This document shows, piece by piece, positions 1-64,000 of a stretch of DNA of 64,000 nt. The DNA is from Arenicola marina. Lineage: Eukaryota > Annelida > Polychaeta > Arenicolidae. The position numbers and the translations under genes were made by a program. Position 1 is the stretch's first letter. Each line of letters begins with the position of its first letter. Location: NCBI GenBank assembly GCA_964019135.1, contig OZ025260.1, positions 23,802,254-23,866,253 on the forward strand. Direction: 5' to 3'. A model generated the notes under the pieces. That model ran no database searches. It was not told the origin of the DNA and was given only the letters and a program-made list of their open reading frames with translations.

Positions 1-1149
1 TTGCTACCACTCAACCAGGCCTAGGCTACATCAACTGGTCTGATCACCTGCTATTCACTGGCCTGGCTCTTTATAGCTTATCCAGTGTTGTCTTGTATTT
101 GGGTCTTTAATTTATAGATCTATGGCATTATAAGGTAGAGCCTGGTTTAAACATTAGACCAGGGATTGCAAATTGAGGGTTACTTGTACAGGCCTGTATG
201 AAAAAATCAAGTGACTATTATAAATTTGTATGGCACATAGTCACTGTGATCTAATTTGATCAAGGTTGAGTCTCAGTTAGGCATGGCTCTATGTCACATT
301 ATTGGTGTCATGCAATAACTATCTCATATAGGACTAAGTTAGATGGTGTAGAGAGCGATTGTTTAAATCAATATCATTAAAAATTTGGTCTGTCAATTGC
401 TTAATGTATCTTTTCAAGTCAGCGTAATAGTCAGGAGATGGGATATATTTCTTTACATATCTTGTATTTCTCTATGACCATATTTGTGACCTGGCCATCT
501 TGAATATCCTGCCTTCACATCTTCCCTGACCATCATTGATTTTTAATGATATCCGTGATATCTCTCCTTTCCTATTCCTAGCTTAGAAAAAAATAAAATA
601 GGTCTACTCCCAAGTTGGATATCTTGCATACCTATGATTTAGTAGCTGCCACAGATGTTAGTGTTGCTGCAATATTTGCACCCAGTTTAAAGTTTCCAAC
701 ATGACAGTTAGATCAGATATCTTATCATATCACTGACTAATGCTTGCCCCCCCCCCCCTCCCATGTACTGTAGCCAATTTGACTGATCTTGATGACTGTA
801 AACTGCCTATTTGAAGCCGCATACATAATAGAAGCTGCACCCCAACTTTGGCCGCAAACTCAGGTTGGCAGGCACCCAGAACCATTTCCGGAAAACTACA
901 TATTATAAGCCGCACCCGGACTTTGGCCTTTGGACCCCCCTTGCACCCCCCCCCCCCTGTATCCCTGCTTAATCCCATCCCACCAACCAAACAAATTATA
1001 ATTGTTTATCTCCCAATTGGTTGACTTGTATGACGTTATGATGCAATGCATTATTTTGGCAACACCGGTAATTTTTGTATTACTCCCCTTCCAAATTATG
1101 AAAAAAATATAGCCAGTTTCACAAATGAGATTAAACAAAAAGTAGCTAG
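1..1149. other. No gene seen; low-complexity non-coding stretch
   Basis: No supported coding exon. It contains poly-C runs near 749-760 and 942-957 and AT-rich sequence, and possibly part of the LINE 3' untranslated region at its right end. The matching stretch in copy B is 33526-34685, with a 7-bp insertion near 34083. Confidence 0.6.
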
Positions 1150-1202
1150 CCAATGCAAGAAGGACCAGCCAGGTCTCCTTAGAAAGAATTGAAGTTTCTA
1201 AT

Positions 1203-4200
1203 TTATATAAACCTTTTGATTTGTTTTATCACTGCTGGAAGGTCTAAACCTTTATTTTTACATTGTGCCGCAAATATATACTTTTTAACCATTATACACA
1301 TGTGGTCTACCAATAAATGTTCCTGTTCCGTTATGCCCAGACGAACGTTCATCTTATTAATAAGCTTCGAAATGTCAATACATGGTCGGAGGTAAGTAAT
1401 ATAAGCCTCCCACAAGTGCTGTACAACTGGACAATCCCAAAATAAATGCTCTATCGTTTCTGTTTCTATTTGACAAAATTCGCTTTCCTTGATGCCACAC
1501 ATTTCAAATATTTATTTGTTGCAGTGATTCTTTGCAATATCTTATATTGGAAGCTCCGGCACTTATTCTCAGTAGTAGACTTAAATGGTTGAGAAAAGAT
1601 ATCTATCCATTTGTTGTCATCTATTGTAGTTCCTAGGTTTTTTTCCCATCGTATCTTCTTGCTTGCTACTAAGCTTGTATCTTTTATCATTTTCCAATAA
1701 ACCAAATCGCAGCATCTCTCTGCCCGTGTGACCTCAGACAAAACTGGGTCCGTTCGATCACTTGGTGGATTATTTATGTTTACAGCTTTGCCAAACCACA
1801 TGTGAAGTACTTCATTTCTCAAGCAGAGGTTGTCTAAGAAATTAATTTCCACCCTATATTTTTCTATAAAACACCTATGTGATAGTGGGGAACCGTCCTT
1901 ATCCAATAAATCCATGACCAACCGGAAGTTATTTGCAATCAGCTGTGTTTTATATTTCTTAACATTAAGATTTTTTTGATATCTGGCATTCCAAAAAGTA
2001 TAATATATTTCTGTTCCCACCGCGTAACTTATGTCTCTATATATACCCCATGCTACAAGGACTTCTTTCCAAAACGCATTTGTGACACCCCTCACCTGCC
2101 AGAAGATGGATTTTGGATCTAGACTCCAAACTAGGGACGTATCTCTTTCCATTAGAATACATTTCGCCACATGTTGCCAGCTCCCTTCGGTTGTTTCAAG
2201 ACGTTTTATCCACGACACTCGCAGTGAGTGTATTAACGTTGTTAGGAGTGTCAATTTTAGCCCACCGTCTTCGTATTTTGGGGCTAGCAAGCATCTGGAG
2301 ATCTTTGATTTTTTCCCATCCCACAAAAAATCATCTATAGTATGCTGCATTCTCTCTATTATTATCTTTTCAGATGGTATAATTGACAAAATATGGATGA
2401 TTTGGGGGATAACCAATGTTTTTATAACAGTTACTTTTCCCAGTATCGATAGATTTCTCGATCTGTAACTTCTTACTATTTTCTTCATTTCCAAAACCTT
2501 ACTATCAACATTGTTTTCCAGCCCCTTTACCATTTCTGTGTCGAAAACTATACCCAGTAATTTAAACCTCTTGATCCATTGTATCGGGTAACCCTGGCAT
2601 AATCTAGTTTCCGAATTCTTTTTGGACCCAAGCCACACTGCCTGCGTCTTATCCATATTTATTCTTAAACCAGAACACAAATAGAATAGTCTAAAGATCT
2701 TCAACGCCGCTGTTATCGATCTTTCATCATCCTTAAGTAGCAGAAAAGTATCATCTGCATATTGATCAAGCAGTATGCTCTTGTTCTCTATTTGAATACC
2801 TTTGACATCTCGACTCCTTTTTAGCGCTTGAGCAAGTGGCTCTATGGCAAGGATAAATATGTATGGGGACAAGGGGTCGCCCTGTCGGCAGCCTCTTCCC
2901 AATTTAATGAATCTGGAAAAATTGCCATTATTGATCACACCACTTTCGGCATCTTTATAAAGTAATTGGAACAAGTTCACGAATTCATTTCCGAAATTAT
3001 AAGCTCGTAGAGTTTTATTAATGTATTCCCAATCAACCGTATCGAATGCCTTTTCGAAATCTATCAATAAAAGTAAACCTGCGCCAGTTTTTTATGAGAT
3101 CCCTTAGTTTTCCTGGCTTCGGTATACAAGTAATGATTCCCTGGCGCTGTGTTGTGGACAAGAGCTTCTCATTTATGCCATACTGCAAGCTCCTGGTCAG
3201 GTAATGGCCCATATCATTCCATTTTTTTTTAAATTCACATGGGGAAACTATCCGATCCCGGCGATTTACCGTTTTTCATAGTTAACAGAGCCTGTTTAAT
3301 TTCTTCCACTGTCACAACACTTTCGCAAAATAACCTTTCTGATTCTTAAAGTTGCATGTCGAGTTCTGTCCCGCCAAAACTAAGCCTAGGCGAAATTTAT
3401 ATCAAAATTTGCAGAAAACTCGATTGTTTCATTCTATAAATTCAGAAACCTGATAAACATCGCCGTTTCGGCTGTGATGTGGCAAACGTGTCTATCCCGG
3501 GACACCACAGAACTCGGTCGCGGCACTGCTACTTATACCAAAGCATCGCGAAGCACACAAACTGATGACGTTTACCACTAAAATGAAAACTTGTGGTAAA
3601 TTGATATCACGGACAAGGCTAAGAGGCACTATTTGGCAGTCTGGTATGGGTGGAGTATAGATAAAAGAAGTCTTAATTGATTCAAGGACTGATTTTTACA
3701 TGTATATTGACCTCATTAGTTTTGGCGGGAAAGAGCTCGACATGCAACTTTAAATTTTGGTGACATTTTCCTCGGATAAAAATACTGCAGTGTCTGTATT
3801 CCACTGTGTTTTACCAGTGGCATATAAGTTCTTGTAAAAGTTATATTGTTTATCTAGTATGTCTTTGGCCTTTCTAATTTCACGACCTTCTATCTGTAAC
3901 TTGGTTATGAGTTTACTAGTATAGTTTCGCTTTTCTAACTGACAAAAATATTTACTAGGCTTTTCGCCATCTTCATACAAAGTTATCCTCGCTCTCACTA
4001 TCACACCCTTTAGTCTGTCATTTCTTATGGCGTAAAGTTGGTCTTTCTTTTCGTTTAACATATTGTCTCTGTCGCCTTCTTCTTTATCCATTTCTATCTC
4101 CATTTGACGTATTTCATTCTCTAGCTTTGATCCTCTTTCTTTCATTAGACGTTTCTTATATGACCCATACGATATGGTTTTGCCTCTTATTTTCATCTTC

Positions 4201-5128
4201 AAAACGTCCAAAAACAATGAGTCATTAACCGTTAGCTTGATATCGTGATCTTCTAAAATTTCTCCGGGCTGGGCATATTGCTCAACCACTTGTCTTATTG
4301 TCCCCTTTACCATTTCGACATAGTTTTTATTCTTCAGGAGGGAGACATTTAATTTCCAAAAGCCTCTTCCCCTTTTTTCTGCAGAGTCGTTGATCGCAAA
4401 CCTAATTAGCGAGTGGTCCGATCTGTATTTTATGTTTATATCTATATCCACCATATTGCCAGTAGATCTGGGGTTACCAGAAAGAAATCTAACCTTGCAT
4501 ATTTTTTGGGTCTGCCCCCACTCTTCCAAGTAAAACGTCTGGCGCTATGATTTTGTGATCTCTACGGATCAACCAAGTCAAATTCCTCACACATAGAATT
4601 TACAACTTTGCTAGCTTTTACATTGTTTTGTCTGGAGTATCCCTTCGTGTCCAATTCAAAATTCTGAACAAGATTCCAGTCACCACATAGTAGTATAGAC
4701 ACATTTTGTAATTGTTTGATCCGATTTGATATGTGCTCAAAAAAAGCAGGGGTGTCTGTATTTGGCCCATATACCGATACCACTGTTATCGATTGACCCA
4801 TCAAATCTAAATCAATGGCGACATAGTTTCCTTCCGTATCAGTTATCACTTCCTTAACATTAAACTCAAAATTGTTATTGAACAATATGGCCGTCCCCCT
4901 AGCATTGCTTTTATATGAACTGAAAAACGCTTTATACCCCCACTCTCTTTCAAATTGAGCAATATTACCTTTTGCACAGTGGACTTCCTGCAAGCAGTAT
5001 ATTGAACATTGTTTTTCTTTTAGCCAATTGAAAATATCTGCACGTTTGCTTTTGTCAATTAAACCTCTAACATTCATGCTGGCAAAAGTAATGCTACCTG
5101 CCATGTATAATAATGGTGATGCAAACAA
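1203..5128 (-). pseudogene. LINE ORF2 (endonuclease-reverse transcriptase), broken
   Basis: Four open fragments make up this ORF2. 5128-4562 (188 codons) is the N-terminal endonuclease. 4529-3750 (259 codons) has the endonuclease C-terminus with SDH at residues 37-39 and then a coiled-coil-like charged linker. 3067-1466 (533 codons, opening without ATG) is the RT from FEKAFDTVDW onward, with the catalytic YADD. 1502-1203 has a C-x7-C, H-x4-C zinc-like motif near its start. Between 3067 and 3345 the sequence still encodes LTMKNGKSPGSD and CIPKPGKL, but jumps from KNWR to the FEKAF region, so roughly the RT motif 0-1 segment is deleted. Breaks also lie near 4530-4561 and 1466-1502. Confidence 0.85.
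3346..3753. mobile_element. TTAA-flanked MITE inserted in the LINE, copy A
   Basis: A 400-bp non-coding element (3350-3749) between two TTAA tetranucleotides. Its ends are inverted repeats of about 35 bp: AGTTGCATGTCGAG on the left and CTCGACATGCAACT on the right, followed inward by CCCGCCAAAACTAA and its complement. A TTAA target duplication is typical of piggyBac and Kolobok superfamilies; the terminal bases do not decide between them. LINE coding sequence resumes in the same frame on either side apart from a TAA at the target site. Confidence 0.85.
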
Positions 5129-5235
5129 TGATCTAAACCGATGAAATTACAAAACACCATTTCATTATCTCATATGATAACTGATACACCCGATATATAT
5201 ATGTTTTTTGGCAAAATGACATAAACTTGATTTTA

Positions 5236-5997
5236 TCAGAGAGAGTTTTTCCTTACAACCGGGGGTGGTGTCCTGAGCCTGATGTGGGTTTGTCTCCAAG
5301 TCTGTCTTCGGGGTGTGTCCTTTACCTCTGCAGATGTCTGACGTTGTTGTTTCGACGGGGGGGACGGTTCGCCTCTATTTGCTACTGTTTCTTGTGGGCT
5401 CCTCCTTCTCTTAGGCGTTGCCTGCCGGGGAATCCCCTGTGGTCTGTTTGGAGTGTGGACCCCCCTGGGACCCTCCGCGGCTCCACGCCCGGCGCTACCG
5501 TCCATCTGGGCATCCCAGTGTGTGGGGTCCCGTGCATGGGTTTCCCCAGCCGCTGGTGGAGGGGGCCCTCTGCTGTCGATGAGGGGGGTTCCGCCGCATG
5601 GGTTTCCCCAGACGCTGGTGGAGGGGGGCCCTCTGCTGTCGGCGATGGGAGGTCCGCCGCCTGGGTTTCCCTAGACGCTGGTGGAGGGGGGCCATCTACT
5701 GGCGGTGGAGGGGGGTCCCGCGCAGGAGTCTCCGCAGCCGCTGCTGGGGGGAGGCCCTCTGCTGTCGGTGGAGGGGGGTACCGCGCAGGGGTCTCCCCAG
5801 CCGCCGCTGGAGGGAGGCCCTCTGCTGTCGGTGGAGGGGGGTCCCGCGCAGGGGTCTCCCCAGCCGCCGCTGGAGGGAGGCCCTCTGCTGTCGGTGGAGG
5901 GGCTTGTTTGTGATGTTAAAGCAATCAACAACTTGGCTTGAGCCATTGTTTTTCCATTAAAGGTACCAGAACTTACAGAAGCTGACATGACAAGCAT
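5236..5997 (-). pseudogene. LINE ORF1 remnant, proline-rich repeats and basic tail
   Basis: Just upstream of ORF2 on the minus strand lie two open stretches in the same frame, 5997-5671 (108 codons) and 5505-5236 (89 codons). The first carries tandem copies of a proline/serine/glycine-rich unit with PPSTDSRGPPSSGGWGDP. The second ends in a strongly basic, arginine/lysine-rich tail. Position next to ORF2 and shared orientation make ORF1 of the LINE the best explanation; no zinc knuckle or RRM is visible, so this is a positional inference. The open plus-strand frames across the same bases are consequences of the GC-rich repeat. Confidence 0.5.
5512..5905. repeat. 63-bp GC-rich minisatellite inside LINE ORF1 remnant
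   Basis: About six imperfect units of 63 bp (21 codons). The last units begin with GTCGGTGGAGGGGGG at about 5764, 5827 and 5890. Because the period is a multiple of three, all frames stay open, which produces spurious ORFs on both strands. It is CpG-rich and lies about 0.6 kb upstream of the esterase start. Copy B has the same array at about 39048-39441. Confidence 0.85.
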
Positions 5998-6514
5998 ATG
6001 GCACTAGAGAAGTTTTGCAAACAAGTACCGATACTTTCTGTAGGATGTTTTCATATTTTCAGACTATTATGGCACATATTATTAATGTTCTCAACGATTA
6101 GATCTAAACATCCTAAATATCAATATTTTTAGACTATAGCTGTTGTTGTAAGAATACAAAACCTTTGAGTTGTCCAACATCACTGTACGAACTGTAAAAC
6201 CAGGAATACTGGTATGAATGGAGTGATATCCTAATTATGGCGATGTGGTAGCTGAGCTGCAAAGTAGTGCATTATTGGTTCTGAGCAGTCAGTGTTTTTC
6301 TATTGATGTAAGTAGGATATTTCAGTACATGTATTACGTCAGAAAGTTCCTACTAAAATGTGGCATCCACAGGTCTGTGTTAATTCCCATGTGATTCCCC
6401 CCTCTCTGGTGTCTGATATTTAATCAATGGGATTTAGGGCGTTAATTCTTTAGGTCTGTCATAATAGAAAAAAATTACGTACATGAATTATGGATATTTA
6501 TTTACGCCGAAGCC
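5998..6514. other. Upstream region of esterase gene, copy A
   Basis: About 0.5 kb between the LINE and the first esterase exon, AT-rich, with no recognised gene, CpG island or clear TATA box at a fitting distance. The esterase promoter is presumably here or in the GC-rich LINE end to the left; the sequence does not decide. The copy B equivalent is 39534-40049. Confidence 0.4.
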
Positions 6515-12313
<5,799 letters not shown>

Positions 12314-13049
12314 GCCGCAACTCCTGCTATAGCACGGTGAAAAGTATCGATATATTTGTCAGGAACCAATTTTTAATTAATCTATATGAATTTTGTTTCT
12401 CGATAATTGTATTAAATTAAACAGATCTGTGCTTATATTTATATCTGATTTGTATGGTTAATTATTTGCATCAAAGTATTTATCGAGGCTAAATTATGTT
12501 ATTCATGCAGGTTTGTCATAAAGGATACACGAAAAGTAGTTCATTATGCCTGGAGTTTGCGTGAGCCTGTGGCGTTGAGTGCATCCTGGGTAGCTTGTTA
12601 CGTCGGTCGTCGCATTATGAATCATTGCAAAAGTGTTGATTGAAAGGCCTGTAATGATTGACATCAATTCCATTTATATCATACAACCCTGTTGAGATTC
12701 GTGACCGCGTTTGAAGGCCGTGGTAAAGCAACGCTTCGAAATGAGATCTTCCAAGGTTTTTTTTTCCTGGGACGGATCATCTACAGATCACTGTGCCAAT
12801 CCTTGTTCAAATGGTGCAATGATTGATCTATAATATTTTATAACTATTAGTTCATTCGTATTTTACATTGTTAATGTATCTTCAGCATTAAAATATCATA
12901 CTGAAAATTGCATTGGTTTGAGTGTTACTTTTTAAACAGGAGCTCTGCTATGTTTGAGACATTGTTTCAAAGGCGATTGGGAAGCATAACCGAACTGTTG
13001 ACCCTTGACCGTCACTAGAACCCGTGTTTCTGAGCAACGTTGATGGGCC
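12314..13049. other. 3' flank of esterase gene, no gene seen, copy A
   Basis: AT-rich sequence after the esterase stop codon; AAATTAAA-type poly-A candidates occur near 12410 but no single signal stands out. No coding exon or repeat was recognised before the tRNA-like segment at 13050. Copy B equivalent: 45852-46587. Confidence 0.5.
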
Positions 13050-13130
13050 GGCCCGGTAGCTCAGTGGGCTAGCGCTCGCATTGAGTGCACTAGCCACCTG
13101 AGAGCCTAACGGCACGTGGATCGGTAGAGC
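13050..13130 (+). repeat. tRNA-like A-box segment beside the satellite, copy A
   Basis: Contains GGTAGCTCAGTGGGCTAGCG, in which TAGCTCAGTGGG fits the Pol III A-box consensus TRGCNNAGYNGG at every position. No convincing B box follows, so it is not an intact tRNA gene; it resembles the head of a tRNA-derived SINE. It lies about 240 bp before the 41-bp satellite, whose unit matches the 20-mer at 17 of 20 positions. Confidence 0.6.
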
Positions 13131-13293
13131 GCGCCATGCTGTGACCAGGTCTGTGTGGTAGCAGGATAAAGATCTCCTGTCCTTTTCGTAAAGAGTAGGT
13201 TACCCCCGGGAACATGGCACCACTCTCCCTTCCTTCTCACATTGATGGAATAGCATGGACACGGGGTGGTCTCCAGAGCGTGCGCCCAGCAGG

Positions 13294-16200
13294 GGCCGCA
13301 GTGGTAGCGCACTCGGCTAGCGGGCACCCTTCCTTGCCGCAGTGGTAGCGCACTCGGCTAGCGGGCACCCTTCCTTGCCGCAGTGGTAGCGCACTCGGCT
13401 AGCTGGCACCCTTCGTGGCCGCAGTGGTAGCGCACTCGGCTAGCGGGTCACCTTCGTGGCCGCAGTGGTAGCGCACTCGGCTAGCGGGCACCCTTCGTGG
13501 CCGCAGTGGTAGCGCACTCGGCTAGCGGGTCCCCTTCGTGGCCGCAGTGGTAGTGCACTCGGCTAGCGGGTCCCCTTCGTGGCCGCAGTGGTAGCGCACT
13601 CGGCTAGCGGGCACCCTTCGTGGCCGCAGTGGTAGTGCACTCGGCTAGCGGGTCACCTTCGTGGCCGCAGTGGTAGCGCACTCGGCTAGCGGGCACCCTT
13701 CGTGGCCGCAGTGGTAGTGCACTCGGCTAGCGGGTCACCTTCGTGGCCGCAGTGGTAGCGCACTCGGCTAGCGGGCACCCTTCGTGGCCGCAGTGGTAGT
13801 ACACTCGGCTAGCGGGCACCCTTCGTGGCCGCAGTGGTAGCGCACTCGGCTAGCGGGCACCCTTCCTTGCCGCAGTGGTAGCGCACTCGGCTAGCGGGCA
13901 CCCTTCCTTGCCGCAGTGGTAGCGCACTCGGCTAGCGGGCACCCTTCGTGGCCGCAGTGGTAGCGCACTCGGCTAGCGGGCACCCTTCCTTGCCGCAGTG
14001 GTAGTGCACTCGGCTAGCGGGCACCCTTCGTGGCCGCAGTGGTAGTGCACTCGGCTAGCGGGGACCCTTCGTGGCCGCAGTGGTAGTGCACTCGGCTAGC
14101 GGGCACCCTTCGTGGCCGCAGTGGTAGCGCACTCGGCTAGCGGGCACCCTTCGTGGCCGCAGTGGTAGTGCACTCGGCTAGCGGGTCCCCTTCGTGGCCG
14201 CAGTGGTAGCGCACTCGGCTAGCGGGCACCCTTCGTGGCCGCAGTGGTAGCGCACTCGGCTAGCGGGTCACCTTCGTGGCCGCAGTGGTAGCGCACTCGG
14301 CTAGCGGGTCCCCTTCGTGGCCGCAGTGGTAGCGCACTCGGCTAGCGGGCACCCTTCGTGGCCGCAGTGGTAGCGCACTCGGCTAGCGGGCACCCTTCGT
14401 GGCCGCAGTGGTAGCGCACTCGGCTAGCGGGCACCCTTCGTGGCCGCAGTGGTAGTGCACTCGGCTAGCGGGTCCCCTTCGTGGCCGCAGTGGTAGTGCA
14501 CTCGGCTAGCGGGCACCCTTCGTGGCCGCAGTGGTAGTGCACTCGGCTAGCGGGTCACCTTCGTGGCCGCAGTGGTAGCGCACTCGGCTAGCGGGCACCC
14601 TTCGTGGCCGCAGTGGTAGCGCACTCGGCTAGCGGGTCCCCTTCGTGGCCGCAGTGGTAGCGCACTCGGCTAGCGGGCACCCTTCGTGGCCGCAGTGGTA
14701 GCGCACTCGGCTAGCGGGCACCCTTCGTGGCCGCAGTGGTAGCGCACTCGGCTAGCGGGCACCCTTCGTGGCCGCAGTGGTAGTGCACTCGGCTAGCGGG
14801 CACCCTTCGTGGCCGCAGTGGTAGCGCACTCGGCTAGCGGGCACCCTTCGTGGCCGCAGTGGTAGCGCACTCGGCTAGCGGGTCCCCTTCGTGGCCGCAG
14901 TGGTAGCGCACTCGGCTAGCGGGCACCCTTCGTGGCCGCAGTGGTAGCGCACTCGGCTAGCGGGCACCCTTCGTGGCCGCAGTGGTAGCGCACTCGGCTA
15001 GCGGGCACCCTTCGTGGCCGCAGTGGTAGCGCACTCGGCTAGCGGGCACCCTTCGTGGCCGCAGTGGTAGCGCACTCGGCTAGCGGGCACCCTTCGTGGC
15101 CGCAGTGGTAGCGCACTCGGCTAGCGGGTCCCCTTCGTGGCCGCAGTGGTAGCGCACTCGGCTAGCGGGCACCCTTCGTGGCCGCAGTGGTAGCGCACTC
15201 GGCTAGCTGGCACCCTTCGTGGCCGCAGTGGTAGCGCACTCGGCTAGCGGGCACCCTTCGTGGCCGCAGTGGTAGCGCACTCGGCTAGCGGGCACCCTTC
15301 GTGGCCGCAGTGGTAGTGCACTCGGCTAGCTGGCACCCTTCGTGGCCGCAGTGGTAGCGCACTCGCCTAGCGGGCACCCTTCCTTGCCGCAGTGGTAGCG
15401 CACTCGGCTAGCGGGTCCCCTTCGTGGCCGCAGTGGTAGTGCACTCGGCTAGCGGGGACCCTTCGTGGCCGCAGTGGTAGCGCACTCGGCTAGCGGGTCA
15501 CCTTCGTGGCCGCAGTGGTAGCGCACTCGGCTAGCGGGTCCCCTTCGTGGCCGCAGTGGTAGCGCACTCGGCTAGCGGGCACCCTTCGTGGCCGCAGTGG
15601 TAGCGCACTCGGCTAGCGGGCACCCTTCGTGGCCGCAGTGGTAGCGCACTCGGCTAGCGGGTCCCCTTCGTGGCCGCAGTGGTAGTGCACTCGGCTAGCG
15701 GGGACCCTTCGTGGCCGCAGTGGTAGCGCACTCGGCTAGCGGGTCACCTTCGTGGCCGCAGTGGTAGCGCACTCGGCTAGCGGGCACCCTTCGTGGCCGC
15801 AGTGGTAGCGCACTCGGCTAGCGGGTCCCCTTCGTGGCCGCAGTGGTAGCGCACTCGGCTAGCGGGTCACCTTCGTGGCCGCAGTGGTAGCGCACTCGGC
15901 TAGCGGGCACCCTTCGTGGCCGCAGTGGTAGCGCACTCGGCTAGCGGGTCCCCTTCGTGGCCGCAGTGGTAGCGCACTCGGCTAGCGGGTCACCTTCGTG
16001 GCCGCAGTGGTAGCGCACTCGGCTAGCGGGTCCCCTTCGTGGCCGCAGTGGTAGCGCACTCGGCTAGCGGGTCCCCTTCGTGGCCGCAGTGGTAGCGCAC
16101 TCGGCTAGCGGGCACCCTTCGTGGCCGCAGTGGTAGCGCACTCGGCTAGCGGGCACCCTTCGTGGCCGCAGTGGTAGCGCACTCGGCTAGCGGGTCCCCT

Positions 16201-19200
16201 TCGTGGCCGCAGTGGTAGTGCACTCGGCTAGCGGGGACCCTTCGTGGCCGCAGTGGTAGCGCACTCGGCTAGCGGGTCACCTTCGTGGCCGCAGTGGTAG
16301 CGCACTCGGCTAGCGGGCACCCTTCGTGGCCGCAGTGGTAGCGCACTCGGCTAGCGGGTCCCCTTCGTGGCCGCAGTGGTAGCGCACTCGGCTAGCGGGT
16401 CCCCTTCGTGGCCGCAGTGGTAGCGCACTCGGCTAGCGGGCACCCTTCGTGGCCGCAGTGGTAGCGCACTCGGCTAGCGGGTCCCCTTCGTGGCCGCAGT
16501 GGTAGCGCACTCGGCTAGCGGGTCACCTTCGTGGCCGCACTGGTAGCGCACTCGGCTAGCGGGCACCCTTCGTGGCCGCAGTGGTAGTGCACTCGGCTAG
16601 CGGGTCCCCTTCGTGGCCGCACTGGTAGCGCACTCGGCTAGCGGGCACCCTTCGTGGCCGCAGTGGTAGCGCACTCGGCTAGCGGGTCCCCTTCGTGGCC
16701 GCAGTGGTAGCGCACTTGGCTAGCGGGCACCCTTCGTGGCCGCAGTGGTAGTACACTCGGCTAGCGGGTCCCCTTCGTGGCCGCAGTGGTAGCGCACTCG
16801 GCTAGCGGGCACCCTTCGTGGCCGCAGTGGTAGCGCACTCGGCTAGCGGGCACCCTTCCTGGCCGCAGTGGTAGCGCACTCGGCTAGCGGGCACCCTTCG
16901 TGGCCGCAGTGGTAGCGCACTCGGCTAGCGGGTCCCCTTCGTGGTCGCAGTGGTAGCGCACTCGGCTAGCGGGCACCCTTCGTGGCCGCAGTGGTAGCGC
17001 ACTCGGCTAGCGGGCACCCTTCGTGGCCGCAGTGGTAGCGCACTCGGCTAGGGGGCACCCTTCGTGGTCGCAGTGGTAGCGCACTCGGCTAGGGGGCACC
17101 CTTCGTGGCCGCAGTGGTAGCGCACTTGGCTAGCGGGCACCCTTCGTGGCCGCAGTGGTAGCGCACTTGGCTAGCGGGCACCCTTCGTGGCCGCAGTGGT
17201 AGCGCACTCGGCTAGCTGGCACCCTTCGTGGCCGCAGTGGTAGTGCACTCGGCTAGCGGGCACCCTTCGTGGCCGCAGTGGTAGCGCACTCGGCTAGCGG
17301 GCACCCTTCGTGGCCGCAGTGGTAGCGCACTCGGCTAGCTGGCACCCTTCGTGGCCGCAGTGGTAGCGCACTCGCCTAGCGGGCACCCTTCCTTGCCGCA
17401 GTGGTAGCGCACTCGGCTAGCGGGCACCCTTCGTGGCCGCAGTGGTAGCGCACTCGGCTAGCGGGTCCCCTTCGTGGCCGCAGTGGTAGCGCACTCGGCT
17501 AGCGGGCACCCTTCGTGGCCGCAGTGGTAGCGCACTCGGCTAGCGAGCACCCTTCGTTGCCGCAGTGGTAGCGCACTCGGCTAGCGGGCACCCTTCGTGG
17601 CCGCAGTGGTAGCGCACTCGGCTAGCGAGCACCCTTCGTTGCCGCAGTGGTAGCGCACTCGGCTAGCGGGCACCCTTCGTGGCCGCAGTGGTAGCGCACT
17701 CGGCTAGCGGGCACCCTTCGTTGCCGCAGTGGTAGCGCACTCGGCTAGCGGGCACCCTTCGTGGCCGCAGTGGTAGCGCACTCGGCTAGCGAGCACCCTT
17801 CGTTGCCGCAGTGGTAGCGCACTCGGCTAGCGGGCACCCTTCGTGGCCGCAGTGGTAGCGCACTCGGCTAGCTGGCACCCTTCGTTGCCGCAGTGGTAGC
17901 GCACTCGGCTAGCGGGTCCCCTTCGTGGCCGCAGTGGTAGCGCACTCGGCTAGCGGGCACCCTTCGTGGCCGCAGTGGTAGCGCACTCGGCTAGCGGGCA
18001 CCCTTCGTGGCCGCAGTGGTAGCGCACTTGGCTAGCGGGCACCCTTCGTGGCCGCAGTGGTAGCGCACTCGGCTAGCGGGTCACCTTCGTGGCCGCAGTG
18101 GTAGCGCACTTGGCTAGCGGGCACCCTTCGTGGCCGCAGTGGTAGCGCACTCGGCTAGCGGGCACCCTTCGTGGCCGCAGTGGTAGCGCACTCGGCTAGC
18201 GGGCACCCTTCGTGGCCGCAGTGGTAGCGCACTTGGCTAGCGGGCACCCTTCGTGGCCGCAGTGGTAGCGCACTCGGCTAGCGGGCACCCTTCGTGGCCG
18301 CAGTGGTAGTGCACTCGGCTAGCGGGTCACCTTCGTGGCCGCAGTGGTAGCGCACTCGGCTAGCGGGCACCCTTCGTGGCCGCAGTGGTAGCGCACTCGG
18401 CTAGCGGGCACCCTTCGTGGCCGCAGTGGTAGCGCACTTGGCTAGCGGGCACCCTTCGTGGCCGCAGTGGTAGCGCACTCGGCTAGCGAGCACCCTTCGT
18501 GGCCGCAGTGGTAGTGCACTCGGCTAGCGGGCACCCTTCCTGGCCGCAGTGGTAGTACACTCGGCTAGCGGGCACCCTTCGTGGTCGCAGTGGTAGCGCA
18601 CTCGGCTAGCGGGCACCCTTCGTGGCCGCAGTGGTAGCGCACTCGCCTAGCGGGCACCCTTCCTTGCCGCAGTGGTAGCGCACTCGGCTAGCGGGTCCCC
18701 TTCGTGGCCGCAGTGGTAGTGCACTCGGCTAGCGGGGACCCTTCGTGGCCGCAGTGGTAGCGCACTCGGCTAGCGGGTCCCCTTCGTGGCCGCAGTGGTA
18801 GTGCACTCGGCTAGCGGGCACCCTTCGTGGCCGCAGTGGTAGCGCACTTGGCTAGCGGGCACCCTTCGTGGCCGCAGTGGTAGTGCACTCGGCTAGCGGG
18901 CACCCTTCGTGGCCGCAGTGGTAGCGCACTCGGCTAGCTGGCACCCTTCGTGGCCGCAGTGGTAGCGCACTTGGCTAGCGGGCACCCTTCGTGGCCGCAG
19001 TGGTAGCGCACTTGGCTAGCGGGCACCCTTCGTGGCCGCAGTGGTAGTGCACTCGGCTAGCGAGCACCCTTCGTGGCCGCAGTGGTAGCGCACTCGGCTA
19101 GCGGGCACCCTTCGTGGCCGCAGTGGTAGCGCACTCGGCTAGCGGGCACCCTTCGTGGCCGCAGTGGTAGCGCACTTGGCTAGCGGGCACCCTTCCTTGC

Positions 19201-21602
19201 CGCAGTGGTAGCGCACTCGGCTAGCGGGTCACCTTCGTGGCCGCAGTGGTAGTGCACTCGGCTAGCGGGCACCCTTCGTGGCCGCAGTGGTAGCGCACTC
19301 GGCTAGCGGGTCCCCTTCGTGGCCGCAGTGGTAGCGCACTCGGCTAGCGGGCACCCTTCGTGGCCGCAGTGGTAGCGCACTCGGCTAGCGGGTCCCCTTC
19401 GTGGCCGCAGTGGTAGTACACTCGGCTAGCGGGCACCCTTCGTGGCCGCAGTGGTAGCGCACTCGGCTAGCGGGTCCCCTTCGTGGCCGCAGTGGTAGCG
19501 CACTCGGCTAGCGGGCACCCTTCGTGGCCGCAGTGGTAGCGCACTCGGCTAGCGGGCACCCTTCGTGGCCGCAGTGGTAGTGCACTCGGCTAGCGGGGAC
19601 CCTTCGTGGCCGCAGTGGTAGCGCACTCGGCTAGCGGGCACCCTTCGTGGCCGCAGTGGTAGCGCACTCGGCTAGCTGGCACCCTTCGTGGCCGCAGTGG
19701 TAGTGCACTCGGCTAGCGGGCACCCTTCGTGGCCGCAGTGGTAGCGCACTCGGCTAGCGGGCACCCTTCGTGGCCGCAGTGGTAGCGCACTTGGCTAGCG
19801 GGCACCCTTCGTGGCCGCAGTGGTAGCGCACTCGGCTAGCGGGCACCCTTCGTGGCCGCAGTGGTAGCGCACTCGGCTAGCGGGCACCCTTCGTGGCCGC
19901 AGTGGTAGTGCACTCGGCTAGCTGGCACCCTTCGTGGCCGCAGTGGTAGCGCACTCGGCTAGCGGGTCCCCTTCGTGGCCGCAGTGGTAGTGCACTCGGC
20001 TAGCTGGCACCCTTCGTGGCCGCAGTGGTAGCGCACTCGGCTAGCGGGTCCCCTTCGTGGCCGCAGTGGTAGTGCACTCGGCTAGCGGGCACCCTTCGTG
20101 GCCGCAGTGGTAGCGCACTCGGCTAGCGGGCACCCTTCGTGGCCGCAGTGGTAGCGCACTCGGCTAGCTGGCACCCTCCGTGGCCGCAGTGGTAGCGCAC
20201 TCGGCTAGCGGGCACCCTTCGTGGCCGCAGTGGTAGCGCACTCGGCTAGCTGGCACCCTTCGTGGCCGCAGTGGTAGCGCACTCGGCTAGCGGGCACCCT
20301 TCGTGGCCGCAGTGGTAGCGCACTCGGCTAGCGGGCACCCTTCGTGGCCGCAGTGGTAGCGCACTTGGCTAGCGGGCACCCTTCGTGGCCGCAGTGGTAG
20401 CGCACTCGGCTAGCTGGCACCCTTCGTGGCCGCAGTGGTAGCGCACTTGGCTAGCGGGCACCCTTCCTTGCCGCAGTGGTAGCGCACTTGGCTAGCGGGC
20501 ACCCTTCGTGGCCGCAGTGGTAGCGCACTCGGCTAGCTGGCACCCTTCGTGGCCGCAGTGGTAGTGCACTCGGCTAGCGGGCACCCTTCGTGGCCGCAGT
20601 GGTAGCGCACTCGGCTAGCGGGCACCCTTCGTGGCCGCAGTGGTAGCGCACTTGGCTAGCGGGCACCCTTCGTGGCCGCAGTGGTAGCGCACTCGGCTAG
20701 CGGGCACCCTTCGTGGCCGCAGTGGTAGCGCACTCGGCTAGCGGGCACCCTTCGTGGCCGCGGTGGTAGCGCACTCGGCTAGGTGGCACCCTTCGTGGCC
20801 GCAGTGGTAGCGCACTCGGCTAGCGGGCACCCTTCGTGGCCGCAGTGGTAGCGCACTTGGCTAGCGGGCACCCTTCCTTGCCGCAGTGGTAGCGCACTCG
20901 GCTAGCGGGTCCCCTTCGTGGCCGCAGTGGTAGCGCACTCGGCTAGCGGGCACCCTTCGTGGCCGCAGTGGTAGCGCACTCGGCTAGCGGGCACCCTTCG
21001 TGGCCGCAGTGGTAGCGCACTCGGCTAGCGGGCACCCTTCGTGGCCGCAGTGGTAGCGCACTTGGCTAGCGGGCACCCTTCCTTGCCGCAGTGGTAGCGC
21101 ACTCGGCTAGCGGGCACCCTTCGTGGCCGCAGTGGTAGCGCACTTGGCTAGCGGGCACCCTTCCTTGCCGCAGTGGTAGCGCACTCGGCTAGCGGGTCCC
21201 CTTCGTGGCCGCAGTGGTAGTGCACTCGGCTAGCGGGTCACCTTCGTGGCCGCAGTGGTAGTGCACTCGGCTAGCGGGCACCCTTCGTGGCCGCAGTGGT
21301 AGCGCACTCGGCTAGCGGGCACCCTTCGTGGCCGCAGTGGTAGCGCACTCGGCTAGCGGGTCCCCTTCGTGGCCGCAGTGGTAGTGCACTCGGCTAGCGG
21401 GCACCCTTCGTGGCCGCAGTGGTAGCGCACTCGGCTAGCGGGTCCCCTTCGTGGCCGCAGTGGTAGTGCACTCGGCTAGCGGGCACCCTTCGTGGCCGCA
21501 GTGGTAGCGCACTCGGCTAGCGGGTCCCCTTCGTGGCCGCAGTGGTAGTGCACTCGGCTAGCGGGTCCCCTTCGTGGCCGCAGTGGTAGCGCACTCGCCT
21601 AG
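13294..21602. repeat. 41-bp satellite array, about 203 units, copy A
   Basis: Uninterrupted tandem array of a 41-bp unit, 8309 bp long. The core is GGTAGCGCACTCGGCTAGCG, followed by a variable GGCACCC, GGTCCCC, GGTCACC, TGGCACC or GGGACCC segment and then TTCGTGGCC or TTCCTTGCC. TAGCGCACTCGG matches the Pol III A-box consensus at 11 of 12 positions, with TAGC/GCTA able to pair like a D-stem. Most units contain GCTAGC. The period is not a multiple of three and TAG occurs in every unit, so it is non-coding. There are no unique spacers, so it is not a CRISPR array. Confidence 0.97.
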
Positions 21603-23801
21603 ATGAGACCGTTGGGGCCGCATGGTGAATACACTAGCAACAACAAATATGGACTTCACAACCAACTTTTAAAAAGTAAAAAGAAAAGGAATTTCGGCTT
21701 TATGATTTTATAGTTAACATCGGCAGAATGGCATGGAATAAAACTGGCGCTGTTTCTGCAAGCAACTCGATTCAGCGTTATAATATATATAATGAAGACA
21801 CGCATTCCTGACCTTCCAATGCCCCCTTTACCCCCTAATAAAAGCGACCCTCTATATCTCATTCAAGATATATTTTATGGATACTTTATAGTGATGTGAT
21901 CAATATTTAATATAATAGTGACCTAAAATAAGAGTTTTGTCAAGCTTCCACTTCCGAATCTCACTGCTAATCAGTTACCTTCTCAGATAATAACTCATCA
22001 ATTGGTTTTTAAAGAATAGAGATGCTAATGGTTGTAGAGCAGGACATGTGTAATGGTTCCATTGATACATTACATAGATAGAGGTACTCCTGTTCAATCA
22101 ATAGCCTTCTGTAAGGACAGGCTAGTTTCACTCCCAGCTTTAGATAAAGTGGCTGAGAACGCCAGCCCTATAAATATCTATACTCTCGTAGCATTCCTCT
22201 ACAACAGCGTCCACGTCAACCTTACCTAAAAATAGTCAAAGAAAATAATCCCTAAAGAATTATTTATAGTTCGTGTGGACCTCTGAGAGAGTCAGAGCGC
22301 ATTGATTTACAAGCGGGGCCCGTGTGGAAACTCCAATGCTAGGAAGCTCGTTTTATGTAGGCGCTGTAACATGTATAGGTCATATAGCGATAATGGGAAG
22401 GGTCAGGAAAGACAGGAGCCATGTCTCCGGAAGTAACTCCCTACCCTCTTCAAGACAAATAAAGACATCCGGTCGTTATCCTGCACCAACATAAACATGT
22501 GCACAGGTGGGATTCGAACCTTGCAGCGTTACCTACTAGGTCACGGGGTGAGGAGCTGGAGCTGAGAGTACCAACTTCCAAGAAAACGGCGTCAAATACT
22601 CGGGTTAACAGTAGCACAGACATTAACAAATGTTTTAATAGTGCATTGGCCTGACGCTGAAACCGAACTAGCATCCCCCAGTAACGTCAATGTCAAGACA
22701 GCAAACTCAAGTTGTGGTAATATAAACCAATGAAAAGGCCGCAAATCAAGAGTACAAACACGGTGCTAAGACTTGTAACAAGTGCTGCAAGAGTCTCGTG
22801 CAAGTCCTGGTAAAATAAACAAAAAGCGTGACATATCTCCGCCATTTTCACCGAGGACAATATAAGTGCATCAGATATACCAGCAACAGTTCGCCTTCTC
22901 TCATCTGCTGCCCTGTATACTATATGCTGCGCTGCCACTGTATAATTGGTATTGCGCCGTTATGAATGAGCATCGAAAAAAAAACCGATGACAAAAATCA
23001 CGCAAAAATCCCCCTGTATATATATTATGATTAATTCATTACACATATTAGTGTTCTTCTTCTTTGCCATTATTCATTCCACATCCGCCACACCCCCCCC
23101 CACCCCCACGAGCCTCAGTGTACAGTTTTATCATGGGTGGGGGGGGGAGCAGATATATACCATACATGCGGCCCATCCTGTATGCAGCGTGTTCTTAAAA
23201 CTAAACCTCCATTTAGTTGCTTAGCATCCCCAATATTTTGATTAATTGACAGACCTTATCAGCTTTAACCACACCCACCACTGGCAGATTTCAGCAATAA
23301 TATCATGTCCAACAACATCCTGGCATCATTTTCTTCACCTGCGCCCACAGCGAACCCACATCACTTAGCTTTGGAGCTATCGGTGCGCGCCGACATTTCA
23401 ATAAAACGCAGATTTCGTACAAGTCTCATCGATTTGTTTTAATCTGAGCGCCTTAAAGGTCTTTACTTTTCTCAGCGTAACTCACGTATTACACACGCTC
23501 AGCGCTTACTGCATAATAACCGACTCCGCGGGGATCCTAACATGGAAGATGGTCCAGACGGGACGTCGACCGGTGGCGGATTTCACGAACGCCGTTCAGC
23601 CGACTACGGGGCTTAAGTGGACCAACGTTAACATGTATATGATGGGTGATTTTAGCCGATTAAGCCCCATAGCCGGCTAAAATATATTCGTGCAATAGGC
23701 CCCAGACTGCAGTCTGCTAACTATACGTGACGCGTGGTGGTTATAACCATCAGTCCCCCTTACCCGGAGGTCAAACTTAACTAATGTAACATCGACAGAT
23801 G
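21603..23801. other. Intergenic region between satellite and ATP-grasp gene, copy A
   Basis: About 2.2 kb with no supported gene. It contains a short tRNA-like fragment at 22510-22543 and mixed poly-C/poly-G tracts near 23090-23150. Small open frames occur but lack ATG context, splice logic or recognisable domains. Copy B equivalent: 55226-57418. Confidence 0.5.
22510..22543 (-). repeat. Shortened tRNA-like SINE fragment, copy A
   Basis: On the minus strand TGACCTAGTAGG (A-box, 11 of 12) is followed after only 11 bp by GGTTCGAATCC, a perfect B-box. In a real tRNA the boxes are about 30-40 bp apart, so this is a SINE head or tRNA pseudogene with an internal deletion rather than a tRNA gene. 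Confidence 0.55.
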
Positions 23802-25139
23802 TCAGCAAGCGAGCGGCACGAGTTCCGGCATTTTGAGGATTTCCTTCCTCAGGGCCTTGATTTTGGCGACGCATTCGTCGAAGTCCTTGCCGGTGACGGT
23901 CACCGACCCCACGATGGCGTAGTCCTTGGCGGGCTCGATGGCGATGTCCTGGCCGGGCAGGTAGCGCAGCCACACGTCTGGGTTGCGCAGCGCCTTGTCG
24001 AAGTGGAGCAGCTGGTCCGCCTTGCCGTTCTCGAAGACGAGGAAGAAGTAGTTGACGACGAAGACGCCCTTGAGCTTGGGTCGCTTGGGCCGGATGCCGA
24101 GGCCGATCTGCAGGGCCGCCTCGATGTTGTTGCCGTTGTCCGTGGCCCGGACGTACAGCTTGGTGTTCTTCACGTTGGGGCAGCCGTTGATGGTCACCAG
24201 GTGGATGTAGTCGTCCTCGAAGACCATGTACTCGGCGTGGACGAACGAGTCGTTGAAGCCGTGCTCGATGAGCCGGCGGATGTCCTTCATAAACTCCTCC
24301 CACAGGCTCTCCTGCTGGTCGCGGCTCAACCGGCTGGGCATCTGGAAGCCGGGGAAGATCTGGGTCGTCTGGCGCTGGCCGTGCGGCAGCGTGATGGCGT
24401 CCGAGACGGCCCAGGGCAGGATCTCCCCCTTGAAGACGCACGCCTCCACGTTGACGTTGACCCAGGTGGAGCCGGGCAGCGCCGTGAAGCGATTCAGGAA
24501 GCAGTTCATTATCACAGAGTCGCTGGCCGCCATCGGGTACTTCCTCAGGTCGACGAAGTTCTCGATCAGGTAGCGCTGCATGCTGGTGATGTGGCGGACG
24601 TCCTTGCGGCACTTGGACAGCAGCTGGATCAGCTGGTCGCGGTTGTGGAAGCAGTAGGTGGAGTGGCCGCTGCCCAGGCACGCTCGGACGTAGCACGGCG
24701 CCTTGACCCGGTTCAGGACCTGGTAGGCCAGGTCGTATTGATCCTCCTTCAGAGTCAGCACGAAGTACGGCAACTTCTCCCGGCGCGAGTCTATCACAGT
24801 GGTCGTGTAATACTTGTGGCAGCAGAGGAAGATGGACTCGGCCGTGGGGCCCCGGATGGACGGCGATTCCTGGCAGAGGATACCCTTCACTAAGGTGCCG
24901 ATCGTCTTGTTGGCGAAGATGACACTGATCTTCTCATCCTTGATAATCCGCCGCGCTATGTGCAACAGCGAGGCGTAGTTCACAGTACCATTCTCATGGC
25001 GGGGTATGGGCTTGATGCAGTAGAAGGTGAAGAGCTTCTTGAACTCCGGAGTGATGGACTTGAAGAAGGGTTCGTAATTTCTCTCGTGTATGGGCGGTAT
25101 CAGGAGGACGCGCACGCTGCCGGAGCCTTCCTTCTCCAT
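23802..25139 (-). CDS. ATP-grasp domain protein, carnosine-synthase-like, copy A
   Basis: Protein of 445 residues whose coding part lies in one exon. The layout fits the ATP-grasp superfamily: an N-terminal pre-domain (1-130), a glycine-rich nucleotide loop APCYVRACLGSG at 147-158, the beta-strand VNVEACVFKGEI at 229-240, MPSRLSRDQQ near 267, the metal-site strand FVHAEYMVFEDDYIHLVTIN at 299-318, and a C-terminal subdomain ending near 432. The spacing and MPSRL resemble metazoan carnosine synthase, which ligates beta-alanine and histidine, but at 445 aa it is shorter. The usual lysine in the first strand is Arg152 and the usual IEIN appears as VTIN (Thr316), so catalysis may be altered or lost. 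ATG at 25139 has strong context (ACCATGG) and an in-frame TGA just upstream. CTTTCAG before 25166 suggests a 5'-UTR intron. The exon is very GC-rich compared with its flanks. Substrate unknown. Confidence 0.8.
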   Translation of the reverse strand: MEKEGSGSVRVLLIPPIHERNYEPFFKSITPEFKKLFTFYCIKPIPRHENGTVNYASLLHIARRIIKDEKISVIFANKTIGTLVKGILCQESPSIRGPTAESIFLCCHKYYTTTVIDSRREKLPYFVLTLKEDQYDLAYQVLNRVKAPCYVRACLGSGHSTYCFHNRDQLIQLLSKCRKDVRHITSMQRYLIENFVDLRKYPMAASDSVIMNCFLNRFTALPGSTWVNVNVEACVFKGEILPWAVSDAITLPHGQRQTTQIFPGFQMPSRLSRDQQESLWEEFMKDIRRLIEHGFNDSFVHAEYMVFEDDYIHLVTINGCPNVKNTKLYVRATDNGNNIEAALQIGLGIRPKRPKLKGVFVVNYFFLVFENGKADQLLHFDKALRNPDVWLRYLPGQDIAIEPAKDYAIVGSVTVTGKDFDECVAKIKALRKEILKMPELVPLAC

Positions 25140-25166
25140 GGTCCGACGTCAGCTCGCCCCATAAGG

Positions 25167-25177
25167 CTGAAAGGATA
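25167..25177 (-). other. Predicted 3' splice site of a 5'-UTR intron, ATP-grasp gene A
   Basis: On the minus strand ATATCCTTTCAG, a pyrimidine-rich acceptor, ends at 25167. The coding exon would start at 25166, 27 bases before the ATG. An in-frame TGA lies in those bases, so the intron would be in the 5' untranslated region. The upstream exon was not located. Copy B has the same site at 58784. Confidence 0.5.
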
Positions 25178-25580
25178 TAGACCAAAGATCAGGTTCATGT
25201 TAACCACTACAGAATAGCCACCAATATCAGAAGGTATAGATGTCCGTTTTCTCCAGTATAGTATTCAATCCAGGAAATTTTATATTCATTGCCAAAATTC
25301 ACCATTTAATAAAACAATTAGCAAGCTATTGTTAGCTTCTTATTAAAGAATGACATTGTGATATTACATACATATATGAGTCATTCTCTAAATTGACTAA
25401 TTTTGTGCATGCCAATTGTCAAATAACGGGCTATTTTACCAATTACTTCGATTGAAACATTGTGTAATGCAATGGTCACAGAACATCCTAATTTGATATT
25501 ACGAAAAACTTTATCGAGATTACACTAGTTTTACCTATTTAATTAAGGATTTATTTATGTATTATATCACAGAGATGAAT

Positions 25581-26150
25581 TTGGTATTTTATTGTTATAG
25601 GTAAAATCTTGAGATGGTCCCTCTCACATGAATTTGAACCCGTATATCTGAGATAGTCCCTGAGAGCAAGGCTACATTTAAATCCCTGCAAAACTACTTG
25701 CTCTTCTAAAGTTTAAAGCCCCAAACAAATGCAGAATAGTTCACCGGGTGTGATGCTGGGATGTCACTGTTAACGCGAGATTATCCAAACAGAAGACAAT
25801 GTATCCACTTTATAGTTCTTTATTAATTCAAAGATGCGCCCAGTCAGGTCTGGATCCCGAAGCCAACTGACTCCTGAGTCTCTATGAATGTAAAACCCCT
25901 GTGGCCCTGGACAGCCGGGAGACCCAGTAGCCAATGGAGGCACACAGATATAACCTCTGTGACTCCACATTTAAAAGAGCCAATGACAAAGGAACCTCTG
26001 CATTTGTTTAGGCTTTAAACTTTAGAAGAGCAAGTAGCTTTGCAGGGATTTAAATGTAGGCTTGCCCTCAGGGACTATCTTAGGTATACGGGTTCAAATT
26101 CATGTGAGAGGGACCATCTCAAGATTTTACCTATAACAATAAAATACCAA
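25581..26150. mobile_element. Foldback element with ~155-bp arms, copy A
   Basis: Left arm 25581-25735 and right arm 25997-26150 are inverted copies: TTGGTATTTTATTGTTATAG at the left pairs with CTATAACAATAAAATACCAA at the right, and similarity continues inward through ACATTTAAATCCCTGCAAA to the AAACAAATGCAGA motif. Weaker similarity extends some 30-50 bp outward on both sides. The 260-bp centre shows no recognised protein. It is a non-autonomous MITE or foldback element; no target duplication was seen and the superfamily is unknown. Confidence 0.8.
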
Positions 26151-27053
26151 AGTCATCTATGTGATAATTATGTAAACAAATTATGCCATAAATTGGTAAC
26201 ACGTTTGGGAACCACATTTTGCCCTCCGAGTCTCTCACTTTAAAGTTTGTCTTTTGCATCATAACTGGCATCACTTATCGTGGAAACTGCTATATGATAA
26301 TCTGCCATCGACTCTTAGTATATATTTAACAGTATTTTTTCACAACTTTCTGTATCGTAACGGTATGTGATGCAATTCCGTCCTCTATGATTCATAGTTT
26401 TGTTCCTGGACATCATACTTAAAATATAACATTGATTCCTGTCCAACATCTCGATCTGTAATTTTCTGATGAGTGTTACAGCTCCCACTCACCGCTATCG
26501 ATTACTATGACCTGTATTTCAATTATTGGCCCTATCTCCCAATGGTTACGGAACAAACAAAAAATTCCTGTGACCTTGACCTTTGACCTACATACCCCGC
26601 TAACAAACTTGACAGAGCCATTTTTGATACCTATTGGTGGGTAAAGTTACAGAACGATCTGTTGCGATTTGCTACCTGCAGAGCGCGAACAGATACACAC
26701 ACACACACAGACAAACGGACAAAGTGATAAATTCCGGAAATCTAAGATTTCCATCATAAAAACAGGTCTAAATCACTTGCACAGTGAATCTTCAATGGCA
26801 CAAGGAGAGTTGCCAAGCAACTGAATTATATGCCACAAGCATGTGCATGTCATACGTCATTCTGCCAAAGATATGCATTATTGCAAGCCGAAGTGGGATT
26901 TAGCATGCGATAAGGTTAACCAAACCAAGCACCCGTAACATCTGCATGCATGATTAAATATGTTACTGATTAATTGATCAGGCATTATCCTGGCCGAACA
27001 TTAGTAAAAGAAACAACACAGAAATAATTAGTAACCATATGAATGCCATGCAG
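26151..27053. other. Non-coding repeat-like stretch, copy A
   Basis: No gene seen. It includes the AGGTCA cluster, a (CA)n microsatellite at 26694-26709, and the site (26900-26902) at which copy B carries a 427-bp insertion. Confidence 0.5.
26571..26589 (-). promoter_or_regulatory. Triple nuclear-receptor half-site, copy A
   Basis: The minus strand reads AGGTCAAAGGTCAAGGTCA, that is AGGTCA, one base, AGGTCA, AGGTCA: a perfect DR1 plus a DR0. DR1 elements bind HNF4, RXR and COUP-type receptors. It sits in a repeat-like stretch followed by a (CA)n run at 26694-26709 and may simply be repeat sequence. Copy B has one changed half-site at 60189-60207. Confidence 0.35.
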
Positions 27054-27791
27054 AATGGCTGAACGGCATAACGGCCGAGCCGCTCTCACCACCCCCATGG
27101 GTGGAGGGTCGTCGAACCGCCTGCCAGCGGATTAGTCTGCGCCTCGACGATTGGCTTGGTGTCGGCTTCGGCATCGGCTGGGGAAGGGTGGGGGGAGGGT
27201 CTGGCTCGGGGTGGATGAAGCTGGCGATTGGTGTCAATTGTGTTTGTGTTGCTGGCTGCTGGGTGTGTTTGGGTGGAGGGGCGGGGATGGGACCAATATG
27301 TACTGATTTTTAGGAGAAATCTTCACGGCCAGGCCACTAAAGTAATCACTAAATTTCGGGGAATTGTCAACGGCCCCGTAACGAGCATGGATAACGTTCA
27401 CGCATCCCGTAATGAACATTGATAACGCAGAATTTGCATGCGGCCCGAAACATTTTTCACACGGAAAGTCAGCTTCATTCATTCTGATTTCATTTCCGTG
27501 GCTTTCTCAATGGCCAATTAATTTTTGATTGGTATTATAGGAATCCACAACACATGTGCAGTAACCTTGGATAACAACTTATAACGCGGCCCAAAACATT
27601 TTTCAGTCTTTTTGTGAATCCTAATTCACGAGGCCCCAATTCTGATTTTAGCAATCTGCAACAGCGGCCTTTGATCACAACTTGTGAAGCCTCGGCTTCT
27701 GGTCAGTCCGGTAACATATTTTCTGACTCCATGGTCACATTGGCATGCAATTAAATATTGGCTTCTTCTTTGGGGTTATGGATAAAATGAA

Positions 27792-27799
27792 TATAAAAG
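27792..27799 (+). promoter_or_regulatory. TATA box of the zinc-finger ORF, copy A
   Basis: TATAAAAG, a full TATA consensus, lies 47 bp upstream of the ATG at 27839. An initiator-like ATCATTCC lies about 30 bp downstream of it. Both are conserved in copy B (TATA box at 61843-61850). Confidence 0.55.
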
Positions 27800-27838
27800 G
27801 ACGTCCAGCATATGGGGCTATCATTCCTTGTCTGAAAC

Positions 27839-28270
27839 ATGGCAGACTTATGTATCTCTTGCGATGCTCCTGTCCATCAGCGACAAGAAGGGCTACAGTG
27901 CGACGGCTGCCAACGGTGGCAGCATCGTGTCTGCGGCACCGGCATGTCACGTGACGCGTACCACGTGGCCATCCGTTTATCAATGTTCATTACGGGCCGC
28001 GTGAACGTTATCCATGCTCGTTACGGGGCCATTGACAATTCACCCAAATTTAGTGATTACTTAAGTGGCCCGGCCATGAAGATTTCTCCTAAAAAATCAG
28101 TAAATATTGGTCCCACACACCTAGCAGCCAGCAACACAAACACAAATGACACCAAACACCAGATTAATCCATGTGTGCCGGACGCAGCTCCCTCCCCCCT
28201 CCCCCACCCGATGCCGAAGCCATCTTGGCCGACGCCAAGCCAGATATCCAATCGTCGAGGCGCAGACTAA
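27839..28270 (+). CDS. PHD-like zinc-finger ORF of the MULE-like element, copy A
   Basis: 143-codon ORF. Residues 1-45 form a compact zinc-binding module with Cys5, Cys8, Cys21, Cys24, His29 and Cys32 (CISC, then CDGCQRWQHRVC), as in a PHD-type or related finger. Fingers ending in CGTG are known at the N-terminus of MULE-transposase proteins in marine invertebrates; this family link is from memory of such proteins, not a search. From about codon 47 the frame enters the right inverted arm, and the rest is a low-complexity proline-rich translation of that arm. The real protein may be only the finger, spliced to a lost transposase exon, or a truncated DNA-binding peptide. Confidence 0.45.
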   Translation: MADLCISCDAPVHQRQEGLQCDGCQRWQHRVCGTGMSRDAYHVAIRLSMFITGRVNVIHARYGAIDNSPKFSDYLSGPAMKISPKKSVNIGPTHLAASNTNTNDTKHQINPCVPDAAPSPLPHPMPKPSWPTPSQISNRRGAD

Positions 28271-28335
28271 TCCACTGGTGGCTCGGGCTCGACGACCCCG
28301 CACCCCCCCCCACCACCAAACCACCCCATCCCCAA

Positions 28336-29489
28336 GATCAGAGAGCCGCAGCCGGGTCTGGTCCCGGGTCTGGTTGGTGTCAAGGGACTGCGTGATTCCC
28401 TTAGCATGTGCCAGTTGATAATTCCGCAGAAGGTAGGCCTACCCCAAAGAACAGATGGCCAATTTGAAGGTCAAGCTAAAATCTCCTGGACAAATCTCCT
28501 CGTGTGAACGGAGAATTTCAGCAGACACATTTTCACCAGGTATCTTCAGGACGGCGAGTTTCATGGAGAAGTTTCATCGTGGGAACCGGGCTTAACTCAT
28601 CGAGAACCCCAATCTCAGAAACGCTGGTGAGCGGTCGGGGAGGACCAATGCAGCCAGCGCAGGCCTTAGGCGAAGATATATTACCACGCGGATCATATCG
28701 CGCGCCAACACAAATGTGCCTACAAATGAGCGAAATATATAAGAAAGATACAACAAAGAAGGCGAACAAGCATCGCCAATACGGGATAAAAGAAAAATTG
28801 ACCATGGATACTAAAACTAAAAGACACTAAGTTGTCGGTCGGCGCAAACCTACGTGCTACCCGAAATGTCGCGCCGACAAGTTCCGTACCGCTGGAAGGG
28901 GTGTCTTTTTCGTGCAAAAAGTCACAGATTGTGTCTTCACCACAGACGTACAGTACATAGATCTAATTATCAAGAACGTCCTGTCTTATAGCCATTCTCC
29001 GTTTCTTCATACCTGGATACCTTGAACTGTAGGACCTATTTCACCTCTTTACAGTCTTAACGGACGCATTAGGGAAGTATTAGGGGCTCCCAGAGGGTGG
29101 GGGGGAGGGCTCGTGAAAGACAGGAATTAGGGACGATCGCACAACTGGACGCGCTAGCAGGAGGCCTCGCTGACATCAACACGCTCTCTTTGCGCCTGGC
29201 CAGACGTTATTGCTTGCGAGGTGCAGACCCCCTGGACCAGCTCCCCCCCCCCCCAAAAAAAAAAGAAAAAAACACGGTTGATCGAAACCCTGAAGAGAGT
29301 CCTTAAAGTTACTATTACAACAAAAAGTAAACATTCATTGTGATCCAAATCTGGCGGAGAAAAAACGTGTGTACAGTGACGTTGATGTACTGGTGACGTA
29401 ACACGCATGAAGTAATCTCCGCCAGGGCGAGCGCCAATGACTAACTTTCCGGAAGTCACTGGTACCAACCATATATATACTAGACGTTA
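28336..29489. other. Spacer, no gene recognised
   Basis: Begins at the duplication junction. GC-moderate sequence with short open frames of no recognisable domain, and a small inverted motif (GGTCGGCGC near 28838 with GCGCCGACAAG near 28873). It probably belongs to the left part of the duplicated unit. Confidence 0.4.
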
Positions 29490-29864
29490 TAGGGCTGTAC
29501 AGTTCTCGCGGGTTGTATTTCCGGTTTAGGTCTTTTGGGGACCAACAAAAAAACACGTGCTCTTAGAACGAGTGCGCATCACGCTGGTGCCTTGGTGCAA
29601 CTGCGTGACTCGCACTCATTGTAGTCAACGTTTTAGTGTTGGGAACCGGCCGGCTGCGCGGGTTGTGCGTGAAAAATCGAGTGGGTGTAAAACTATTTTT
29701 TGTTTGCTTTGGTCCAGGCATGGCTAACTATAAAATCATAATATAATTAAAGGTAAGACATTTATCTCTCCATAATGCATGTGGTCCCTTCGATGAGGCT
29801 GTTGGAAGCGTCGTATTTTGAGCCAAATCATCGATGTTACAGTTCTACGACAAACGGAGCACCA
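29490..29864 (+). repeat. Left-half block, unit 1
   Basis: 375-bp unit beginning AGGGCTGTACAGTTCTCGCG and ending in GACAAACGGAGCACCAT. It contains an ETS-like TTTCCGG and a CACGTG box near its start. Confidence 0.85.
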
Positions 29865-30238
29865 TAGGGCTGTACAGTTCTCGCGGTTTCTATTTCCGGT
29901 TTAGGTCTTTTGGGGACCAACAAAAAAACACGTGCTCTTAGAACGAGTGCGCATCACGCTGGTGCCTTGCTGCAACTGCGTGACTCGCACTCATTGTAGT
30001 CAACGTTTTAGTGTTGGGAACCGGCCGGCTGCGCGGTTTGTGCGTGAAAAATCGCGTGGGTGTGAAACTATTTTTGTTTGCTTTGGTCCAGGCATGGCTA
30101 ACTATAAAATAATAATATCATTAAAGATAAGACATTTATCTCTCCATAATGCATGTGGTCCGTTCGATGAGGCTGTTGGAAGCGTTGTATTTTGAGCCAA
30201 ATCATCGATGTTTACAGTTCTACGACAAACGGAGCACC
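29865..30238 (+). repeat. Left-half block, unit 2
   Basis: Second direct copy of the left half, a few per cent different from the first, running straight into the first right-half block. Confidence 0.85.
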
Positions 30239-30661
30239 ATTGTCCTCACCTGCTCAGTTCATATAAGGAGCGTTGTTACGTAACCATACATACCGCGCGC
30301 AGACACGGGCGTCATGATGATTATTACGTCATACGACATGGAAAACCCCGCGCAGCACGTTAGATCGCCTGACACTGACAGTCACTCATGAGACAACCGC
30401 ATTCTGGTTTATCAACTGCCTAACCGCTCATACATTACATAAATCTGCTCGGATGGTTATAATTCGGATATGCACATAACTTCTGTGGTTATTTGTGCTT
30501 CCAAGGACAGCTTTAGCCGATCTTGTTTGTGAGGTGAGTGAAGGCAAACAGCCGGAAGGTAGGCAGCACGTACAGGCCGTTGATGCTAGGCATTGACGTA
30601 GAGCATAGGTATCCCTGTCTCGTGGGGTCTCGATAAGATCCCGAAGTGACTGTACAGCCCT
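30239..30661 (+). repeat. Right-half block, unit 1
   Basis: Begins ATTGTCCTCACCTGCTCAG and ends ACTGTACAGCCCT, the inverse of the left-half start. This is the copy contiguous with a left half. Confidence 0.85.
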
Positions 30662-31085
30662 ATTGTCCTCACCTGCTCAGTCCATATAAGGAGCGTTGTT
30701 ACGTAACCATAGATACCGCGCGCAGACACGCGCGTCATGATGATTATTACGTCATACGACATGGAAAAACCCCGCGCAGCACGTTAGATCGCCTGACACT
30801 GACAGTCACTCATGAGACAACCGCATTCTGGTTTATCAACTGCCTAACCGCTCATACATTACATAAATCTACTCGGATGGTTATAATTCGGATATGCACA
30901 TAACTTCAGTGGTTATTTGTGCTTCCAAGGACAGTTTTAGCCGATCTTGTTTGTGAGGTGAGTGAAGGCAAACAGCCGGAAGGTAGGCAGCACGTACAGG
31001 CCGTTGATGCTAGGCAATGACGTAGAGCATAGGTATCCCTGTCTCGTGGGGTCTCGATAAGATCCCGAAGTGACTGTACAGCCCT
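30662..31085 (+). repeat. Right-half block, unit 2
   Basis: Direct tandem copy of the right half with a period of 424 bp. Confidence 0.85.
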
Positions 31086-31507
31086 ATTGTCCTCACCTGC
31101 TCAGTCCATATATGGAGCGTTGTTACGTAACCATAGATACCGCGCGCAGACACGCGCGTCATGATGATTATTACGTCATACGACATGGAAAAACCCCGCG
31201 CAGCACGTTAGATCGCCTGACACTGAGTCACTCATGAGACAACCGCATTCTGGTTTATCAACTGCCTAACCGCTCATACATTACATAAATCTACTCGGAT
31301 GGTTATAATTCGGATATGCACATAACTTCAGTGGTTATTTGTGCTTCCAAGGACAGCTTTGGCCGATCTTGTGTCTGAGGTGAGTGAAGGCAAACAACCG
31401 GAAGGTAGGCAGCACGTACAGGCCGTTGATGCTAGGCATTGACGTAGAACATAGGTATCCCTGTCTCGTGGGGTCTCGATAAGATCCCGAAGTGACTGTA
31501 CAGCCCT
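31086..31507 (+). repeat. Right-half block, unit 3
   Basis: Third right half, 422 bp. Its terminal ACTGTACAGCCCT is the outer right end of the composite. Confidence 0.85.
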
Positions 31508-32787
31508 AATAATTCGCGACTGGCAGCGCCTCCTTGAGGCAGGGTGTTATACAGTGTTTACAGCTGTTCCAACAGCCGCGGCGCCACACGTGATCTGACG
31601 GAACACCCCCGCCGCAAAATTTGTTGAAATAGTAACTTTAACATCGCCTTGCTTGAGTGGAGTGGGTTGTATAAGTTAGCATTGGCACCCCCCTACCCCC
31701 CCCCCCCCCCCCCTCCAGCCCCTTTGTATCATCCTTTGGGTTGCAGCTACAAAACTGTCCGATATATTTCGTCGGAAAGCCTGACTTTTACAGTGTGCTC
31801 AAGTTCCCAAAGGGAGTAGGGGGGGGGGGAGTTTACAACTACCACCCCCCCCCCCAGGTCCACCTATGTGTTATGGTTTCAGCATAGGGGGGGGGGGAGT
31901 GGGGGTCGTGTTTCTTATTATTAAGAAGAACTCGCAGCATACAAATGAAGGACGGATACATAGCTTGAAACTGCTGATTTCTCAATGCACGGTTATTTAA
32001 CATTAAAGTTCCCAGTTTGCGATTAATGATAATCCTTGATCACGACAGTCGGTTAATACCCCATTTCCAGTTCACGAAGAATTATGTTCCTTATTCCCAC
32101 TTCACGGTGAAATGAAAAGCCCATTCCCGAAGAACGGAAATACCGCTTGCCCCCCCAAAATAGGCATTTAAATGCAAAGTATAAATTTGTTTTACAAACA
32201 CCGGCGCATTATGATAAGCTCAGTCCCCAAGCACAAAAGAACCCTAAGATATAGCGAACCGGTTATAACAAGATCAGGATAAATGTCATACATCAAGTCA
32301 CCTATGATCACACATTTCCCGAGAAATATATCAGTATACAGTGGCGGATCCAGCGGGGGGCGTACTGCGGCGGCTATAGTCCCCCCACCCCCCACGAATC
32401 GTGTGCTATGAGGAACGGGCGACCTCTACTGGGAGAGTGCTGCAATCCCGGTCAGCGGTCCAAAAGTCTAAATTATGCTGGCCCCAGAGGAGCTGAGACC
32501 AAAGATCAGGTATTTACATTTTGTTGGTGTCCTTACTGACACTAACAGGCGTCAACATTGAAGACAAGACAAAGGTACTGCGTGATATCAAACACTACGA
32601 CATATAATAATTTGTTAAACTAAGTCATCAGTCATTGACATATTATTATATAGGCGCCCGGGCATAGGCGCTCAGGTCAGTTGACAGTTCCATTGTTGTA
32701 TAGCCCTAAAGCGTAAAGGCTAAACTAAAGACTTAAAGTAAACTGAAGCAGTGAAGAACCGCAGGGCCTCGGTCGGTGTATAGACAA
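31508..32787. other. Spacer with poly-C and poly-G tracts, no gene
   Basis: Contains long C or G runs between about 31687 and 31905 in alternating orientation, which could form G-quadruplexes or hairpins. A lone CAGTGGCGGATCCAG at 32339-32353 looks like a DNA-transposon terminus but has no partner. Nothing coding was recognised. Confidence 0.5.
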
Positions 32788-32796
32788 CCTGTCCGA

Positions 32797-32874
32797 TAGC
32801 CTGAATGTTCAGACGTTACAGTCTTGACACACAAGAACAAGTGTCAAGACTGTAACGTCTGAACATTCAGGCTA
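32797..32874. mobile_element. 78-bp hairpin micro-transposon with 9-bp target duplication
   Basis: Perfect 34-bp inverted arms (32797-32830 and 32841-32874), starting TAGCCTGAATGTTCAGACG, around a 10-bp loop. Both sides are flanked by CCTGTCCGA (32788-32796 and 32875-32883). Identical arms and an exact 9-bp direct repeat indicate a recent insertion. A 9-bp duplication is typical of Mutator-like elements, so this may be a minimal foldback MULE. Confidence 0.85.
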
Positions 32875-32883
32875 CCTGTCCGA

Positions 32884-33525
32884 CAGGGTTTAAGATGGGT
32901 GGCTCTAGATGCGGTCTTGCCTGGGGCTAGTCCAGCCACACTAGTCACTAGCCTCCGTGTAGCCACGTTGGGAGCGGACCGCGTTTAATTTGTTGAACTA
33001 GCCTGGGGCCAACAGCTTGGTGGGTTCTTCAGGGATAGTTCAATTGATGTGATGACGTACAGTTGTCAGTTGAATGTCCATTTGTTGCTAGTTAATTTGT
33101 TGCCTGCTGAAGAAGAATTACATATTGACTTTGACCTTGTTGATTTGGCAACCAGCACTGAATTCAGCCCCTGTTAGCCCACCTGGGGATTATATTATTA
33201 AAGCACAGACTTCAGTTGTATTTTTTAATATGGAACAATATGCAATGACTAATGACAATGAACAATTTGTTGATTGATACAGTTCACTTTTTTAGGAATG
33301 TACATATATTATATTTGCAGACTACCTACTGATTGTTTTCTAAAATACACAGCACTGCACCCGATAAATGCATATGACTGCTATAATTAAATAAAGCAAC
33401 ATAGACTATATCGTACATAAGGCAGGGACCGGCTGCAAGTCACCACCAATTAAACCTAGGTCAGGCCTAGGTGCGTAACAGGGGTAAAAATCATGGTGCT
33501 GAACTTAACCTATTTGACTTGTTTC
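32884..33525. other. Spacer end, no gene seen
   Basis: AT-rich sequence without recognised genes, leading without a visible boundary into copy B at 33526. This agrees with the window edge, not a real breakpoint, defining the left limit of the homology. Confidence 0.5.
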
Positions 33526-34738
33526 TTGCTACCACTCAACCAGGCCTAGGCTACATCAACTGGTCTGATCACCTGCTATTCACTGGCCTGGCTCTTTATA
33601 GCTTATCCAGTGTTGTCTTGTATTTGGGTCTTTAATTTATAGATCTATGGCATTATAAGATAGAGCCTGGTTTAAACATTAGACCAGGGATTGCAAATTG
33701 AGGGTTACTTGTACAGGCCTGTATGAAAAAATCAAGTGACTATTATAAATTTGTATGGCACATAGTCACTGTGATCTAATTTGATCAAGGTTGAGTCTCA
33801 GTTAGGCATGGCTCTATGTCACATTATTGGTGTCATGCAATAACTATCTCATATAGGACTAAGTTAGATGGTGTAGAGAGCGATTGTTTAAATCAATATC
33901 ATTAAAAATTTGGTCTGTCAATTGCTTAATGTATCTTTTCAAGTCAGCGTAATAGTCAGGAGATGGGATATATTTCTTTACATATCTTGTATTTCTCTAT
34001 GACCATATTTGTGACCTGGCCATCTTGAATATCCTGCCTTCACATCTTCCCTGACCATCATTGATTTTTAATGATATCCGTGCTCTATGATATCTCTCCT
34101 TTCCTATTCCTAGCTTAGAAAAAAATAAAATAGGTCTACTCCCAAGTTGGATATCTTGCATACCTATGATTTAGTTGCTGCCACAGATGTTAGTGTTGCT
34201 GCAATATTTGCACCCAGTTTAAAGTTTCCAACATGACAGTTAGATCAGATATCTTATCATATCACTGACTAATGCTTGCCCCCCCCCCCCCTCCCATGTA
34301 CTGTAGCCAATTTGACTGATCTTGATGACTGTAAACTGCCTATTTGAAGCCGCATACATAATAGAAGCTGCACCCCAACTTTGGCCGCAAACTCAGGTTG
34401 GCAGGCACCCAGAACCATTTCCGGAAAACTACATATTATAAGCCGCACCCGGACTTTGGCCTTTGGACCCCCCTTGCACCCCCCCCCCCCCCCTGTATCC
34501 CTGCTTAATCCCATCCCACCAACCAAACAAATTATAATTGTTTATCTCCCAATTGGTTGACTTGTATGACGTTATGATGCAATGCATTATTTTGGCAACA
34601 CCGGTAATTTTTGTATTACTCCCCTTCCAAATTATGAAAAAAATATAGCCAGTTTCACAAATGAGATTAAACAAAAAGTAGCTAGCCAATGCAAGAAGGA
34701 CCAGCCAGGTCACCTTAGAAAGAATTGAAGTTTCTAAT

Positions 34739-37700
34739 TTATATAAACCTTTTGATTTGTCTTATCACTGCTGGAAGGTCTAAACCTTTATTTTTACATT
34801 GTGCCGCAAATATATACTTTTTAACCATTATACACATGTGGTCTACCAATAAATGTTCCTGTTCCGTTATGCCCAGACGAACGTTCATCTTATTAATAAG
34901 CTTCGAAATGTCAATACATGGTCGGAGGTAAGTAATATAAGCCTCCCACAAGTGCTGTACAACTGGACAATCCCAAAATAAATGCTCTATCGTTTCTGTT
35001 TCTATTTGACAAAATTCGCTTTCCTTGATGCCACACATTTCAAATATTTATTTGTTGCAGTGATTCTTTGCAATATCTTATATTGGAAGCTCCGGCACTT
35101 ATTCTCAGTAGTAGACTTAAATGGTTGAGAAAAGATATCTATCCATTTGTTGTCATCTATTGTAGTTCCTAGGTTTTTTTCCCATCGTATCTTCCTGCTT
35201 GCTACTAAGCTTGTATCTTTTATCATTTTCCAATAAACCAAATCGCAGCATCTCTCTGCCCGTGTGACCTCAGACAAAACTGGGTCCGTTCGATCACTTG
35301 GTGGATTATTTATGTTTACAGCTTTGCCAAACCACATGTGAAGTACTTCATTTCTCAAGCAGAGGTTGTCTAAGAAATTAATTTCCACCCTATATTTTTC
35401 TATAAAACACCTATGTGATAGTGGGGAACCGTCCTTATCCAATAAATCCATGACCAACCGGAGGTTATTTGCAATCAGCTGTGTTTTATATTTCTTAACA
35501 TTAAGATTTTTTTGATATCTGGCATTCCAAAAAGTATAATATATTTCTGTTCCCACCGCGTAACTTATGTCTCTATATATACCCCATGCTACAAGGACTT
35601 CTTTCCAAAACGCATTTGTGACACCCCTCACCTGCCAGAAGATGGATTTTGGATCTAGACTCCAAACTAGGGACGTATCTCTTTCCATTAGAATACATTT
35701 CGCCACATGTTGCCAGCTCCCTTCGGTTGTTTCAAGACGTTTTATCCACGACACTCGCAGTGAGTGTATTAACGTTGTTAGGAGTGTCAATTTTAGCCCA
35801 CCGTCTTCGTATTTTGGGGCTAGCAAGCATCTGGAGATCTTTGATTTTTTCCCATCCCACAAAAAATCATCTATAGTATGCTGCATTCTCTCTATTATTA
35901 TCTTTTCAGATGGTATAATTGACAAAATATGGATGATTTGGGGGATAACCAATGTTTTTATAACAGTTACTTTTCCCAGTATCGATAGATTTCTCGATCT
36001 GTAACTTCTTACTATTTTCTTCATTTCCAAAACCTTACTATCAACATTGTTTTCCAGCCCCTTTACCATTTCTGTGTCGAAAACTATACCCAGTAATTTA
36101 AACCTCTTGATCCATTGTATCGGGTAACCCTGGCATAATCTAGTTTCCGAATTCTTTTTGGACCCAAGCCACACTGCCTGCGTCTTATCCATATTTATTC
36201 TTAAACCAGAACACAAATAGAATAGTCTAAAGATCTTCAACGCCGCTGTTATCGATCTTTCATCATCCTTAAGTAGCAGAAAAGTATCATCTGCATATTG
36301 ACCAAGCAGTATGCTCTTGTTCTCTATTTGAATACCTTTGACATCTCGACTCCTTTTTAGCGCTTGAGCAAGTGGCTCTATGGCAAGGATAAATATGTAT
36401 GGGGACAAGGGGTCCCCCTGTCGGCAGCCTCTTCCCAATTTAATGAATCTGGAAAAATTGCCATTATTGATCACACCACTTTCGGCATCTTTATAAAGTA
36501 ATTGGAACAAGTTCACGAATTCATTTCCGAAATTATAAGCTCGTAGAGTTTTATTAATGTATTCCCAATCAACCGTATCGAATGCCTTTTCGAAATCTAT
36601 CAATAAAAGTAAACCTGCGCCAGTTTTTTATGAGATCCCTTAGTTTTCCTGGCTTCGGTATACAAGTAATGATTCCCTGGCGCTGTGTTGTGGACAAGAG
36701 CTTCTCATTTATGCCATACTGCAAGCTCCTGGTCAGGTAATGGCCCATATCATTCCATTTTTTTTTAAATTCACATGGGGAAACTATCCGATCCCGGCGA
36801 TTTACCGTTTTTCATAGTTAACAGAGCCTGTTTAATTTCTTCCACTGTCACAACACTTTCGCAAAATAACCTTTCTGATTCTTAAAGTTGCATGTCGAGT
36901 TCTGTCCCGCCAAAACTAAGCCTAGGCGAAATTTATATCAAAATTTGCAGAAAACTCGATTGTTTCATTCTATAAATTCAGAAACCTGATAAACATCGCC
37001 GTTTCGGCTGTGATGTGGCAAACGTGTCTATCCCGGGACACCACAGAACTCGGTCGCGACACTGCTACTTATACCAAAGCATCGCGAAGCACACAAACTG
37101 ATGACGTTTACCACTAAAATGAAAACTTGTGGTAAATTGATATCACGGACAAGGCTAAGAGGCACTATTTGGCAGTCTGGTATGGGTGGAGTATAGATAA
37201 AAGAAGTCTTAATTGATTCAAGGACTGATTTTTACATGTATATTGACCTCATTAGTTTTGGCGGGAAAGAGCTCGACATGCAACTTTAAATTTTGGTGAC
37301 ATTTTCCTCGGATAAAAATACTGCAGTGTCTGTATTCCACTGTGTTTTACCAGTGGCATATAAGTTCTTGTAAAAGTTATATTGTTTATCTAGTATGTCT
37401 TTGGCCTTTCTAATTTCACGACCTTCTATCTGTAACTTGGTTATGAGTTTACTAGTATAGTTTCGCTTTTCTAACTGACAAAAATATTTACTAGGCTTTT
37501 CGCCATCTTCATACAAAGTTATCCTCGCTCTCACTATCACACCCTTTAGTCTGTCATTTCTTATGGCGTAAAGTTGGTCTTTCTTTTCGTTTAACATATT
37601 GTCTCTGTCGCCTTCTTCTTTATCCATTTCTATCTCCATTTGACGTATTTCATTCTCTAGCTTTGATCCTCTTTCTTTCATTAGACGTTTCTTATATGAC

Positions 37701-38664
37701 CCATACGATATGGTTTTGCCTCTTATTTTCATCTTCAAAACGTCCAAAAAGAATGAGTCATTAACCGTTAGCTTGATATCGTGATCTTCTAAAATTTCTC
37801 CGGGCTGGGCATATTGCTCAACCACTTGTCTTATTGTCCCCTTTACCATTTCGACATAGTTTTTATTCTTCAGGAGGGAGATATTTAATTTCCAAATGCC
37901 TCTTCCCCTTTTTTCTGCAGAGTCGTTGATCGCAAACCTAATTAGCGAGTGGTCCGATCTGTATTTTATGTTTATATCTATATCCACCATATTGCCAGTA
38001 GATCTGGGGTTACCAGAAAGAAATCTAACCTTGCATATTTTTTGGGTCTGCCCCCACTCTTCCAAGTAAAACGTCTGGCGCTATGATTTTGTGATCTCTA
38101 CGGATCAACCAAGTCAAATTCCTCACACATAGAATTTACAACTTTGCTAGCTTTTACATTGTTTTGTCTGGAGTATCCCTTCGTGTCCAATTCAAAATTC
38201 TGAACAAGATTCCAGTCACCACATAGTAGTATAGACACATTTTGTAATTGTTTGATCCGATTTGATATGTGCTCAAAAAAAGCAGGGGTGTCTGTATTTG
38301 GCCCATATACTGATACCACTGTTATCGATTGACCCATCAAATCTAAATCAATGGCGACATAGTTTCCTTCCGTATCAGTTATCACTTCCTTAACATTAAA
38401 CTCAAAATTGTTATTGAACAATATGGCCGTCCCCCTAGCATTGCTTTTATATGAACTGAAAAACGCTTTATACCCCCACTCTCTTTCAAATTGAGCAATA
38501 TTACCTTTTGCACAGTGGACTTCCTGCAAGCAGTATATTGAACATTGTTTTTCTTTTAGCCAATTGAAAATATCTGCACGTTTGCTTTTGTCAATTAAAC
38601 CTCTAACATTCATGCTGGCAAAAGTAATGCTACCTGCCATGTATAATAATGGTGATGCAAACAA
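34739..38664 (-). pseudogene. LINE ORF2, broken, copy B
   Basis: Fragments 38664-38098 (endonuclease), 38065-37286 (endonuclease end with SDH plus linker), 36603-35002 (RT with YADD) and 35038-34739 (C-terminal Cys/His motif). The deletion in the early RT and the frame breaks are at the same places as in copy A, showing that the decay preceded the duplication. Confidence 0.85.
36882..37289. mobile_element. TTAA-flanked MITE inserted in the LINE, copy B
   Basis: TTAA at 36882-36885 and 37286-37289 flank the same 400-bp element as in copy A, at the same LINE position. It therefore inserted before the segment was duplicated. Confidence 0.85.
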
Positions 38665-38771
38665 TGATCTAAACCGATGAAATTACAAAACACCATTTCA
38701 TTATCTCATATGATAACTGATACACCCGATATATATATGTTTTTTGGCAAAATGACATAAACTTGATTTTA

Positions 38772-39533
38772 TCAGAGAGAGTTTTTCCTTACAACCGGGG
38801 GTGGTGTCCTGAGCCTGATGTGGGTTTGTCTCCAAGTCTGTCTTCGGGGTGTGTCCTTTACCTCTGCAGATGTCTGACGTTGTTGTTTCGACGGGGGGGA
38901 CGGTTCGCCTCTATTTGCTACTGTTTCTTGTGGGCTCCTCCTTCTCTTAGGCGTTGCCTGCCGGGGAATCCCCTGTGGTCTGTTTGGAGTGTGGACCCCC
39001 CTGGGACCCTCCGCGGCTCCACGCCCGGCGCTACCGTCCATCTGGGCATCCCAGTGTGTGGGGTCCCGTGCATGGGTTTCCCCAGCCGCTGGTGGAGGGG
39101 GCCCTCTGCTGTCGATGAGGGGGGTTCCGCCGCATGGGTTTCCCCAGACGCTGGTGGAGGGGGGCCCTCTGCTGTCGGCGATGGGAGGTCCGCCGCCTGG
39201 GTTTCCCTAGACGCTGGTGGAGGGGGGCCATCTACTGGCGGTGGAGGGGGGTCCCGCGCAGGAGTCTCCGCAGCCGCTGCTGGGGGGAGGCCCTCTGCTG
39301 TCGGTGGAGGGGGGTACCGCGCAGGGGTCTCCCCAGCCGCCGCTGGAGGGAGGCCCTCTGCTGTCGGTGGAGGGGGGTCCCGCGCAGGGGTCTCCCCAGC
39401 CGCCGCTGGAGGGAGGCCCTCTGCTGTCGGTGGAGGGGCTTGTTTGTGATGTTAAAGCAATCAACAACTTGGCTTGAGCCATTGTTTTTCCATTAAAGGT
39501 ACCAGAACTTACAGAAGCTGACATGACAAGCAT
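38772..39533 (-). pseudogene. LINE ORF1 remnant, copy B
   Basis: Open stretches 39533-39207 and 39041-38772, identical in translation to those of copy A. They include the 63-bp (21-codon) proline-rich repeats at about 39048-39441. Confidence 0.5.
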
Positions 39534-40049
39534 ATGGCACTAGAGAAGTTTTGCAAACAAGTACCGATACTTTCTGTAGGATGTTTTCATATTTTCAGAC
39601 TATGATGGCACATATTATTAATGTTCTCAACGATTAGATCTAAACATCCTAAATATCAATATTTTTAGACTATAGCTGTTGTTGTAAGAATACAAAACCT
39701 TTGAGTTGTCCAACATCGCTGTACGAACTTTAAAACCAGGAATGCTGGTATGAATGGAGTGATATCCTAATTATGGCGATGTGGTAGCTGAGCTGCAAAG
39801 TAGTGCATTATTGGTTCTGAGCAATCAGTGTTTTTCTATTGATGTAAGTAGGATATTTCAGTACATGTATTACCTCAGAAAGTTCCTACTAAAATGTGGC
39901 ATCCACAGGTCTGTGTTAATTCCCATGTGATTCCCCCTCTCTGGTGTCTGATATTTAATCAATGGGATTTAGGGCGTTAATTCTTTAGGTCTGTCATAAT
40001 AGAAAAAAATTACGTACATGAATTATGGATATTTATTTACGCCGAAGCC

Positions 40050-45851
<5,802 letters not shown>

Positions 45852-46587
45852 GCCGCAACTCCTGCTATAGCACGGTGAAAAGTATCGATATATTTGTCAG
45901 GAACCAATTTTTAATTAATCTATATGAATTTTGTTTCTCGATAATTGTATTAAATTAAACAGATCTGTGCTTATATTTATATCTGATTTGTATGGTTAAT
46001 TATTTGCATCAAAGTATTTATCGGGGCTAAGTTATGTTATTCATGCAGGTTTGTCATAAAGGATACACAAAAAGTAGTTCATTATGCCTGGAGTTTGCGT
46101 GAGCCTGTGGCGTTGAGTGCATCCTGGGTAGCTTGTTACGTCGGTCGTCGCATTATGAATCATTGCAAAAGTGTTGATTGAAAGGCCTGTAATGATTGAC
46201 ATCAATTCCATTTATATCATACAACCCTGTTGAGATTCGTGACCGCGTTTGAAGGCCGTGGTAAAGCAACGCTTCGAAATGAGATCTTCCAAGGTTTTTT
46301 TTTCCTGGGACGGATCATCTACAGATCACTGTGCCAATCCTTGTTCAAATGGTGCAATGATTGATCTATAATATTTTATAACTATTAGTTCATTCGTATT
46401 TTACATTGTTAATGTATCTTCAGCATTAAAATATCATACTGAAAATTGCATTGGTTTGAGTGTTACTTTTTAAACAGGAGCTCTGCTATGTTTGAGACAT
46501 TGTTTCAAAGGCGATTGGGAAGCATAACCGAACTGTTGACCCTTGACCGTCACTAGAACCCGTGTTTCTGAGCAACGTTGATGGGCC

Positions 46588-46668
46588 GGCCCGGTAGCTC
46601 AGTGGGCTAGCGCTCGCATTGAGTGCACTAGCCACCTGAGAGCCTAACGGCACGTGGATCGGTAGAGC
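46588..46668 (+). repeat. tRNA-like A-box segment beside the satellite, copy B
   Basis: Identical A-box segment TAGCTCAGTGGG, about 240 bp before the second satellite array, without a B box. Confidence 0.6.
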
Positions 46669-46834
46669 GCGCCATGCTGTGACCAGGTCTGTGTGGTCGC
46701 AGGATAAAGATCTCCTGTCCTTTTCGTAAAGAGTAGTTGGTTACCCCCGGGAACATGGCACCACTCTCCCTTCCTTCTCACATTGATGGAATAGCATGGA
46801 CACGGGGTGGTCTCCAGAGCGTGCGCCCAGCAGG

Positions 46835-49800
46835 GGCCGCACTGGTAGCGCACTCGGCTAGCGGGCACCCTTCGTGGCCGCACTGGTAGCGCACTCGGCT
46901 AGCGGGTCACCTTCGTGGCCGCAGTGGTAGCGCACTCGGCTAGCGGGCACCCTTCGTGGCCGCAGTGGTAGCGCACTCGGCTAGCTGGCACCCTTCGTGG
47001 CCGCAGTGGTAGCGCACTCGGCTAGCTGGCACCCTTCGTGGCCGCAGTGGTAGCGCACTCGGCTAGCGGGCACCCTTCGTGGCCGCAGTGGTAGCGCACT
47101 CGGCTAGCGGGCACCCTTCGTGGCCGCAGTGGTAGCGCACTTAGCTAGCGGGCACCCTTCGTGGCCGCAGTGGTAGCGCACTCGGCTAGCGGGCACCCTT
47201 CGTGGCCGCAGTGGTAGCGCACTCGGCTAGCTGGCACCCTTCGTGGCCGCAGTGGTAGCGCACTCGGCTAGCGGGCACCCTTCGTGGCCGCAGTGGTAGC
47301 GCACTTAGCTAGCGGGCACCCTTCGTGGCCGCAGTGGTAGCGCACTCGGCTAGCGGGCACCCTTCGTGGCCGCAGTGGTAGCGCACTCGGCTAGCTGGCA
47401 CCCTTCGTGGCCGCAGTGGTAGCGCACTCGGCTAGCGGGCACCCTTCGTGGCCGCAGTGGTAGCGCACTCGGCTAGCGGGCACCCTTCGTGGCCGCAGTG
47501 GTAGCGCACTCGGCTAGCGGGTCCCCTTCGTGGCCGCAGTGGTAGCGCACTTGGCTAGCGGGCACCCTTCGTGGCCGCAGTGGTAGCGCACTCGGCTAGC
47601 GGGCACCCTTCGTGGCCGCAGTGGTAGCGCACTCGGCTAGCGGGTCCCCTTCGTGGCCGCAGTGGTAGCGCACTCGGCTAGCTGGCACCCTTCGTGGCCG
47701 CAGTGGTAGCGCACTCGGCTAGCTGGCACCCTTCGTGGCCGCAGTGGTAGCGCACTCGGCTAGCGGGGACCCTTCCTTGCCGCAGTGGTAGCGCACTCGG
47801 CTAGCGGGGACCCTTCCTTGCCGCAGTGGTAGCGCACTCGGCTAGCGGGCACCCTTCGTGGCCGCAGTGGTAGCGCACTCGGCTAGCGGGCACCCTTCGT
47901 GGCCGCAGTGGTAGCGCACTCGGCTAGCTGGCACCCTTCGTGGGCGCAGTGGTAGCGCACTCGGCTAGCGGGCACCCTTCGTGGCCGCACTGGTAGCGCA
48001 CTCGGCTAGCTGGCACCCTTCGTGGCCGCAGTGGTAGTACACTCGGCTAGCGGGCACCCTTCGTGGCCGCAGTGGTAGCGCACTCGGCTAGCGGGCACCC
48101 TTCGTGGCCGCAGTGGTAGCGCACTCGGCTAGCGGGTCCCCTTCGTGGCCGCAGTGGTAGCGCACTTGGCTAGGGGGCACCCTTCGTGGCCGCAGTGGTA
48201 GCGCACTCGGCTAGCGGGCACCCTTCGTGGCCGCAGTGGTAGCGCACTCGGCTAGCTGGCATCCTTCGTGGCCGCAGTGGTAGTGCACTCGGCTAGCGGG
48301 CACCCTTCGTGGCCGCAGTGGTAGCGCACTCGGCTAGCGGGCATCCTTCGTGGCCGCGGTGGTAGCGCACTCGGCTAGCTGGCACCCTTCGTGGCCGCAG
48401 TGGTAGTGCACTCGGCTAGCGGGCACCCTTCGTGGCCGCAGTGGTAGCGCACTCGGCTAGCGGGGACCCTTCGTGGCCGCAGTGGTAGCGCACTCGGCTA
48501 GCGGGCACCCTTCGTGGCCGCAGTGGTAGCGCACTCGGCTAGCGGGCACCCTTCGTGGCCGCAGTGGTAGCGCACTCGGCTAGCGGGGACCCTTCGTGGC
48601 CGCAGTGGTAGTGCACTTGGCTAGGGGGCACCCTTCGTGGCCGCAGTGGTAGCGCACTCGGCTAGCTGGCACCCTTCGTGGCCGCAGTGGTAGCGCACTC
48701 GGCTAGCGGGCACCCTTCGTGGCCGCAGTGGTAGCGCACTTGGCTAGGGGGCACCCTTCGTGGCCGCAGTGGTAGCGCACTCGGCTAGCGGGCACCCTTC
48801 GTGGCCGCAGTGGTAGCGCACTCGGCTAGCGGGTCCCCTTCGTGGCCGCAGTGGTAGCGCACTCGGCTAGCTGGCACCCTTCGTGGCCGCAGTGGTAGCG
48901 CACTCGGCTAGCGGGTCCCCTTCGTGGCCGCAGTGGTAGCGCACTCGGCTAGCGGGCACCCTTCGTGGCCGCAGTGGTAGCGCACTCGGCTAGCGGGTCC
49001 CCTTCGTGGCCGCAGTGGTAGCGCACTCGGCTAGCGGGTCCCCTTCGTGGCCGCAGTGGTAGCGCACTCGGCTAGCGGGCACCCTTCGTGGCCGCAGTGG
49101 TAGCGCACTCGGCTAGCGGGTCCCCTTCGTGGCCGCAGTGGTAGCGCACTTGGCTAGGGGGCACCCTTCGTGGCCGCAGTGGTAGCGCACTCGGCTAGCG
49201 GGCACCCTTCGTGGCCGCAGTGGTAGCGCACTCGGCTAGCTGGCACCCTTCGTGGCCGCAGTGGTAGCGCACTCGGCTAGCGGGTCCCCTTCGTGGCCGC
49301 AGTGGTAGCGCACTTGGCTAGGGGGCACCCTTCGTGGCCGCAGTGGTAGCGCACTCGGCTAGCGGGCACCCTTCGTGGCCGCAGTGGTAGCGCACTCGGC
49401 TAGCTGGCATCCTTCGTGGCCGCAGTGGTAGCGCACTCGGCTAGCGGGCACCCTTCGTGGCCGCAGTGGTAGCGCACTCGGCTAGCGGGCACCCTTCGTG
49501 GCCGCAGTGGTAGCGCACTCGGCTAGCGGGCACCCTTCGTGGCCGCAGTGGTAGCGCACTCGGCTAGCGGGTCCCCTTCGTGGCCGCAGTGGTAGCGCAC
49601 TCGGCTAGCGGGCACCCTTCGTGGCCGCAGTGGTAGCGCACTCGGCTAGCGGGCACCCTTCGTGGCCGCAGTGGTAGCGCACTCGGCTAGCGGGCACCCT
49701 TCGTGGCCGCAGTGGTAGCGCACTCGGCTAGCGGGCACCCTTCGGGGCCGCAGTGGTAGTGCACTCGGCTAGCGGGCACCCTTCGTGGCCGCAGTGGTAG

Positions 49801-52800
49801 CGCACTCGGCTAGCGGGTCCCCTTCGTGGCCGCAGTGGTAGTGCACTCGGCTAGCGGGGACCCTTCGTGGCCGCAGTGGTAGCGCACTCGGCTAGCGGGC
49901 ACCCTTCGTGGCCGCAGTGGTAGCGCACTCGGCTAGCGGGTCCCCTTCGTGGCCGCAGTGGTAGTGCACTCGGCTAGCGGGCACCCTTCGTGGCCGCAGT
50001 GGTAGTGCACTCGGCTAGCGGGCACCCTTCCTTGCCGCAGTGGTAGTGCACTCGGCTAGCGGGGACCCTTCGTGGCCGCAGTGGTAGTGCACTCGGCTAG
50101 CGGGGACCCTTCGTGGCCGCAGTGGTAGCGCACTCGGCTAGCGGGCACCCTTCGTGGCCGCAGTGGTAGCGCACTCGGCTAGCGGGTCCCCTTCCTTGCC
50201 GCAGTGGTAGCGCACTCGGCTAGCGGGCACCCTTCGTGGCCGCAGTGGTAGCGCACTCGGCTAGCGGGTCCCCTTCGTGGCCGCAGTGGTAGTGCACTCG
50301 GCTAGCGGGCACCCTTCGTGGCCGCAGTGGTAGTGCACTCGGCTAGCGGGCACCCTTCCTTGCCGCAGTGGTAGTGCACTCGGCTAGCGGGGACCCTTCG
50401 TGGCCGCAGTGGTAGTGCACTCGGCTAGCGGGGACCCTTCGTGGCCGCAGTGGTAGCGCACTCGGCTAGCGAGCACCCTTCGTTGCCGCAGTGGTAGTGC
50501 ACTCGACTAGCGGGCACCCTTCGTGGTCGCAGTGGTAGCGCACTTGGCTAGGGGGCACCCTTCGTGGCCGCAGTGGTAGCGCACTCGGCTAGGGGGCACC
50601 CTTCGTGGTCGCAGTGGTAGCGCACTTGGCTAGCGGGCACCCTTCGTGGCCGCAGTGGTAGCGCACTCGCCTAGCGGGCACCCTTCCTTGCCGCAGTGGT
50701 AGCGCACTCGGCTAGCGGGCACCCTTCGTGGCCGCAGTGGTAGCGCACTCGGCTAGCGGGCACCCTTCGTGGCCGCAGTGGTAGCGCACTCGGCTAGCGG
50801 GCACCCTTCGTGGCCGCAGTGGTAGCGCACTCGCCTAGCGGGCACCCTTCCTTGCCGCAGTGGTAGCGCACTCGGCTAGCGGGCACCCTTCGTGGCCGCA
50901 GTGGTAGCGCACTCGGCTAGCGGGCACCCTTCGTGGCCGCAGTGGTAGCGCACTCGGCTAGCGGGCACCCTTCCTTGCCGCAGTGGTAGCGCACTCGGCT
51001 AGCGGGTCCCCTTCGTGGCCGCAGTGGTAGTGCACTCGGCTAGCGGGCACCCTTCGTGGCCGCAGTGGTAGCGCACTCGGCTAGCGGGCACCCTTCCTTG
51101 CCGCAGTGGTAGCGCACTCGGCTAGCGGGCACCCTTCGTGGCCGCAGTGGTAGCGCACTCGCCTAGCGGGCACCCTTCCTTGCCGCAGTGGTAGCGCACT
51201 CGGCTAGCGGGCACCCTTCGTGGCCGCAGTGGTAGCGCACTCGGCTAGCGGGCACCCTTCGTGGCCGCAGTGGTAGCGCACTCGGCTAGCGGGCACCCTT
51301 CGTGGCCGCAGTGGTAGCGCACTCGCCTAGCGGGCACCCTTCCTTGCCGCAGTGGTAGCGCACTCGGCTAGCGGGCACCCTTCGTGGCCGCAGTGGTAGC
51401 GCACTCGGCTAGCGGGCACCCTTCGTGGCCGCAGTGGTAGCGCACTCGGCTAGCGGGCACCCTTCCTTGCCGCAGTGGTAGCGCACTCGGCTAGCGGGTC
51501 CCCTTCGTGGCCGCAGTGGTAGTGCACTCGGCTAGCGGGCACCCTTCGTGGCCGCAGTGGTAGCGCACTCGCCTAGCGGGCACCCTTCCTTGCCGCAGTG
51601 GTAGCGCACTCGGCTAGCGGGCACCCTTCGTGGCCGCAGTGGTAGCGCACTCGGCTAGCGGGCACCCTTCGTGGCCGCAGTGGTAGCGCACTCGGCTAGC
51701 GGGCACCCTTCGTGGCCGCAGTGGTAGCGCACTCGGCTAGCGGGCACCCTTCGTGGCCGCAGTGGTAGTGCACTCGGCTAGCGGGGACCCTTCGTGGCCG
51801 CAGTGGTAGCGCACTCGGCTAGCGGGTCACCTTCGTGGCCGCAGTGGTAGCGCACTCGGCTAGCGGGCACCCTTCGTGGCCGCAGTGGTAGTGCACTCGG
51901 CTAGCGGGCACCCTTCGTGGCCGCAGTGGTAGCGCACTTGGCTAGCGGGCACCCTTCGTGGCCGCAGTGGTAGTGCACTCGGCTAGCGGGCACCCTTCGT
52001 GGCCGCAGTGGTAGCGCACTCGGCTAGCGGGCACCCTTCGTGGCCGCAGTGGTAGCGCACTCGGCTAGCGGGCACCCTTCGTGGCCGCAGTGGTAGCGCA
52101 CTCGGCTAGCGGGTCCCCTTCGTGGCCGCAGTGGTAGCGCACTCGGCTAGCGGGGACCCTTCGTGGCCGCAGTGGTAGTACACTCGGCTAGCGGGCACCC
52201 TTCGTGGCCGCAGTGGTAGTGCACTCGACTAGCGGGCACCCTTCGTGGCCGCAGTGGTAGTGCACTCGGCTAGTGGGGACCCTTCGTGGCCGCAGTGGTA
52301 GCGCACTCGGCTAGCGGGCACCCTTCGTGGCCGCAGTGGTAGCGCACTCGGCTAGCGGGTCCCCTTCGTGGCCGCAGTGGTAGTGCACTCGGCTAGCGGG
52401 GACCCTTCGTGGCCGCAGTGGTAGCGCACTTGGCTAGCGGGCACCCTTCGTGGCCGCAGTGGTAGTGCACTCGGCTAGCGGGGACCCTTCGTGGCCGCAG
52501 TGGTAGCGCACTCGGCTAGCGGGGACCCTTCGTGGCCGCAGTGGTAGCGCACTTGGCTAGCGGGCACCCTTCGTGGCCGCAGTGGTAGTGCACTCGGCTA
52601 GCGGGCACCCTTCGTGGCCGCAGTGGTAGCGCACTCGGCTAGCGGGCACCCTTCGTGGCCGCAGTGGTAGCGCACTCGGCTAGCGGGCACCCTTCGTGGC
52701 CGCAGTGGTAGCGCACTCGGCTAGCGGGCACCCTTCGCGGCCGCAGTGGTAGCGCACTCGGCTAGCGGGCACCCTTCGTGGCCGCAGTGGTAGCGCACTC

Positions 52801-55225
52801 GGCTAGCTGGCACCCTTCGTGGCCGCAGTGGTAGCGCACTCGGCTAGCGGGTCCCCTTCGTGGCCGCAGTGGTAGTACACTCGGCTAGCGGGGACCCTTC
52901 GTGGCCGCAGTGGTAGCGCACTCGGCTAGCGGGCACCCTTCGTGGCCGCAGTGGTAGCGCACTCGGCTAGCGGGCACCCTTCGTGGCCGCAGTGGTAGCG
53001 CACTCGGCTAGCGGGGACCCTTCGTGGCCGCAGTGGTAGCGCACTTGGCTAGCGGGCACCCTTCGTGGCCGCAGTGGTAGTGCACTCGGCTAGCGGGCAC
53101 CCTTCGTGGCCGCAGTGGTAGCGCACTCGGCTAGCGGGCACCCTTCGTGGCCGCAGTGGTAGCGCACTCGGCTAGCGGGCACCCTTCGTGGCCGCAGTGG
53201 TAGCGCACTCGGCTAGCGGGCACCCTTCGTGGCCGCAGTGGTAGCGCACTCGGCTAGGGGGCACCCTTCGTGGCCGCAGTGGTAGCGCACTCGGCTAGCG
53301 GGTCCCCTTCGTGGCCGCAGTGGTAGTGCACTCGGCTAGCGGGGACCCTTCGTGGCCGCAGTGGTAGCGCACTCGGCTAGCGGGCACCCTTCGTGGCCGC
53401 AGTGGTAGCGCACTCGGCTAGCGGGCACCCTTCGTGGCCGCAGTGGTAGCGCACTTAGCTAGCGGGCACCCTTCGTGGCCGCAGTGGTAGCGCACTCGGC
53501 TAGCGGGCACCCTTCGTGGCCGCAGTGGTAGCGCACTCGGCTAGCGGGCACCCTTCGTGGCCGCAGTGGTAGCGCACTCGGCTAGCGGGCACCCTTCGTG
53601 GCCGCAGTGGTAGCGCACTCGGCTAGCGGGCACCCTTCGTGGCCGCAGTGGTAGCGCACTTAGCTAGCGGGCACCCTTCGTGGCCGCAGTGGTAGCGCAC
53701 TCGGCTAGCGGGCACCCTTCGTGGCCGCAGTGGTAGCGCACTCGGCTAGCGGGCACCCTTCGTGGCCGCAGTGGTAGCGCACTCGGCTAGCGGGCACCCT
53801 TCGTGGCCGCAGTGGTAGCGCACTCGGCTAGCGGGCACCCTTCGTGGCCGCAGTGGTAGCGCACTCGGCTAGGGGGCACCCTTCGTGGCCGCAGTGGTAG
53901 CGCACTCGGCTAGCGGGCACCCTTCGTGGCCGCAGTGGTAGCGCACTCGGCTAGCGGGCACCCTTCGTGGCCGCAGTGGTAGCGCACTCGGCTAGCGGGC
54001 ACCCTTCGTGGCCGCAGTGGTAGCGCACTCGGCTAGCGGGCACCCTTCGTGGCCGCAGTGGTAGCGCACTCGGCTAGCGGGGACCCTTCCTTGCCGCAGT
54101 GGTAGCGCACTCGGCTAGGGGGCACCCTTCGTGGCCGCAGTGGTAGCGCACTCGGCTAGCGGGGACCCTTCCTTGCCGCAGTGGTAGCGCACTCGGCTAG
54201 CGGGCACCCTTCGTGGCCGCAGTGGTAGCGCACTCGGCTAGCGGGGACCCTTCCTTGCCGCAGTGGTAGCGCACTCGGCTAGCGGGCACCCTTCGTGGCC
54301 GCAGTGGTAGCGCACTCGGCTAGCGGGGACCCTTCCTTGCCGCAGTGGTAGTGCACTCGGCTAGCGGGCACCCTTCGTGGCCGCAGTGGTAGCGCACTCG
54401 GCTAGCGGGCACCCTTCGTGGCCGCAGTGGTAGCGCACTCGGCTAGCGGGCACCCTTCGTGGCCGCAGTGGTAGCGCACTCGGCTAGCGGGGACCCTTCG
54501 TGGCCGCAGTGGTAGCGCACTTGGCTAGCGGGCACCCTTCGTGGCCGCAGTGGTAGCGCACTCGGCTAGCGGGCACCCTTCGTGGCCGCAGTGGTAGCGC
54601 ACTCGGCTAGCGGGTCACCTTCGTGGCCGCAGTGGTAGCGCACTCGCCTAGCGGGCACCCTTCGTGGCCGCAGTGGTAGCGCACTCGGCTAGCGGGTCAC
54701 CTTCGTGGCCGCAGTGGTAGCGCACTCGCCTAGCGGGTCACCTTCGTGGCCGCAGTGGTAGCGCACTCGCCTAGCGGGCACCCTTCGTGGCCGCAGTGGT
54801 AGCGCACTCGGCTAGCGGGTCACCTTCGTGGCCGCAGTGGTAGCGCACTCGCCTAGCGGGTCACCTTCGTGGCCGCAGTGGTAGCGCACTCGCCTAGCGG
54901 GCACCCTTCGTGGCCGCAGTGGTAGCGCACTCGCCTAGCGGGCACCCTTCGTGGCCGCAGTGGTAGTGCACTCGGCTAGCGGGCACCCTTCGTGGCCGCA
55001 GTGGTAGCGCACTCGGCTAGCGGGCACCCTTCGTGGCCGCAGTGGTAGCGCACTCGGCTAGCGGGCACCCTTCGTGGCCGCAGTGGTAGCGCACTCGGCT
55101 AGCTGGCACCCTTCGTGGCCGCAGTGGTAGCGCACTCGGCTAGCGGGCACCCTTCGTGGCCGCAGTGGTAGTGCACTCGGCTAGCGGGCACCCTTCGTGG
55201 CCGCAGTGGTAGCGCACTCGACTAG
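46835..55225. repeat. 41-bp satellite array, about 205 units, copy B
   Basis: 8391 bp of the same 41-bp unit, exactly two units longer than the copy A array. The variants occur in a different order: array B has many TTGGCTAGGGGGC and TTAGCTAGC units that are rare or absent in array A, and starts with GCACTGGTAGC units. Higher-order structure is visible: units with the ACTCGCCTAG variant at 50661, 50825, 51153 and 51317 repeat as a pair with a 492-bp (12-unit) shift. Confidence 0.97.
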
Positions 55226-57418
55226 ATGAGACCGTTGGGGCCGCATGGTGAATACACTAGCAACAACAAATATGGACTTCACAACCAACTTTTAAAAAGT
55301 AAAAAGAAAAGGAATTTCGGCTTTATGATTTTATAGTTAACATCGGCAGAATGGCATGGAATAAAACTGGCGCTGTTTCTGCAAGCAACTCGATTCAGCG
55401 TTATCATATATATAATGAAGACACGCATTCCTGACCTTCCAATGCCCCCTTTACCCCCTAATAAAAGCGACCCTCTATATCTCATTCAAGATATATTTTA
55501 TGGATACTTTATAGTAATGTGATCAATATTTAATATAATAGTGACCTAAAATAAAAGTTTTGTCAAGCTTCCACTTCCGAATCTCACTGCTGTTCAGTTA
55601 CCTTCTCAGATGATAACTCAATTGGTTTTTAAAGAATAGAGATGCTAATGGTTGTAGAGCAGGACATGTGTAATGGTTCCATTGATACATTACATAGATA
55701 GAGGTATTCCTATTCAATCAATAGCCTTCTGTAAGGACAGGCTAGTTTCACTCCCAGCTTTAGATAAAGTGGCTGAGAACGCCAGCCCTATAAATATCTT
55801 GTGTTATACTCTCGTAGCATTCCTCTACAACAGCGTCCACGTCAACCTTATCTAAAAATAGTCAAAGAAAATAATCCATAACGAATTATTTATAGTTCGT
55901 GTGGACCTCTGAGAGAGAGAGCGCATTGATTTACAAGCGGGGCCCGTGTGGAAACTCCAATGCTAGGAAGATCGTTTTATGTAGGACGCTGTAACATGTA
56001 TAGATCATATAGCGATAATGGGAAGGGTCAGGAAAGACAGGAGCCATGTCTCCGGAAGTAACTCCCTACCCTCTTCAAGACAAATAAAGACATCCGGTCG
56101 TTATCCTGCACCAACATAAACATGTGCACAGGTGGGATTCGAACCTTGCAGCGTTACCTACTAGGTCACGGGGTGAGGAGCTGGAGCTGAGAGTACCAAC
56201 TTCCAAGAAAACGGCGTGAAATACTCGGGTTAACAGTAGCACAGACATTAACAAATGTTTTAATAGTGCATTGGCCTGACGCTGAAACCGAACTAGCATC
56301 CCCCAGTAACGTCAATGTCAAGACAGCAAGCTCAAGTTGTGGTAATATAAACCAATGAAAAGGCCGCAAATCAAGAGTACAAACACGGTGCTAAGACTTG
56401 TAACAAGTGCTGCAAGAGTCTCGTGCAAGTCCTGGTAAAATAAACAAAAAGCGTGACATATCTCCGCCATTTTCACCGAGGACAATATAAGTGCATCAGA
56501 TATACCAGCAACAGTTCGCCTTCTCTCATCTGCTGCCCTGTATACTATATGCTGCGCTGCCACTGTATAATTGGTATTGCGCCGTTATGAATGAGCATCG
56601 AAAAAAAAACCGATGACAAAAATCACGCAAAAATCCCCCTGTATATATATTATGATTAATTCATTACACATATTAGTGTTCTTCTTCTTTGCCATTATTC
56701 ATTCCACATCCGCCACCCCCCCCCCACGAGCCTCAGTGTACAGTTTTATCATGGGGGGGGGGGGAGTAGATATATACCATACATGCGGCCCATCCTGTAT
56801 GCAGCGTGTTCTTAAAACTAAACCTCCATTTAGTTGCTTAGCATCCCCAATATTTTGATTTATTGACAGACCTTATCAGCTTTAACCACACCCACCACTG
56901 GCAGATTTCAGCAATAATATCATGTCCAACAACATCCTGGCATCATTTTCTTTACCTGCGCCCACAGCGAACCCACATCACTTTGCTTTGGAGCTATCGG
57001 TGCGCGCCGACATTTCAATAAAACGCAGATTTCGTACAAGTCTCATCGATTTGTTTTAATCTGAGCGCCTTAAAGGTCTTTACTTTTCTCAGCGTAACTC
57101 ACGTATTACACACGCTCAGCGCTTACTGCATAATAACCGACTCCGCGGGGATCCTAACATGGAAGATGGTCCAGACGGGACGTCGACCGGTGGCGGATTT
57201 CACGAACGCCGTTCAGCCGACTACGGGGCTTAAGTGGACCAACGTTAACATGTATATGATGGGTGATTTTAGCCGATTAAGCCCCATAGCCGGCTAAAAT
57301 ATATTCGTGCAATAGGCCCCAGACTGCAGTCTGCTAACTATACGTGACGCGTGGTGGTTATAACCATCAGTCCCCCTTACCCGAAGGTCAAACTTAACTA
57401 ATGTAACATCGACAGATG
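55226..57418. other. Intergenic region between satellite and ATP-grasp gene, copy B
   Basis: Counterpart of 21603-23801: no supported gene, one shortened tRNA-like fragment, poly-C/poly-G tracts near 56715-56765, and several small indels relative to copy A. Confidence 0.5.
56135..56168 (-). repeat. Shortened tRNA-like SINE fragment, copy B
   Basis: Same A-box (TGACCTAGTAGG) and B-box (GGTTCGAATCC), 11 bp apart on the minus strand, as in copy A. Confidence 0.55.
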
Positions 57419-58756
57419 TCAGCATGCGAGCGGCACGAGTTCCGGCATTTTGAGGATTTCCTTCCTCAGGGCCTTGATTTTGGCGACGCATTCGTCGAAG
57501 TCCTTGCCGGTGACGGTCACTGACCCCACGATGGCGTAGTCCTTGGCGGGCTCGATGGCGATGTCCTGGCCGGGCAGGTAGCGCAGCCACACGTCTGGGT
57601 TGCGCAGCGCCTTGTCGAAGTGGAGCAGCTGGTCCGCCTTGCCGTTCTCGAAGACGAGGAAGAAGTAGTTGACGACGAAGACGCCCTTGAGCTTGGGTCG
57701 CTTGGGCCGGATGCCGAGGCCGATCTGCAGGGCCGCCTCGATGTTGTTGCCGTTGTCCGTGGCCCGGACGTACAGCTTGGTGTTCTTCACGTTGGGGCAG
57801 CCGTTGATGGTCACCAGGTGGATGTAGTCGTCCTCGAAGACCATGTACTCGGCGTGGACGAACGAGTCGTTGAAGCCGTGCTCGATGAGCCGGCGGATGT
57901 CCTTCATAAACTCCTCCCACAGACTCTCCTGCTGGTCGCGGCTCAACCGGCTGGGCATCTGGAAGCCGGGGAAGATCTGGGTCGTCTGGCGCTGGCCGTG
58001 CGGCAGCGTGATGGCGTCCGAGACGGCCCAGGGCAGGATCTCCCCCTTGAAGACGCACGCCTCCACGTTGACGTTGACCCAGGTGGAGCCGGGCAGCGCC
58101 GTGAAGCGATTCAGGAAGCAGTTCATTATCACAGAGTCGCTGGCCGCCATCGGGTACTTCCTCAGGTCGACGAAGTTCTCGATCAAGTAGCGCTGCATGC
58201 TGGTGATGTGGCGGACGTCCTTGCGGCACTTGGACAGCAGCTGGATCAGCTGGTCGCGGTTGTGGAAGCAGTAGGTGGAGTGGCCGCTGCCCAGGCACGC
58301 TCGGACGTAGCACGGCGCCTTGACCCGGTCCAGGACCTGGTAGGCCAGGTCGTATTGATCCTCCTTCAGAGTCAGCACGAAGTACGGCAACTTCTCCCGG
58401 CGCGAGTCTATCACAGTGGTCGTGTAATACTTGTGGCAGCAGAGGAAGATGGACTCGGCCGTGGGGCCCCGGATGGACGGCGATTCCTGGCAGAGGATAC
58501 CCTTCACTAAGGTGCCGATCGTCTTGTTGGCGAAGATGACACTGATCTTCTCATCCTTGATAATCCGCCGCGCTATGTGCAACAGCGAGGCGTAGTTCAC
58601 AGTACCATTCTCATGGCGGGGTATGGGCTTGATGCAGTAGAAGGTGAAGAGCTTCTTGAACTCCGGAGTGATGGACTTGAAGAAGGGTTCGTAATTTCTC
58701 TCGTGTATGGGCGGTATCAGGAGGACGCGCACGCTGCCGGAGCCTTCCTTCTCCAT
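57419..58756 (-). CDS. ATP-grasp domain protein, carnosine-synthase-like, copy B
   Basis: Second copy of the 445-residue ATP-grasp protein, with the same ATG context, in-frame upstream stop and predicted acceptor at 58784. The translations differ at only one position (Asn143 in A, Asp143 in B), while several synonymous changes are visible. The atypical residues Arg152 and Thr316 are present in both. Both copies are therefore open and conserved at the protein level, though the duplication is too young for that alone to prove selection. The function suggested is a ligase of the ATP-grasp type or a derived non-catalytic relative. Confidence 0.8.
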   Translation of the reverse strand: MEKEGSGSVRVLLIPPIHERNYEPFFKSITPEFKKLFTFYCIKPIPRHENGTVNYASLLHIARRIIKDEKISVIFANKTIGTLVKGILCQESPSIRGPTAESIFLCCHKYYTTTVIDSRREKLPYFVLTLKEDQYDLAYQVLDRVKAPCYVRACLGSGHSTYCFHNRDQLIQLLSKCRKDVRHITSMQRYLIENFVDLRKYPMAASDSVIMNCFLNRFTALPGSTWVNVNVEACVFKGEILPWAVSDAITLPHGQRQTTQIFPGFQMPSRLSRDQQESLWEEFMKDIRRLIEHGFNDSFVHAEYMVFEDDYIHLVTINGCPNVKNTKLYVRATDNGNNIEAALQIGLGIRPKRPKLKGVFVVNYFFLVFENGKADQLLHFDKALRNPDVWLRYLPGQDIAIEPAKDYAIVGSVTVTGKDFDECVAKIKALRKEILKMPELVPLAC

Positions 58757-59197
58757 GGTCCGACGTCAGCTCGCCCCATAAGGCTGAAAGGATATAGACC
58801 AAAGATCAGGTTCATGTTAACCACTACAGAATAGCCACCAATATCAGAAGGTATAGATGTCCGTTTTCTCCAGTATAGTATTCAATCCAGGAAATTTTAT
58901 ATTCATTGCCAAAATTCACCACTTAATAAAACAATTAGCAAGCTATTGTTAGCTTCTTATTAAAGAATGACATTGTGATATTACATACATATATGAGTCA
59001 TTCTCTAAATTGACTAATTTTGTGCATGCCAATTGTCAAATAACGGGCTATTTTACCAATTACTTCGATTGAAACATTGTGTAATGCAATGGTCACAGAA
59101 CATCCTAATTTGATATTACGAAAAACTTTATCGAGATTACACTAGTTTTACCTATTTAATTAAGGATTTATTTATGTATTATATCACAGAGATGAAT

Positions 59198-59767
59198 TTG
59201 GTATTTTATTGTTATAGGTAAAATCTTGAGATGGTCCCTCTCACATGAATTTGAACCCGTATATCTGAGATAGTCCCTGAGAGCAAGGCTACATTTAAAT
59301 CCCTGCAAAACTACTTGCTCTTCTAAAGTTTAAAGCCCCAAACAAATGCAGAATAGTTCACCGGGTGTGATGCTGGGATGTCACTGTTAACGCGAGATTA
59401 TCCAAACAGAAGACAATGTATCCACTTTATAGTTCTTTATTAATTCAAAGATGCGCCCAGTCAGGTCTGGATCCCGAAGCCAACTGACTCCTGAGTCTCT
59501 ATGAATGTAAAACCCCTGTGGCCCTGGACAGCCGGGAGACCCAGTAGCCAATGGAGGCACACAGATATAACCTCTGTGACTCCACATTTAAAAGAGCCAA
59601 TGACAAAGGAACCTCTGCATTTGTTTGGGCTTTAAACTTTAGAAGAGCAAGTAGCTTTGCAGGGATTTAAATGTAGCCTTGCTCTCAGGGACTATCTTAG
59701 ATATACGGGTTCAAATTCATGTGAGAGGGACCATCTCAAGATTTTACCTATAACAATAAAATACCAA
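59198..59767. mobile_element. Foldback element with ~155-bp arms, copy B
   Basis: Counterpart of 25581-26150. In the right arm this copy reads AGCCTTGCTCTCAGGGAC where copy A reads AGGCTTGCCCTCAGGGAC, so the arms of copy B match each other better. Confidence 0.8.
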
Positions 59768-60188
59768 AGTCATCTATGTGATAATTATGTAAACAAATTA
59801 TGCCATAAATTGGTAACACGTTTGGGAACCACATTTTGCCCTCCGAGTCTCTCACCTTAAAGTTTGTCTTTAGCATCATAACTGGCATCACTTATCGTAG
59901 AAAAATGCTATATGATAATCTGCCATCGACTCTTAGTATATATTTAACAGTATTTTTTCACAACTTTCTGTATCGTAACGGTATGTGATGCAATTCCGTC
60001 CTCTATGATTCATAGTTTTGTTCCTGGACATCATACTTAAAATATAACATTGATTCCTGTCCAACATCTCGATCTGTAATTTTCTGATGAGTGTTACAGC
60101 TCCCACTCACCGCTATCGATTACTATGACCTGTATTTCAATTATTGGCCCTATCTCCCAATGGTTAAGGAACAAACAAAAAATTCCTG

Positions 60189-60207
60189 TGACCTTGACCA
60201 TTGACCT
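60189..60207 (-). promoter_or_regulatory. Nuclear-receptor half-site cluster, copy B
   Basis: The minus strand reads AGGTCAATGGTCAAGGTCA: the middle half-site is TGGTCA, so the perfect DR1 of copy A is weakened. It is followed by a (CA)n run at about 60312-60329. Confidence 0.3.
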
Positions 60208-60522
60208 ACATACCCCGCTAACAAACTTGACAGAGCCATTTTTGATACCTATTGGTGGGTAAAGTTACAGAACGATCTGTGGTGATTTGCTACCTGCAGA
60301 GCGTGAACAGATACACACACACACACACAGACAAACGGACAAAGTGATAAATTTCGGAAATCTAAGATTTCCATCATAAAAACAGGTCTAAATCACATGC
60401 ACAGTGAATCTTCAATGGCACAAGGAGAGTTGCCAAGCAACTGAATTATATGCCACAAGCATGTGCATGTCATACGTCATTCTGCCAAAGATATGCATTA
60501 TTGCAAGCCGAAGTGGGATTTA

Positions 60523-60949
60523 TTTTGAATATTAATCTAGATATATCTCCACGGAATAGCCGAATTAATAAAGATGCGTTCACATTTGTTAGGTAGCACC
60601 TATCCATATTATCTTGACCTTGGACCTGAACTTCGCTTAACAGTCTTTAGGTGTCTCCGAAATGTGTTCAAGGAAACACACCCATATTTTGGTTAAAGGC
60701 TATACACCAATAAACCATCTCCATGATAAGCATTGGAAAAACCAAAATTTTCAACCCCATGCCAGAGAAAAATTGGTACCCATGTTTCACCATGCGGGCC
60801 ATAGGAAATTATAGAGCAAGTATCCAACTTTATTTTTAAAAGAAGCAAAACATAGGTTGACATGCAATATTTTTTGCTATAGCCTATAGTATAATACCCC
60901 CCCCCCTCCCCTAGCGCAACCCGCCGAAAATTAGAGACCCTGCGAATTA
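60523..60949. mobile_element. 427-bp insertion present only in copy B
   Basis: Copy A reads straight through GGGATTTAGCATGCG. In copy B 424 bp are inserted and TTA occurs on both sides (60520-60522 and 60947-60949). A three-base TTA duplication is the mark of PIF/Harbinger elements, but the insert ends (TTTTGAATATT and its right end CCCTGCGAA) are not clear inverted repeats. A deletion in copy A between short repeats is an alternative. A poly-C run lies near its right end; no gene seen. Confidence 0.65.
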
Positions 60950-61842
60950 GCATGCGATAAGGTTAACCAAACCAAGCACCCGTAACATCTGCATGCATGA
61001 TTAAATATGTTACTGATTAATTGATCAGGCATTATCCTGGCCGAACATTAGTAAAAGAAACAACACAGAAATAATTAGTAACCATATGAATGCCATGCAG
61101 AATGGCCGAACGGCATAACGGCCGAGCCGCTCTCACCACCCCCTACCATGGGTAGAGGGTCGTCGAACCGCCCGCCAGCGGATTAGTCTGCGCCTCGACG
61201 ATTGGCTTGGTGTCGGCTTTGGCATCGGCTGGGGAAGGGGGAGGGGAGGGTCTGGCTCGGGGTGGATGAAGCTGGCGATTGGTGTCAATTGTGTTTGTGT
61301 TGCTGGCTGCTGGGTGTGTTTGGGTGGAGGGGCGAAGATGGGACCAATATTTACTGATTTTTAGGAGAAATCTTCACGGCCGGGCCACTAAAGTAATCAC
61401 AAAATTTTGGGGAATTGTCAACGGCCCCGTAACGAGCATGGATAACGTTCACGCATCCCGTAATGAACATTGATAACGCAGAATTTGCATGCGGCCCGAA
61501 ACATTTTTCACACGGAAAGTCAGCTTCATTCATTCTGATTTCATTTCCGTGGCTTTCTCAATGGCCAATTAATTTTTGATTGGTATTATAGGAATCCACA
61601 ACACATGTGCAGTGGCCTTTGATAACAACTTATAACGCGGCCCAAAACATTTTTCAGTCTTTTTGTGAATCTTAATTCACGAGGCCCCAATTCTGATTTT
61701 AGCAATCTGCAACAGCGGCCTTTGATCACAACTTGTGAAGCCTCGGCTTCTGGTCAGTCCGGTAACATATTTTCTGACTCCATGGTCACATTGGCATGCA
61801 ATTAAATATTGGCTTCTTCTTTGGGGTTATGGATAAAATGAA

Positions 61843-61850
61843 TATAAAAG
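61843..61850 (+). promoter_or_regulatory. TATA box of the zinc-finger ORF, copy B
   Basis: TATAAAAG, 47 bp upstream of the ATG at 61890, conserved with copy A. Confidence 0.55.
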
Positions 61851-61889
61851 GACGTCCAGCATATGGGGCTATCATTCCTTGTCTGAAAC

Positions 61890-62321
61890 ATGGCAGACTT
61901 ATGTATCTCTTGCGATGCTTCTGTCCATCAGCGACAAGAAGGGCTACAGTGCGACGGCTGCCAACGGTGGCAGCATCGTGTCTGCGGCACCGGCATGTCA
62001 CGTGACGCGTACCACGTGGCCATCCGTTTATCAATGTTCATTACGGGCCGCGTGAACGTTATCCATGCTCGTTACGGGGCCATTGACAATTCACCCAAAT
62101 TTAGTGATTACTTAAGTGGCCCGGCCATGAAGATTTCTCCTAAAAAATCAGTAAATATTGGTCCCACACACCTAGCAGCCAGCAACACAAACACAAATGA
62201 CACCAAACACCAGATTAATCCATGTGTGCCGGACGCAGCTCCCTCCCCCCTCCCCCACCCGATGCCGAAGCCATCTTGGCCGACGCCAAGCCAGATATCC
62301 AATCGTCGAGGCGCAGACTAA
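61890..62321 (+). CDS. PHD-like zinc-finger ORF of the MULE-like element, copy B
   Basis: 143 codons, differing from copy A at residue 10 (Ser for Ala). Cys5, Cys8, Cys21, Cys24, His29 and Cys32 are all kept. The frame again runs from the finger into the right inverted arm. The transposase is absent, so the ORF is best regarded as a transposon remnant that may still express a small DNA-binding peptide. Confidence 0.45.
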   Translation: MADLCISCDASVHQRQEGLQCDGCQRWQHRVCGTGMSRDAYHVAIRLSMFITGRVNVIHARYGAIDNSPKFSDYLSGPAMKISPKKSVNIGPTHLAASNTNTNDTKHQINPCVPDAAPSPLPHPMPKPSWPTPSQISNRRGAD

Positions 62322-62442
62322 TCCACTGGTGGCTCGGGCTCGACGACCCCGCACCCCCCCCACCACCAAACCACCCCATCCCCCCAACCCCCTTAAATAC
62401 CTCGGCCGTTTTGCAGTTCGGCCATTATGAGTATACACCAAC

Positions 62443-63159
62443 TTTGGCGCAAGTGCCCCCAGGCAAGCCCGCTTCTCTAGGGGCACAACGGTAACAATGT
62501 TAAAATCCTTCGACGTTAGTAGGGAATCGACTGTAGCTTTTATTATAATGTGGGCGCGTACAATAATAGTGCTTACATATTCTATATACCTTGTTCTATC
62601 TTCTGACATCAAGAAAGTGTGTCAACACTAGATTGTTGCAGTCATATTTTCGCGAACAAATGTTGGAGCATGCGACTTTTCCCTACTAACCGCCATGCCT
62701 ATGCAGCGCCACCTAGCGAATCCTGCCACCATTTGTAGCCTGGGTCCCAAACTTTGTAACAGCCAATGACCTGTGAAAGAGGGCGCTGCTGTTGTCCTTA
62801 AGTTCAAAGTGAGCGACTGACAAGGCCCTCTAGCGGAGAGTCATGTACTAACGGAGAGTAGGAACCAAGTCGCATTCACAGGTACCGGCACCCGCCAAAC
62901 ACAAATATGGCGGACGGCTGGTCGGGAAAAGTTGTGTGCTCCAACATTTCTTCGCGAAAATATAACCGAAACAACCTAGTGTCGATACACTTTATTGATG
63001 TCAGATGATAGAACAAGGTATATATAATACGTAAACACTGTGATTGTTTGAGCACACATTATAATAAAGGCTGCAGTCGATTCCCTACTAAGGTCAAAGG
63101 ATTTTAACATTGTTACCGTTGTACCCCTAGAGAAGTGGGCTGGGGGCACTTGCGCCAAA
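62443..63159. mobile_element. 717-bp foldback DNA transposon with 7-bp direct repeats
   Basis: Starts TTTGGCGCAAGTGCCCCC and ends with its inverse. Inverted arms of about 220-240 bp (62443-62683 and 62924-63159) share TCTAGGGG, ACGGTAACAATGTTAAAATC, TACCTTGTTCTATC and ATGTTGGAGCA. CACCAAC flanks it exactly on both sides (62436-62442 and 63160-63166), a target duplication. The 240-bp centre encodes nothing recognisable. It lies 16 bp beyond the end of the MULE-like element. Confidence 0.85.
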
Positions 63160-63310
63160 CACCAACCATATAACCCTGATATACTACCATCTTTTAGGCA
63201 CTATTTGACGGTATATAATTTTCTATGCACGACCTATTGGTGTGTAACCTGTCTCCGATATGTGTTAGGGCCTGACTTTACTATCCCCCACCATTTTTGG
63301 CTGTTTCCTA

Positions 63311-63435
63311 TGTTTCAGCCTACTGTCTTATTACCGCCCATTACCACCTTACTGGGCTGTTTTCTGTTTCAGCCTACTGTCTTTACCACCGTTTTCATGT
63401 ATCAGCCAACTGTCTTAAACCACCGCTTTACCAGC
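63311..63435 (+). repeat. Short irregular direct repeats
   Basis: Three occurrences of TTTCAGCCTACTGTCTT or a close variant (63313, 63367, about 63400), spaced 54 and 34 bp. No gene seen. Confidence 0.6.
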
Positions 63436-63507
63436 CTTTTCGTGGTTAATGGAATGTTACTCACGTATCTTTACAATGAGGGAACAAACCAACTTACATG
63501 TACAAGC

Positions 63508-63582
63508 TTAGGTCACTGCTTGGTCTCAAACCGGGTACCTTACGCACGCCAGCCCGCATGCTTAACTAATGCGCCACCGTGA
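63508..63582 (-). repeat. tRNA-derived SINE head
   Basis: On the minus strand GGTGGCGCATTAGTTAAGC (A-box-like) is followed at normal tRNA spacing by GGTTTGAGACC (B-box-like, 63522-63532). Acceptor-stem pairing and a terminator are not obvious, so a SINE or tRNA pseudogene is more likely than a tRNA gene. Confidence 0.5.
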
Positions 63583-63888
63583 CTTGCACGAAAGACAATG
63601 TTTGGAACTTTGACTGTATGAACAAAGGAATCATTCTCTCATAGATGTCGCTACTTGTCTTTTAATAACTCGCTAGATGGGGCCACTTGTATCATAATCA
63701 ATCGCCAGATGTCGCTGCCCTATTTCGGCACGTGCCATTTCAAGGAAATTTCCATTTGTCACTCGTGCTGTCTTCATGACCTCGGACGTGCTATACGTGA
63801 ATCCAGACATGACATAGACAACACAAAAACAATGTAACCAAGGAAGCCAACCTACAAACTTTAGTCGAATAATAGAAATATATAGCAA

Positions 63889-64000
63889 TACTTTTAAGGA
63901 ATATTATACTAGTTTTTAAGAATTTTAAACTACTTTTACAGGAATATTGTACTATTTTTAAGGGATATTTTACTACGTTTTTAAGGGATATTATACTACA
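63889..64000 (+). repeat. AT-rich tandem repeat running off the window
   Basis: About four units near 28-32 bp with the theme TTTTTAAGGGATATTATACTA. It continues to the last base, so its length is unknown. Confidence 0.75.

Follow-up and report, generated by a model that had tools for sequence, protein, structure and literature searches.

A tRNA-head-like 41-bp minisatellite carried by both copies of a tandem duplication in Arenicola marina, with unit order differing between the copies

Two 8.3-kb blocks built from a 41-bp repeat, the unit of which resembles the first half of a tRNA gene, occur in the window, i.e., the whole 64,000-nucleotide stretch of Arenicola marina DNA that was analysed. 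Both sit inside a 33.5-kb tandem duplication, one per copy. The reading that we favour, and consider fairly probable, is a GC-rich hypervariable minisatellite that grew from a tRNA/SINE-like head and was reshuffled by unequal exchange or conversion; the array is probably a fast-shuffling repeat, not a working Pol III element.

Structure and setting of the arrays

The initial annotation had described an array, its repetition in a second copy, and a position between two oppositely oriented genes, all of which were borne out. TRF reports 202.7 copies with 94% matches for array A and 204.7 copies with 95% matches for array B, and the 3' ends of both genes converge on the array.

1..28333, no strand: duplication copy A; the BLAST match begins at window base 1 and may extend further left
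33526..62383, no strand: duplication copy B, tandem segmental duplication
7069..12313, + strand: carboxylesterase exons (copy A), Pfam COesterase, 3' end facing the array; outer limits approximate
13294..21602, + strand: array A, 202 complete 41-bp units and one partial
21576..21602, + strand: truncated last unit of array A, terminating in CTAG
23802..25148, - strand: 448-codon open frame, stop to stop (copy A), 3' end facing the array
46835..55225, + strand: array B, 204 complete 41-bp units and one partial
55199..55225, + strand: truncated last unit of array B, with the same ending as that of array A, 1 base different

Complete units are 41 bp long without exception (202/202 in A and 204/204 in B), and TAGCGCACTCGG, which the initial annotation quoted, is present in the unit. 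Such head-to-tail tandem units (41 bp x 202.7 and 204.7) fall within the ~9–100 bp typical of minisatellites. Seventeen unit types are common to A and B, in which they are ordered differently. The GC content of array A is 0.69; the observed/expected ratio of CpG is 0.93 and 0.92 in the arrays, and 0.84 and 0.86 in the flanks. Array A was taken as non-coding, its longest stop-free run being 22 aa on the + strand and 40 aa on the - strand, and the sole Rfam row, mir-602 (19.6 bits, gathering score 90, E 0.98), was put down to chance.

Flank identity between the copies is 99.33% over 13,310 bp, 98.80% over 5,310 bp and 98.34% over 1,444 bp, a divergence of ~0.5–1.3% when counted as substitutions. 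The last-exon frame of the carboxylesterase stops at ~12313. The predicted structure of the 448-codon neighbour has a mean pLDDT of 38.5 and is unusable, and nothing relevant exceeded shuffles in a scan of the left flank for bacterial-type promoters and terminators.

Likeness of the unit to the 5' half of a tRNA

Set against shuffled sequence, a comparison that the initial annotation itself had named, the unit is closer to tRNA 5' halves: 0/500 shuffles reach its mean score against 124 tRNAs, and 0/1000 equal its mean score against a set of 13 eukaryotic tRNAs. The best match to any single tRNA is not clearly significant, being equalled by 25/500 shuffles in the set excluding Pro and Met and by 34/1000 among those 13 eukaryotic tRNAs. 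The tRNA likeness noticed earlier is real; the register marked for it is not the best one. That register carries 12/14 features, a score equalled by 7/400 random 41-mers of the window. The better one, TGGC[C]GCAGTGGTAGCGCACTCGGCTAGC, has the pattern of a 5' tRNA half; relative to the box marked earlier, this register (TGGC[C]GCAGTGG) is shifted upstream by 12 bp. With one inserted C allowed, the unit scores 14/14, which is equalled by 0/300 shuffles and 0/400 window 41-mers; without the insertion it scores 12, as do 8/300 shuffles. The conserved tRNA features scored were T8, A14, R15, G18, G19, A21, R26, Y32, T33, R37 and four D-stem pairs. Each array holds 178 copies of the tRNA-like D-arm TGGCCGCAGTGG. 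That the two overlapping registers arose from a duplication within the unit was rejected, with shuffles matching it in 729/1000 ungapped and 377/500 gapped comparisons.

An 18-mer of the better register has 11 matches in prokaryote contigs, 10 of them within tRNA-Pro genes; a 21-mer of the unit has none among prokaryote contigs, and a 17-mer none among viral contigs. No complete tRNA was found by ARAGORN in the whole window, and the Rfam tRNA model has no match at E up to 10 within 12900–13700, so that neither a cloverleaf nor a tRNA model match marks a tRNA gene here.

A second tRNA-head-like sequence lies in front of the array:

13034..13125, + strand: single tRNA-head-like segment, ~220 bp upstream of array A
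46572..46612, + strand: its counterpart in copy B; BLAST match 46584–46612, start taken from the offset

Its bases 13055–13074 read GGTAGCTCAGTGGGCTAGCG, and the 17 of 20 matches to the unit core claimed earlier were confirmed. Positions 13034–13074 align along the entire unit (29/41 alignment columns), with a score equalled by 6/500 unit shuffles and 0/200 flank shuffles, and the tRNA-head likeness of the segment is equalled by 0/300 shuffles. The A-box-like TAGCTCAGTGGG is located at 13057; the "12 of 12" given for it holds in that every informative position matches, but the count is properly 9/9 informative positions, which 1/300 shuffles equal. Decayed units in the right flank were not accepted, the search having given a + strand score equalled by 77/500 unit shuffles and 15/200 flank shuffles, and a - strand score equalled by 11/500 and 6/200, respectively.

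The 5' head of tRNA-derived SINEs resembles the 5' half of a tRNA and carries an A box. Judged from its sequence, the 41-bp unit is probably derived from a tRNA 5' half, or at least much like one, covering the D arm and the first part of the anticodon arm; the source is plausibly such a SINE head, and the upstream segment would be a decayed relative of that head. The expansion from a tRNA/SINE head proposed in the initial annotation thus gains from the likeness of both unit and upstream segment, but not in the register in which it was written. An improbable alternative is convergence, in which a GC-rich minisatellite came to hold tRNA-D-arm words by chance, free of tRNA descent. It draws on the exact 16–18-mer matches, which are to bacterial and phage tRNA-Pro, unlikely ancestors, on the overlap of two registers of which neither is perfect without an insertion, and on the near-ordinary best single match; the 14/14 feature score, unequalled by shuffles or window 41-mers, and the upstream segment that aligns along the whole unit argue against it.

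Order of units in the two arrays

Aligned unit by unit, A and B reach a local score of 11.9, where 40 shuffles give 12.4±1.5 (maximum 15.9), i.e., there is no detectable collinearity. They have 66 two-unit words in common against 74.8±4.3 in shuffles, and words of 3–5 units are likewise at the shuffle level. Aligned with themselves, A and B score 30.8 and 45.7, respectively, where 30 shuffles peak at 16.4 and 15.8, and repeated words of 2–5 units inside each array far exceed shuffles (0/500). Because the self-alignments rise above shuffles and the A–B alignment does not, block duplication within each array is real and private. On the other hand, the other short tandem repeats that TRF detects in both copies are collinear in 8/8 cases, with 0, 7, 0, 1, 2, 1, 0 and 0 substitutions and one gap column in total.

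Many single-base unit variants recur in both arrays, and at p<0.05 the two arrays have indistinguishable frequencies for 21/24 variant states and different ones for three. All four combinations were seen in 20/35 tested pairs of variant sites, which indicates that exchange also took place within units. As in hypervariable minisatellites, variants are interspersed and, in the order presumed from the assembly, are arranged differently in the two copies compared. In simulations, the frequency difference F of 0.0186 lies between isolated-array runs (means 0.034–0.308) and pool-exchange runs (means 0.005–0.006, 0/40 as high), the 17 shared unit types likewise fall between the means of the two models, and a copy-number difference of at most 2 units arose in 3/40 pool-exchange runs. 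Simple intra-array turnover alone and a shared exchange pool alone were both rejected, since the observation falls between them.

The main rival explanation, possible and on balance unlikely, is an assembly artefact, in which real variants sit in arbitrarily ordered units or two haplotypes were joined as a false tandem duplication. Arbitrary ordering by the assembler would mean that the scrambled order says nothing on biology, and falsely joined haplotypes would make the difference allelic rather than one between duplicates. Near-equal lengths, mostly equal variant frequencies and no shared order are what two arbitrary paths through a repeat graph would give, and the flank divergence of ~0.7–1.7% is within the range that alleles of outbred invertebrates can have. 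However, arbitrary paths through one graph should have adjacent-unit words in common, and the shared two-unit words stay below the shuffle mean; each array, moreover, holds its own repeated words far beyond shuffles, and the right ends of the duplication copies continue differently (62384–64000 has no match to 28334–33525 at E 1e-3).

Pol III and TFIIIC

The initial annotation had further raised the idea that clustered boxes act as TFIIIC-bound insulators or Pol III starts. The A-box match that it gave as 11 of 12 is seen, but three N positions were counted; 8/9 informative positions agree, and the unit match alone is near chance because 76/1000 dinucleotide shuffles do as well. The exact 12-mer, said to be in every unit, is absent from some of them, with 141 occurrences in A and 145 in B. 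Neither register of the unit holds an A box better than chance (76 to 155/1000 shuffles). The best B box of the unit has 6/10 matches, equalled by 630/1000 shuffles on the + strand and 435/1000 on the - strand, none exceeded shuffles in the tested flank stretches, and TTTT is absent from both arrays. For type 2 genes, recognition of the B box is described as the step that is essential and has high affinity (PMC11811891). The paired A and B boxes of a tRNA-derived SINE were not found, the upstream segment having its A-box-like 9/9 and no B box above shuffles, and the unit likewise falls short of the B box of an ETC-type, TFIIIC-bound insulator.

With no above-chance B box, no TTTT and no Rfam tRNA, a Pol III/TFIIIC function is unsupported. 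An element whose boxes bind TFIIIC, and thereby insulate the convergent genes or start Pol III, is very improbable: the tRNA-like D-arm in most units and the placement between convergent 3' ends would suit it, and the missing B box and TTTT tell against it, as does the ordinary folding energy (z 0.01 for one unit and -0.95 for two).

Proposed origin and its meaning

In the minisatellite reading that we favour, a tRNA-head-like sequence would have expanded where the 3' ends of two convergent genes face each other and would have been grown and kept up by recombination, through out-of-register exchange and gene conversion with sister chromatids, alleles or the other duplicate copy as possible partners. 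Recombination may have swapped out the unit order fully in the time in which the flanks gained ~0.5–1.3% substitutions, and no transcription-factor function would be required. Among the points against it, the near-equality of 202.7 and 204.7 copies is unexpected after total reshuffling, and neither simple simulated model fits. Quite improbable, in our judgement, is a conversion-dominated, length-preserving shuffling special to this repeat, perhaps triggered by its tRNA-like sequence, which would fully randomise order far faster than point mutation alters the flanks, hold the lengths of the units and of the arrays (the latter to within 1%) and the frequencies of most variants near constant, and be absent from the eight neighbouring repeats.

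Provided that the assembly is correct, the duplicate copies form a natural clock, with flanks ~1% diverged and ~200 units that lost all common order; the eight much shorter adjoining repeats, which stayed ordered, are built-in controls for sequence- or length-specific instability; and the array would be an instance of a tRNA-head-like sequence turned into a long tandem array.

Comparison with known systems

Literature searches for satellites derived from tRNA or SINE heads were mostly empty, which is not proof of absence in print. The unit shares with tRNA-derived SINEs a tRNA-5'-half head and differs from them in having no B box above chance. Human minisatellites such as MS32/D1S8, CEB1 and MSY1 likewise have units of tens of bp with interspersed variants; by variant-repeat mapping, human hypervariable alleles are highly diverse internally, with exchange between alleles and gene conversion as the driving processes (PMC2599865). 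Unlike those typed alleles, the arrays compared here are two copies of one assembly, and their unit is tRNA-like. The human tRNA variable-number tandem repeat at 1q23.3 is also GC-rich and tRNA-related; it is unstable in meiosis and mitosis, and has 7.3-kb units that contain tRNA genes and are bound by CTCF (PMC4041453), whereas the 41-bp unit is a 5'-half-like segment only, with no complete tRNA. Among invertebrate chordates, the "mirage" minisatellites of the amphioxus Adh3 and globin genes offer a further likeness, with length and somatic instability and concerted evolution within arrays; mirages cross exon/intron borders, and the globin examples described have up to 6 units (PMC3087553), whereas the present array is intergenic and runs to ~200 units.

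Arrays and their genomic setting

The satellite described in the initial annotation is present as claimed, and it occurs as two arrays, A and B, in two copies of one segment (copies A and B) lying 33.5 kb apart.

Main features of the window
1-28333 and 33526-62383: tandem segmental duplication, spacing ~33.5 kb, 98.3-99.3% identity outside the arrays
13294-21602: array A, 41-bp unit, 202.7 copies (TRF)
46835-55225: array B, 41-bp unit, 204.7 copies (TRF)
23802-25148 (copy A) and 57419-58765 (copy B), minus strand: 448-codon open frame, its copy next to array A ending at 23802
1466-5146 and 35002-38682, minus strand: LINE-like element with endonuclease and reverse transcriptase, in several separate open frames

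Cut into units, the arrays hold a length of exactly 41 bp in 202/202 complete units (A) and 204/204 (B). Array A comprises 31 different unit types and array B 42; 17 types occur in both. Array A is non-coding and is flanked by convergent genes, namely an intron-containing carboxylesterase gene, in which the frame of the last exon stops near 12313, and the 448-codon frame on the minus strand. By eye, the latter appears to resemble ATP-grasp enzymes; a Pfam search with copy A found nothing at E up to 10, a sequence search against the PDB found nothing at E up to 1, and the single-sequence fold prediction was too poor to use. The duplication itself is possibly two haplotypes joined in the assembly. 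The introns of the carboxylesterase gene and the reverse transcriptase/endonuclease element mark the content of the window as eukaryotic.

Several other elements accompany the duplication. Copy B carries ~418 bp extra at 60523-60940, for which no match was found in 28334-33525. A 63-bp GC-rich tandem repeat adjoins the 5' end of the LINE-like element. The spacer between the copies holds two adjoining tandem repeats at 29489-31508, one with two copies of a 375-bp unit and the other with three of a 424-bp unit (97% matches). Both copies contain an inverted repeat pair (25549-25735 / 25997-26181 in copy A; ~187 bp, 92.5% identity), and a 144-codon frame at 27836-28270 (+) has a weak PHD-finger match (E 0.0018, under Pfam's cut-off).

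tRNA likeness of the unit

Fourteen tRNA features, comprising invariant and semi-invariant bases and the four D-stem pairs, served as a feature test. Read as T8-G9-G10-C11-[C]-G12-C13-A14-G15..., with one inserted base allowed, the unit shows 14/14, as did 0/300 shuffles and 0/400 random 41-mers of the window. Without the insertion the best score is 12 (equalled in 8/300 shuffles and 7/400 window 41-mers), reached in two registers, that is, placements of tRNA positions on the unit. The proposed tRNA likeness is broadly right, but the register first assigned is off, being one of the two that score 12. Against 124 tRNAs, from which every tRNA-Pro and tRNA-Met was left out, the mean score (8.07) and ten-best mean (12.30) were each equalled in 0/500 shuffles, and the single best score (14.5) in 25/500. 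With a set of 13 eukaryotic tRNA sequences, the mean was equalled in 0/1000 shuffles and the best in 34/1000; 149 fetched tRNA 5' parts also gave 0/1000, figures that are biased because words taken from the unit or the upstream segment had served to retrieve these loci.

This broad comparison is a firmer answer than the A-box match. The A box first pointed out, TAGCGCACTCGG, is present in the unit and agrees with the consensus used in the annotation at 8/9 informative positions, yet 76/1000 unit shuffles do as well, so that alone it is weak evidence. Another 8/9 site lies on the minus strand (53/1000). In the other register the A box is TGGCCGCAGTGG, which matches 7/8 positions of a looser consensus (155/1000) and is likewise weak alone. 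Array A contains 141 exact copies of the annotation's 12-mer and array B 145, and each array has 178 of TGGCCGCAGTGG.

Exact words of the unit recur in tRNA genes. Ten of the 11 matches of GCAGTGGTAGCGCACTCG in prokaryote contigs fall within ARAGORN tRNA-Pro genes, at offset 11-12. GCAGTGGTAGCGCACT has six matches in viral contigs: three within tRNA-Pro, two near a cut locus end (L004, which begins at the motif and shares its neighbouring tRNAs with L003, and L006, tRNA-Pro-like by eye), and one, L001, that is not tRNA-Pro. Two other 16-mers of the unit had 0 matches and so give no background rate; a 21-mer had none in prokaryote contigs and a 17-mer none in viral contigs. The repeat does not descend from these bacterial and phage genes; they only show that the unit word is a D-arm word.

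The single tRNA-head-like segment upstream of array A (13046-13125) is tRNA-like by all three measures (0/300 shuffles on each), its stretch matching tRNAs best being GGCCCGGTAGCTCAGTGGGCTAGCGCT. Its word GGTAGCTCAGTGGGCT has 18 viral matches, nine within tRNA-Met at offset 17 and nine outside tRNAs. The segment's feature scores are 11 when T8 is placed at 13057 (the register first assigned) and 12 when it is placed at 13044, neither exceptional. Positions 13034-13074 match the whole unit in 29/41 alignment columns (equalled in 6/500 unit shuffles and 0/200 flank shuffles); since the tRNA likeness of both may add to this similarity, their common descent is plausible only. For the stretch 13040-13125 the folding energy is somewhat lower than in shuffles (z -2.13, 6/200 as good), the predicted structure being a long hairpin, not a cloverleaf.

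Pol III and TFIIIC

A Pol III or TFIIIC function, as suggested initially, is unsupported. The best B box in the unit (6/10) is equalled in 630/1000 shuffles on the plus strand and 435/1000 on the minus, none exceeds shuffles in the flanks 13040-13293 and 21577-21800, and neither TTTT nor AAAA occurs in either array. A report on human TFIIIC describes the A box as of low affinity and the B box as essential for type 2 genes (PMC11811891). Folding energies are unexceptional in z (one unit 0.01, two units -0.95, reverse strand -1.17), and Rfam, searched with 12900-13700 at E up to 10, returned no tRNA.

Unit order and turnover

Flank identity between the copies is 99.33, 98.80 and 98.34%, with 0 to 2.8% substitutions per bin. 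The order of units is not shared: the longest common run is 5 (shuffles: mean 4.7, max 8), the unit-level alignment score is 11.9 (40 shuffles: 12.4±1.5), and the best offset gives 1.70 mismatches per unit, no better than the shuffled mean of 1.71. Self-alignment scores far exceed shuffles (A 30.8, B 45.7), which shows that the order within each array is more than noise: each carries its own block duplications. All eight other TRF short tandem-repeat stretches present in both copies are still collinear (in the first five, substitutions number 0, 7, 0, 1 and 2 and gap columns total one; the other three have 1, 0 and 0 substitutions and are gap-free), but at 36 to 369 bp they are far shorter than the arrays and therefore cannot tell an effect of sequence from one of length.

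All four combinations are present in 20/35 variant-site pairs, which indicates exchange also within units. Toy simulations were run until collinearity was lost. In isolated arrays (five settings, 60 runs each) variant frequencies diverged, with mean F 0.034-0.308, and 7/300 runs matched the observed F and shared types together. A fully exchanging pool gave mean F 0.005-0.006, below the observed 0.0186, which 0/40 runs reached and which exceeds the 95% point (0.0105) obtained by partitioning the pooled units at random. The data lie between the two, as partial exchange between duplicate copies or alleles would give.

That the differing order was produced by assembly is a rival that stays alive, since only 3/40 pool runs finished with array lengths no more than 2 units apart and the near-equal length of A and B is mildly surprising. 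Word sharing, however, speaks against the two orders being arbitrary paths through a single assembly graph: the arrays have 66 two-unit words in common, fewer than the shuffles' 74.8±4.3 (491/500 reach 66), and the sharing of 3-, 4- and 5-unit words is no different from that in shuffles (366/500, 91/500 and 66/500). The unshared unit order, as assembled, is the more interesting observation; the array itself is probably a hypervariable minisatellite, with a unit resembling the 5' half of a tRNA.
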